Shown: positions 1 to 64,000 of the stretch, piece by piece
Numbering within the stretch: position 1 is the stretch's first letter
How the letters are laid out: each line of letters opens with the position of its first letter
NCBI GenBank assembly: GCA_029747015.1
Contig: JAKOGI010001350.1
Span: forward strand, 117,501-181,500
DNA from: Carnegiea gigantea
Lineage: Eukaryota > Streptophyta > Magnoliopsida > Caryophyllales > Cactaceae
DNA: 64,000 nt
Direction of reading: 5' to 3'
The notes under the pieces: model-generated
Database searches by the model: none
Seen by the model: only the letters and a program-made list of their open reading frames with translations
What the model was told of the DNA's origin: nothing
Made by a program: the position numbers and the translations under genes

Positions 1-1919
1 CGGCTGGGGGGAAAAAAATCAACAGGTATTCTTTTCCCCTTTTCTTCTTCCTCCGATCCTATTCAATCAGTAGTGACTAGGAGTCATAAAAATAAAAAAA
101 CCTGAATTGTTTTTTTTTTTCCCGGTCAATGTTAGAACATACTCCTCGATTCTAAAAGTAAGTTAAATACTTCTTAGTTTAATTGAGTTACTTTTATTTA
201 TTTATGTTCATTTATATTAATTGATGATGTGGTTTCTCTAAAAATGACTTGGCCGGATTAGGAAAAACAAAGTTACATAAGCACTCTGTTTTTTAATATC
301 CGAAGCAACAACAAAGGGTAGTACCATCATTACAACACCACGAGAGAGGGTGAAATCAAACTTGATCTTGATATCTAATATACCCAAAGCTTTACTATTA
401 ACCATTAAGTTAATACCTGATTGGCTAAATAAGTGCATTTTTCCATGTATACTGGTTAAATGATTTGTCCAAAAAAATTATAGTCTATTTTCCTAAATTA
501 TTTTCTAAAATGAAATATTGGAATAAAGAAACTTCATTGCAAGGTAGTGATGTTATATTCAAAATGCGGAATTAAACCCAAACAATTTGATGAATTTATA
601 TCATAACCATTGAATTTTTCTAATTTAATTTATAAATTCATGATTTCTTACATGAGTTTAGAAAACATTAAATTATCGTGCGGACATACAGATCATTCAT
701 TCTCCCGTTTTTGTTTTTACAATTACTTTATAGAGTGCTTGAAACAAATTAAATTGCATTCCTAGTTACCTGGAATTAACCAAGCACATCACAGTCTCTA
801 ATCACCAAGTGTCTTCCATTTTTATTTTTCTTACTTCTTTAAATTTTTCCCCCTTTCCTGAAAAATTATTGAACACTCTAGAGTTCTGCTTCTATATTAA
901 CTTGAACCCCTCTGTCCTTTCTATATATATGCATTATATTGATCTTGTGCTTTACATGTCCAAAATGATCTGATTTGGGTGTATGTATAATTTGTATTCA
1001 AAAAATCATATTAAGAATAGGACTAAAGGAGTTACATTAAAACATATAATTTTTTTTAAAGTTCGATTTGTGCATTACATTATCAATACACCAAGCTTAT
1101 GAGATTGAAACTAAACAGTTCAATATACATGTATGTTTTGTCGATCTATCTTTATTAAAAAGGAAGCGTGAAAAACTTTGCTTTATTCAATCATGAGATC
1201 TTGGGAAAGGAGGTGGTGCAACAAGGCAAATCTAAGATAATATTTAATTTGGTTGTTTTTTAAAAATTGAAAACATTTGCATATAAGTATATAACACAAT
1301 ATAAATTAAATGAGCTACATTATCTCCCACAAGCCATGTCAATTTTTTCAATATGCCATATCATCAATTATGAAAAGAAAAAATGGAATAATGAAATTAA
1401 TGAACATTTGCCTCATTTTTAAACTTGAGGGGTGTCTAACCCCTGGTAATAAATTTAGGGGCATTACATACTTGAAATTCGTAGTGACCAGTAATAACTC
1501 ATTTGTCATTGTCGTAGCACAGTAACTACAATGGATACGTACAAAGTGTTGCTAAAACTAATAAATGACTTTACGAACTAGAGACCCATTAGTAACGTGA
1601 TGGTGTCAATAAATTGAAGTTGTTAGAGTACAAAATTGAAAATAGATCTTCAATTAGCAATCTAAATTCTTGATTGGGATAATTTTTAAATATAATATTA
1701 TTTTTAAGCAAAAGAGTCATATCCGAATCTTAACAGTCCCAAAATATTGTGATGGATTCATTTTAACTTTCATCATTCAAACCTTCCTATTTTCATAAGT
1801 GACATCTATCATCTTATTCTGCCATGTCATGTTAATATAGATTTTGGTATCCATTTTGTTTGTGCATTTGCAGTGATTGATATTATATTATTCAGGAAAA
1901 GAATGGGTTCCTTTACATT
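1..1919. other. AT-rich host sequence without recognisable genes
   Basis: This stretch is AT-rich with many homopolymer runs. Its few open frames are shorter than 100 codons and look like no known protein. The last 180 bases (about 1740-1919) are the left half of a target sequence split by the CACTA element. The same sequence occurs unsplit at 8684-8980. Confidence 0.6.
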
Positions 1920-3474
1920 CACCATAATAAAAGGTCTAAATAGAGACCAAAAATAAAGACAGATCGTAATCCATCTCCAATAGTGATGGATATAGCGATA
2001 GAAAAAAGGCGTACTTTTTCTGATACCAAAAGATGAATTTAGCGACCGAAATGTATTCTGTTGGCAAATTTGTGTAAATAGAGATGGAGAATCCATCACC
2101 TATCAATTTTTTACAACAAAGGGACGGAATTTCCGGCGATAGGTATTAAAAATAATTTTTAACAGGTGGTGATAGATTTTCCATCGTCGGTCTGTCACTG
2201 GGTGTCATTTAAGAACTAGATATGGATCTGCGTTTTTCATTTCGCGAGTTGGTTTACAGTAAGGAGAGCGAGAGTGAGACCATGGGCGGTGCTGTCGTAC
2301 CCCGCCATCTCCCCGCTGGAGCTCAATGCTGTAGTATCCCGCCTTAGCTCGCCGCCTGCATTGCTTGCCTGTGTCAACCACCACTGCTTCCGCATAGTGC
2401 TTTCTCTTTCCTCTTCAAATCCATGTTTGTCTAATTTCTCCCACATTTCTTTTAGCTTTTAATTTTCTTAAAATTTATAAAATTAAAGTGTTGAATCTTC
2501 AATGTTAGTTCATATTTATGTTGAGTTTTGAAATTGGTATGAAATAATTGCTCAAATCTAGTTCCTTTTCTCCCTCAATACATTCTAGGGTTTAGATTTT
2601 GGTAGTTTTGAAAGGTGCATGATTGGTTAGAATTGGGTGCTTAAGTTTGAATCTAGTTTTAGTTGTGAAATTTGGAAGAGTAGAAATATATTTGTAGAGA
2701 TGTTTATGTGTAGAAATGTGTAAAATTGTTGTAATTTATATTTTAATGGTGAAATTGTGTGAGTAGAAGAAAATAATTATTGTTAATTGGTATGCTTTAA
2801 AAGTGATAATGGTTGATATTGTATGATGTATTTATATGAGATTATTAGCATAAACTTGTTTAAAACGTGGCTTGCGTGGAAATATGACATAAAACTTTTG
2901 TTTGTACTTAGGAGTAAATAATTAGAAATGGATTTTTGGTAAATGCAATTGTGAGTATTTAGGTTATTAATATAAAAACTTGTGATTAGTAGAACATGAT
3001 AACTAACAAATTATTCATGCACGTTAGTGTATATAGTTGTATATTTATTTATATATCCTATGGAATGCAAATTAGAACCTGATATATATTTCAGTTCATC
3101 TACTTATATTTTTGCAGATATTGTTAATGTTACATTTCACAATTATAATACATGCTGTTATGTTTAACAATTATAATATACATAACAGTTGTTAATGTTT
3201 GACAATTATAAGTATTATAAATTAAAATTAAAGAGTAATCCAATAACTTACTTAAATATTGTTGTTTGAGCAAAATATAAATGACTATTCACATTGGTGT
3301 TGAATGCATATAATAAATTATTACTTGATCGTAATGAGTATACATAAGAATTTCTAAGTGTAGCTAATCAATTTGATCAATTTTGATGAATGCCGATGTG
3401 CTAAATGCAAAAACAGAGTGTATCTAATAATCTTGCATGACAATTGTGCAACCTATGAATGATGTAATCCCTAC

Positions 3475-5936
3475 ATAATTTATGGATGAAAGTGCACCAA
3501 TGGAAGAGGTTAATGATCATGTGCGTCTCCCATTCATCCAAGTAAATCATGGCATAGGTGATGAAGAAGAGGATAAGTGTGATGAAGGGTATGAGTAGGA
3601 TAAAGAGGATGAAATAGATGAAGTAGAAGATGAGAATTTAGATGATGATGATGACGATGATGATGATGAGAATGAGGATGGGAATGAGGATAACAATGAA
3701 GATAATGGCGACAAACAGATGGTTATAAACTGTTATGTATTTCCTTAGTTAAGTTTATGACATTTGGTTGTTAAGTTACTATTAGTATGTGTTGTCAAAC
3801 CTGCTTTCATGATGACCACATGAATCGGTAATATTCTCTATTAGTATGTTGTTTGAATAAACTATTGATATATACTATCATTATTTAACTATTGTTATTT
3901 GCGCCTGTATTTGTTGTCGCATATTTCATCAGTGGATTCAAGTAGTTGTTGAGGTAAGTCCCCTACTCGAAGTCGAGGAAGAGGGTAAAAAGGGCTCCAA
4001 TTCTAATCCCAATGCTATGGACATTGATCTACCCCCCTGGACACCTCATGCTATGCCTACATTTCACATAGGAGCAACCATGATTGCTTACACTCTGGGT
4101 GTTTCAAAAACAATTCCTATCCCTAATCAATGTTGAACAAGTCCTATGGAGTCTTTCCTTCAGTCTAATCCATATATCCCTAGCCAAATTTTAATGTACC
4201 AACAATTTGGATGTAAGATTCAAAATCATACCCTCACTACCAACACTACAACCCCTAACCCTAACACTGCGCATATCCTTGTTGACTTATCTCTAGCCAG
4301 TCCCAATAAGACATTGGAACTAGAGATAGTGAAGCACATTATAGTGATGGAAGCACTCGAACCAATACATATATTGTGCTAGATGACAACAGGTGAGTCA
4401 GATAGATTTATTCATTTCTAACTTGAATTATTTTATGTCATGTGGCTAAAATTAGATGTGGTTTTTTTTGGTAAATAAGTTTTACCAAATGGTGGTGCTG
4501 TTAAAAGGATTTCCACTATTTTTCAAGGCAAGTATGATGAAGCTTGGCCTATTTGGTGTAAAGTTCCTAAATCTATTCGAGATTTATGGCTTGGAGAGTT
4601 CAAGGTAACTAAAAGTAACTATTAATTATGACTTTCTGTGTACCTTATCTACTTTATACACTTTGATGTAATTATTGTGTTTTAAATTGTACAAGTGGTT
4701 CAATTAGGATCCTCTGCTTGATGTCGAAATTGCAAAGAATTTTGAAAATAGAGGCAATGTATGTCTTAGGGACTTTTTTGGCAAAACAAGGAAGTTCAAC
4801 AAGAAGCTTATATGGCTCCATAAAGATCATCTGTCCACCCATGCGGCTCATTCCTTATGCATGAGCATAGGGGACGTTTGGTAAATAGCTTTAACTCTTC
4901 CAACTATTTTTACTTATTTGTTTGAGCTAGGTTTGAATAGAGAAGTATTAGGATGTGTAACTCTCCCACAATGGATTTCATCCTTCCAAATGGATATGTG
5001 CGGTGTTTTATTTGTTTTTGACATTTTTTTCACGTATAGAGGAAATAACTTGGGGCAGATCCCACAATTGTTGAGCTGTTCACTCACACTCCAAATTGCA
5101 TGGCAAAGAATATGATTCTTAGGTTGATAAGAAATCACAACAAATATATGTAAGTTGAGTCTTGATTGTTAGTAAATGATTCAATCTTAATTCATATAAT
5201 CTCATAAAGTATAATATATTTAATTTATCAGCAATGTTGTGATATTGTAGGAATCTTTTGAGCAAGATTTTCAAAATATCATTAACTATCAAGGGTCATT
5301 CGATAGCAATTCTCAAGATCCATCTCAATTATTTTCAAATTCAAATGAGTTGTGTGTAAAGGTCGATTTGAAAAAAAAGGTTGTATTTACAACATTGGAG
5401 ATGAGATCATCAACATTAGGGTTTTCTCTAACTTCAATACCTCTCAATGAGCAATTAAAGTGATCTTTTTTTATCCTTGAGTAATTGTAATTGCAGTTGA
5501 GTACAATTGAACTTCAAGCTATGTTTAGTTATTGTTACTAATTTATAGTTCATAAAAATATTTTTTTAGGAGGTGGAAGTTATGTCCCGTCCCAAGATAA
5601 GTTGAATGATATAAGGTGTGCGGTAACAACTTGAGGGGCTGAGAGCACTTCGTTAGCAGAAAACTATCATATGCTTATGGAAACATTTAAGCCATTAGAG
5701 GCATCCAGTCAAATGCTAACCCAAAGTACCAAGGAACCGAAGGAGGAAATGCTTAGGGAGCAAATGCGATTGAACCAACAAATGTTGAGCATGAATTAAT
5801 AATGCAAGCCTCTTTTCAATTGTAGCAAGCTTTTGACTCTGGGTCGCAGCAGCCTTTTATTAATCTTTAACAAAATGATGAAGATGAAAATGAGGATGAG
5901 GATGAGGATGAAGAAAATGATAATACTACACTTTAA
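3475..5936 (+). pseudogene. Decayed Ptta/En/Spm-type plant transposase gene (Transposase_24-like)
   Basis: Several blocks separated by probable introns read as this family. An acidic N-terminal segment rich in Asp/Glu lies at about 3484-3725, with one in-frame TAG near 3595. A block at about 3957-4380 is Pro/Asn-rich. The diagnostic block at about 4487-4605 reads KRISTIFQGKYDEAWPIW followed by SIRDLWLGEFK, which matches the conserved core of PF03004. Further family-like blocks lie at about 4711-4875 (FFGKTRKFNKKLIW) and 5058-5148 (GADPTIVELFTHTPN). The C-terminal part at 5640-5936 is Glu-rich and ends in an acidic run at about 5876-5925. The gene lies on the plus strand within the CACTA element. 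In such elements this protein is the accessory DNA-binding transposase. Exon edges are my estimates. Confidence 0.7.
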
Positions 5937-6480
5937 GATGATTCCTATGTTCCTTGGTTCTCCTCCCTATTCTATATATGTGTACATTTACTTTGCTTGA
6001 GAACAATAGTCAAAAGGTGTGGTTGAAAACTAACCTTTGCAGGAATTGTTTCTGCAAATTTGTGACTTAAGTTGTGATGAATCACTTGAATACTATTTGG
6101 TTTGTATGAGATATTTTTACATTTATGTGGCTTGGCAGTTGTTAAAAACACTCTTTCAAGAATTCAATGGTTGAAATTGTTGTTTGTAGTTCTTCAAAAG
6201 ATACATTGGTTGAAAGTACTCTTTGTATTTGTGTGTAAGGAAGGTATTGCAATAAGGGATAGTCTACAAATTATAAGTTTTTTAAATTAAAAAAATTGAG
6301 GCAGCAACGAATTAGCAATGAAATATCTATAGCTAATCATTTATAATTTGTTTTTTAAAAAATTGGAAATTAGCGACAGAAAGTTCGTTCCAGTGCCGAA
6401 CCATCTGTGCACAATGGCGGATCATAAATTCCGTTGCTAATTTTCACCGCCAACCATGCCCGCTTCACTTGGCCTTCCGT

Positions 6481-7011
6481 AAGGCTGGCAAAAATCTGTC
6501 CGATCTGATTACCCGAATTTGTTCGACCTGAAAAAGACCGGGTACGGTTACCAAATTTATGTCTGAATTTTAAATTCGGACAACTGGTCATGTCCGAATT
6601 TAAATCCGTGTCGGGTTCGGGTTGTCCGGATTTTTGAACTATTTCGGATTCGGACAAATTCGGACAGTCGGACAACCGGGTTCGAAAATCGGACAACCAC
6701 GTTTATATGTAATTTTAGTCCAAATTCTTTAGAAAATTTTAAAAAAATAAATTCGGACAACTGGGTTCGGACATTAAAAAATCAGGTTCGGGTTCGGTCA
6801 CACAAAATTTCGGTCAGAATGTCCTAAAATCATATCACAAATTCGGACATTTGGACAACCAGGTCCAGACATCGGACATTCGGGTTTAGGTCCGGGTCTA
6901 GTCAAAGTGTCCGATTTATAATCCGAACAGGATCCGCGCATGAAGTTTTTATCCGAATGTCCGATTTGTCTGGACCCGAATTGACCCGGACCCGAATTTT
7001 TGCCGGCCCTA
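6481..7011. mobile_element. Mutator-like MITE, 531 bp, with 9-bp target duplication
   Basis: GCCTTCCGT occurs directly at both sides (6472-6480 and 7012-7020), a perfect 9-bp target duplication as made by Mutator-like transposases. The ends form an imperfect inverted repeat: AAGGCTGGCAAAAAT on the left, and TAGGGCCGGCAAAAAT reading inward from the right. The body has no coding capacity and is built from dozens of short variants of TCGGACA, GGGTTCGG and CCGAATTT on both strands. It is nested in the right subterminal region of the CACTA element, so it arrived later. Minus-strand open frames here are by-products of the repeats. Confidence 0.85.
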
Positions 7012-7187
7012 GCCTTCCGTCACTACCTGGTGACAGAATTCTCCATTTTCATCGCTAGGTTTTTAACAATGATCGTTTTAGCAATGGACGTGTTCTATCA
7101 TCTAATCTGTCACTGATTTAAAATTCTGCCGTTGTTTATACTTTTTATATCAGTATTTCCATTGCTATTTCGGCTTTTTTTGTACTG

Positions 7188-8683
7188 ATCATACTTTAAA
7201 TTCAAAGGATGTTGTGCCACGAACTAACATATGAGAATATAAAATAATTCCTATGTATAGCTTAAGTCATTAGGTTAAACTTTTTGTTGAAATAATTTTT
7301 AAATAAATGTCTTGATTTATAATAAAAATCAACATCCTATATATATGATCTGTCACATGTATTTCTCATTGTAATTGTCAAATACTCCATCGGCTTGGCT
7401 AAAGTTGTCAAATTTTGGAATTCGAAAAAAATAAGGAAATAAAACTTATGTCCATGTTTTTCACATAGTAATTTACCTTGGAAATGATAATTTTTTTAGC
7501 ACTGATCAGATTACATACTCTTGTTATTTTCACATATCAAATTTAAACTAGTGAGACTTTAATAATCAGATAGATAGTTTTAAGCGACAATTATATTTAC
7601 GATGCTATTTTGATAAGTATTTAGGACACTCCAGAAGGAAATATTTATTAAGGACACTCTGGAAGGAAATATTCGACAAATTTATTCATTCGGTAGTAGA
7701 CTATTCTTAACATAAAAGTGAGTGAAACTATATGCTTAAGGAAATTGTCATTGGCCTAATTGGTTCATCTATTAATTAGTATTAAGTGTTAGGTTTTTTA
7801 AGGTAATATTTCCCTAAAGTCTTCTAAATGAAAATTAGTCTTCATACTTTTGTACCAGCTTCTTCATGTTCTATTTTACAAGGTACTTGATTTTAGTTAT
7901 CCTTTTATATTTTATTATTCATCTTGATGTGATATAAAACATTATAGTCACATATGTATTTTTACAACCCTTACCAAGTGTAATGTATAATACTTGCACA
8001 ATGTATGTGTAAAATGTGAGTGTTGTGTTAGTAATATTCGCAATATGAGTCATGTGTCTAAATTATAATCCAACCCCATATTGTAAGAGCTTATGATCCT
8101 TTAATTCTAGATGATAATCTTTCGTGAAACTGTCTTATGCCAAATCGACTATTAGAAGATTTTCTTTTTTTTAACTGATGAATGCCATTAATTAACAGCC
8201 TAACTGCTCCATCGAGGAAACAAAAAACAATGATCTAGATTCGATAAATTAGTCCTGCCGCAAATTTAAGAAGTCGTATCGTTATGTTGCAGAGATGAAA
8301 CTAGAATTTCCTAGCTATCAAGTAATTGTTGCATAAAATTAAGCTGACCTAGTGTTAGGGGAAGCGCAAACAATGATGGTATAATCAGGGGAGCCCCTAC
8401 CATAAAGGTGTTGCTCGTCATCATAAGCTTAACTCTAAGTGTGTTGGCACAGTTTCTTAAACATTGCCGAGTAGTTAGATGGCTTATTCATGGTAAGCGA
8501 TCTGTATTCACCGCTACAACAACACTAAGGGGAGTTGAAAGCATCGCAGATGCTGATGCATGCAATTGCGTACTGGCTGTAAGCTTCCTCATCGCTCATG
8601 ACTCGAAAGTCTAACAGGTAAGAGTGATTGAGATCAATGACACAGCCAGTTATAAAGCAGTTGGCCCCACCAGTTCCTCAGTG
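7188..8683. other. AT-rich sequence, no recognisable gene
   Basis: The first about 155 bases (7191-7345) continue the target sequence split by the CACTA element. The rest is AT-rich. A 68-codon open frame at 8408-8614 (plus) ends next to a good-looking splice donor (CAGGTAAGAGTG, about 8616-8627) and could be an old exon, but I recognise no protein family. Confidence 0.5.
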
Positions 8684-8980
8684 ATTGGTTCATTTTAATT
8701 TTTATTATTAAACCCTCCCTATTGTCATAGTGATATTTATCATCTTATTATGCCATGTGATGTTAATATGTATTCCACTTTGTTTGTGTATTTAGAATAA
8801 TTAATATTATATTATTGGAGAAAGTAATGGATTTCTATATTGAATTCATACTTCAAATTCAAAGAATGTTTGTGTGATGATTTAACATATCAGAGTATTT
8901 AGTTTTAGTCATTAAGTTGAAATGATTCTTAAACAAAGGCCTTGATTTAGTAATTAACATTAGGATCCTAGATATATTAG
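8684..8980 (+). repeat. Unoccupied paralogue of the CACTA target site
   Basis: The first half (about 8684-8845) aligns with 1750-1919, with shared words such as TTGTTTGTG and TATTATATTATT. The second half (about 8846-8980) aligns with 7191-7345, with shared words such as AAATTCAAAG and AAGGCCTTGATTTA-like segments. The two halves join without a gap at GAATTCATACTT, exactly where the 5.3-kb element sits in the other copy. This small duplicated unit may be part of an older repeat family. Confidence 0.8.
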
Positions 8981-9689
8981 TTTAACAACGTCCACTCGGA
9001 ACCTCTAAGTGAAGTGCCCCACGAATAGCTAGACTTTCCACTAGGCGTGCCTACTTATTTTAGAATATTATTTGGAGTGAAAGAGAGAAAATATGTGTGC
9101 TGGAGTTAGCCTAGGGGCATGACTGCATTCCCAACCTAAGAACAAGTCTGTGCTCCTAGCCCAGGAATAGGCTTGTGTTCCAACTCTTCCACAATTCGAA
9201 ATCAATTTTTTTTTAAATAATGAAGGACAGGCAACAAGTTTTATTTGAAAAACAAACACATCCCAATTTTGAATTTATTCAATCACTAAATTACTTCTTC
9301 CTTTTCGGATTTATCGTAGGTGATGCTTGATCACCTATTCCTGCAATTGTAATCTTTATTGAAAAAAAAAAAAAATCACCTTGCTATGGAATATCTTCAA
9401 AGATGTGATAAATCGCTTAACTGTCTGTCTTTCTGACAATAAAGTTCAGAGTCGTTCGGGGTGAAGAGACTGATGTTAGGTGAGCAATTGATATTCTCTT
9501 GTATGAGGGCCGCAAGAATATCACTTTCCTAACTAGTCCCTAAACTAAAGGAACAATCGATGAGACATAAATCTGGTTAGAAAAGGTTTTTGAAAGATTT
9601 TGAATAATCCTTAATGTAGGGATCATGTAACTCTGTTGTTTAGAACCAAAAGATCTAAATTTGGGGGCGAAGCTACAGCATCATGATAG
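8981..9689. other. Non-coding sequence between repeats
   Basis: I see no gene, terminal repeats or strong motif here. There is one A-homopolymer of about 14 bases at 9361-9375. Confidence 0.5.
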
Positions 9690-9694
9690 AGTGC

Positions 9695-10029
9695 TATTAA
9701 GTTACTACAAGCGTGTGGTATAGTGGTAACTAGCAATTGGCAAGCGCGAGTCAGATCTGCAGAGAACTTGCTTTCAATTATTAGAACTAATTAAACCTCT
9801 CAATCTTGGCAAATCAAACTGAGAGACAGAAGTAGCAACTAAAGTTACAACAACAATTGGGCTGAGTATTAGGAATAAGATAATTAAAACACTTAGTTTG
9901 AAATTATCAATATAATTATGCTAAAGAATCAATTACTAACCTCAATTAACTTGCTCAAGCATGCATCATGCATGGATAGGTTGACAATTACGTCCACCCC
10001 CTCCCTCTTTCAAGAGTCGAAGATTAAAT
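9695..10029 (-). repeat. Truncated LTR (distal 335 bp) of the Athila-like tandem element
   Basis: It begins TATTAAGTTACTACAAGCG, which matches the plus-strand start TGTTGTGTTAAATTACCACAA of the middle LTR after TG to TA and a 5-bp loss. Similarity to the other LTRs runs to about 10029 and then stops abruptly in gag sequence, marking a deletion that removed most of this LTR and most of the second internal region. Confidence 0.72.
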
Positions 10030-10690
10030 TTTGCCCTTAGGTTTGTAGTTTTCTAGGAGGAAATTATTTGCTTGAGGAAAGCCTTAAAGAACGCAACCAA
10101 TGCATAAAAATAATTGAGCTCATTACTTTGTGACCAATCTCTAGCTCTATCGTTCATAGATAATGGGAAAAGCCTTAGTTAAATAGCATCACTAGGAACC
10201 CTATTAAGCTTGATGGCATCGCATTTCTCAAGGTAATTGCAAATACATGCACTAGGATTTTCTGTGGGGTGTCTGCCAAATGCATCGTATGCCACAAAAG
10301 TTTTAAAGGCAGGTTGAAGCCAAAAGTTATTAGCTTCCACCGCCTGCCTCACAATGGAAGAGTCAACCCCTATAGCTTTCGGCATAGCACAGTCACGGAG
10401 CATCAAGCTCTCTTCTTCTCTCGAGATCCTTGTCTCTTTCTTCTTGCTTCTCTGCCTCGCTTTTGTGTTGTTCCTTCAATCTCAAGGTCAAAAGGAACAA
10501 GGTTCTAATTGTCCTAGCTCCTCCTGCACGTAGAAAGCAAAAATTACATGCACCATAAGTAGTATCAAGTAAGAGTAAAAGAAGAATCTAAACATTTAAA
10601 AAAAAAACCAAACGAAGTACCTAGTCTAGAATGTTCTAATTAGTACTGATAATGGAAGGAATGCATTCCCTGACAATGGTGCCAAAAGCT
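10030..10690 (-). pseudogene. Athila-like gag fragment plus primer-binding-site remnant
   Basis: The minus frame at 10179-10406 reads as Athila-type gag: a DCAMPKAIGVDSSIVRQAV segment followed by EANNFWLQPAF and NPSACICNYLEKCDAIKLN. It matches the gag frames at 16128-16376 and 53458-53778. Beyond it, at about 10670-10686, the minus strand reads TGGCACCATTGTCAGGGA, a decayed tRNA-Asp-type primer site (family form TGGCGCCGTTGCCGGGGA) adjoining the middle LTR. Only the gag start is kept. The rest was lost with the neighbouring LTR. Confidence 0.75.
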
Positions 10691-12103
10691 TGTTGTGTTA
10701 AATTACCACAATCACACGATGTAGCTGTAGCTAAGAACCGGCAAGTATGAGTTGAATCCTAAGTGAACTTGCATTCAATTACCAAAACTATTTGACCACT
10801 CAATCTAGACAAATCAAATCGAGATGTAGAACTAACTACTAAAGGTATGATAACAATTAAAACTGAGAATAAGGGTTCAGATAATTAAAACACTCAGTTT
10901 GGAACTGATGGCGCAACTGCATAAGTGAATTATTTACTAACCCATCAAACTTATTCAAGCAAGGATTATGATGGAGAGATTGAAAATTAAGCTCATTCCC
11001 CCTCCCGCTCTTTAAAGGTTCAAAAACTAATCCTACAACTACAAACATCTATTTTCATGGGACTAAAACTCAAAGGATTATAAGATAAATAACATCAAAT
11101 CCCAATTATTCGTATATTAAAATCCTAATTGTCTACTAATCATTAGAGCTAAAAGTTTCATCTTTCAATTCCCCTAGACTTAAATAAAAATTAGATGAAC
11201 AATCTTTCAAGAAATTCATCTAACATGTAGTGAACAAAGTAAAATTCAATAAAATAAACATAAAGAAAGTATGATTAGGGGTAATTCATGGTTTGTTGGA
11301 AATAATCAGGGTCAATAACCCAAGATGAGAGACTTAACCAATAAAAATGATTAAATCACCATACGATTATCACAATTCATCATTCAATCAACTACGAAAA
11401 ACATACAAAAATAACAGTAAAGAGAGAGAGATTTAAAAAAGGAATGTATGAATTGCAAATATGACTGGGTGCAAATCTTGCATCCACAAACAATAATCTT
11501 CAAAATAAAGTTAATTAACCTTCTATAAAATGTTCTAACTCTAAGTAAAGCCTAAATTAAGAATGCATGAATGATGACCCCTACTAATCTAATCCCTGAG
11601 GGCTATTGATTGTAATTATTTGCCGACAAAACTAGGGCACGGTCATGTCCACCACCACTGATGGCTATGCTGAGGTTTGTTAGATCAAAAGACAGGGCAT
11701 AGCCCATGGTAAATAGTACCGATTGCGATGGAGCCCACTTAAAATATGCTAGTGGCTTCAACGAAATGGGTATGGGCATGGCACTGGCCACTGGTGCTAG
11801 TATTAAGCCGTTATTAATTCAGGTGTTGTTTTTGGTAATTAGCATTGCTCAACATGGTTCCTTCTTCCTAACTTCTTTGATATTTTTATCAACTTATCCT
11901 GGCTCTCCTAAGCTTACATCCTCATGATTCATTGTCAAATGTCTAAATTAACACCAAAATGCCTACAAATCAAGAAATTAGCCAAATTAAGTAAACACAC
12001 AAAGAATGAGCGAAATACCTAATTCAAAGACAAATATGAGATTAACAACTAGGGAATGAGGTGAAGATGAGAGAGGAAAGTGAGTAACAATAGGTGTAAA
12101 TAG
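10691..12103 (-). repeat. Middle full-length LTR of the tandem Athila-like element
   Basis: It is about 1413 bp and begins (plus strand) TGTTGTGTTAAATTACC. The primer-site remnant abuts its left end. The right end is followed by CTCTCCTATGTTT (minus: AAACATAGGAGAG), a polypurine tract, and then the conserved sequence ttgttacttgttcccaagcc. Having both signals shows that it serves as the 3' LTR of one internal region and the 5' LTR of another. It aligns along its length with 16637-18050. Confidence 0.8.
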
Positions 12104-15100
12104 CTCTCCTATGTTTATTTGTTACTTGTTCCCAAGCCAAACTACATGACCGATCAGCAGAGAGAAGTGAACCTCTAATCACGCCCTTCTCAGGCAATAC
12201 ACTAATTGTGAATCAATTCAAACACATTCATGCATCAAAGTTAGCCATGACAAAATGTCAAAAATATTTTTCAATAAAACACATACAACACCATCAAGTT
12301 GTTAAAAATATTTTCAATAAAACACACATACCACCATCTATAAATCATACCACCTAAATGTAGCACACTAATCACCTTGTGTTGAATCACATAGCAAAAC
12401 AAAGTTTCCCTGAACAAGTGGTGAGCAGGTGTGACTAGTAAAACCTCACTTTAGGAACAAGTGGAACTCTCTGCTCAATGTGTTCAAAACATAAGGAACA
12501 TAGGTGCTCTTAATACTTAATCCAATCATACAAACTACCTTAATCTTAATAAGGTTCTCAATTCTCTACCACTTAAGGCAAGAATGCAAAATGTCAATCA
12601 TGAGGACTTTTAGATAGTTGTAAATGGGCAAAGATAAAGGGTGAGAAAGAGAATCAATTTTGGAAAAGTGGAGCTAATAGCCAAAAGTTAGAGTGCAAGA
12701 ACATTTCAACATCATAAAGAGCCAAAACTCTAACTTCGCACATCAATTATGAAACAAACACAAATTCCATAAAAGAACCATAAGGGAAGGAGTTGATATG
12801 TAACTTTTTAATCATCGCTTTATTCACAACATCTTTTTCTTCTTTATTTTCTTTTTTTTAGTTTTCTCCTCTTTAATCTTTTGGAAACAAAACCAAGATT
12901 CTTGTAAATGGCATGAGAAATACAAACTCTCAACTTGCAACCTTTGTAACATAAATCACCATAAAAATGGCCAAATGATAAATCAATCCTTAAAACATGC
13001 CCAATTTAATACAGAAGTGTTGCTCCACTAGACTTTGACAAGGGTGTAGGAATTACGCATAGGCCAACAGTGTAGTAAATAAGGTTACAACAATGATTGA
13101 ATCAAGGAACAAAGGGCTGATAAAGAGGGATAACATAAATCAATAGATGACTTTTAGGCTTGCTTGGTTATATAACTCAAAGAATGCTTCAATGATATCA
13201 ACACATGCACATGCCAACTTTGACTTCAAAGAGAACGAAGCTAATTTCTATGGATGCAGCAATAGTGGAGTTACACATGAAAGGAATAATGAGAGTATAT
13301 GCAATGAATAGTCTATAAAAGCCCTATAGTCTCATTAGTCAAATCTGCCATAGTAAATGCAAATAATTCCATGTTATGTCCAACTCATTAGGGTCAACCA
13401 AATCAATTGATATAAATCTCAAGGGCAATCATTATACAACACATGGTAAATCAATAAAAACTGGTGATATCAACACATCACATGAGGGATTTTTCAACAA
13501 CTCATTTTCAAGGTTGTTTGAATTTTTGAAAATTTTTACCTTTTTTTCAAAAGCAAAAAATCTAACTAAGAAAGCAATAGAAACACATAGAGGATAATGA
13601 AGAGAAGGGAAACAATCTATTTGAGTGCCCAACTCGATCAGTTCTCCACTCCTCTTCTATTTGAGTGCCCAACTTGATCAGTTCTCCATTCCTTATCCAA
13701 ATCAAACCTATATGCTCTAGCCTCCATGCTCTGGCTAATAAGAAATGCAATAATGGCCTCATAGGACTACATGAAATCCTTTCTATACGATGTAAATGCA
13801 AGAGATGTCATCCAATCCATATCCTAAAATCCATAAGTCCGCCCAAAGAGCTACAAGCTCAGGCCTCCATGCTCGAGATTTTCATTGTTTTCAATGTAAA
13901 GGACATACAAAGGACTTAGGGAAGAAACTTATAGCATAATGGGCAAAATGGAGGAGGAAGGGGAAGGTGAAGGGTGATAGTTAATGTCCTTTTTGTAGGG
14001 GAAAGCAACTAAATACTTAGGATGCCTTCCAAGAAGTATTTGTATTAAGTCCCTAGCTTAACCTTTACCTTAGAAGGTATATGTTTGGAATAGAGGAGGT
14101 GGACTAATTAAGCATCAAATGGTGGTATATCCACTACCTACCCAAGATGAATAGTAATGCCTCCTGAACTGGCCAGATTAGTGGAGGCGACTCAAAAAGG
14201 CACAAGATATCTTATGGGGCACCCTAACCTCATCAAACATACAAATCCGAGGAACAACAATAGGATCAATAAGAACTACAAGAGCTATAACAACTACAAC
14301 AACTATAGGAACTGGGGTGCCCTTTGTGGAGGGAAACAGAAATCAATCCTCTTCCCACAAAGCTGAACAGAGATCCTACCTCTATGCATATCGATCGCTG
14401 CTCATGCAGTAGTTAGGAATGGTGTCCCGAAGATCTTAGGGATGTGGAGGCTCTCATCCACATCTATGAGTATGAAATCACATGAGGTGATGAACTTACC
14501 CTTCTGAATTGGATTATCCTCTGGAATACCTATAAAAGGCCCGATGGAGTGATATGCTCATTAAATAGTCATTTTAATAAATTTTAGGTCCTTCAATTGA
14601 AGCTTCTTGCAAAGAGAAAGAGGCATTAAGCTCACACTAGCCCTTAAATCACAACAATCTCTCTCAATCTACAGGCCTCTAGTAGAGCAAGGAATGGAGA
14701 AACTGCTAGGATCTTGCAACTTGATTACAACTTTATCTGAACAACTGTGCTGCATACCTTTTCCATAGAAACCACTGAGTCCTCTCCAAGCTTCTCTTTC
14801 TTAGAAAAAAATCTTCCTTAAAAATTTTAGGTAAAAGGGTGCTCCTTTAACAACCTCCAAGAAAGGAATATTGAAATAAATCCTTTTAAGTGCATACAAT
14901 AATCTAACAAACCTGGGCTAAAGGTTAGATAATGTCAATCTCTAAAGAAATGAAATAGGTGGATGATAAGGTCTAACTGGAGGTGATTGAATGCCTTCTT
15001 CTTCGAACTTTGGCTCTCTTCTAATTTCAGTCCCTTATTCGGGTAAAAACAGGAACTAAAACTGTCTCCTAAATAACCATCATAGGGTTCTCCACTAACT

Positions 15101-16636
15101 CCTCATTCCTCACAGAAACATCATTGATGTGACCCTTGATGTTGGACTTAGATTGGCCTAGTAAATTCCCATGAGTTTGGGACAAATGGCCAACTTGCTA
15201 AGCTATCTGCGTGATCTAAGTGTCGATCATCTCCTGATAGGAAACCATGCTATCAAACTTGGAGTTTATCAGCATGATGGACTCATTAAAATTTTTATTT
15301 CTTCTAGTTTGAATTTGGATAAATCTTTCCATAAGAACTTCCAGGTGTAACTTCTATTGAGGAGGCCAAACAGGTGCATTATAAGGATCTCTATATTGAA
15401 AACCAAGTTGGTTGCTTAGAATTCTGAGGGTGAAGGCTAGGTTTTCTATATGAGAGGGCATGGTGGCTGGTAATTCTATCCAAGTTTGAAAATATTAGAG
15501 TATGGTTTGTTTTGTGGTAGTGGGTTAAAACTCTATAAGGCATTAGCGTGCTAAACGTTATAAAGACCATCATAGCATTTCATAGATGTGATTCATTATA
15601 CACCACAAGTCTCATAAGCAACAGAAATGCCAACTAAAGAACATGCAACATTACCTAGAATAAAAGCACCAACCCTGTCAAGTTTCTAAGCAAGTGCATC
15701 CATGCTACTAGTTAAGAAAGTCATAGCATCAATCTTGTACTTGCAGGCCCTATCCTGGGGGTAGCTCGCTCACCAGACCAACGATAATTGTTGGAATTTA
15801 TCTCTTTTAATAAAGCCTTTGCTTCAGGTGTCGACTTTTCCATGAGTGCACCACCTACTACAGCATCTAAATATCTTCACTGATTGTTCCAAATAGAAAC
15901 TCTAGACAACAAACCAACCAGGAGTGCCATTATGGAAGTAATGCCTCTTCAACTATTTGAACCTCTCCCAAGATTCATATAGAGACTCCTTATCATTCTG
16001 GATGAAGGGAATAATGTTCGCCCTCAATTTTCCAGTTTTACTGAAGGGAAGTATTAGCTGAGGAAAACCTTCGAGATTGAGCGCCTTGTTCTACAACTAG
16101 TTTCTAGCTATACCATGTGGGAGAGCCTTAGCCGATTTCATTGCGACACTCGCCACTAAACTGGATGGTATTGCGTCTCAAGGGAATTGCAAATATGTGC
16201 ATTAGGAATTTCCGGGGTGCTCGCTCAATGTATCCGCATCCCATAAAATTTGCAAGGGCATATTTGAGCTCAAAGTTATTAGCTTCAACCGCCAGCCTCA
16301 CAGTGGAAGAGTTAGCCCATGTAGCTTTCAGCATAGGATAGTGATGGAGCACCATGTTCTTTTCTCCACATGCCATCCCATCCTATTTCTTCTTACTTCT
16401 TGCTTCTCTGCCTCGCTTCTATGCTGTTATTTCAATTCTAGGGTCAACAGGAACTAGGTCATAATTACCTTGGCTTCTCCCACACATACAACACAAAAGC
16501 TACATCCAACGTAAGCAATGTCAAGCAAGAGCGAAAGAAGAATCTAAAGTACAAAACGAAAAGAACCTTCTCTAAAGTATTCTAATCGGTATTGATATTA
16601 AAAGGAAGAACTTCCTCAGCAACATCACAAATAAAT
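12104..16636 (-). pseudogene. Internal region of pol-less Athila-like element: gag and protease remnants
   Basis: The order on the minus strand is gag, then protease, then about 2 kb of non-coding sequence up to the polypurine tract. Gag covers roughly 14900-16376. The clearest piece is the 16128-16376 minus frame with VRLAVEANNFELKYALANF. A zinc-knuckle remnant (YETCGV followed by stops) lies near 15600, opposite the better-kept copy near 52950. Protease remains lie at about 14100-14480, matching 51421-51831. The region 12104-14000 aligns with the two split halves of element A's 3' internal part (38897-39799 and 50464-51420) and has no long frame. Stops and frameshifts occur throughout. There is no RT, RNase H or integrase in 4.5 kb, about the same length as in element A. 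Confidence 0.72.
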
Positions 16637-18050
16637 TGTTGAGTTAAATTATCGTAAGGGTAGTTAGCAACAAGAGAGTATGGGCCGAATTCTAAGAGAA
16701 CTTGATTTTAATTACGAAAATTAATTAAACAGCTCAATTTAGGCAAATCAAATTGAGAGATAAAGCTTACCACTTAGGGTATAATGACAACTAAGACTGA
16801 GAATAAAGAATTAGATAATTAAAACACTCAGGTTATTATTAACAGCATAATTATGCTAGCATACTAATTGCATCAAAGCTATTCAAGCAAGCATCATAAA
16901 TGGACAAGTTGTTAATTAATCCCATCCCCTCCCTCTTTCAACTGTCAAAGACTCACCGTAGAACTATAATCATCTATTTTCATAGGACTAAAAGTCCAAG
17001 GATTACAAAATAAACAATCTTAAATCCCAATCAGAATTCTAATTATTTTCATATTAAAATCTTAATCGTCTACTAGGTCGTCCAAGGTAAAAGTTTCATC
17101 TTTCAACAGTCCCCCAAACCTGAATAAAAATTAGATGACCACTCTTTTAAGCAATTTATCAAGCCTGTGGTGAGCACAGGAAGATTCAATAAAACAAGCA
17201 TGAAACAACTATGATTGGGGCTAGTTCATGATTTATTAGACATAATCAACGTCAATTCCATCCGAATTTGGGATATTTAATCAATACACATAATTAAAAT
17301 TACCATACATTTATCACAATTCATTATACAATCAACCAATAAAAACTGAAAAATAACCCTGAAGAGAGAAATAAATTCAGAAAATGATCGTAGGAACTGG
17401 AAATCTGAATGGGTACGAATCTTGAATCCATGAACAATAATCTTCAAAATCAAAAAAATTAACTTCCTAAAAAACGTTCTTAGAGCCCTAAATAAAGCCT
17501 AACATAAGAAAGCATGAACAATGTCCTTCCTAACCTGAGGCTTGGTGCCTACTTAATCAAAATTATTTGTCGACAAAAGCAGGGAACAGTCATGTCCATT
17601 GCACTGGTGGCTGTGTACAGGTGTGTTAAGTGAGGCACAAGGCAAGACATGTGAGGAATGGCACGAGTGGTTATGAAGGCCACTTAAATACACTGTAACT
17701 TTCGACAATATGGGTATACGTATGGTTTTGGCTATCGACACCAGTGTTGGGCTGCTGCAGCTGTCAATTCGAGCCATGACTGCGGAAATAAGCACAGTTC
17801 AACGTGGTTCCTTTTTCCAATTGTACAATGCTCCTATCAACTCATTCTGCCTCTCATAATCCCGCCTTCATGATTCATCCTTAAGTGTCCAAATCAATGC
17901 CAAAACACCTACAAATCAATAAGTTAAGCCAAGTCAGGTGAAGAAGCAGAGAATGAGAAAAATACGTCATATCGAAGCCAAATATGACATTAAAAACTAG
18001 GTAATGGGGTAAAGTTGAGGGGAGAAAATGAGTAAATATAGGGATTAACA
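16637..18050 (-). repeat. Right (5') LTR of the tandem Athila-like element
   Basis: It is about 1414 bp, running from TGTTGAGTTAAATTATCG to GGGATTAACA. The last five bases of similarity are followed by the AGTGC target duplication. The primer site left of it (about 16620-16636) is badly eroded compared with the one at 53991-54008. Confidence 0.8.
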
Positions 18051-18055
18051 AGTGC

Positions 18056-18379
18056 ATCTTGATTCCACCCCTCATCCCTCTACTAATCAAATCGAAAAAT
18101 TATAAATTACACTAAAAGAAAACAAGCGTACATCATAATAACTGCAACAAGAAAACAGAAAATTACAATGTTAATGCCAAATAAGAGAAGGGGAAAAGAA
18201 GAAAATAGATATTCACAATGGGCTATGACTAAATTAATCACCAAAAATTACAAATTTTTAAAAAATACAAAAACCTAAATGACACTAAATAAACGAAAGA
18301 AGAAAAGGGAAAATGGAATGCAAGTTTGAAAGATACGGCCCTTAAGGTTACCTATCTGACCAACTCAACAAGTGGAAGG
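18056..18379. other. Host sequence between two elements
   Basis: This is A-rich unique-looking sequence between the AGTGC duplication of the Athila-like element and the ACTAT duplication (18380-18384) of element X. No gene is seen. Confidence 0.55.
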
Positions 18380-18384
18380 ACTAT

Positions 18385-18670
18385 TGATGTGGAGCAAACT
18401 ATAAGGTTCAACCTACTCCTCCAAATCAAGACCATGGTTTAAGTAGGAGCAATGATGACTCTTAGGAATAGACTCAAGGACCAAGGACTTGATCCTCCAA
18501 GGTCATTGTTTCCTTGGGGCCTTGAAGGAGCCTAAGTAAGCCTAGGAAAGATGGTGATGCTATTAGTAGCCTTAAATAAAGAGCTTAGTTATTTGTTTCC
18601 CTCTATAGCCACTTCTTTTGTTTTTTAAATTTTGGATAGAATATTTTTTCCTAAATTCTAGCTCCGTTTC
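18385..18670 (+). repeat. Element X left LTR, piece 1 of 4
   Basis: It aligns with the start of the right LTR (56504-56772), for example GGTTCAACCTACTCCTCCAA against GGTTCAATCTACTCCTCCAA. It ends at GTTTC, the target duplication of the solo LTR that follows. Confidence 0.88.
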
Positions 18671-20129
18671 TGTTAAACCAGAACATATGTTATTTTTTAT
18701 ATAAACTTTATTATCATATAACCTTTATTATCTAATAATTGCTTGAAATAAATTGGTTAATTAGAATTTCAATAATATTTTTTTCATTTTGTAGGGATTG
18801 GAAAATTTAGAGAAAAAATGAATAATGTACTCAAGTTTGGACCAAGAGAAAGGAAAAGAATGGGGGAAAAAAAAATGCCCAGCACTGAGGCCCACACGCA
18901 GCCAGGCCGGCCCAAACCTTCATTCCCTTTTATTTCCTCACCTTGGGCCAGCCCACATGTGCCCCTACCTTCTTCTTTTGCTAGGCCAACCTAGCCCCAT
19001 CTTCCCTTCACTCTCTTTCACTTAAACTCTCACAAGCGCTGCACATGAGTTCCAGCAGTCCTCCCCCCTTTGCTTTTCTTCTTCTTGTTCCCCTTCGATG
19101 CCCAGCTAGCCAAACCAACCAGCAGAACCCGAAAAGAATAGAGCTATCCATGACCCTTCATCTTCCTCATGCCATAACTAATTGCTCAACTTTTCTCTCT
19201 TCTCCTTCATCATTCATCAACACACATTGCTTCATCACCAACCCAACCATTGCCCATCTCTTTCCTTTTTCTCTTCGTGCCCAGCGAACGGTTACAAAGG
19301 AGCAGAATAGGGCCCTTCGTTTCCCATTCTCATCCGTTACTCTCTCTCCTCATATCATTTAATCCATCATCATCACCATCATTCATTCATTAGTTACAAG
19401 AGTTAATTGAAGGGCAAATGAAGAGGGGGGAAGGGTAGGCATTCTTCAGGGCCATTAATGGAGGGTCAAAAACAAAGCTTTAAAGGGGGGCCAAAAAAAC
19501 AGAGAAGGGGGTAGCATAGAGTGGAGAGTAGGGCGGAGTTTTCTTCATCTTCTAGTCTCAATTCTAGCTTACATCATTATTTCTTTTCAATTCCAAATCT
19601 AGGCTTTAATCTCATAAAGTGATTTAATCAGATTTTAACTCATTAATTTGCAATTCAGCGTTCACTTTGGTTGAATTTTTCCAGTCCTATGATTCGATAA
19701 GGTACAATAATTTGTGTTCTTCTTTTCTTATGCCCGTTCTGTATGAATGTAGGTGCAGTGTAGGTTTTAGATTGCTGTGCTTTTATTGTAAAATTACAGT
19801 CGAGTATTGGTAGGATGCCGCTATTTAAAGTTTGGTCCCTCTGTCTTAATTTGGCTAGAATTTCATTTGCAAGTTAGATTATTGTTCATAATTTCATGCA
19901 TTCTTCTTCTTTTTAGTCTAGTGATGATTTTGGTAGAATAGCTTGACTTTGGCTTTGATTAATCTAGCATTGAGTCTTAAATTTCGGTAAAAAATCATGG
20001 TAGTTTCCTTTAATATCGAATGTTAGATTAGACTAGTTTATGAATCATCTAATTTCATAACCCATATCTGTGGATCGACATCTAAAGTGTTACAACAATA
20101 AAACCATACGCTTGCGGGAAATCACAACA
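18671..20129 (+). mobile_element. Solo LTR, Athila-like, plus orientation
   Basis: It runs from TGTTAAACCAG to AATCACAACA (TG...CA, 1459 bp). The flanks are GTTTC (18666-18670) and GTTTT (20130-20134), a target duplication with one mismatch. The uninterrupted right LTR of element X reads ATTTTAAATGGG at this point. The last bases, ACCATACGCTTGCGGGAAAT then CACAACA, are close to the reverse complement of the ends of the Athila-like LTRs at 37615 and 10691, so it belongs to the same broad lineage in opposite orientation. Frames at 18825-19362 lie in the LTR and are not genes. There is no internal sequence, so it formed by LTR-LTR recombination. Confidence 0.82.
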
Positions 20130-20134
20130 GTTTT

Positions 20135-20408
20135 AAATGGGAAAATGGGATCCAATTTTGTAAAAATAACAAGATAGATTGCCCCAGATAAATATTTGCT
20201 AAAACACTATAGATCATCTTCAGATTCTAAGCATTAAGTGAGTTATGAAGTTGAAGCCGGACAAGGGTCGTTGCAAGGCTTATAGTGCACAATTATAATT
20301 CGAGCTTAATTAGACTAATAAATAGGTGATTTAGGGGTTAATATTTTATGGGCAGTTGGTGGAAAATTCCAACAAATTTCATCTTTAATATCTCCCCTAA
20401 ATTCTACC
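20135..20408 (+). repeat. Element X left LTR, piece 2 of 4
   Basis: It aligns with about 56775-57043 of the right LTR, for example GGTGATTTAGGGGTTAAT in both. It ends in CTACC (20404-20408), the target duplication of element T. Confidence 0.88.
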
Positions 20409-20927
20409 TAACTGGGGAAAAATCTGATTTCCACCTAAATGGGCCCATCCGAGTCAGACCCGTAGACAAGGCCTATACCTGGGATAATGGGCCCAAAGAC
20501 ATCACCCTAGGGGCTCCCCCAGGCCCATACCTGGGGTCATGGGCCCTGAGACACAATGCTAGGGGCTCCCCCTAGGGCCCATCCATGCCAGGACCGGCAG
20601 CTCACGCGGGGTGCTTTAGGTAAGATTACTGTCTTACCCTTTTTCTGAAGGGACTATAAATAGTTACCTACCTTGCTTGGGAAAAGGGTTGGCAATCTGA
20701 TGCACTGAATTGACTTTGCATCTTTCTCTATTGACCTTTGACTTGGACTTTGGGCTGACTTGAGCGTCAGAGAGGCATTTTCGGTCCACAACCCGGGGGT
20801 GTCCTTTTTGCAAGTGGGGTCGTTTGGAGAAGAGGGCGTGAGGTGTTGCACGCTAGCTGCCGGATAAACTCGTGCCTTCGTGCCACGTTATTATCAACCG
20901 TACCTTCAAAGATTTCCTCCGGAATCA
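20409..20927 (+). repeat. Element T left (5') LTR
   Basis: It is 519 bp. It starts TAACTGGGG where the right LTR has TGATTGGGG, so the first G has mutated, and it ends CCTCCGGAATCA. It includes a TATA box. It aligns along its length with 36718-37237. Confidence 0.9.
20655..20663 (+). promoter_or_regulatory. TATA box in element T left LTR
   Basis: TATAAATAG occurs at the same place in the right LTR (36964-36972). It is a good match to a plant TATA box and probably directed transcription of the element. Confidence 0.65.
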
Positions 20928-20930
20928 GAT

Positions 20931-20948
20931 TGGCATTGTCTGTGGGGA
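20931..20948 (+). other. Primer-binding site of element T
   Basis: TGGCATTGTCTGTGGGGA sits three bases after the LTR end. It resembles the primer site of Tat-lineage elements with two or three changes. Confidence 0.7.
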
Positions 20949-21120
20949 AGGAGCGGTAGCAATGGTAATAAGCGAAGCAACACGGGCATGGACTTGCAAG
21001 GATAAGGCGCATATGGATAATACCTCTGCACCTCCTGAGGTGCAGGATGCTTCGGAGAGTTTGCGAGCAAATCCCTAAGCGGCTAGCCCGTCTCCTCCTA
21101 AATAAGAAGCGTACGTCACG

Positions 21121-22780
21121 ATGGACACCCTAAAAAACTTCATATCCTCCATGACGGACGCCATCAGCCACCAGGTTACAGAACAGGCTAATAGAGCTAT
21201 GAAGGAGGCCAACTCAGCCAGGCCGCTTCCCCACTTGGATTACATACCTACCCTCAGAGGCGAGCCCTCACACCGACCGAAGTGGATACAATCTCCCCAT
21301 TACACAGAGCGGGAGTGAGGAGTATCCCGGTCAGACCGAAGCAGTTGGCCCTTTATGGAGCAGCCGGGTCGAAGTGCAGTAGCTAGACCCAGTGGCCGCC
21401 CCACGTAGGGGACAACGGCCAAATCGACGACTGCTTCCACACCCTATGCAACCCATTCCAGGCGGAACGCCTGGTTTGAAGAGCAAGAACAGACTTCCAA
21501 GCCTCAGGGAGAGGTCTCTAGCAGGCGCCGGTCTAGCCCGGAGCGCTGCACCCATCGGGAGCGCACCCGGAGTCCGCCCCCAAGGGAGACACGCGGTCAG
21601 GAGCCACGCTGAGGGGACCGGTCTCCCCCTAGAACCTCAAGGCACGGCCGGGAGAGGATGAGTCCTTCTGTTGTTGAAGTGGAGCGCCATCCTGAAACCC
21701 CCATCAAGGTATCGGGAACTCCCGCTCGGCCGACCGCTTTCCCCTTCTCTACCTTGTTCCGCGTCGAAATAATCAATGCTCCGCGCTACAGGAAAGTCAA
21801 GATGCCAACATGAGACCTCTATGATGGGACGGTAGACCCTGAAGAGCATCTAGGGGTCTATAAGGCACAGATGTATGTGCAGGATGTAGATGATACCACT
21901 TGTTGTCGCTATTTCCCTGCTACCTTAAAGGGAGCGACGCAGTCATGGTTTAATGGTCTGCTACCAGGAAGTGTTACTTGTTTCCAAGACCTGGCTGACA
22001 AATTTGTTAGCCAATTCATTACTAGCCGGAAGGAAAGGAGGATTAGCATCCACCTATCAAAAATCAAGCAGGGGCCATAGGTATCCCTCGCCGAATATGT
22101 CAAGCGCCTCTATCAGGAGGCAGTGCTGATTCTAGACTTGAACGACGGGGTGGCATACACCTCCTTCTTGAACAGTCTTAAGAGCGGCCACTTCAAGTTT
22201 TCCTTGGCGGAACAGAAGGAGACGACATTGGCCGAGGCCCTAAGGAAGGCCGCAGACTTCATTCGTATAACCGAGATCTGCGGCGATAACTCCGACACCC
22301 CGAAGGAGGCTAGGGCCTCGAGGGATAAGAATTTCAACCACAGTGATAGGAATCCTGGCCCTCGGGAAAGAAGGCTGCAGTTCGAGGCGGTTGACCCCGG
22401 ATTTACCACTGATGCCAGAAGCATCCTCATGGAGGTTGCAGGACATCCCATGCTTCGAAGACCGCCTCCTATGACCGCACCCCCTAAGCCGCAGAATGCC
22501 AGGAAGTATTGCGAGTTCCACGAACAGAGCGGTCACACCACGATTGAATGCCGAAAGCCGAAGAAAGCCCTTCACGAATTGGTAGACAAGGGTCAAATTG
22601 ACCGATTCCTAAAGAGAGGATCGCGGTTCCTTCGACGAGAACAGGAGCCTGCTCAACCCCAGCCGCGGGATAAGGAGTGCTTGATAGAGGTCGTGACCAT
22701 AATAGGTAATGGGATAACTAGGTCAGCTTGGAAAGCTCAGCTCAGAAGTGCACAGCAAGTGCTCACCACGGAGCAAAGGG
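21121..22780 (+). pseudogene. Element T gag
   Basis: It is one reading frame from ATG 21121 to about 22780, broken by several stops, including TGA at about 21810 and TAG at 22078. It encodes the capsid/nucleocapsid polyprotein that packages element RNA. A retrotransposon-gag domain spans about 21815-22130, with YDGTVDPEEHL followed by GATQSWFNGLLPGS and FQDLADKFVSQF. The C-terminal zinc-knuckle-like motif CEFHEQSGHTTIEC lies at about 22510-22551. That form, followed by a Leu-rich stretch (LVDKGQIDRFLKRG), is typical of Tat-lineage gag. A frameshift near 22780 moves the downstream protease into another frame. Confidence 0.85.
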
Positions 22781-23548
22781 CCCCGTGTAACGGTGCCCAC
22801 AATGGTGTTTGGTGGAAAGGAAGCTTCACGATTCGCTTCTCCTTATAACGACCCCCTGGTCGTCGAGATGAAGATAGCAAGCGCGATTGTGCGGCGAATT
22901 CTGATAGACACCGGTAGCTTTCTGGACATCATAACCTAGGACTGCTTGAAAAAACTCACGCTCCCCAAACGTGACGTCGTCCCCTTAGTGCACCCCATCT
23001 TAGGCTTCGGTGGGCAAGAAGTGAATCCCACGGGGATGATCCGTCTCCCTATGCGTTTTGGTGATAAGCTTAAGTCCAAGAACCTGGAGGTCGACTTTTT
23101 AGTCATTGGGGTAAAAGCTGTCATCACCCCATACCTTCTCCAGCTTCAATTCGAGGCTGATGATGGCAGCGTTGGTGAAATGCATGGGGACCAATGGACG
23201 GCCCGAGAGTGTTACTTGTTGAGCATCAAACCCCTGGTAGAGCAGATGAGGGAGCACAGACCTGATGGGCCGCCCCAGGCAGAAAAGCGGGCGAGGAGTG
23301 GACCGGCCGCCATGGTACCAGCAGCCATGGTCATCCACACCCTCACCTCAGTAGAACCCCTACGGCCTCGAGCAGAAGCTACGGGTGAGGTGAAGCAAGT
23401 TTCGCTTGAAGAAGAACGGCCTGAGCGCACCGTGCAGCTAGGTCAAGATATCACGACAAGCGGCAATCACTGCTCTCCCTCTTACCGGAGTATAAAGATG
23501 TCTTTGCATTTGGACCTGAAGAAATACCGGGCATCGCCCCAACGGTGA
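22748..23548 (+). pseudogene. Element T aspartic protease and linker
   Basis: This is the retroviral-type aspartic protease that cuts the polyprotein. The active-site motif is ILIDTGSFLDII (about 22898-22933), the usual form being DTGSS. A TAG follows directly at 22937. The same frame then continues with LGFGGQEVNPTGMIRLPMRF and ends in the linker before RT with DQWTARECYLLSI, as in other Tat elements. The frame ends at 23548, where a shift separates it from the RT frame. Confidence 0.82.
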
Positions 23549-24362
23549 TGTGACACTGGCTAAATGTGGATCCTCATCATAGGCTGGTCATCCAAAAGAA
23601 GCGCCATATGGGCCTAGAGAGAGCGGCCGCTGCCAATGCTGAAGTACAGAAGTTGCTGGAGGCTAGGTTCATTCGAGAATGCCAATATCCCGAATGGATC
23701 TCGAATGTGGTGTTAGTGAAGAAACCTAACGGGACTTAGAGAATATGTGTGGATTTCATAGACTTGGACAAGGCTTGCCTGAAGGATGGCTACTCGCTGC
23801 CGAAAATTGACAAGCTGGTGGATGCCACGGCCGGACATGCCCTATTGAGTTTTATGGACGCCTTCTCCGAGTATCACCAGATACCCCTCTGCCCAGAAGA
23901 TCAGGAAAAGACGGCGTTCATCACAGACCGCGGCCTCCACTGCTATAAGATGACACCCTTTAGATTAAAGAATACAGGGGCCACTTACCAGTGCTTGGTG
24001 AATAAGCTGTTCCAGGCCCTCATTGGCCAGACCATAGAAGTCTACGTCGACGATATGATAGTAAAAAGCAAGGCCGAGGGGGATCATGGCAATGATCTGA
24101 GGAAGACATTGGATATGCTGCGGGCTTTCAGCGTGAAGCTTAACCCTAAGAAGTGCGTCTTTGGGGTACGGTCGGGCAAGTTCCTCAGCTTCATGATCAG
24201 CAGCCGCGGAATCGAGGCTAACCCAGACAAGATATAGGCCGTCCTCGATATAAAGCCGCTGCGGAATAGAAGAGAAGTACAATGCCTAACTGACTGCATA
24301 GCTGCCTTGGGCCGATTTATGTTCCGGTCCGCAGATAAGTGCCAACCGCTCTGCAAGGCCCG
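23549..24362 (+). pseudogene. Element T reverse transcriptase (N-terminal part, split by an insertion)
   Basis: It copies element RNA into DNA. The frame opens with PEEIPGIAPTVM around 23520 and carries TGA at about 23551 and TAG at about 23737. Catalytic motif A is in FMDAFSEYHQI (about 23853-23885) and motif C is YVDDMIVKS (about 24042-24068). Both keep their aspartates. There is another TAG at about 24235. The frame stops at 24362 in ...CQPLCKA, where the 4.2-kb insertion begins. The continuation (FFRIL, then FSWDQQADEAF) resumes at about 28564. One base appears to be missing across the join. Confidence 0.87.
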
Positions 24363-26259
24363 TGTCCTTTATTTTACGTTAAGTTGGCTTCCTTACATTC
24401 TATGTTACAAAATTCGTTTTTTTATTAACTATATGAGCTAAATTAGTGTCGATGTGCTTATGTAGGCGATAATTTTATTAAAAAGAATTATTATTGCTAT
24501 TATTGATTTTAAAGTTAATTCGTGCTATTTGCGCCTTAAATTATATCAATAGTTTAATTTAGTCGTCATTCGATTTATTTAGTCGTTTCCCGAGTGCGAG
24601 CAGGTTGTTAACCTTAGAATTAGTTTCGAGGTTTATTAAATTGAATCTTGACGTATTTGGGATCAAATAATAGATGAAGGGTCGTATCATCGATTCGGGT
24701 TAGGATATGAGGTACGAGATACAAATTAGACTATCAATTGACCAAAAAAAAAATGTTGAACAAAAGGGGGCCAAGCCCCTTCTCTTTCATGGCAGAAAAT
24801 CGCGAGCGATGGGGTCTCTCAAAACCCCAGCCCCGACACCCCAAACCGGAGAGGAGAAGAAAGAGAGAGAGTGAGGCGGCGGTGCTGCCGCCGACGAGGG
24901 TTGACCGCAGTTGTCCCCTCCGCGACGGCCCTGGCACGCCCGAAAATAGAGAGAGGGACCGTGAGACTGAACGAAGGAGAGAGAACGGGGGGGAACCTAG
25001 CCGATGCCGGTGCACGTAGTCGGTCACGGCACGGGCCCGATGAAGAGAAAGAAGAGGGATCGAGCGAGAGTAAGAGTGAGGTGCCTGGTCCAAAGGCTAG
25101 GGTTTTGAAGTTCTCAACCCCACGCCACCACGACCATCACCATTGACAGTGGGGCCATATCGAGGACCACCGGAGTAGCAGCAGTGGTAGCAACACAATG
25201 ACAGCAAAAAAGGGTACGGATTTCGGGTTCTTGAACATCTAAATTCAGCCCCAAAACCCCAAAATCGGGTCCTCTAGCTTGGAGTCCCGGTGGGTGCTTC
25301 TCGCCTCCTAAGTATTAGTAGTTTCGAAATGGTTTTAACCTTTAAGCTACGATGCATGTTAAGTGTAGTTAATTTATGCTTGAAAATGACTTCGAATCGT
25401 TAAATGTTAGTTTAGTTGATTAATACTGGAAAGTGGCTTTGAATCGATATATGTTAGTTTGGGTAATACATGCTTAGAAGTAGCTTTGAAATAATATACG
25501 AATACCTGGAAATGATGTCCGATAGGTTAACTAATTCATGCTTGAAAATGACTTTAAAATGAATTAAGAATGTCTATACTTGATGCATGCTAAGTGGCTT
25601 GGTTCGTATCTAAAAGTACCCTTAGAAACGACCTAAAAATGTTTTGAATTGATACTTGTATAATTAGTTGATTCATACCTAAATAGCGGTTTCGAAATGC
25701 TATGTGAGCATTCAGAATCAATGCTTGAATAGTGAGTTGGTTCATGCCTAATTAGTAGCTTTGTATTAACATGTTGATACTTCGAATCGATTCCTCTCCA
25801 TATAGGTAAATTATTTTAAATAGCCTCATTAGGCTTGAATAGTAACTTCGATGCAATAAACGAATGCCTTGAATCGTATTATGTTTAAATGGCTCAATTC
25901 GGTTCGAATAGTGACTTCGACGTAATAAACGAATCCCCTGAATTGTATTATGTTTAAGTGGCTTATTTATATTCGATAATGACTTCGATGTAATAAACGA
26001 ACGTTTAGAATCGTATTATGTTTAAATGACTTAATTAGGCTTGAAATGTAACTTTGAGACAATGAATGGATGCCCCGAATCGATACGTGCCTATTTAGTT
26101 GAATTATACTCATGAAATAACTTTGAAAATAACGTTTGAATGATGAACTGAGAATGTTTACGTCCCTTAACTGCAATACATGAATGTAATTGTGTTTCAT
26201 GCTTAGTTAATTTAACTCAACTTAATAAACGCTCGTTTCAAGTTAGGGTCGTATGAATG

Positions 26260-26290
<31 letters not shown>

Positions 26291-28560
26291 GTACGGTTAT
26301 AACCATTGGTTACAGCGTACTGCTAATTACTATTTATTTATTCGGTAAGTCAAGCATTGGTAAGTTACGTAAGTTTACATATCGCCTTTCAGTATGTCAT
26401 GATGATTAGAATACTAAATTATGAAATTGAAACCGAGATGATAGTTAGACGGTTTGAGGTAGAACTATGAGTGGTTCGAGGACCGGTGGTCGGTTGCTAT
26501 GTGAGGAGGGAGTCTGCGTTGTGATTACCACAATCTTGTGGATTACGAGGCCGTATGTGGCTCATTGTATTGAAATGATTATGAAGTGCTTGAATATATT
26601 ATGTGTAAATTCCTCCCCTTTTATGCTATTAAGATGCATTATGAGTTTGAAGGAGTTGTTTTGAAAATGGATGTTTCTTGTGTTTCAAAACAATAGTAAC
26701 CATGACTATTAGCAATCAATGGCCTATTTTGGTAATACGAACTTCGTTTTGGGAGTGAACTTGCTTAAATGGGGGAATCCCTAAAGAATTTGATTAAAAA
26801 GAAAGTGTGATGTATGAAAAGGATTTCGCTGTGAGAGGTAGCAAAATTATTAGCCGTTATGGCCGACACGCTTTCAATTGGCTAAGATAAGGTGCTTCGG
26901 ACAATTTGTTATGAATGGTGCTAGCCTAGGGAATAAGTCCTGGTACAAGGAGACCCTAGAAGATCCTGACGAGGGTAATGGTCCGATATGTTATATGTAC
27001 CCGTCCCGGGAGTAAGAGCTTAAGTGTGAGCGTTAGGTCTCACTATGGGGTTGAGAATAGTTCTCACCCAATCAGCACCCTGTATTGATCTTATGCCAGA
27101 TGTATTTTCCTAATAAGCAAAGAAAAGCAGTTAGCATTTTTCCATTTTAAGTATTTCAGAAGAAAAAAAGTTTCAAAGGCCATTAAGAGGCCAGTTGAAT
27201 GAAATGTGAAACGTTTATAAGGGTCATTATGTGACCAATACGAAAGGGATTTCCTTTAATGAAAATGAGCCTTAAAGAGGCTAAGAAAAGAGTTTTTATA
27301 GACCTCAAGAGGCTAAGCAAAGTGTTTTCAAGAAAAGAAGGAAAGCTTTCTGTGCATGTTCTGTGCTTTTCTTATGAATGAAATGTGAATGAGATTTCCA
27401 GTAAGGTAAGTCAGGTGTTTTCACAAAAAGAAAGAAAGACACATGTGCATATTCCCAGTATAACTTATGAATGAGATGCTAAGTAGGATATGATTATGAA
27501 AAGAAAGCCCTATGAGCATATTTCATGCACACCCTATGAATGAGATTTGAATGAGACTTGAAATTTGTGTGTGCCTTATGCATATCGTATGAATGAAATG
27601 CCAAGAATAGTATGATTATGAAAAGAGATAACCTTGTGTGCACATCATATGAATGAGGTTTCATGCATAGTTTAAATAGAATGCTAAGAAGTTTTGTTTT
27701 GAAAAAGAAAGATCCTTATGCTTAGCCCTCGATGCTGGCTTACGTGCTTAATTGCTTGTTAGTAAAGGAACTTAGTCATTTGGGGACCTAGAAATATGTT
27801 TGAGTAGTTAAAATAAAGTTTATGGTTAGTGATCCTTCTATAAGGATTTTATGAATGCCTAATATGATAGGAAAGTATGAATACGTGATATGTGACTATT
27901 AAAGATATTATTGCCAGCAATGGCTTTGGTTTTAAGGGCATCGGGGGACACTCATTAAGTGTGTGGTTGCTCATCCCACTACTCTTTCCCCTTTTTCCCT
28001 AGGTTTTCTTTGTGACAGGAAGAAGTTGAGTCAGCTATGTCAAGATGGAGTCTATTCTCGCTTGCAAGGTGTCATGTGTGCCTACTTATGTCTTTAATGA
28101 AGTCATGTAAAGTATTTTTAGTTTGCAAACGTTTGTAAACAATTATTCTAGTTCATGTAACGCATAAGGTATGAAGGTCGCTCTGTTTGGCCATATGAGC
28201 CAACCATCTAATTAGTTAGATGTCTTCTTGGTTAAAGTTAGTTATGTTTTTGGGATGTAAACCCCAATACTCCGGTTGTATGAAACGTTGAGTTGTATCT
28301 TTTATTTATTCTGTATTAATGAACTATTCTGTTTGGTGTACTCCGAACGAATGGCTCATTGAGTTATGGACTCCGGCATGTAGTCGTTGAGCTTCTTTTA
28401 AATGTTTTACGCTTCCGTTGATTTGCAGGGGTTTATTATAAGGTTTTTAGCTTGGAAACGGTCAGTTTTTAGGGAAAACTCTGTCCATTTTGCCTCAGAA
28501 TTTTTAGGAAAAAGTTAAGAAAACGTAGCGCTCCTGGCCGTAGGGGCTGGGGGTGTTACA
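24363..28560 (+). mobile_element. 4.2-kb solo-LTR-like insertion in element T's RT gene
   Basis: It starts TGTCCTTTATTTTACG and ends GGGGGTGTTACA, the style of chromovirus (Tekay/Del-type) LTRs. There is no primer site, gag or pol inside. The flanking coding sequence is RT on one side and RNase H on the other, so the insertion is certain even though no clear target duplication remains (GCCCG left, CATTC right). It holds a GA-rich GC-rich stretch near 24850-25120, two regions of degenerate tandem repeats (about 25320-26190 and 27100-27700) and a CT/AT microsatellite at 26259-26285. Open frames at 24738-25146 follow the purine-rich composition and are not credible genes. A truncated or rearranged element is the alternative. 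Confidence 0.68.
25320..26190 (+). repeat. Degenerate tandem repeats (about 70-75 bp) in the 4.2-kb insertion
   Basis: Units share GACTTCGATGTAATAAACGAA, a following GAATCGTATTATGTTTAA and GTGGCTTAATT-like words. They recur about every 70-75 bases, best seen at 25850-26050. Divergence is high, so the copy number (about a dozen) is approximate. Confidence 0.6.
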
Positions 28561-29074
28561 CATTCTTCCGCATCCTATGACAGCGGGCCAACTTCAGTTG
28601 GGATCAGCAGGCGGACGAGGCTTTCTAGGCCTTGAAGGCCTACCTGGCCCATCTACCCAAAGTAGCCAGCCCCCTGGAAGGGGAAATCTTAGTACTATAT
28701 TTGGCTGTCTCAGAGCACGTGGTTAGCGCTATTCTCGTAGTAGAAAGGGAAAAGGAGCAGATCCCTGTATACTCTGTGAGCCGCGCCTTGGTAGGGGCGG
28801 AAGTAAACTACCCTCTTATTGAGAAGTTTGTTTATGCCTTAGTAATGGCCAGTCGAAAGTTGAGGCCCTGCTATGAGGCTCACAAGATCTTAGTCCTAAC
28901 TGTTCAACCCTTCAAGAATGCCCTTCAGAAGTTAGATGCCTCAGGGAGGCTCTTGAAATGGGTCGTCGAACTCTCCCACTACGACCTGACCTTTGAACCA
29001 CGGAGAGCCATCAAAGCCCAGGTGCTGGCTGACTTCTTCGCTGAAAACACAACCCCCACCAAGGAAGGTGATTT
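28561..29074 (+). pseudogene. Element T RNase H (gypsy type)
   Basis: It degrades the RNA strand during reverse transcription. The frame resumes after the insertion with FSWDQQADEAF, then a TAG at about 28627, ALKAYLAHLPKVASPLEGE, YLAVSEHVVSAILVVERE, PVYSVSRALVGAEVNYPLIE and ALVMASRKLRPCYEAH. It ends with the HYDLTFEPRR connection segment. The catalytic Asp expected in the YLAVSE segment is replaced, as is common in Tat elements whose second RNase H takes over that function. Confidence 0.82.
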
Positions 29075-29582
29075 GCGCCCGCGGCCTTGGAGCCTATACC
29101 TGGATGGCTCGTCCACTGAGGATGGGAGTGGGGCCGGACTCATCATCCAAAGTCCCAACGGGTCATGGTACGAGCATGCTTTGAAATTCATGTCCAAAGC
29201 GTAAAATAATGAGGCAGAGTATGAAGCCCTCATTGCGGGAATAGAGTTATGCTACATAACAGAGGCGGACTCTGTCCAAGCCTTCTCTGACTACCAGCTA
29301 GTCGTCAGTTAACTCAATGGTGCATATGAAGTGAAGGACGACACTATGGCCGCCTATGTTCTACGGATACAGGAGGCAACTAAATTACTAAAGCATTTTG
29401 CAATCACGCACATTCCTCGCTCAGAGAACCGACATGCCAATGCCCTGTCTAAACTTGTGAGCTTATCTGAGGACGGGAAGCCCAAAAACATTCAGTGGGA
29501 AACCTTAACGGAGAGGATTATCGAGCTACATGAAGTGCTGTGGTTAGACAGAAGGTGCACTCTTAGCCCTAATGGGGGCTAA
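29075..29582 (+). pseudogene. Element T second RNase H (plant/archaeal type)
   Basis: It follows the first RNase H directly in the same frame. The motif sequence is WSLYLDGSSTEDGSGAGLII, then NNEAEYEALIAGIEL, FSDYQLVVS, and HIPRSENRHANALSKL. The catalytic series (D in LDGSS, E in EAEYEAL, D in FSDYQL, D or N near HANAL) can be followed. Stops fall at about 29203 and 29310. This second RNase H marks the Tat lineage. The frame runs out in tandem repeat sequence at 29557-29582, where an integrase should start. Confidence 0.85.
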
Positions 29583-29960
29583 GGGCCCCTGAGCACGGCC
29601 TTATGGCCGTTCGCTACACTCTTAGCCTCAATGGAGCTACGGGTCCTTGAGCACGGTCTTATGGTCAGTCGCTACACTCTTAGCCCCAATAGGGGCTAAG
29701 GGTCCTTGAGCACGGCCTTATGGTCGATCGCTAGACTCTTAGCCCAAATGGGGGCTAAGGGTTCTTGAGCATGGCCTTATGGCCAGTCGCTACACTCTTA
29801 GTCCCAATGGGGCTAAGGGTCCTTGAGCACGACCTTATAGCCAGTTGCTACACTCTTAGCCCCAATGGGGGCTTAGGGTCCTTAAGCACGGCCTTACTGC
29901 CGATCACTACGCTCCTAGGCCCAATGGGGGCTATGGGTTAACGAGCACGGCTTCCGGGCC
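29557..29960 (+). repeat. 59-bp tandem repeat array 1 (about 7 units)
   Basis: Units of 58-59 bp read CACTCTTAGCCCCAATGGGG, then GCTAAGGGTCCTTGAGCACG, then GCCTTATGGCCGATCGCTA. Each unit contains two inverted repeats able to form hairpins: TTAGCCCC-AAT-GGGGCTAA and CGGCC-TTAT-GGCCG. The array abuts the end of the second RNase H frame. Array 2 at 33261-33840 has the same unit in the same orientation. Confidence 0.9.
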
Positions 29961-30312
29961 GATCACAATGCCGGTGAGGTATTCCTTAGCCCTCTCACAC
30001 ATCACTTATTCTTTCGTTTGGGGGCTACAACCCCACGGCATATGAAGACAAGAACAAAGCCACAAGCTAAAACAAAAGAACAAGTATGAACCAGAAAAAT
30101 GGCCAACGATAGAAGCTGGGTGCCAGAAATGAACGTTTTTCATTAGTGATGTACGAGTACAATCTCTAATTAAAGAAAAAACAAACAAACAACACCACAA
30201 AAAAACAACGAGGAAAAAGGAGGGGGTTACACATTAGGCTGCCCACTATCCTCATGGCCCTCCTCCTCAGAAGCCCTGACCTCAGTATCCAGGGGGTTGG
30301 TTGCCTCATCCC
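29961..30312. other. Non-coding spacer between array 1 and the antisense gene
   Basis: This holds the downstream side of the antisense gene's stop and A-rich sequence (30050-30220). On the minus strand it could contain the gene's 3' untranslated region. I saw no integrase remnant on either strand. Confidence 0.5.
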
Positions 30313-32829
30313 CTACACCCCGGCCCTCACCGGAAGGGGGAGTAAATCCACTTCCTCGGGGTCACGGCCTTCATCTTTCGCCCACTGACGCTCGTCCACA
30401 TCGTGGTGGTAAGCCTCAAAATAGTTGTCCACCTGAAACTCTGGAGCTACCGTCACCAAGACTTTGCGTAAATACCCTAGGGTATTAGCGCGGCCCTACT
30501 GGTAACCTTGCTCCTTCGCCTGGGCCGCCCTTTCCGCCCCTGCGGCCGCATCAGCCTCGGCCTTCGTAAGCGCCTCCTCTAGCTGGCACTGTAAGCTCTT
30601 CTTGCCGGCTTCACGGGAGTCCAAATCAGCCTTCAGCTTTTCTCAACGCCGCTGGTGCGGAGTGACAAGCCCCTCCAATCTTCTGCATTCCACTGTAGCT
30701 CTCACCCCTCGGCCAAAGCTACTTCCTCCTCTGTGACCTTTGGGACATCCGAAGCACCAGGGGTGGCTAAGTCCCAGGACTTAACTAGGTCCCGGATGAG
30801 TGAGAACTTGGCAGCGAAATCCGCCCTGATGAAGTTGGTGGATGGCCACTGGGTGATTAGAGGGGAACCGCCAGCAGCTTGGGAAGCGACGCCTACGGTT
30901 TTGGAAGGGGCGGCTTGTTCCTGAAGGCCGGGGGTGTGATCCCCAGATGACCGGTTTTTCGATTATTGAGGGGCAGACCGTCCGGCTCCCGCTTCCCCCA
31001 CTTGAGAAGGAGCGGATGTCGCGGTCCCGTCTAGACAGCCCTCAGTCCGTTGCCGCTTACAAACCAGTAAGCTGATGGTGGGCTTCTTCCCGTGTGGAAT
31101 GGGGGGTGCCTACGAAAAAAATAACTTAGTCAGCAAAATTCAGGGATCACGAGAAAGGGGGGACAAATAAGGTTATAAATTGTATCTTCTTGGCTTGTTG
31201 GGTGACAAGGCGCTGCCTCTCCTCTTCTCACCGGTGCTCGACATTAGCTCCCACTTGCTCTAGAGTGGCATCCCCGGTCTCGAAGACCATCAACCTTGCC
31301 CTCATTTATTCTGCATAAAACAAAAGGGAAGTCAGGTCAGCACCAAACATAGAAGTGATTAGCATTAGGACGACCAATACCCTTGGAAAAATTCTAAAGG
31401 ATCAAAAGGGCGGCTGCGGCGAGAAAGAAATTGTTTGCAAAAAACTTCAACTTAGGTAGCCAATTCAAAGGCTCCCTATCACTGGACTTGCTCTTCCTCA
31501 TCTTGGGGCCCTTCACAGACTCAATTGCTTGAGCCATAAACTTGGGGATGGGCCGAGGCTTATTGTCCTCCCGTATGTAAAACTGGAAGTAACGGGCCGT
31601 CTTTATCTCCTCAGCTGTGGGCTCCCTAAATGGGTTCCTCACAGGTTTACCCTCGTTCCAGTCAGGAATGTCTAGCTAAGCTGACTCTTAGTGCACGAAG
31701 AAGAAGTCATACTTTTAGTGCTTCACCTTCGATTTCTTCCCGATGGCCGTTATGAAGCCCGACCTATTGTTGAAACAATACCACCCTAAGTTCCCGATCT
31801 CTTTGGGAGCCCTCTGGACCGTATACACGAGGCTAAACGCCCATGCTGAGCAAGTGAGGCTGTACAGCTCGCAAGTTGTGATGAAAGAGCAAATGTTGTG
31901 CCATGATGTGGGCACAACTTGCGCGGGCACCAGTTCATAGTTGTTTAGGATCTCTTCAATCATCGGATGAAGAGGAAATCAGAGACCATAGTTAAGAGCC
32001 AAGCGATAAACAGCTATGCATTTTGTGGGCGGCTCATTCACTGTGGCATCCGTGTTGAGGATCGCGAAAGTACACCCGGCAGGCAGAAGGTACTGCTTCT
32101 TGAGGGCCGACCTCTTTAATGTAAGGACGACCTTCGGGTTAGGGAAGTGACTGCTCGGACCATCCTGCAGATCCCAGCAGGTTGGGGGCCTTGGGAATTC
32201 CGGCCCTTCTGCCACAATCTCTGCCACTAATCCTTCAGGCGCACGACCTTTTCTTTTAAGCACTGATTTTCCCGAAGTCGATGACCCTTCAAGAGATGAA
32301 GAGCTAGTTGACGCCCCTTCTGAGGATGAACTCCTCGATGAATTGTCAAAAGTGGAGCTGGAGGAGGCCCCCCTGAGGTAGAGTTATAACTAGTGGAGGC
32401 CACTTCGGCCCCCAGTTTGGATGAGGATGGAGCTGAACAGGGATTACCTTATGTACCCTCAGCTAGCAGCTCGTCAGGAGACTTGATGCGTGGAGTAGAC
32501 TTGGTCTTCGCCATTGTTCGAAACTGGAAATCAGTCATATAATTAGCTATGGTGATCTCCCAGGGATATGTCACCTCCACCTCTGGGCAGAGGACACTAG
32601 GGTTGGAGGAGTACTCGCAGTGGGACCACGAGGGAGTGCCCGGTTCAAAAAGAGGCACCGCATAGGGAATCTTTTTAGGTTCCCCACATTTATTCTTTCG
32701 GGGGATGCCGGCCACCACCTGGCCATTGATAAAGGCCAAGAGGCTAGGGAATTACGGGTGCCGGCCCTCCACTTAGGGGCCGGCCAACCCTTGAAAAACG
32801 TCTCCACCTGATGAGGAAGACGATGACAT
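30313..32829 (-). pseudogene. Antisense gene of element T, Transposase_28-like, with two apparent introns
   Basis: On the minus strand from ATG 32829 (MSSSSSSGGD), blocks read in order as a Pro/Trp-containing segment (KKIPYAVPLFEPGTPSW), MAKTKSTPRI at 32514, and a Ser-rich linker near 32290-32350. Next comes a conserved-looking domain with LNNYELVPAQVVPTSWHNI (about 31955-31895), GNLGWYCFNNRSGF and EIKTARYFQFYIREDNKP (about 31610-31560). The C-terminal part (about 30660-30315) is helical and charged (QLEEALTKAEADAAAGAERA), then APEFQVDNYFEAYHHD, and ends at TAG 30313-30315. Splice-like signals mark intron 1 (31380-31311; GTATTG...TTTTATGCAG) and intron 2 (about 31185-31110; TTTTTTCGTAG acceptor, donor decayed). 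At least six stops and a frameshift near 32400 disable it. It resembles the plant family labelled putative gypsy-type transposon (PF04195). Antisense genes are known in some Tat elements such as Grande. Function unknown. Confidence 0.62.
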
Positions 32830-33089
32830 AATATACAAGAACAAACAATGCTTCGATGGGGCACAGGGGTGAACCTGTATAAGATGAAGATTCGAGGGAG
32901 CTGTTTGAAGATGAGGATGAACACTCAAGCAAACCTTTAAAGATACAAAGGGGGAGCTTGAGACACTACAGTGAATTTGAATGCGGAATGGAGAGGGGGG
33001 CTGAGCTTCTCTCTCTAGAAATTGTTTCTCTCTCTAGGGGGATGAAATCTGCGGTGAGCAAATGACCCCTCATTTGACGAATCCTCACC

Positions 33090-33097
33090 CTTATATA
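33090..33097 (-). promoter_or_regulatory. TATA box for the large antisense gene
   Basis: The minus strand reads CTCTATATAAGGG around TATATAAG (33097 to 33090), about 260 bases before the proposed ATG at 32829. No competing TATA box is closer. It lies between array 2 and the gene. Confidence 0.55.
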
Positions 33098-33260
33098 GAG
33101 TGAAAATGCAGGACACACCTCCCGATAACACCCAACGGGCACAGCTCTTCCCAACCGACCACACATGGTGGCCTATTATTGCCTCGTCATTAGCAAAAAA
33201 TCTGGGACCTCGTGAAAGAACGGACCTTCAAACACACTCCCTGGAGGCCGGTCACTACAT

Positions 33261-33840
33261 GCCTGGTCCTAGGGGCTGGGGGTCCCTGAGCACGGTCCTA
33301 TGGCCGGCCGCTACACTCCTAGCCCTAACGGGGCTTAAGGGTCCCCGAGCACAACTTTATGACCAGTCGCTACGCTCTTAGCCCTAACGGGGGCTAAGGG
33401 TTACTGAGCACGGCCCTATGGCCGGTCACTATGCTCTTAGCTCCAATGAGGGCTGATTGTCCCTGAGTACGGCCTTACGGCCGATCGTTACACTCTTAGC
33501 CCCAATGAGGGTTGAGGGTTCTTGAGCACGGCCTTATGGCCGATCGCTATGCTTTTAGCCCCGATAGGGGCTAAGGGTTCCTAAGCACGGCCCTATGACC
33601 GGTTGCTATGCTCTTAGCTCCAATGGGCGCTAAGGATCCCTGAGGACGGCCTTATGGCCGGGCGCCACGCTCTTAGCCCAGATGGGGGCTAAGGGTCCCT
33701 CAGCACGGCCTTGTGGCCGGGCACTACGCTCTTAGCCCCAATAGGGTCTAAGGGTCCCTGAGCATGGCTTTATGTCTGATCGCTACACTCTTAGCCCCAG
33801 TAGGGGCTAGGGGACACACGGGATGGCCTTATAGCCTTTC
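33261..33840 (+). repeat. 59-bp tandem repeat array 2 (about 10 units)
   Basis: It has the same unit and orientation as array 1 (29557-29960), including both hairpins, for example ACGGCCTTATGGCCGATCGC and TTAGCCCCGATAGGGGCTAA. Units vary by point changes and single-base indels. It separates the large antisense gene's promoter from the four small antisense genes. Confidence 0.9.
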
Positions 33841-33971
33841 ATAACGCATAAATGCAAACAAACAAGTACAAAGGGGCTAGTCATATCAAGGTCTTTTATT
33901 ACAATAGCTAAGATCAATACAAGCACAAAAACGAGCGTGCAACGGAAACCACTATGCCTACTCCTCGTCGA

Positions 33972-34367
33972 TCAACGGGGGGGAGAGGCGCGTCCCTTTG
34001 CGCTGAAGTCGTCGTTGGGCATTTTGATTTTGTCCTCAATAAACAGCAGCCACGCTTCAATGGCATCCCATCTCAGCTTCCGTAAATCTGATATCAGGCC
34101 TTTCCCAGTCTCCCTCCTAATGAGCTGTAGCCTTGTTGCATCATTGATCACCATCGCATAGAAGACGGCTTGCACCATCTCAGAGATATAGGTAGCCTGT
34201 GCAAATTGCATTCCCATGATGTGGTTGAATTCGGGGCAATAGGCCGAGAAGTTCCAAGGGAGCAAATTCGGACGAAGGCTTGACGTTTCCCTCTTGGACC
34301 AGCGAAGGTTGTCCCCAACATACTCCACCGCCTGTACGGTGTCACGGAAAGAAAGGAAGGAGGACAT
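33972..34367 (-). CDS. Small antisense gene a of a four-copy tandem family (unknown function)
   Basis: Family not recognised. From the ATG at 34367 it gives about 131 residues. It shares with copies b, c and d an N-terminal EYV..N..W-type segment (AVEYVGDNLRW), a Cys-Pro segment (AYCPEF), a central helix (YISEMVQAVFYAMVIND) and a C-terminal DLRKLRWDAIEAWLLF. It has no in-frame stop, so it is one of the two intact copies. I saw no TATA box of its own. It starts 70 bases after the stop of copy b, so it may depend on b's promoter or may have lost its own. An upstream ATG at 34397 in the same frame is possible but less like the other copies. There is no signal peptide or membrane segment. The protein looks soluble and mostly helical. 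Confidence 0.55.
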   Translation of the reverse strand: MSSFLSFRDTVQAVEYVGDNLRWSKRETSSLRPNLLPWNFSAYCPEFNHIMGMQFAQATYISEMVQAVFYAMVINDATRLQLIRRETGKGLISDLRKLRWDAIEAWLLFIEDKIKMPNDDFSAKGRASPPR

Positions 34368-34436
34368 CCTCCCCCCAGGGGGATCGCCCTCCAGCACAGG
34401 GTTTGCCGGGGGGTCCGCTGGGCCAGAGGCCTGAGG

Positions 34437-34790
34437 TCATAGGAGCCTTTGATCGTTATCCTCGAGCCATGCTTCTACAGGGCCCCAGTCCAACTTTCGC
34501 ATAGCCGACATCACGCAGTCCATGGCAAGCCTTTGTGAAAGGCCCGACTCAGCAGCGTCATCTATGACCATGGCATAGAAGACTTTCTGCACAATCTCTG
34601 GGATGTAGGAATCATGGGCATATCGCCTCGCCATCTCGAGGTCAAAACGGGGGCACGGGCCGTGGTAGTCCGATGGAAGCGGCCTAGGACCAGGATCCGT
34701 GGGATCCGTCAATGACCATTGGAAGTGGTCACGAACATACTCAGCCGCCTGCTCGGTGTTGGCGAAATTGGGGAAGAGACCCCAGTCCAT
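34437..34790 (-). CDS. Small antisense gene b of the tandem family (unknown function)
   Basis: Family not recognised. I chose ATG 34790 (MDWGLFPNF) because a TATA box at 34855-34861 overlaps the more upstream possible start at 34856. The product is 117 residues. Shared features are AAEYVRDHFQW, PRPLPSDYHGPCPRF, YIPEIVQKVFYAMVIDDA and MRKLDWGPVEAWL. The frame is intact. The order of conserved parts is the same as in a, c and d, so the four arose by tandem duplication. It shows no similarity that I can see to gag, protease, RT, integrase or envelope proteins. Confidence 0.58.
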   Translation of the reverse strand: MDWGLFPNFANTEQAAEYVRDHFQWSLTDPTDPGPRPLPSDYHGPCPRFDLEMARRYAHDSYIPEIVQKVFYAMVIDDAAESGLSQRLAMDCVMSAMRKLDWGPVEAWLEDNDQRLL

Positions 34791-34854
34791 TCTCTTTCTC
34801 TTTTCTCGCTTTCGTCCGCAAATGAACGTATGAAAGTCTGCGGAGACCACCACC

Positions 34855-34861
34855 ATTTATA
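34855..34861 (-). promoter_or_regulatory. TATA box for small antisense gene b
   Basis: The minus strand reads CAATATAAATGG, 65 bases before ATG 34790. Copies c and d have a TATA box at a similar distance. Confidence 0.5.
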
Positions 34862-35217
34862 TTGAAGGGGACCGATGTTCGAGGAAGTGCAACTACCGAG
34901 GGGGGCAGCCAGCCACCCCAACCTCGCCACGTTGCCACTACGACAAATATCTTGTCTTAGAATTAAAATGTAAGCATTTTTTAAAGCCAATCATTCAACG
35001 CGGAGCGCTAGCTAAGCCGGGAAAGAAACGGTTCATCATGTCAAAGAAATACTCTTTTTATTATCAAACCCCCCCATAAGGGGCGGCCTAAGGAAAAACA
35101 AAAAAGACAAACGAGGACGAACAAGCAGGGGCAATACAAGAAAAGATTCGAAATAAAACTAAAGCTACTCCTCATCACTAAAGGGGCCGAGGGGCCTTTC
35201 GATCTAGAGCTCTCTTC

Positions 35218-35614
35218 CTAACCGTCCAAGGGACCCCGGGCCTCCACTGCAACGGCCTGCTGCGGAAGCTGCGCTTCCCTCAGTTCGTGATCGACACAGC
35301 CCATCCAGACTTCAAAACTCGACCACCTTAGACCGACCAGGTCGATTTCAGACCTTCGGCCATAAAACCGCTTGCCACGCCCAACTCGACGGCCTCCTTC
35401 AATAGCATGGCGTAGAACATCGCCTGCACCATTTCCGGGAACTCAAAGTCTATCACTGCGCCCTCGGCTTCGGGCAATGAAAGCGTGGGCATAGGGCATG
35501 AAAATCTTCAAGAAGGGGACGAGGCGAACTCAAAGCTCTCCTCCAATGCCAGACAAAGGACTCCCTCACATGCTCGGCCATCTCCCTATTGTCGTACAAA
35601 GGAGGAAATGCCAT
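35218..35614 (-). pseudogene. Small antisense gene c of the tandem family, frameshifted
   Basis: From ATG 35614 (MAFPPLYDNREMAEHV) the frame has the family's N-terminal half, including PRPLLEDFHALCPRF, then shifts near 35470. The second half continues in another frame with FPEMVQAMFYAMLLKEA (about 35440-35390), shifts again near 35340, and ends with LRWSSFEVWMG up to TAG 35218-35220. It is a broken copy whose conserved blocks are in the same order as in b. The start MAFPP closely resembles d (MAFPR), so c and d are probably the closer pair. Confidence 0.58.
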
Positions 35615-35717
35615 AGTAACAGGAGAAAACGAGTATGTCGATCGCTCTCTCCATGCTTTATACCACTTCCCCTGGGAAGACAAATACCTAAACATCCTAT
35701 GAAGGAGCATGAAGCTG

Positions 35718-35725
35718 TATTTATA
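35718..35725 (-). promoter_or_regulatory. TATA box for small antisense gene c
   Basis: The minus strand reads CTATAAATACAG, about 104 bases before ATG 35614. Confidence 0.5.
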
Positions 35726-35981
35726 GAAGGGGAATATGAAGAACTAGAAATAGGGGAAATTTCCACGGGCCCGATGGCCAATTCATCTTAAACACGTGGC
35801 CATCTAGTCAATACAAATTGAGACCATTACGAGCAAAGTAATGATTATTTAAAAAGATATGAAAGCACTGTCTTTTATTACTGTCGGGATAGGCAATACA
35901 AAAGAGAGACAGGATAAAAAACTTGTAGGGGCAGGGCGCCCATTCATAGGCTTAACAGCCTCACCCCTACTCGTTACCATC

Positions 35982-36458
35982 CTAAGGGCAGGCCGCCTTC
36001 TCAATGGCCGAGTCCTCATCCTCCAACTCCACCTCCGAGCCCTCTTCCTCTCGACCGGTTCCTGAACTCTCTGCTGATCCGACCTTTGGACGGAATTGAG
36101 CTTCGAAAATTCGGTCACCATACAGCCAGACCCACGACTCGAAGGTGCTCCAATGGAGCTCAATGAGGGCTGACTCCAAAGACCGAAGCGCTCGTCTTTG
36201 CATGACCCCAAGCCTTTTGGCCTCGTTCAGAAGCATCGCGTAGAAGATCACCTAGGACAGCTCCTGGAGTTCATAGTACGTGGCGGCCTCCTCAACCACG
36301 GCCACCTCAAAGCTCGGACATAGGGCCTGAATGTCTTTTGCGAGAGGCAACGGGGGAAAGGCAACCCCACGTCGGTCCCATGCGAAGTGGCGGATGACGT
36401 ACTCACCCATTGCCTTAGTATTGAAGGAGCGCGGGAAAGCCATGGAGAGAACACCCAA
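35982..36458 (-). pseudogene. Small antisense gene d of the tandem family, one internal stop
   Basis: The start is ATG 36458 (MGVLSMAFPRSF) or ATG 36443 (MAFPRSF, which fits copy c better). The frame is open to 35982 except for one TAG at 36252-36254, where copies a, b and c have Gln, so CAG to TAG is likely. Shared blocks are GEYVIRHFAW, DIQALCPSF, VIFYAMLLNEAKRLG and ALIELHWSTFESWVWL. It has an extra C-terminal acidic tail (EEEGSEVELEDEDSAIE) that the other copies lack or have lost. Function unknown. Confidence 0.6.
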
Positions 36459-36511
36459 TAACGACTATCACCAAATAAGGAAGAATGAGACACCCTATCA
36501 CCGATAGTTAC

Positions 36512-36519
36512 CTTTTATA
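36512..36519 (-). promoter_or_regulatory. TATA box for small antisense gene d
   Basis: The minus strand reads TATTATAAAAGG, 54 bases before ATG 36458 or 69 before ATG 36443. Confidence 0.55.
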
Positions 36520-36717
36520 ATAGAGGAAGTGACAGTTTTGTACAACTACCATCCAGGCTTAAAAACCTCTGCAGCTAAGGATGGTGGCCCCTAGGCTGTC
36601 CATTACAAGGGCCCAATTTCTGAAGACCCCAGGATGCATGCTGACCATCGACAGTGCTCGGCATTCTACCTGACTACTCACCCTGCTCGACATACAGGTA
36701 AAATGTGGCGGGCTAAG

Positions 36718-37237
36718 TGATTGGGGAAAAATTCGATTTCCCCCAAAATGGGCCCATCCGAGTCAGGCCCGTAGACAAGGCCCATACCTAGGATAATGGG
36801 CCCAAAGACACCACCCTAGGGACTCTCCCATGCCCATACTTGTGGTTATAGGCCCTGAGACGCAACCCTAGGGGCTCCTCCTAGGGCCCTTCCATGCCGG
36901 GACTGACGGCCCACGCAGGGTGCTCCAGGTAAGATTATTGTCTTACCCTTTTTTCGAAGGGAATATAAATAGTCACCTACCTTCCTCGGGAAAAGGGTTG
37001 GCAATCTGACAAACTGAATTGACTTTGCATCTTTCTCTATTGACCTTTGACTTGGACTTTGTGCTGACTTGAGCATCGGAGAGGCGTTCCCCAGTCCACA
37101 ACCCGAGGGTGTCCTTTTTGCAGCTGGGGCCGTTTGGAGAAGAGGACGTGAGGTGTTACGCGCCAGCTGTCGGATAAACCCGTGCCTTCGTCTCACATCA
37201 TCATCAACCGTAGCTTCAAATATTTCCTCCGGAATCA
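36718..37237 (+). repeat. Element T right (3') LTR
   Basis: It is 520 bp, running from TGATTGGGG to CCTCCGGAATCA, and is followed by the CTACC target duplication. Its TATA box TATAAATAG is at 36964-36972. The purine-rich sequence just before it (AAAATGTGGCGGGC, about 36700-36713) is a weak polypurine tract. Confidence 0.9.
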
Positions 37238-37242
37238 CTACC

Positions 37243-37614
37243 ATTTAGGATGGAGAAGGATGCTAAAGCAACTTCATATGTAGCAAAGTCTAGCCTTGCA
37301 TTTATCAAGGGGTCTTCCTTTTTCTTTATTTAATTGTACAACTAGTTAGAATTTCATCTTTATTTTATTTGCAATTTTATTAGTTGATATAAAGCTTAGA
37401 GAGAAGGGCACACCGCTATGTCATGGCTTGATTACTTGTATTACTTCCAAATTGGATTGTGGAACGTAAAAGCTTGTTGCTTGTTATCTCTCGACAAAAA
37501 TCGCATTTTCTTTGTCTCTCTGAGGGAGCTGTATTATGAGTCCTCCCTTTATTTCAATCTTTGTGCCTAGGCTTTCTGAGATTGAATGGTGGGTTGAATA
37601 GTTTAGGTATTGAT
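37243..37614 (+). repeat. Element X left LTR, piece 3 of 4
   Basis: It aligns with about 57048-57417 of the right LTR. Shared words include AATTGTACAACTA, GGTTGAATAGTTTAGGT and GTGAGTCCTCC-like segments. It ends at the insertion point of element A. Confidence 0.88.
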
Positions 37615-38896
37615 TGTTACGTTAAAAATTACCGCAAGCACACGGTGTAGCTGTAGCTAGGAATCGACGAGTACAGGTTGTGTCCACAGGAAACTCGCTT
37701 TCAACTAACAAAACTAATCCAAACACTCAAGGTATGGGGAATAATTTCAAAGGTTTTATATTAACTAATGATTCAGAAATCAAAATATTGAAACTCCTAG
37801 GCTGGAATTGACAGTACAATTACATTAGCGAATCAATTACTAACCCTATCAAACAAACCCAAGCATGCATTATGAGTGAATAGATTTTCAATAAAGTCCA
37901 TCTCTTCCCTCTCTCAAGGGTCGAAGACTACTCTTGGAGCTATAGTTACCTATTCTCATGGGAGTAGAGTTGAAGGAGTACAAGATCTATAACCTCGAAT
38001 CCCAATCAGAACTTCAATTATTTTCATATCAAAATCCTAATTGTCTACTAAGTCATGCAAGGTATAGGCTTCATCTCTTTACACTCCTTAAACCCGAACA
38101 ATAATGGATGAGCGCTCTTTCAAGTAATTCATTGAACACCTGGTGTGCATAGTAGAAATCATGAACACAAGCAAGGGGCAAGTAAGAATTAGGGCTAAAT
38201 TATGATTTAACTAAACATAATCAGCATCAATCCCAACCTAAATTAGGAAATTAGTCAGTAAACATCGTAACAATAGCAAACACAAACAAGCGAATGAAAA
38301 GCATTATCTAAAGGCGAAAACTTGAATTGAAACTCCAAGAGAGGAGGAGAAGAGAAGCGTACTCTAATTTGATAGCAATGGTGAATGCACAAATAAAACT
38401 CAAAATTAAAACTCCTAATCTAATCTAAATGTACGTCTAAAAGTATTCAAGAAGAACCCTAAAAATCACCTAAGAAGAGTGCTCTAAAAGGAGAACAAGC
38501 CTATCCCCAAAACTGCCCCCGACCGCAACTTAACTCGCGCAGGCCAGAGGGCGGCACGATCGTGCCACTTCTCTAGTCGATATCTGTCGTGAATCTGGCG
38601 TTGCACAACCAGGCTTCCTGGGATGGAGCCCCCATACCGAATCTTTGTGTCTAGCTGCTCATCTTCTTGGCCTTCCTGGGACTTTGTTCGACCTGTATTC
38701 TTCCTTCAACTCATCCTCAAAGCCTTCTTTTTGACAAAACCCGAGGATTTCTCCTAAAAGTCAAACAAATGTAATGTAAGTGCAATATGAACAGAAGAAA
38801 GCTAATTTGATCCCTTTTTATCTAGATTAGGCATGGAAACAACAGGAAGTAGAGATCAAATAAGGGCTTAAAAGAGGTCAAAACAGAGGTTTATCA
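37615..38896 (-). repeat. Element A left (3') LTR
   Basis: It runs from TGTTACGTTAAAAATTACCG to GAGGTTTATCA on the plus strand. It aligns along its whole length with 54015-55298 with few differences. Positions 38520-38740 hold a GC-richer stretch matching 54915-55130. Confidence 0.9.
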
Positions 38897-38908
38897 CTCC
38901 CCATGCTT
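38897..38908 (-). other. Polypurine tract of element A
   Basis: The minus strand reads AAGCATGGGGAG directly before the 3' LTR. It is preceded by GGGGACAAGCAACAGATA, a context highly typical of Athila-group elements. Confidence 0.8.
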
Positions 38909-39799
38909 ATCTGTTGCTTGTCCCCAAGCAAGACTAACTCTTGAAAGGCCTAAAAGGGAGATAAACCTCTATCCCTGCCCCTCTTCAGGCTAGAGGTGAT
39001 AAATTAACTAATCAAGCTCAATCGTGCATTAAAGGCAGCCAAGTCAAGGTGTGAAAAACATTATCAACAAAACATGCACACTGCCATCCATAGATCACCA
39101 TACCCAAATGTAACACATCAAACACCCCAATGTTGAAGCATATCGTTAGACAAGACCTTCCTCAATAAATGGTGAGTAAGTAAGACCAGTAGAACCTCAC
39201 TTTAGACAAGGTGAAAACACTCCTCTCAATGTGTTTTGAACATGTGATAGGGGTGCACTCGATACTCTATCCAACCAAGTAAACTACCATAAGCTCGGAA
39301 GAGTTATCGATTCTTCACCACTTGATGCAAAATGCAATATGCCAATCATGAGGACTTATAAAAAGGATGTAATGGGGCCAAGGGTAAAGGGTGAGAAATG
39401 GAGTAGTTTTGGGAAGAGTGGAGCTAATAGTTAAAAGATTAGGGAGCAAAAAAACACTTTTCTAACTAATACCGGAACAATAACTTCAAACCACAATTGG
39501 AGATTAAGCGACAAACCCCACGAAAACCTCAAGGGAGGAATTAAACACTCTTATTGCATTGCCCTCATGCCAATCACTGTATTCACAACTCTTCTACTTC
39601 TTTTCGTTTTTTTTTTCTTTTCCTTTGCTTCCCCTTTTTTTTCTTTGAATGAGATGGCCAATACAAACTTAAATCACGAATCCTCCTAAACAAGCCACCA
39701 ATAAAGTACCCAAGATGAACTAACCTTTGAAGCAAACCCAGCTCAAATAGAAGTGTTGCTCCACTAGACCTTGACAAGGATATGGAGAATATGAATAGG
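38909..39799 (-). other. Element A 3' non-coding internal region, part 1
   Basis: This is non-coding sequence between the polypurine tract and the chromovirus insertion. It continues at 50464. Similar sequence, in order, is found at 12110-13020. CCAAG at 39800-39804 is the left copy of chromovirus C's target duplication. Confidence 0.7.
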
Positions 39800-39804
39800 C
39801 CAAG

Positions 39805-41922
39805 TGTAAAACCCCGAAACTCTAATTTCATTTCTCATTTACTAACCTTTAATATACGTGGCAGCGGAACCTAATTGGGGTGTTACTGCCGTATTCCTTC
39901 TTGGAAATATCAGGCTGGATATTGAACTAATAATTAATACAATAAACTTAATAATACTTCAATCTCAACATTATTCAAATACTAGCAACAACTACTAAAT
40001 CAAAACCAATATTCATAGTAAGCTTTGTCTTAACAACTAAACTTTCATCTTCTTTGACTCATGTGTTCGGGCCTCACTCTACTTTCAGTTCTCCAGTCCC
40101 ATGCACGACTAAATCACCTAAAAAATAAATATTTTATAAAAGTGAGATAAATGTAGTAAACAATCATCCCTAGCAGTCAACTGGCACATAAATTCATTTT
40201 GAAAATATTTTAATGGGGCAGGGAAAACAACAAGACTCTCAAGACATATTTCTCATTAACATAGCCTTCCATAGTTACCAGCTTGTATAGATGTAAATTC
40301 ATAATTTATGATACAAACACAACAGTCAGATTTTAGGTGAGCGACCCTACGGGGTCTCATGTCCTATGTCTCAGTTCAACGCAGCCACTTAACTCGTTCC
40401 TAGCCTACCGCTACTCAGGCGGTTACTGCTCAACCCTTTCCTGGCCCACCACCAACAGGAATGGTTACCGCTAACATGGCCCACGTCTCAACAGAGCACG
40501 TGGCCGCTTACATACATGCACTACTTTCCTGAGGAAGGCTAATGGCCTTCAATCCACACAGTCAGATTAAATCTCACCCGACTCAGCCTTTACAGTTGTT
40601 GATTTCATTTCTTCCTATTGGAGATCGATTTAGCATAAATGAGTTCATTCAATCTCAGCCACTTCCCCCAATGGCAACACCACAGCAATAAAGCAGGAAT
40701 TTCTAACAAAACATGACAAGGTCTCAATTTCATAGCATATCACGTCATACAGATTCTGCTATGTAGTTATATTCAATTAACTTATGATATCGTCCCTTTA
40801 AATCAATAAACAGGACAGTTCTTACCATGTTCAATGCATACATACTTACAAATAACTTGGAAAAGGGTTAGGGCATGATTGTTACCTAGATACTGTATAA
40901 GTTACGGGCTCAATTACTATTCCAAACTTACTGCTCTGCACCTGGGCCAACACAAAGCCCACACTCAGTCTAAACTCAAATAAATTACCCCCTGGTCTTT
41001 TTCTTACGTCCATAATTTTATAAAATTTTACCCATGCTTTAAGGGCCCCTAATTCAAGCCCAAACTAGGGTCCATATTCGGGCAGAACCTAGCCCCACTC
41101 CAGAGGCCATAACTTCTGGTTCCAATGTCCAATTTAAATTTTTTAGCCTAATCCAGAAACTTTGAGTCGTTCTCTACCCCTGTCATGTTCAGAGTTTCAC
41201 CCGGTTCCATCCCAAACTAGGTTGTTTTTTCACTTATTTTAGTCATATCACTAACTATCTTGGCCTGGACAATCCATGATAAACTGGTTATAATTTAGGC
41301 CATGTTGTCCCAATCAGTCCGATTACAAAAGAAGGTCATGTGACACATCTCGAGGCATCCACCCTAAAAATTTGATGATTTGTGGCTCACTGACCCACCC
41401 TAGGTGAATTTTCAAAGTGGTTGTAGCTGCAACCCACTTTCCAGCCCAGCATACCCAGTCCTGATTTCCTAACCGGATTTTCTAGCCCCATATGTTTCCC
41501 ATCCAACATCCAAAACTCAAACTCTTGCCCATTCCAAAAAGAGGAACTTGTCCTCTACAACTTTCGTGTTTTGTGTTTTTACTAATTCTCTCATTATCCA
41601 CGCCGAAAACCCTAAAATATGCAAATTGTCCTTGACTATCCTAGTCCAGATAGTGTCCCATAAACAGACCATAACTCTTTCGATACGCATCGAAATCCAT
41701 TGATTCAAAAGGTGTAGCATAGAGGACGATGTGATCTATCCACCCTCCAACTTTGACAATTTTTAGGCTAGAATATCAATGGAAACAATATTTTTAAAAT
41801 TATGTGTATTTTCTATCCTCAACAGTGGCATGTTCCTATCAGACCTCAATCCAAAACCCAATCTTCTTAGTCCAATAATCACATTCTTAAGTCTCGGGAT
41901 AACCCATATAAAAATCTAATGT

Positions 41923-41954
<32 letters not shown>

Positions 41955-42496
41955 GAGAGAGAGACAGAGATAGAGAGAGCACGGGAGAGAGAGAGCACGA
42001 GAGGAGGAGAGATATTGAGAGGAAAAGAGAGAAAGAGATAACTTGAGAGGGGGCGGTTTAAGGTTTAGGGGCCGGTTGGCCAAGGGGGGAAATTAGGGTT
42101 TGGAGGGCAGGTTGGCCAAGGGGAAAAGAAAAGAGGAAAGAAAGAGGGAAAAAAAAAAGAAACGGAAAGGAAAGAAAATGGAAGAAAAGGAAAGAAAATA
42201 AAACACATTCTAAGGTTGATTTGGGTGAGTTTGGGAGGGAAAATTTTACGTTTCAAAATAAAATAGATAGGAGGGAAAATAAATGAAAAGGCTAAATTAT
42301 TGAGTTATGAAGCATAACCCGCAAGTATTTAAATCAAGGAAAAACAAAATATTCCGGATGAAAAAAATAGATAAAATAAATATTTGAGAAAAATTTAAAA
42401 GACACAACTCGTGGCGAAAGAGGTTTAGAACGACTTGGACTACGACGATTGGTCCATCTCACAAGATTACCCAATTTGATTTTCCTGGGTTTTATA
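39805..42496 (-). repeat. Element C left (3') LTR
   Basis: It is 2692 bp. Compared with the right LTR it has about 1.4 kb of extra sequence (about 40467-41870). It lacks about 320 bp that the right LTR has (about 49545-49865). It contains a GA-rich microsatellite (41922-42050) and, near 42060, a GGCCGGTTGGCCAAGGGG-type segment repeated at about 42105. The inner end has TA instead of TG (minus TATAAAACCC). Confidence 0.85.
41922..42035. repeat. GA microsatellite in element C left LTR
   Basis: Long runs of GAGAGA are interrupted by ACAGAGA and GCACGAGAG words. The counterpart in the right LTR is 49873-49995. Open frames of Arg/Glu or Leu/Ser runs here are artefacts. Confidence 0.85.
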
Positions 42497-42498
42497 TA

Positions 42499-42509
42499 CT
42501 GCCCCACTT
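42499..42509 (-). other. Polypurine tract of element C
   Basis: The minus strand reads AAGTGGGGCAG, two bases from the 3' LTR. Confidence 0.7.
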
Positions 42510-42589
42510 AAGAAACTGTCGTCCCCGAAACTTCACTAAATGGCGACACCCTACTATTACGAACATGAATTTTCCGGGGTTTTGCACAA

Positions 42590-43100
42590 CTTAAAAGGTT
42601 TCGTCCTTGAAACTTATACGCATCTGGTTATAGGAACAAGTGAGGGTATTTATCTCGCATTTCCTGCTCCGACTCCCAAGTAGCTTCAGACATCTCATGG
42701 TTGGCCCAAAGAACCTTCACCAGGGGTACCATCTTCCTTCGGAGGTGCTTTCCCCGCCAATCCAGGATCTGTATAGGTTGTTTCTCATACGATAGGTCTT
42801 CCTAGAGCTATATAAGATCAGGCTAAATTATGTGTGAGGGATCTGGAATGTATTTCCGTAACTGCGACACGTGGAATACATTATGTACTCTTGGGAGTTC
42901 GGGCAGTAGCTCCAGTCGATAAGCTACTTCCCCAATTCTCTGTATGACGGGGTACGGCGCGATGTACCTCGGGCTAAGCTTTCCGGCCATCCCAAATCTC
43001 GCGAGTCCCTTGGTTAGGGAAACTCAAAGGAATAATTGATCTCCTGCTTGGAACTCAAGGGGCCTACGCCTCCGATCGGCATAGCTCTTCCGGCGGCTCT
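42590..43100 (-). pseudogene. Element C integrase C-terminus and chromodomain-like tail
   Basis: In the pol frame, LSPRYIAPYPVIQRIGEVAY (about 42990-42930) is the usual segment after the integrase core. It is followed by a VFHVSQLRKYIP-type stretch. The tail (about 42800-42625) reads LSYEKQPIQILDW, LVKVLWANHE and SEATWESEQEMRDKYP. This has the conserved W...ATWE pattern of the plant chromovirus chromodomain, which targets integration to marked chromatin. Several stops lie between the blocks (near 43000, 42830 and 42800). Confidence 0.75.
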
Positions 43101-43990
43101 GGGCGGCTCTCATTCACTCCTGGATCACCTTTATTTTATCTGTGGTGGCTTGGATTAACTCCGACCCAATGGTCAAAGCTTCATCAATCTCCTGCCAATA
43201 AAGCGGTGTTCTGCATTTCCTCCCGTAAAGTGCTTCGTATGGGGCCATGCCAATACTCACGTGGTAGTTGTTGTTGTAAGAGAACTTGATCAGCGATGGC
43301 TGCTCGTCCTGCGCACTTTTAAAGTCCAAAGCGTAAGCCCTTACCGTATCTTCTAATGTCTGAATAGTGCGTTTCGTCCGTCCGTCCGTAGCGGGGTAGA
43401 AGGCAGTACTAAAATGCAACAACGTCCCAAATGCTTTCTGTAGCTTCTGCCAGAAACCCGACAGAAACTTGGTGTCCCGATCCGACACGATAGAGCTAGG
43501 TACCCCGTGTAATCGCACTATCTCCTCGAGATATGCTCGAGCTAATTGGTCTAGGGTCCAAGTATTTCTCATGGGTATAAAGTGTGCTGTTTTTGCGAGC
43601 CTGTCCACGATAACCCAAATTGCGTTATTCTTCTGCTGAGTCAAAGGTAGACCCACCACAAAATCCATGGATACCGAGTCCCACTTCCACTCGGGGACTT
43701 TCAGGGGTTGTAAGAGTCTCGCTGGTCGTTGATGTTCTATCTTCACCCTTTGACAAGTTAGGCACTTTGCCACGTAATCGGCCACTTCTTATTTCCTGTT
43801 ACTCCACCAGAATGTCTACTCTAGGTCCTTGTACAGCTTATTTCCCTCAGGGCGTACCGAGTGTGGAGTATTGTGACCCTTGTCTAAGATTTTCTTCTTA
43901 AGTGCCTCTATGGCTGGCACACACACCCGATTATGAAATCGAATAGTGCCATCTTCATGAATTATAAACCCGGGTGCTTTTCCCACCAAT
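43101..43990 (-). pseudogene. Element C integrase
   Basis: It inserts element DNA into the genome. The zinc-binding region at about 43880-43750 ends in CLTCQRVKIEHQRPARLLQP. The core follows, with the first Asp in SMDFVVGLPL, the second in SSIVSDRDTKF, and TDGRTKRTIQTLED where the third catalytic residue should be. Counting 35 residues on from the second Asp falls on Lys (AAA) where the family has Glu, so the catalytic triad is broken. Stops lie at about 43813 and 43788. The frame otherwise stays open to 43114. Confidence 0.85.
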
Positions 43991-45400
43991 ATTTCTTCCC
44001 TGATCCGTTCGACTTGGGGGTCCATAGTCTGGGCTATCCGAATCTCTTCTGTGAGTGTCGGCTGCACTTTCAAGGCGCAAAGTATAGGCTTAACCCTCGG
44101 GGTGATCACATTAAGTTCTAACTTCCGAAATTCCTCGTGCAATTTATTCGGAAGTGCTAGCAAGCAGCCTAGTGTTGTATACGGTCGATGGCTTAACGCA
44201 TCTGCTGCTACATTGGCCTTCTTGGGATAATATTGGAAATGGACATCGTAGTCTTTTAGAAATTCTTGCCACCTTGTCTGTCTCAGATTTAGATCCTTCT
44301 GTGAGAAAAGGTATTTCAAACTCTGGTGGTCAGTGAAAACTTGACAATGTACCCCATACAGGTAATGCCTTTAGATCTTAACTGCAAACACGACCACCGC
44401 TAACTCCAGGTCATGAGTCGGGTAATTCCGCTCATGTGTCTTTAATTGTCGTGAGGCATAAGCTATGACGTGGCCCTCTTGCATTAATACACACCCCAAA
44501 CCGCTTCTAGACGCATCGCGATACACTACGAAATCTTTGTCAGTAATAGGTAAGGCAAGTATCAGTGCACTCATCAATCTGTTTTTAAGCTCATGGAATG
44601 CTTCCTTACATTGCTCCGTCCATTGATACTTAGTGACCTTCCTGGTAAAGTTGGTAAGCGGGGTGGCAATTTTTAAGAAATTTTGAACAAATCTATGATA
44701 GTACCCTGCCAAACCCAAGAAACTCTTCACTTCTGCTGGGTTCTTAGGTCTGGGCCAGTTTGTCATAGCCTCTATCTTTTGGGGGTCCACCGACACTCCT
44801 TCGTTGGATACTATGTGCAACCAAAACTAACACTTTGATAATTTGGCGTACAACTCATTTCTCCTCAATACTTCTAGGACTGTCCGTAGGTGGTGGGTAT
44901 GCTCCTCTGGGGTCCTCAAGTAAATTAGGATGTCATCTATGAATACCACCACGAATTGACACAAGTAGGGTTTGAAGACCCTGTTCATAAGATCTATGAA
45001 TGCTGCCGGGGCGTTGGTGAGGCTAAAGGGAATTACCACAAACTCATAGTGTCCGTATTGGGTGCGGAAGACAATCTTGGATATATCCTCGTCCCTGATT
45101 CGGAGTTGATGGTACCCTGAATGAAGGTCTATTTTAGAAAAGGTCCCTGTGCTCCGTAACTGATCAAATAAGTCATCTGTCCTGGGCAGAGGGTAGCGAT
45201 TCTTGACCGCTATTTTGTTCAGCTCTCGGTAGTCTATACACAGTCTTAAGGTCACATCCTTCTTCTTCAGAAACAAAACCGGGGCTCCCCACGGGGATGT
45301 ACTAGGCCAGATATACCCTTTCTGTAAGAGTTCCTCTAACTGTGTCTTTAATTCTTTGAATTCTGCTGGTGCCATTCGATAAGGTGCCCTAGAGATAGGT
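43991..45400 (-). pseudogene. Element C reverse transcriptase and RNase H
   Basis: It is one reading frame. RT has [31 protein letters not shown], motif A in [13 protein letters not shown] (about 45155) and motif [12 protein letters not shown] (about 44950), with catalytic aspartates kept. A TAG at about 44827 replaces the usual Gln or Glu after LSKC. RNase H has [36 protein letters not shown], and [11 protein letters not shown] with [21 protein letters not shown] stop lies at about 44371. The domain order and FIDD box are those of Ty3/gypsy pol. Confidence 0.9.
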
Positions 45401-45631
45401 GTGGCATGCCGAGGATTTCATTGAAAAACACATCTGAAAATTCCCTCGCCATGGGGATATCCTCTAGGGAGGATTTCGCGTCCTCGATTTTCACGACGTG
45501 ACACAGGAATCCTCGCATCCTTTGCCTAACAACTTGCGAGCTTTCATTACCGACACTAATTTCACTCCTATTTTGGGTCTCTGACCCCTATGCACTACCT
45601 TCTCCCCATTGGGCCCTTTTAGGGTGATTTT

Positions 45632-45985
45632 TCATCTTGGGCGGTCTATCTGAGCCTGATACTTAGCTAACCAGTCAATCCCCAAGATAACCCTAAAATT
45701 AGTTAACTCAAACCTATATAGGTCTACCAGGAACTCATATTCATACATTCTACTAGGGCAACCCTCATATAGCTCCTCACACATTACAGTCATCCCATTA
45801 GGGAAAATCATAGATAGCAATGAACATTTATGAGTGGGGATTAGTCCTAAGGTCTCAACCAGCTTAACAGAAATAAATAAGTGCGTGGCACCCGAATCAA
45901 ACAAAACTTCTACTAGCTGAGTTAGAAGAGAGAAAGTACCCATCACAATATTAGGAGCATCCTCTGCTTCCTCCTTCAGCATCAC
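45632..45985 (-). pseudogene. Element C aspartic protease
   Basis: The minus frame at 45632-45985 has the active-site motif VLFDSGATHLFIS and ends with LGIDWLAKYQAQIDRPR, both typical of chromovirus protease. It is in a different frame from the RT block, so a frameshift lies between about 45630 and 45380. This could be programmed or mutational; the other damage favours mutation. Confidence 0.85.
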
Positions 45986-46039
45986 ATAGAGTCTGCCCCA
46001 TTATTCCGGGGCGGTTGTTTGGGAGGTTGGGCTTGAGCT

Positions 46040-47100
46040 TGCTGAGGTGCCCAGTTCTACTGGTTAGGTTGGCCACCTGCCTTCCCCTGTTCTGAGATGG
46101 TTAATGGGGTCACTGCCCTTGCCCTTGACCCTGGCCTTGCCCTTATCCAGTAGGAGGTAGAGGGAGTGGGCAGTCCCGAACTTGATGCTAAGGGCTTCCA
46201 CAACGAAAGCACCTCTTCACCGAGCACCATTTTTCGGCATAGTGACCGGGCTTCCCACAAGCATTATAGGTTACCTTAGGCTGTGTATTAGGGTGTTGGC
46301 CTCCCCGATTAATACTGTTCGAGTGCTGATTCTCCGTAGGCCGATGATATTGCTCTTGCGGTTGGAAGTTGCCCTGGTTATCTCTCTTCCTCATAGTTCC
46401 CCGCTGCTCATTGAAGTAGTTACTCCGCTCTTTCGTCGCCCTTTCTACGTTGACTGCCGTGTCGTATAGGTCAACATAGGAGGCGTACTAACGTATTAAC
46501 ATCCTTTCTTTGATGGTGGGGTTTAGCCCGGCCTCGAACCGGTTTATCTTCAGCCTTTCATCAGCTACGAAGGCTGGGGCAAATCGTGAGAGCTCTATAT
46601 ATTTGGAGGCGTACTTGAGTACACTCATGTTCCCTACTGTAGTTGCATGAACTCGCCCTCCTTGGCCTTTTGGAGGGAGATAGGGTAGAAATGATCCTTG
46701 ATCATTTCCTTGAACTTGTCCTAATTAAATTCGGATTCGTGTTGTCTCTCCCTCACCGTGGCCCACCATAAGTCAGCCTTGTCCTTCAAATAGAACATAG
46801 TGAAATCCACCTTCCACTCCTCAGGGCATTGAGTGCATCGAATAGTTTCTCCATGCCCCTAATCCAATCTTTGAAAGTCTTAGGGCTGGGAGTGCCGTCA
46901 TAGATGGGTGGGTGATGGCTCGCGAATCTTTTAAACATATAGGAGTTATCCTCCTCGATCTTTTTTTCCCGAGCCTCCATTAGCCTGTACAGCTGCTCGT
47001 TCTGGAGTCGCAGGTGCTTCCCTTGTTTCTGTAACATCTCCAGCAGTAACAAGTTAGTGAGTTCAGCTCCAGTGTGCGGATTAGTCTCATCCATCTAGCT
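46040..47100 (-). pseudogene. Element C gag
   Basis: ATG 47094 (MDETNPHTGAELTN) opens a frame with a probable coiled coil (LLLEMLQKQGKHLRLQNEQL) and the capsid-type PIYDGTPSPKTFKDWIRGME. A shift near 46830 leads into DKADLWWATVRERQHESEF, and later FAPAFVADERLKINRFEAGL and RATKERSNYFNEQRGTM. Two zinc-knuckle-like motifs follow: ACGKPGHYAEKWC (about 46250) and CFRCGSP (about 46200). It has several stops and shifts. Confidence 0.82.
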
Positions 47101-47669
47101 GTGAGACCCATTCCCATTCCTAGGACGGAGGGCCTCCAGCTATTCCCAGAGGGTCGACATGTTAACCTCCTGATTCCCAAGGACTCTCGTAGCATGATGA
47201 GATCCAGTTTGAGATTCGTTGTTGTTTCCCACCATCCTGTTCGAGAAATCAGTTGGGTTTAGTTCCTTTCATAATAGTTCATTTCTTACTTACTACCGGG
47301 TTTCAATAACACAATACATACTAGTGCATCAGATAACATTTGACAGGTGTTCGATTTTAGCATTTCACCACTTCCATATGGTACAATCACTATATTACAT
47401 ACTCATGCGTTTCACATCACACAGCCATCATGTTCACATAATTCACATCTTTTACAATAGAAACGCTGGTATTTAGATAAGTTAGGGAAATTTTATTGCA
47501 TAGAAAAAAAAATTCAAATATCATAAGTGGTCCACACTAATACTTTTCATTACATCACAATTATAACTTTTATTAGCCACAGTGGCTGGATTACAAAATC
47601 AGAAAGATAAGTAACAATACTGTCTTAACGAAAAGAGAAATGAAACAAGTTTTCTAAATACTATAAATT

Positions 47670-48345
47670 TCTACTGGTTGGGGCCGTCCAGTGGACAAGT
47701 ACCCCTACACATCCGATCACATCTGCCCCACCTCCAGCGGGTAATCGTGGTCACAAACTTGCCCCTCCTCTTCGCAAAATCAGAATCTATCTCTGCTTCT
47801 AAGCTTTTAAGTCCTCCGGTTTGGTCATCCTGCATAAAGAACTCCCTCCTTTCCTCTTCCTGGTCCCCCCTGGTTTCTCTTCCTTGATTTGCTCTATCTC
47901 ACACTCACTCGAGCCTCCCTTGAGATCTTCACTTCCCATCAACTGTCCTTCACTCACCTCGAAATCTTCCTCAGGGTCCTCCTCAGGATCCTCCCCCTAC
48001 ATTGGTTCCCCCTCGCTCGAGTCTTCCTCAGGGTCCTCCTCGGGATCTCCCTCCTCCATAGGTTCCCTCTCACTGGGGTCTTCCTCAGGGTCCTCCTCGG
48101 GATCCTCTTCCTCCATGGGTTCCCTGTCACCAGGGTCTCCCTCACGGTCCACATCGTCTATGGGTCCCGTCTCAGTAGGGTCATCTCCTTCTTCCTTAGA
48201 GTCTCCCTCCTCATCTGTAAGCTCGTCTCCTGGGGCGGGGCATCCTCCTCATTAGCCGTGGGAATATGCTCCAGGTCGTGGGGTCCCTCTAGTCTCAAGT
48301 AGTTTATTAGGTCGACTACACTCATCCCCATGGGCTCCCAGTCGC
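47670..48345 (-). pseudogene. Extra ORF between 5' LTR and gag of element C, with acidic tandem repeats
   Basis: Family not recognised. On the minus strand a start near 48332 gives MGMSVVDLINYLRLEG and HDLEHIPTANEEDAPP. After a frameshift it reads an acidic repeat block (48180-47950) of four units built on DPEEDPEED followed by SEREPMEE, each about 54 bases. It then gives MTKPED, LKSLEAEIDSDFAKRRGKF and RWRWGRCDRMCRGTCPLDG to a stop near 47670. It lies between the primer site (48806-48822) and gag (47094), where chromoviruses normally have only leader. At least two frameshifts and one stop are needed to connect the blocks. Plus-strand Ser-rich frames here (47821-48302) are the antisense of the acidic repeats. 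It may encode a small accessory protein or be a remnant of a captured gene. Confidence 0.5.
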
Positions 48346-48805
48346 ACCAACAACGCCTTCCCCACGGGCGGAAATCACGAGCCCGGAGGTGCAGCTATCA
48401 ACTCGGCAGCGCCACTCAGGGTCCCCTTTTAGGGTCAGCAACAGAAAAACCACTCGGTTATTCTCAATCCCAAGCCGCTATTAGGCCTACCGTCCAGATA
48501 TCTAGCCAACACCCACCTCACATGTTGTATGTGGTCCCACACACTCTAACCCCGCTTCTTAGCTAACTGGTCATACAGATAAGGACCTCCTACGCAAGCA
48601 TAGTGCTGAGTACCCTCCATTCCTATACAAGATAAGTATACATAAGATATGCATCCAACCCATAATCATGCATTCATTTAATGCTATATCCAAATGCATC
48701 TAGCCCCTGCCCCATACTACACTCACTCTCTGAACAGCCCTTAAGTCTTCCAGTTTTAGTTTTTCGCTCTTTACAGTCTTTTAGGTGAACCTTTAGGTCA
48801 GTAAA

Positions 48806-48822
48806 CCCGAGCTCTGAAACCA
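48806..48822 (-). other. Primer-binding site of element C
   Basis: The minus strand reads TGGTTTCAGAGCTCGGG, three bases after the 5' LTR end (TTACA-AAG-TGG). It differs by one base over the first 12 from the initiator-Met primer site. Confidence 0.8.
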
Positions 48823-48825
48823 CTT

Positions 48826-49898
48826 TGTAACACCCTGAAACTCTAATTTCATTTCTCATTTACTAACCTTCAACCTATGTGGCAACGGAACATAATTGAT
48901 TTGTTACCGCCGTATTTCCTTCTTGGAAATGTCGGGCTTGATATCGAAATAACAATTAATATAATAAACTTAATAATACTTCAATCTCCACATTATTCAA
49001 ATACTAGTAACATCTACTAAATCAAAACCAATATTCATAGTGAACTTTGTCTTAACAACTAAACCTCCATCTTATTTGGCTTATGCATTCGGGCCTCGCT
49101 CTACTTTCAGTTCCCCAGTCCTATGCATGACTAAATTACCTAAAAACAAAACAGTTCAAAAAAGTGAGATAAGCTCAGTAAACAATTACCCCTAACATTC
49201 AACTACGCACACAAATTCATTTTGAAAACATTTTAATAGGATAGGGAAAACAGCAAGACTCCCAAGACATATTTCTCATTAACATAGCCTTCCATGGTTA
49301 CCAGCTTGCAGAGATGTAAATTCATAATTTATGATCTAAACACAATAGTTAAATTTTAGTGAGCAACCCCACTGGGTCCCATGGCCTATGTTTCAGTTCA
49401 AAGCAGCTGCTTAACTCCTTCCTGGCCTACCGCTACTCAGGCAGTTACCGCTCAATCCTTTCCTGACCTACCACCAACAGGGATGGTTTTACTTCAATAA
49501 TCACGTTTTTAAGTCTTGGGATAACCCACATAAAAATCTAATGACCCTTCCGCCTTAACCCAAGTCGTCTAAGTCAAGGAGAACCTACAATTTGATGCCA
49601 AAAGTACAAGAAAAACGTTGCATGCTTACCTTGATGTAAATTCGCGGGAGAAGCGATTTGAGTGTCGAACTCTTTGGGCATTAAATCTGAAAATAAACAT
49701 AAGAATGATGAAATTTAATGTTTCCTATTCGAATTTCTCATAAACAATGAAATCTAAAAAAAAAAAAAAACTACAAAGGTTTTAGGATGTTCTCGCATGG
49801 GATGCATGGGGGTGCACCCCACTTACCGCCAAGGAGGTACGGCGGCCAGCGATCACTGCTGTGGGGGAGGGGGAGAGAGAGAGAACGAGAGACAGAGA

Positions 49899-49937
<39 letters not shown>

Positions 49938-50458
49938 GGCATGGGAGAGAGACCACGAGAAGAGGAGAGAGAGCACACGAAAGGAGGAGAGGGAAAGAGA
50001 TAACTTGAGAGAGGGGGGTTTACGGTTTTGGGGCCGGTTGGCCAAGGGGGGAAATTAGGGTTTGGGGGGCTGGTTGGCCAAGGGAAAAGAAAAGAGAAAA
50101 AAAAAAGAGGGAAAAAAAAAAGAAAACGAAAGGAAAGAAAATGGAAGAAAACGAAAGAAAATAAAATGCATGCTAGGGTTAACTTGGGTGAGTTTGGGAG
50201 GAAAAATTTTAAATTTCAAAATAAAATAGATAGGAGGGAAAATAAATGAAAAAGGTAAATTATTGAGTTAAGAAGCATAACTCGCAAGTATTTAAATCGA
50301 GGAAAAATAAAATATCCCAGATGAAAAAAATAGATAAACAAATATTGTAGAAAAATTCAAAAGACACAACTCATGGCGAAAGAGGTTTAGAACGACTTAG
50401 ATTATGAGGGTTGGCCCATGCCATAAGATTTCCCAATTTGATTTTCTTGGGTTTTACA
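48826..50458 (-). repeat. Element C right (5') LTR
   Basis: It is 1633 bp, running from TGTAACACCC to GGGTTTTACA. It aligns with 39805-40466 at its left end and 42000-42496 at its right end. It lacks about 1.4 kb and carries about 320 bp absent from the other LTR (see that entry). A GA microsatellite is at 49873-49995. Confidence 0.85.
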
Positions 50459-50463
50459 CCAAG

Positions 50464-51420
50464 TGTAGAGTGCATAGGGTGCAACAACAAAGACACGGGA
50501 AAAGGCATAGAGGGCTAGCAAAGGGGGTAGTACACATCAATGGGTGGCTTTTTGGCTCATGTGACTAAATGGAACAAAAATTGCCTCAATCATATTAACA
50601 TATGCACATGCGAAATGTGATTTCAAAGAGAATAAGACCAAGTTTTAGGAATGCAATCATGGATAAGTGACACATGAAAGGAAGTATGAGACTATATGCA
50701 ATGAACAGTCACTAGGTTAAAAGTCTCACGAGTAAATCTACCACAGCCAAGCAACTTACTCTAAGATATGTCCCAATTATCACGGTCAATCAAGTAAATC
50801 CACATGAGTCTCAAGGGCAATTTGACATGCAGCATGGGGGCAAAGAAACTACGGATGGTAACACCAAACACATTTTCACAAAACTCGCACCATAACAGGC
50901 TACACTTCACAACAGCTCAACAGGATCTATCAATCATCACCCCTTGTGTTCTCTTCATAAGAGGGATTTTTACAAACTTTTAGGCAACTTTTTTATTCAG
51001 AAAGCACTAAATCTAACTAAGAAAGCAGTAAGTATATAAAGGATAATAAAGAGGAGGGTGACGAATAGTATATAGAAAACTTATGAACTCCCGACTTGAG
51101 CACTTTTCCTTTTACGATGCAAAAGCTAACATATATGCTCTAAACTACATGCTCTATTGAAGAAAAAATGCAAAGTCAACCTAGTAAAACTACATGCCAT
51201 CCTATCTATATGATGCGAATGCAAGTGATGTCATTCAACCCACGCCCTAAAGTTGACGATGAAAATGACAAATAAAAAGACCAAGGGGAGGGGAAACTAA
51301 TAGTTCGCAAGGGAAGAAGGGGGCGGGGGGAAGAATGGCACACATTTTTTTCCCCCCAAAGTAATGAAATACTTGGGTTGCCTCCCAAGAAGTGCTTGTT
51401 TAAGATCCTTAACTTGACCC
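50464..51420 (-). other. Element A 3' non-coding internal region, part 2
   Basis: This continues 38909-39799 across the chromovirus. The join AGGCCAAG/TGTAGAGTGC is matched by the unsplit relative at about 13050-13080 (GGCCAACAGTGTAG). No coding frame is found. Confidence 0.7.
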
Positions 51421-51900
51421 TTACCTAAAAATGGTAGATGATAACGGCACGGAAGGTGGACTAGGGGAGGTGAGGAAATGTGGAGCAGAATCTTCTACCT
51501 CCCCAGTGCAAGCAAAAGTGTCCCCAAAGCTAGCTGGGGTGGATGCAGAAAAGTCAGAGGAGCCCACATACCTCATATGGGGTCCCCCATCTCCATCAAA
51601 TACCTTTATCCTAAAAACAGCACCAGGAGGGACAATATGTACAGGGGCCGCAAGAGGTGAGCGGATGGTAGGTACTAAAAATGATGTGTGTGGAGGGAAA
51701 CAGAAATCCACCCTCTCCCTACACAGCTGGAAAGACAAAGTACCTGCCTGCACATCGATCACCGCCCCTGCAGTGGTAAGAAAAGGCCTCCCGAAGATAA
51801 GAGGGAACTGGGAGTTCTCATCCATGTCCATGACAATGAAATGACAGGGATGATGAACTTACCCATCTGAACTGGGACATCTTCTAGAATACCTACAGGT
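51421..51900 (-). pseudogene. Element A protease-type domain
   Basis: The minus frame reads MDMDENSQFPLIFGRPFLTT followed by AGAVIDVQAGTLSFQL. This is the second half of the Athila-type retropepsin region, whose family form is close to PLILGRPFLATA and IDVQ. The frame then runs through a Pro-rich tail with no RT after it. A stop or shift near 51840 separates it from the part expected to hold the active site. Its counterpart in the tandem element is at about 14100-14480. Confidence 0.75.
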
Positions 51901-52149
51901 TATTTGATGGAGCAATCTACTAGCTATTTGAGCATGGTGGTGGGTTTTAGGTCCAAGTAGTTTAAGCTTCTTGTAAAGAGAGAGAGGCATGAAGCTCACA
52001 CTGGCTCCCAAATCACAAAGGGCTCCCTTAATCTACATGTCCCCTATGCAGTAAGTGATGGAGAAGCCACCAGGATCCTGCAGCTTCGATGGCGATCGAC
52101 TCTGTAGGACTGAGCTGCAGACCTCTCTAATAGCGACCACTAAAGCTCC

Positions 52150-53778
52150 TTTAGGCTCACTTTTCTTGGAAAGGAGCTCTCTCAAAAATTTGAAGTAGAC
52201 CGGTGCTTTCTTAAAAGCTGCTAAGAAAGGGGCATTAGCATAAATCCGCCTTAGGACATTCAGGAATCTCGCGAATCTGGGCTCAAGCTTAGCTTAGCCC
52301 ATGCCACCCTCTGAGGGTAAGGCATAGGTGGCTAATAGGGGCACACTGGAAGTGGACGAGTGACCTTCCCATTTGAGTTTAAGTTCTCCTCTTCCTTCTG
52401 CTCATCAGTTCTTACAGAATCAGGAACTGAAACTGTCTCCTGGAGGACCATGGTAGGATTCTCCTCTATCCCCTTCCCCACTGTAGAAATAGCATTGATA
52501 TGTCCCCTAGGGTTGGTCTCAGGCTGACTTGGTAGATGCCCCTAAGGTCGGGATAAATGACTGACCTGTTGAGCTATCTGGGCGATCTGTGTGTCCATTG
52601 CCTTCTAGTGAGAGGCTATAGCATCGAACTTAGCGCTCAGCTAGTTGATTGACTCACCGAGCTTCATTGGTCTTAGTTTGAGTCACTATGAAGCGCTTCA
52701 TAAGACCTTCCAAGTTGGATGTGGGATGCGGAGGTGGAGGGGGTGGGTTGTAGAGAGCTCTATATTGGAATCTAGGTGGCTGCATAGAGCTCTGGGGATG
52801 AGAGTTAGGGTTTTTGTAAAGTGGATTGGGGTGGCTCTTCGAACCTTGATTATAGGTAGTAGCGTGGGAATTGTGCTATGATGGAAGGTTAAATCTATGA
52901 AGGGCATTAGCATGCTCAATGGTAGAGGAACCATTGTAGCACTGAACAGAAGCATGCCCCTGCACACCACAAGTCTCATAAATAGCATACACTCCAGCTG
53001 GACCAGGAGTGCCCACTCTGTCCAGTCTCTGTGCCAGCGTATCTACCCTGCTGGCTAGGAGTGTCACAGAATCTACATTACATCTGCCACTACTCCTCTT
53101 TGGGGTGGCTCTCTCAGTTGACCAGTGGTAGCCGTTGGAAGCCTTCTCTTCCAATAGAGCCTTTGCTGCTTTAATCAACTGTCCCATGACAGCGCCTCCC
53201 ACTGCGGCGTCTACTAATATCTTGACTGATGACTCTAGCCCACTATATAACGTCTAGACGAGGAGCCAGTCGGGCACACCATGGTGAGGGCATTGCTGCT
53301 AGAAGTCTTTAAACCTCTCCCAAGCCTCGCACAAGATTCTCCATCTTGCTGATTAAGTCAGTCCTCAGCTTTGCAGTTTTCCTAGGCGGGAAATATTTGT
53401 TGAGGAAAGCCTTTAAGAGTGCCTCCCAGTGAATGAGTTGGGCTCCTCATTCTGCAGCTAGTCGCTGGCTCTATCCTTCAGTGAAAATTGGAAAAGCCTC
53501 AGTCGTATGGCATCAGTGGATACCCTGTTGAACTTGATGGTGTCACACTTCGCAAGGAATTTACAAAGGTGCATATTAGGGTTATCAGAGGGGCGCCCAC
53601 TGAACTGATCTTTCTCCATAAAAGTGACAAGGGCGGGGCTAAGCTCGAAGTTGTTAGCCTCCACCGCAGGGCTAACTATGGATGAGGTGATGCCCGACGC
53701 CTGCGGTAGGGCATAATCTCGTAGCACTCTTTGGTCTTGCCCTATCGTCTCTACTACTGCCCTCTTCTTTCTTCTCAC
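52150..53778 (-). pseudogene. Element A gag
   Basis: From ATG 53778 (MRRKKRAVVETIG) the frame reads LRDYALPQASGITSSIVSPA, EANNFELSPALVTFME and NPNMHLCKFLAKCDTIKFN, the hallmark N-terminal part of Athila gag. It stops at 53458 and continues in other frames with a Retrotrans_gag-like region at about 53400-53250. A zinc knuckle YETCGVQGHASVQCYN lies at about 52990-52940. Gag forms the particle and binds RNA. It is better preserved than in 12104-16636, fitting a younger insertion. Confidence 0.82.
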
Positions 53779-53990
53779 TTCTCCACCTCACCTTGGAGCA
53801 ATTTCTTTCATTTCAGGATTGAATGGGACAAGGTTTTGATTCCCTTGGCTCCTCCGGTGCATACAAAACAAACACAGCCCAGGTGTAAAAAGTGTCTAGC
53901 AAGAATAAAGAAGAACTAAAAGCTACCAAAAAAAAAGTAAAAATCTAGTCTAGAGTGTTTCAATCAGTTCTAATATTGAAAGGAACAAGT

Positions 53991-54008
53991 TCCTCAGCAA
54001 CGGTGCCA
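53991..54008 (-). other. Primer-binding site of element A
   Basis: The minus strand reads TGGCACCGTTGCTGAGGA, three changes from TGGCGCCGTTGCCGGGGA, the tRNA-Asp-type site of Athila elements. All three changes are C to T or G to A. Confidence 0.82.
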
Positions 54009-54014
54009 AAAACT

Positions 54015-55298
54015 TGCTACGTTAAAAATTACCGCAAGTGTATGGTGTAGCTGTAGTTAGGAACCAGCGCGTACGGGTCACGTCCACAGGGAACCCACTT
54101 CCAACTACCAAAACTAACCCAAACACTCAAGCTAGGCAGAACAATCTCAAATGTTTGATATTAACTAATGATTCAGAAATCAGAATAATGAAATATCTAG
54201 GTTGGAATTGACAGCACGATTACGTTAGCGAATCAATTACTCACCCCATCAAACAAACCCAAGCAAGCATTATGAGTGGATAGATTGTCAATAAAGTCCA
54301 TCTCCTCCCTCTCTCAAGGGTCGAAGACTAATCCTGGAGTTATAGTCACCTATTCTTAGGGGACTAGAGTCAAAGGATTACAAGATCTATAACCTCGAAT
54401 CCCAATCAGAACTTTAATTTTTTATATCAAAATCCTAATTGTCTACTAAGTCATGCTAGGTACAAGCTTCGTCTCTGAACATTCCTCTAAGCCCGAATAA
54501 TAATGGATGAATGCTCTTTCGAGCAGTTCATTGAACACCTAGTGCGCATAGTAGAAATCATGAACACAAGCAAGGGGCAAGTAGGAATTGGGGCTAAATC
54601 ATGATTCAACCAAACATAATCGGCACCAATCCCAACCAAAGTTAGGAAATTAGCCACCAAACATCATAAAAATAGCAAACACAAACAAGGGAATGAAAAG
54701 CATTATCTAAAGGCGAAAACTTGAATTGAAACTGCAAGAGAAAAGGGGAAGAGAAACGTACTCCAATCTGGTAGCAATGCTGAATCCACAAATAAAACTC
54801 AAAATTAAAACTCTGAATTTGATCTAAATTAATGTGCAAAAGTATTCAAGAAGAACCCTAAAAATCCCTAAGAAGAGTGCTCTAAAAAGAAAATAAGTCT
54901 ATCCCCAAAACTGCCCCCAACAGCGACTTAACTCACGCAGGCCAGAGGGTGGCACGGGGTGACCGTGCCACTTCTCTGGTCGGCGTCTGTCGCGAATCTA
55001 GCATGGCACGACCGGGCTTCCTGGCATGGAGTCCTCATACTGAATCTCTGGGTCTAGCCGCTCATCTTCTTGGCCTTCCCGGGACTTCGTTCGACCTCTA
55101 TTCTTCCTTCAATTCATCCTCAAAGCCTTCCTTTTGACAAAACCTGAGGATTTCTCCTGAAAGTCAAGCAAACATATGATAAGTGCAATATGAACAGAAG
55201 GAAGCTAATTTGGCCCCTTTTTATCTAGATTAGGCATGGAAACAATGGGAAGTAGAGACCAAATGAGGGCTTAAAAGAGGTCAAAACAAAGGTTTACA
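54015..55298 (-). repeat. Element A right (5') LTR
   Basis: It is 1284 bp, running from TGCTACGTTAAAAATTACCG to AAAGGTTTACA. It is the partner of 37615-38896. Confidence 0.9.
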
Positions 55299-55303
55299 AT
55301 TGG

Positions 55304-55634
55304 TCTAGCATTTCTCCTAGACATATGTTCTTTTGATTATTGTTGATTCTAGTTTTCGCCAAAAAAAAAGTCCACAAAATTTATTTGTGGGGTTATAATC
55401 TAGTTAATCAAAGTATTTTTTTGTGGTTTGTTGTTCATTCTCATTAATTTAGGGAATCATCACCAAAGATTAAAGCCTTTTATCTAACCAATGGGCATTT
55501 TCACATGCTTCAAGTGGTGGCCTTGTGGGCTTCTCCTTTAGATCTTATGTGCATTTATTAATCTTCTTCAAGCTCTTGGATTTCTTCTACAAGTTTTTGC
55601 CTTTATTTGACAAAGGGTATCCTCATATGGATCA
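55304..55634 (+). repeat. Element X left LTR, piece 4 of 4
   Basis: It aligns with about 57423-57765 of the right LTR, for example TCTTTTGATTATTGTTGATT and GGGAATCATCA in both. It ends CATATGGATCA and is followed by the primer site. Confidence 0.88.
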
Positions 55635-56503
55635 TTTGCTATCAGAGCAAAAGGTTCCTTCATTTGAGTAAGCATCAAAGCCTTCACTCTTTGTGTTTAA
55701 TTTGCTTCTACCATTTTCTTTACTCTTTTCCCCTTTAGATTCTTCTTCTTTAAATCTCCTTATTTAGTCTGTGACCCTTAAAAAATAGCGCAAACACAAT
55801 CCCCAGCCCAAACATAACCCTAAACTCAATAAAAAGTTCATCCATAAACATTATAGAGTGTAATCAGATACAATTGACTATGGTTAACCCGCGGTGAATC
55901 CCAGGGACTATGGTAGTCGTGCGTTGTCAATCCTACAGAATGTCACGACCTTGTTCCATGACATCTCGTTTTCCAGAGCCTATCACAACCCCTCCTTGGT
56001 CACCCCCACGCTTCATGTTTTCTTTGTCTCATTCTAAACCTTCATTCCTTTCATTTCCCCAAATGCTTTTTGCCTTTTTCATAATACGATGGAAGATAAA
56101 GACCTAATTGAACTTTAGGATCAAGTAAAAATGGCACAAGTGAAAAAAGCTCCTTGCCTGGATGGTAATTATTTGAGATGGATTCAAACACTTAAAGATT
56201 ATTTTGGGGAAAAAGGATGCTTGGATGACGAGAATTTCATGATAGCTAGTCAAAAACACTGAGGTTATATAGAATATTGGCTTAAATGCCTTAGGAGGAA
56301 GAGAGGTCTACAAGACAAATCTAGAATCACAACTATGAATGGCTCTCTAAGAGTTTCAAGAACTTTTATATGTTTAAGAGAGGTGAAATTCTTAGCACAT
56401 TGAGTATTTTCAAACCCAAAGGCAGTAACAACCACTCAATGTTGGTGTCAATTGATCTAAACCCCAAGAATTGGACGGCAAATCCTTTCGAAGTGGGAGA
56501 GGC
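55635..56503 (+). pseudogene. Element X internal region with decayed gag-like frame
   Basis: It is only 869 bp. It begins with the primer site TGCTATCAGAGC (55637-55648) and ends with the polypurine tract AAGTGGGAGAGGC (56491-56503). An ATG at 56089 opens a frame with a stop after nine codons. The frame then reads MAQVKKAPCLDGNYLRWIQ and TLKDYFGEKGCLDDENF (about 56131-56235), resembling the start of a Copia-type gag (a GNY..W pattern). Nothing resembling protease, integrase, RT or RNase H fits in this space. Mobility would have depended on enzymes from another element. Confidence 0.65.
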
Positions 56504-57765
56504 TGATTCGAAGCAGACTACGAGGTTCAATCTACTCCTCCAAAGCAAAGCCATGATTTAAGTAAAAGCAATGATGAAATGGGGCTCAAGGATTAGATAC
56601 TCCAAGATCATTGCTGCCTTGGGGCCTTTGAAGGAGCCTAACTAAGCCTTGGAAAGGTGGCTACATAATTAGTAGCCTTAGACAAAGAGTTTAGTTATTT
56701 TTTTCCTCCATAACCACTTCTTTTATTTTCTACATTCTGGGCATAACATTTTTCCTACCTTCTAGCTCCATTTTAAATGGGTAAACATGCTCCAATTTTG
56801 GTAAACCACGCATGGATAGATAGCCTCTTATTTTCCAAAAAAACTATGGATCTGCTTTAAATTCTAAGTATCGATTGAGTTATGAAGGTTAAATTGAATA
56901 AGGGTCATTGAAGTACCTGGAATACATGATTTTAATTATCAATGTAATTGGACCAGCAAAAGGGTGATTTAGGGGTTAATAATTTATGAAAAGTTGGTGG
57001 GAACCTCCACTAAAATCCCCCTTTAATATCCTTCCTAATTCCTCCATTTAGGATAGTGTAAGATGCCACCAAGCAAGTGAATGTGTAATAAATTTTAGCC
57101 TTGCATTTTATCTAATGCCCCCCTTTCTCCTTGTTTTAATTGTACAACTATTTAGAATTTTATTTGTTATTTTCTTGTAATTCTATTGGTTGATACAAAG
57201 CTTGGAGAGCAGGGCACCCACTATACGATGGCTTGATTTCTTATATTATTTTCATATTTGGATTATGGAATGAAAAAACTTCTAGCTTATTATCTCTCTA
57301 AATCTCATTTTCTTTATCTCTCTTAGAGAGTAGTGATTGTGAGTCCTCCTTCCATATTAATCTTTGGTGCTTAGGCTTTATGATATTAAATGATGGGTTG
57401 AATAGTTTAGGTGATGGCTTAGCCTTTATCTTAGACATATTTTCTTTTGATTATTGTTGATTCTATTTTTAACCTAAAAAACTCTGCACAATTTATTAGC
57501 TTTGTGTTTGGTCATTACTTGGAGTTATAATCTTGTTAGTCAAAGTGTTTTTATATTAATTGTTGTCCGGCCTCATCAATTTGGGGAATCATCATCAAAT
57601 ATCAAATCCTTCATTTCACCAATGAGCACTTTCATATGATTCAAGTGATAGCCTCGCAGACTTCTCCTTTGGATCTTCTTGTGGTTTGTTGATCTTCGTC
57701 AACCTCTTGGATTTCCCCTACAAGTTTATACCTTTATTTGGTTAGGGGTATCTTCATATGGATCA
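56504..57765 (+). repeat. Element X right LTR, uninterrupted
   Basis: It is 1262 bp, running from TGATTCGAAGCAG to ATATGGATCA, followed by ACTAT (57766-57770). It serves as the empty-site reference for all three insertions in the left LTR. Confidence 0.9.
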
Positions 57766-57770
57766 ACTAT

Positions 57771-58846
57771 GTACAATAATTATCAAATTAATTTGAAGGA
57801 AAGAGATTGAGATGTGTTTATCAAAAGCTCTAATATTTAAGGTAGCTTGGTAATGAGAGATGGAAGAAATCAAATCAATTTATCAAGTGAATTTGCTTTC
57901 TGCCACTACTAGTGACAAGGGATGGAAAAATATCAAACTACTAAAATAGTTACATCTATTTGTAGTTCGATGATCTAATTGCTCGATTCTCATCAGTTAA
58001 TTGCGGGTGGGGTAGAGATACACTTGCTAGAAACTTATTGGCACTTTTTCCATGGCACTAAGATGAATTCAAACACTGGTAGAAATGGTTGGTATTGTCT
58101 TTACCTATGTGAAAAAAGGGAACAAAGAGGGCGTTGATTGAATAAATAGTGTGTTGTGCTATATACTTTGATAGGCTTAAAGCATTATATATAGACAAGC
58201 ATGTTATTCTTTCTCTATACATAGGCATTTTTTTCTGTGTGTGAAGTGTTCATTGATTACCTTTCCGTTCCTCGAGAAAGTAGAAGCAATAGCACTAATT
58301 TAATGGTTCTGTTCCTAGCCATATAGAATTCCTTAAACCACTTTTTAAAAACTCATTTGAACTTTTTGAAAAACAAGCCTTTCGCGTGATATTTGTTTTG
58401 AGATGCCAAAAGTACGCCCCAAAAAAAAGGCCAAATAGTTGCTAAGGTCTTATTCTTTTTGCCATAGAGCGTAATAAGCTTGCAGTTTCTTCCAATTCTT
58501 ACATCTCTGACAAATTCTTGTTGCTTCATGCATCTTCTTGTAGCTCCTTACATTTCCTTTATAGCAATTATCAATGAGTGTATATTTTTGTGCTGGTTTA
58601 TGACTCGTTTAACTTATGGTAATGTATCAACTTTTATAACATTGTAGTTGCCATTTTATTTTTCTCTCATCTTTGTAGAAATATGTATATTTCTTTATAT
58701 ACTATCAATATTGAAAATCTATATATATTATGATGAACACAATGTTTGTGTAAATATAAAAAAATTATGACAAATATACATGTGTATATGCAATCAACAT
58801 AAAAATCTATCTATTCCCCTTTATTCGATAAAATTTTAGTTCAAAC
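57771..58846. other. AT-rich host sequence
   Basis: There is no recognisable gene. The undisturbed host sequence before element X would read AGTGGAAGG-ACTAT-GTACAATAATT. Confidence 0.55.
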
Positions 58847-58863
58847 GTTTTATGATAAACATA

Positions 58864-60347
58864 CACAATAGAGATACTAGCTCTCTTTCTCTCTAGCTGC
58901 TCTCTCTGTCTCTAGCTATTTACAGAACACAGAACGGTCACTTAGGGTCCGCCGAATCAGCCCGGCAGCCGATGCCAACAGCTTGCACGGAGTCAACCAG
59001 TACACCGGAGTCCGCACCACAATAGCTTGCCTCATATATAGCTAATATGGGCCAGCTTCAGGGGGTTTTGTTGGCGACCTGAAACGGTAGATTGGGTCAC
59101 CGGCGTTGTCAGCTTTCTCACATCAGAGCGAAAGCCGGCAGTGGTGGCCGTCGACGGTGAGTCCTTCCCTGAGGTCTCTCTGTTCGGGGTCTCTGAGTAC
59201 CAAAGTCCGCCACCGTGACCCTGTGCAGGCTTCTTCCCGCACCAGCAACCCGATTTCCAGCGGGCTCCTCGGGTTAGTTTCCCCTGAGGCTACTGTTGGT
59301 GCCCTTGGTTTCTTAGGTTAGTCTCTCTGTTTGACGCCATTATCGACACAAGGGGATTGAACCTCAAGCTGCGTTCTAGATCCTTCACAGTGTGGCTATT
59401 CATCTCCAAATCTCAGGTTCCCCCTGTCTCTCCCTTTTCTTCTTAAATTGCTATTCTTTTTCAGTTAGGTTACCATAATTTCTAGTTTGCCTAATCTTTG
59501 GTTTGTTTCACGAGTTCTGGTTTCTGGCTGCTTTGCTCCATTTTAGGCTAAATCTTTGGTTTGTTTCACAATTGTTAACTGAGGATTGTAGTTGGAGGGC
59601 CTCGTTTTTTGTGGCTTGCTTGTGTCTCCCTGGTAGTTTTGGTATCTGGCTCAAGTTTAGTGCCCTTGCTACATTAGAGTTCACTCCTCATTAGTCCCTG
59701 CAGCATTATTACTCTTTGCCCTTGTGACTAGTTTATTTGTCGTTGTTATTTACTAGTTTTAGTAAGTTTCTTGGCAATTTTATTCTAATTATTAGTATTA
59801 GTTCGGTGGTTGTACTAGTATTTGTCTTCTATTGGTTAGCATTTTGTTGTAATCCTCTGCCATTGGCTTTAGCAATATTATTTTCATTATTAGTGCTGCA
59901 ATTAGTTTCAGTTTCTCCAAGTAGTTTTTGTTAAGTTTTTGCTACTATTACTTGGTTCAATCCTTTCAAGTTTTTGGTCGGAAATTGATTTGTAAGTACC
60001 ATAGAATCGGTTTCTGAGTGCACTGTTAGCTTTTTTTTGGTGCTGTTGCTTGCGGTATTAGTTTTAATCACTATTAGTTTTAATCTCTTTGGTGTGTATT
60101 GTTGTTGCTGTGTTGGGTGTGTTAGTATTATCGCTTATAGTTACCTGTTTTAGTTAGTAGCCTTCGTTTGACTAGGGTGTTTCTTCTAGCCGAGTAGAGT
60201 CCTAGGCTTCTTTTCTTAGCCTTTGGCCCTTTGTAACCAGGGTCTCTTTCTTTTTAGTTTTCAGCGCCTGGTTCCGTTCCCCTTTCAGTTCCCTTTGTAG
60301 TTAGTGGCGAGCAATGTAGTAGCTTTAGCCAGTCCTCCGGGGGGTAG
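58864..60347 (+). other. LINE 5' untranslated/leader region
   Basis: It is CT-rich at the very start (58882-58920: repeated CTCTCT and TAGCTGCTCTCTCT), then GC-richer, then T-rich. Several short frames here (59106-59321, 59503-59694, 59737-59934) show no protein likeness. In this clade the leader can act as promoter, but nothing specific is visible. Confidence 0.6.
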
Positions 60348-63245
60348 GGGGTCAGGAAGGGTGGAGGGTTTCGGAAGGTGCGCCTAGCGTCATGGAATAT
60401 TGGGTCTCTTACGGGCAAGTCCATAGAATTAGTTAAATCTTTGCATAGACATAGGATTACTATAGCTTGTGTTCAAGAGACGAAGTGGGTGGGAGCTAAG
60501 GCTAGGGAAGTTGATGGGTACAAATTATGGTATTCGGGGTCAAGTAAGGCGAGAAATGGAGTTGGCATCTTAGTTGAAAAGGAGTTGGTTGACTTTGTTG
60601 TTGAAGTGACGCGTAAGAGTGACCGAATTATGGCCATTAAGGTTTTGGTGGGTTCAGAAGTCACAAATGTGGTTAGTGTGTATGCTCCTCAAATAGGTCT
60701 TCCAGATGATATTAAGAAGGATTTTTGGGAGGATTTGGATATGGTCACCCAGGATATACCTCGGAGCGAGAAACTTTTCATAGGAGGAGACTTTAATGGC
60801 CATATTGGTGTTGACTCAGACGGGTATGATTCGACCCATAGGGGTTTCGGTTTTGGGGAGAGAAACAGCAGAGGAGTTTCGGTACTGGACTTTGCGGTGG
60901 CTTATGAATTGTTGGTGGCAAACTCCTTTTTCAAGAAGAAGAAGGACGACTTGGTGACCTTTAGGAGTGGCTCCTCAAAGACCCAAATTGATTACTTCCT
61001 GATGAGGACTGATAGTCAGAGGTTTTGTAAGGATTGTAAGGTGATTCCTAGTGAGTGTCTAGAAACTCAGCATAGGTTGCTAGTGTTGGATGTAGAGTTC
61101 AAATGTTCAAAGTGAAAGAAGAGGAGAGTCGGAGACCCTAGAGTTAAGTGGTGGACCCTTACGAAGGATAATGTCGTGTTATTATCAGAGAGGATTACTG
61201 AAGAGGGAGCTTGCAGGCGAGTAGAAGATGCGGATAAAATATGGGAAGCGATGGCAGATTGTATTCGAAGGTGGGCTAAAGAAATCCTCGGTACGTCTAG
61301 AAGAGGTGGCTACAAGATGAAGGGTGCCTGGTGGTGGAACGAGGAGGTTAAGGAGAGAGTCAAGGAGAAAAAAGAGGCATACGCTGATTTCTTGAACAGT
61401 GGAGCGGATGGAGAGAGAGAGATTAGTAGAGTTAGATATAAGGCTGCGAAGAAGGTCGCCAAGAAAGCTGTAGCGGTAGCGAAGAGCTTGGCTTATGACA
61501 GGCTATACCATAGACTGGCAACCAAGGAATGGGAGAAGGAAGTCTTCAAACTAGCAAGGGCTAGGGATAGAAGAACGAGGGATTTAGGTGTCGTGAGGTG
61601 CATCAAGGATGAAAATGGTAAGGTGTTGTCTGAGGATGCAGAAATCAAGGAGAGATGGCAAAGGTACTTTTCCAAACTCCTCAATGGTGAAGTGGTGGAA
61701 GATTCTCGTGGTAGCGTTAGAGAGAGTAGCGAGATGCAACTGGGTCCGCAAGTGTGTGGTCGTATCAGAAAGGACGAGATTAAAGAGGTCTTACAGAAGA
61801 TGACCAACGGGAAGGCAGAGGGTCCAGATCAGATACCAGTAGAAGTGTGGAAGTATTTGGGTGAAGAAGGATTAGAGTGGCTAATGGAGCTTTTCAATAT
61901 CATTTTTAGGACCGCTAAAATGCCCAAAGAGTGGAGGTGCAGCACAGTCATCCCCCTGTATAAGAACAAAGGTGATATTCAAGATTGTAACAATTTTAGG
62001 GGTATAAAGTTGCTCAGTCATTCTATGAAGTTATGGGAGAGGGTGATTGAGAGAAGGTTGCAGAAGATCGCTACGATTTCAGAGAACCAATTTGGTTTTA
62101 TGCCGGGCAGGTCGACTACGGAGGCGATTTACCTCCTTAGAAGGCTCATGGGTTTGTACAGAGGTAGAAAGACGGACCTTCATATGATATTCATTGATCT
62201 GGAAAAAGCATATGATCAAGTTCGCGTGAAGTGGTATGGAGATATTTGGAGAGGAAAGAAGTGTCACCCTTGTATATCCGAGTTATTAAGGATATATACG
62301 AGGGAGGTAGGACGAATGTTAAGATGCCAGGAGGGGTCACAAATGACTTCTTCGTTGGTATGGGCCTGCATCAGGGTTCAGCCTTAAGCCCCTTTCTTTT
62401 CACTATAATTATGGATGTACTTACTAGAGGGATTCAAGATGAGCTACCCTGGTGTATGTTATTTACAGATAACATTGTTCTTATAGATGAGACCAGGCAG
62501 GGTGTTAATGACAAGTTGGAGCGATGGAGGCATACTCTAGAATCTAGAGGCTTTAGAGTGAGCAGATCGAAAACAGAATACCTTCATTGCTGCTTCAGTG
62601 GAAGAGTAAATAAGGGGGGAGAAGTCACCCTAGATGGGAGGTCGATTACTAAGGTTGATAAGTTTAAATATTTAGGCTCGATCATTCAGCAGAATAGGGA
62701 TATTGACGAAGACATTAGCCAGCGTATAAAAGTGGGCTGGCAAAAATGGAAGTATGCCTCAGGTGTGCTGTGTGATAAGAGGGTGTCCCTAAGTTTGAAA
62801 GGCAAAGTCTATCGCATGGTAGTTAGGCCGGTTGTTCTCTATGGATCGGAATGTTAGCCTTTAAGAAAGACGCAGGTTCAAAGGTTGATGGGAGCAGAGA
62901 TGAGGATGATTTGGTGGATGTGTGGATATTCGAGAATGGACAGAATTAGGAATGGAGTTATCCGGGACTTAGTTAAAGTAGCTCACATCGATGATAAGAT
63001 GAGAGAAATGAGACTTCGATGGTTTGGCCATGTGAAAAAGGAGGAGTGTGGAGGCTCCAGTAAGGAGATGTGAGATGATCAGCATCCCCGAAGGCAAAAG
63101 AGGGAGGGGACGACCTAGGAAGAGTTTGGAAGAGGTGATTAGAGAGGTCTTGAAAGTTGTCGGTTTGACGGAGGACCTGACTCAGGATAGGAAGCTTTGG
63201 CGGAATAGGATTAGGATCTTAGCTCGTAGAGAGCCCACCCCGTAG
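60348..63245 (+). pseudogene. LINE endonuclease-reverse transcriptase, broken
   Basis: The frame is open from just after TAG 60345. The first family-like residues are RLASWNIGSLTGKS (60381 on), preceded by a GTG where a start Met may once have been. The endonuclease has SWN, QETKW, FIGGDFNGHIG, SSKTQIDYF and a final HRLLVLDVEF. TGA at 61113 interrupts. RT has [46 protein letters not shown], then a frameshift near 62228, then [11 protein letters not shown] and [10 protein letters not shown]. The last should be FADD, so the second catalytic Asp is Asn. A TAG at 62855-62857 and a second shift near 63055 precede the C-terminal RWFGHV and GKRGRGRPRKSLEEV segments usual for RTE. It would nick target DNA and prime reverse transcription there. 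This copy is dead. Confidence 0.92.
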
Positions 63246-63622
63246 CTGTCGATGGGTGCAGGGGCTTAGTGCTGGTAGTGGTTCTTTTCGCATGGCTTGT
63301 TTATTTGCAGGTAGTACTTCCTTTTGGGAGGAGTCCTCGTTTGCTCACCTGCGGACTGCTAAGGTATGTCACCTTCCTCTGATAGATTGTTTTTACACTA
63401 CATAGCTCCAGCCACTTGCCTTTTTTATATCGTGGTCATTCTTGGATATGTGACCCTTCAATGTTTTCGCAAAGGCTTTTTTCACAAAATCTTTTTTTGT
63501 GGGTCTCTTGGAATCAGTCTTTCTATGGGTAAGAATGCCCGTAGAGGTAAGATTGCCTACAGTTGGATCTCCCCAGGCCCCGCGAAAGCGGGACCCGCAT
63601 TAGGAGGTGTTGTTGTAGTGTA
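63246..63622 (+). other. LINE 3' untranslated region
   Basis: It is short and non-coding, with GC-richer words near its end (CCCCGCGAAAGCGGGACCCG, 63577-63596, an imperfect hairpin) and a TTG-rich terminus. The hairpin plus short repeat may be the site the RT recognises. Confidence 0.55.
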
Positions 63623-63639
63623 GTTTTATGATAAACATA

Positions 63640-64000
63640 ATATGTCTTCAATAAATATAACACAATAAACCTACATGGTGAATAATTATCTTTTTTTAGC
63701 AAGTATAGAGAAAATAGTCAAAGATGCATTTGTAATTATAATATAAAAGTTTTATTTAGATTTGACTTTCGACATTAATCATATATGAAAATAATCTAAC
63801 AGTAGGTGACTTAAACATTTCAACTATTTCACCTCTATGTTAGCTCATGACAATTTAGTTGCTATTATTGTACAATTGAACATTGGGTGGTTCATCCTCA
63901 TTTGAGTCTTTTGCTGCGATTTCTCTACCCTGTTTACATAGAATAATGAAATTATGGAGAGCATAAGAAACAATAATTATCTTAATCTGCTGCTCCAATT
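63640..64000. other. AT-rich host sequence, no gene seen
   Basis: This is AT-rich flank continuing the host sequence left of the LINE. Confidence 0.55.

Follow-up and report, generated by a model that had tools for sequence, protein, structure and literature searches.

Candidate antisense accessory genes for four related, predicted helical domains in a probably Retand-like retrotransposon of the saguaro cactus

The window analysed here, a 64,000-nucleotide stretch of DNA from the saguaro cactus Carnegiea gigantea, contains a 16.8-kb LTR retrotransposon with a cluster of four similar minus-strand blocks between pol and the 3′ LTR (Table 1). The LTR pair is 87.8% identical by blastn (K80 0.134, about 0.067 per lineage), and the copy is old and decayed. 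Within pol, a PF13456 domain directly follows the RNase H domain PF17917, and we take a match at this position to be the aRH domain. Since an aRH domain in pol is a mark of the Tat clade (PMC6317226), we assign the element to that clade. From aRH to the 3′ LTR it has about 7.2 kb with antisense frames inside, the long pol-to-3′ LTR region that is a trait of Retand elements (published lengths 2,933–6,566 bp; PMC11963269), and it is probably a Retand-like LTR retrotransposon.

The aRH domain, which in Retand elements stands between RH and integrase, here comes after RH, and a 59-bp tandem array begins 67 bp past it. No integrase was seen between the second RNase H and this array, as judged from the layout rather than from an integrase profile; because there is no room for one at 29491–29558, this copy of the element, or its family, may be unable to integrate by itself. 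The same 59-bp repeat occurs on both sides of an antisense TRP28-like gene, and its unit contains palindromic stretches by eye. The insertion that splits pol is perhaps another element's solo LTR, also by eye. Elsewhere, the window contains a repeat pair of 87–88% identity (39805–40466 with 48826–49488, and 41923–42494 with 49887–50456, within 39805–50456), minus-strand frames at 43117–45417 that look by eye like a gypsy-type pol, and plus-strand frames at 60348–62854 that resemble, also by eye, the endonuclease and reverse transcriptase of a LINE.

Table 1. Features of the element, by position in the window
Feature	Position	Strand	Basis
5′ LTR	20413–20927	+	blastn pair with 36722–37237
gag piece (between the LTRs)		+	PF03732
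Reverse transcriptase fragment	23740–24234	+	PF00078, E 7.8e-21
Insertion of ~4.2 kb splitting pol	24380–28565	.	reverse transcriptase ends before, RNase H resumes after; edges approximate, by eye
RNase H of pol	28629–29201	+	PF17917, E 4.2e-14
Second RNase H, read as Tat-clade aRH	29079–29491	+	PF13456, E 8.4e-18, X at stops; edges by eye
59-bp tandem array, first block	29558–29938	.	Tandem Repeats Finder
TRP28-like antisense gene, decayed	30200–32924	-	frames and TATA-like box at 33097; extent by eye
59-bp tandem array, second block	33272–33813	.	Tandem Repeats Finder
AATAAA after c1	33895–33900	-	consensus
c1, second domain of third gene	33972–34367	-	open frame, 131 aa
c2, first domain of third gene, frame shared with c1	34437–34790	-	open frame, 117 aa
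TATA box of c2–c1 unit	34855–34861	-	71 bp before ATG
AATAAA after c3	35057–35062	-	consensus
c3, second gene, frame broken	35218–35614	-	homology scores, codon-position identity
TATA box of c3 unit	35719–35725	-	111 bp before ATG
AATAAA after c4	35874–35879	-	consensus
c4, first gene, one in-frame stop	35982–36443	-	frame, homology scores
TATA box of c4 unit	36513–36519	-	76 bp before ATG
3′ LTR	36722–37237	+	blastn pair with 20413–20927

Going inwards from the 3′ LTR along the minus strand, one meets the blocks in the order c4, c3, c2, c1. A preliminary description of this DNA had placed four paralogous frames on the antisense strand of a Tat-like element, and both frames and setting were recovered, with the blocks on the minus strand, gag and pol on the plus strand and a second RNase H in pol; only the ATG of c4 shifts, to 36443 from 36458. 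Its account of their condition stood for c1 and c2, which are open, and for c4, which has one in-frame stop, but not for c3, which has more than one break and lies in pieces in three frames.

Several comparisons bear on the origin of the blocks. First, their proposed paralogy is borne out by pairwise local scores of 127–210 against shuffled maxima of 45–57, with all six pairs above every shuffle (1,000 shuffles per pair, c3 and c4 entered with X at their breaks). Second, in a protein-guided alignment of c1 with c2 and of c3 with c4 (184 codons together), identity at the three codon positions is 0.60, 0.65 and 0.45 (positions 1 and 2 versus 3, p = 1.5e-4), a bias that points to protein-coding descent. 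The view that c1–c4 are homologous, coding in origin, antisense and carried by a Tat-type element is supported. The openness of c1 and c2 is not in itself evidence of selection after insertion, because neutral decay at the LTR divergence leaves each of them open in about 0.4 of simulations.

Third, the preliminary description had regarded a lack of similar frames in related elements as a sign of chance, and the search for such frames found hundreds of homologous proteins: c2 alone retrieved 26, a profile of all block types 462 and a shorter profile 169, of which the best 120 of the 462 and 120 of the 169 were examined. Among the matches listed, Carnegiea gigantea is the sole named source, and the rest come from metagenome contigs that may well be plant DNA; a scan of viral contigs with one relative (P0006) gave no further one. 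Such frames enter protein databases as host 'hypothetical proteins', with at least 131 saguaro entries. Among these, the order c4–c3–c2–c1 is kept in 111 of 119 multi-domain proteins, each domain being named after the window block that gave its best BLAST match (c3 entered with X at breaks). That many relatives keep both the order and the domain fits the earlier suggestion that the genes were useful to the element. In all eight exceptions c1 is followed by a domain labelled c2; in P0029 and P0031 this domain is a further paralogue type.

That further type was observed in P0029 (181–296), P0061 (168–283), P0103 and P0124. It stands after c1 in some saguaro models and was not found in the window by tblastn of the blocks, so the number of domains in the cluster seems to vary between elements. 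Another saguaro entry, P0034 (Cgig2_006575, hypothetical protein), is 99% identical to c2 over 79% of that block, and in its c1 part it does not differ from the window c1 over 111 columns; it reads as the public gene model of the window locus, but lacks the sequence surrounding the c2–c1 stop, much as if the model had been given an artificial intron at that point.

A tree built from 166 domains over 116 columns, unresolved at many of its forks and with a bootstrap yet to settle, separates c1 and c2 from c3 and c4 with support of 100/100, the one exception being P0150, labelled c2, on the c3 and c4 side. Within it, c1 forms one group (100/95) and c3 another together with P0150 (97/99); c2 is a group that contains c1, and c4 falls into two parts plus one single row, so that neither is a clean clade. 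The tree requires 4 label changes, against a mean of 85.1 for shuffled labels. From this we infer that the domain was duplicated before the sampled element copies spread; the cluster would have arisen when a single gene for the domain was duplicated in tandem.

The domain itself, of about 110 residues, is confidently predicted to be helical. The AlphaFold2 model of c2 has a pLDDT of 85.8, and that of a c4-type relative, at 85.0, has its main helices in the same order. An acidic C-terminal tail probably belongs to the domain: SSDEE ends 14 of 244 proteins exactly and a looser acidic pattern 27 of 244, against shuffled averages of 0 and 0.4. By eye, the proteins with this tail belong to the c1 and c3 types and to further ones, and the c4-type tails are a variant of it.

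In agreement with the preliminary description, the domain matched no described family in the databases searched. Searches of Pfam and NCBIfam with the blocks and their relatives gave scattered matches below cut-off, the best of them PF08831 on P0115 (E 0.0054, 17.2 bits versus 25), and the NCBIfam result says little because that collection was built for bacteria and archaea. The PDB gave no sequence match at E 1. Fold searches with c2 against the PDB and BFVD, and with the c4-type model against the PDB, returned matches at noise level only, which is no proof of a new fold. Among the matches listed from the open-licence literature, no title or abstract opening names a tandem paralogous set of this kind.

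Next to the cluster in the same element, a weak PF04195 match in a decayed frame (31715–31963; E 0.0057, 17.3 bits, below the cut-off of 26.2) points to a TRP28-like gene. Kinship of the c-block family with this gene or with the element's own gag was considered and rejected, as hhalign found no profile similarity in seven pieces. PF04195 had no match in five window pieces, 16 profile members and seven relatives of the c1–c4 family, and the c1–c4 profile reached an hhalign probability of at most 0.4% against five pieces of the TRP28-like gene, a weak test because the targets are single sequences. The positive controls, c1 at 99.9% and c4 at 100%, are partly circular because c1 and relatives of c4 sit in the profile.

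The preliminary description had counted four genes with separate promoters; shared frame and motif placement instead indicate three units, the last of which encodes two domains. On the minus strand of 33500–36720 (3.2 kb), TATAWAW and AATAAA occur three times each, by consensus match only, and these six motifs bracket the three units. A Markov model expects 0.48 and 0.47 occurrences, and three were reached in 1.6% and 1.2% of 1,000 simulations; the chance of a TATA box 40–130 bp ahead of all three starts is about 1e-6 under the same kind of model, with starts treated as independent. That three blocks have a TATA box was thus seen correctly before, but at the distances in Table 1, counted from the first base of the box, rather than 54–104 bp. 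Within 40–130 bp of its ATG, c1 has none. It lies in one frame with c2, from which a stop and 23 codons divide it, and of 113 metagenomic relatives nine have two domain matches, eight of which on reading run from c2 into c1 (P0025 is ambiguous); these eight proteins are the main reason for a two-domain third gene. The shared frame, the relatives that read through and the fit of three TATA boxes with three AATAAA signals argue for three genes rather than four. On this sequence evidence we hold with good confidence that the cluster comprises three putative transcription units, c4, c3 and c2–c1, with four domains. The motifs, all of them predicted, are placed as for antisense transcription from an own promoter, a trait of the maize gene23.

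An unlikely alternative is a single spliced gene, with c4, c3, c2 and c1 as exons of one antisense protein. Saguaro gene models do join the blocks (among the 131 in the matches listed, 44 join c4–c3, 14 c4–c3–c2, nine c3–c2, nine c3–c2–c1 and two all four), and the frequent c4–c3 joins could mean either a spliced gene or over-joined models. Automatic gene models tend to merge neighbouring frames. None of the 113 metagenomic proteins, presumably called without introns and many of them short fragments, joins c4 to c3 or c3 to c2; TATA boxes and AATAAA signals lie between the units; and by eye the c3-type models share the acidic tail and stop of the c1-type.

The promoter-like antisense motifs inside the element also fit a reading in which the antisense RNA is the useful product, pairing with the genomic transcript and tuning expression of the element with the proteins incidental, a role that has been proposed (PMC7264820). 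We regard this as quite unlikely: the codon-position bias and a predicted fold shared by paralogues that have diverged deeply argue for selection on protein. That the domain is small and helical and has been duplicated within a retroelement also brings to mind a particle-forming or particle-modifying function, as a gag- or capsid-like assembly or restriction factor, and a capsid chain (4xfz) is among the Foldseek matches to the c4-type model. That match is at noise level (E 9.9), hhalign against two pieces of the element's gag gave 0.1% and 0.2% (a weak test with single-sequence targets), and such a function appears very unlikely. LTR elements are known to capture genes (PMC11963269), and a host family could have been captured and expanded within the element; with no named homologue outside saguaro and no annotated domain among the proteins listed, this origin is highly improbable. 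Chance frames in duplicated non-coding DNA, which might be suspected from the stops and frame breaks of the window copy and from the roughly 1% of cases in which a 117-codon frame of matching composition is open by chance, are scarcely credible and were set aside in view of the hundreds of homologous proteins, the scores of all six pairs, the codon-position bias, the c1 and c3 tree groups and the confident fold.

The blocks are thus very probably coding antisense accessory genes of the element. The fuller reading, in which they are Retand-like accessory genes in three units with four domains and act most likely as regulators, is the one we moderately favour. Each unit would be transcribed from its own antisense promoter, without dependence on the LTR, and the small proteins encoded would work in trans, most probably regulating the element (its transcription or silencing, for example) and perhaps together with the TRP28-like protein. 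The regulatory role itself, suggested by analogy with TRP28 and gene23, is conceivable but tentative. More speculative still is the wider proposal that a multi-gene antisense regulon evolved in this lineage of plant LTR retrotransposons, in which, beside a TRP28 gene, a helical family not described before gave rise by duplication to three genes with their own promoters and four specialised domains, its order fixed during diversification of the element, reaching a complexity like that of the accessory sets of complex retroviruses.

What antisense accessory genes do in plant retrotransposons is left open in PMC11963269 and PMC7264820; a tandem family with a confidently predicted fold and many element copies makes constraint, expression and binding of the domains testable. 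The accessory genes of complex retroviruses, including the antisense HBZ, are likewise small and extra and some are antisense, an analogy taken from PMC11963269 that implies no homology with the c blocks, and none was found. Closer at hand, the maize element Grande has in its long 3′ internal region the antisense accessory gene23, which uses a promoter of its own; it is described as one gene with a nuclear product (PMC7264820). The eORF-3′R of Neumann et al. (2019) are also reverse-oriented extra ORFs in the 3′ part of Tat-clade elements, from a study that sorted the eORFs of Ty3/gypsy elements into 314 groups; the count was limited to those of 250 codons or more, and the single-domain units of the c cluster are shorter (PMC6317226).

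Antisense accessory genes in the Retand lineage are already published (PMC11963269, PMC7264820). In the survey of Vicient (2025), which drew on 617 assemblies and whose Table 1 does not include saguaro, all 63 Retand clusters analysed have an ORF of more than 600 bp between pol and the 3′ LTR, mostly antisense, and all but two encode TRP28 (Transposase_28, PF04195), whose function is given as unknown; ORFs of at least 600 bp were counted, together with shorter ones with TRP28 (PMC11963269). The c cluster suggests that surveys with size cut-offs of 600 bp or 250 codons can overlook short accessory genes. Like it, TRP28 ORFs are antisense and occupy the pol-to-3′ LTR region, which often has tandem arrays (PMC11963269). 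The c-block domain has no sequence or profile relation to TRP28 that we could find, and whereas TRP28 is described, as far as that account goes, with one domain per gene (PMC11963269), the c cluster has three short units with four related domains; as far as the portions of these sources consulted extend, a second, tandemly expanded antisense domain family beside TRP28 is new.
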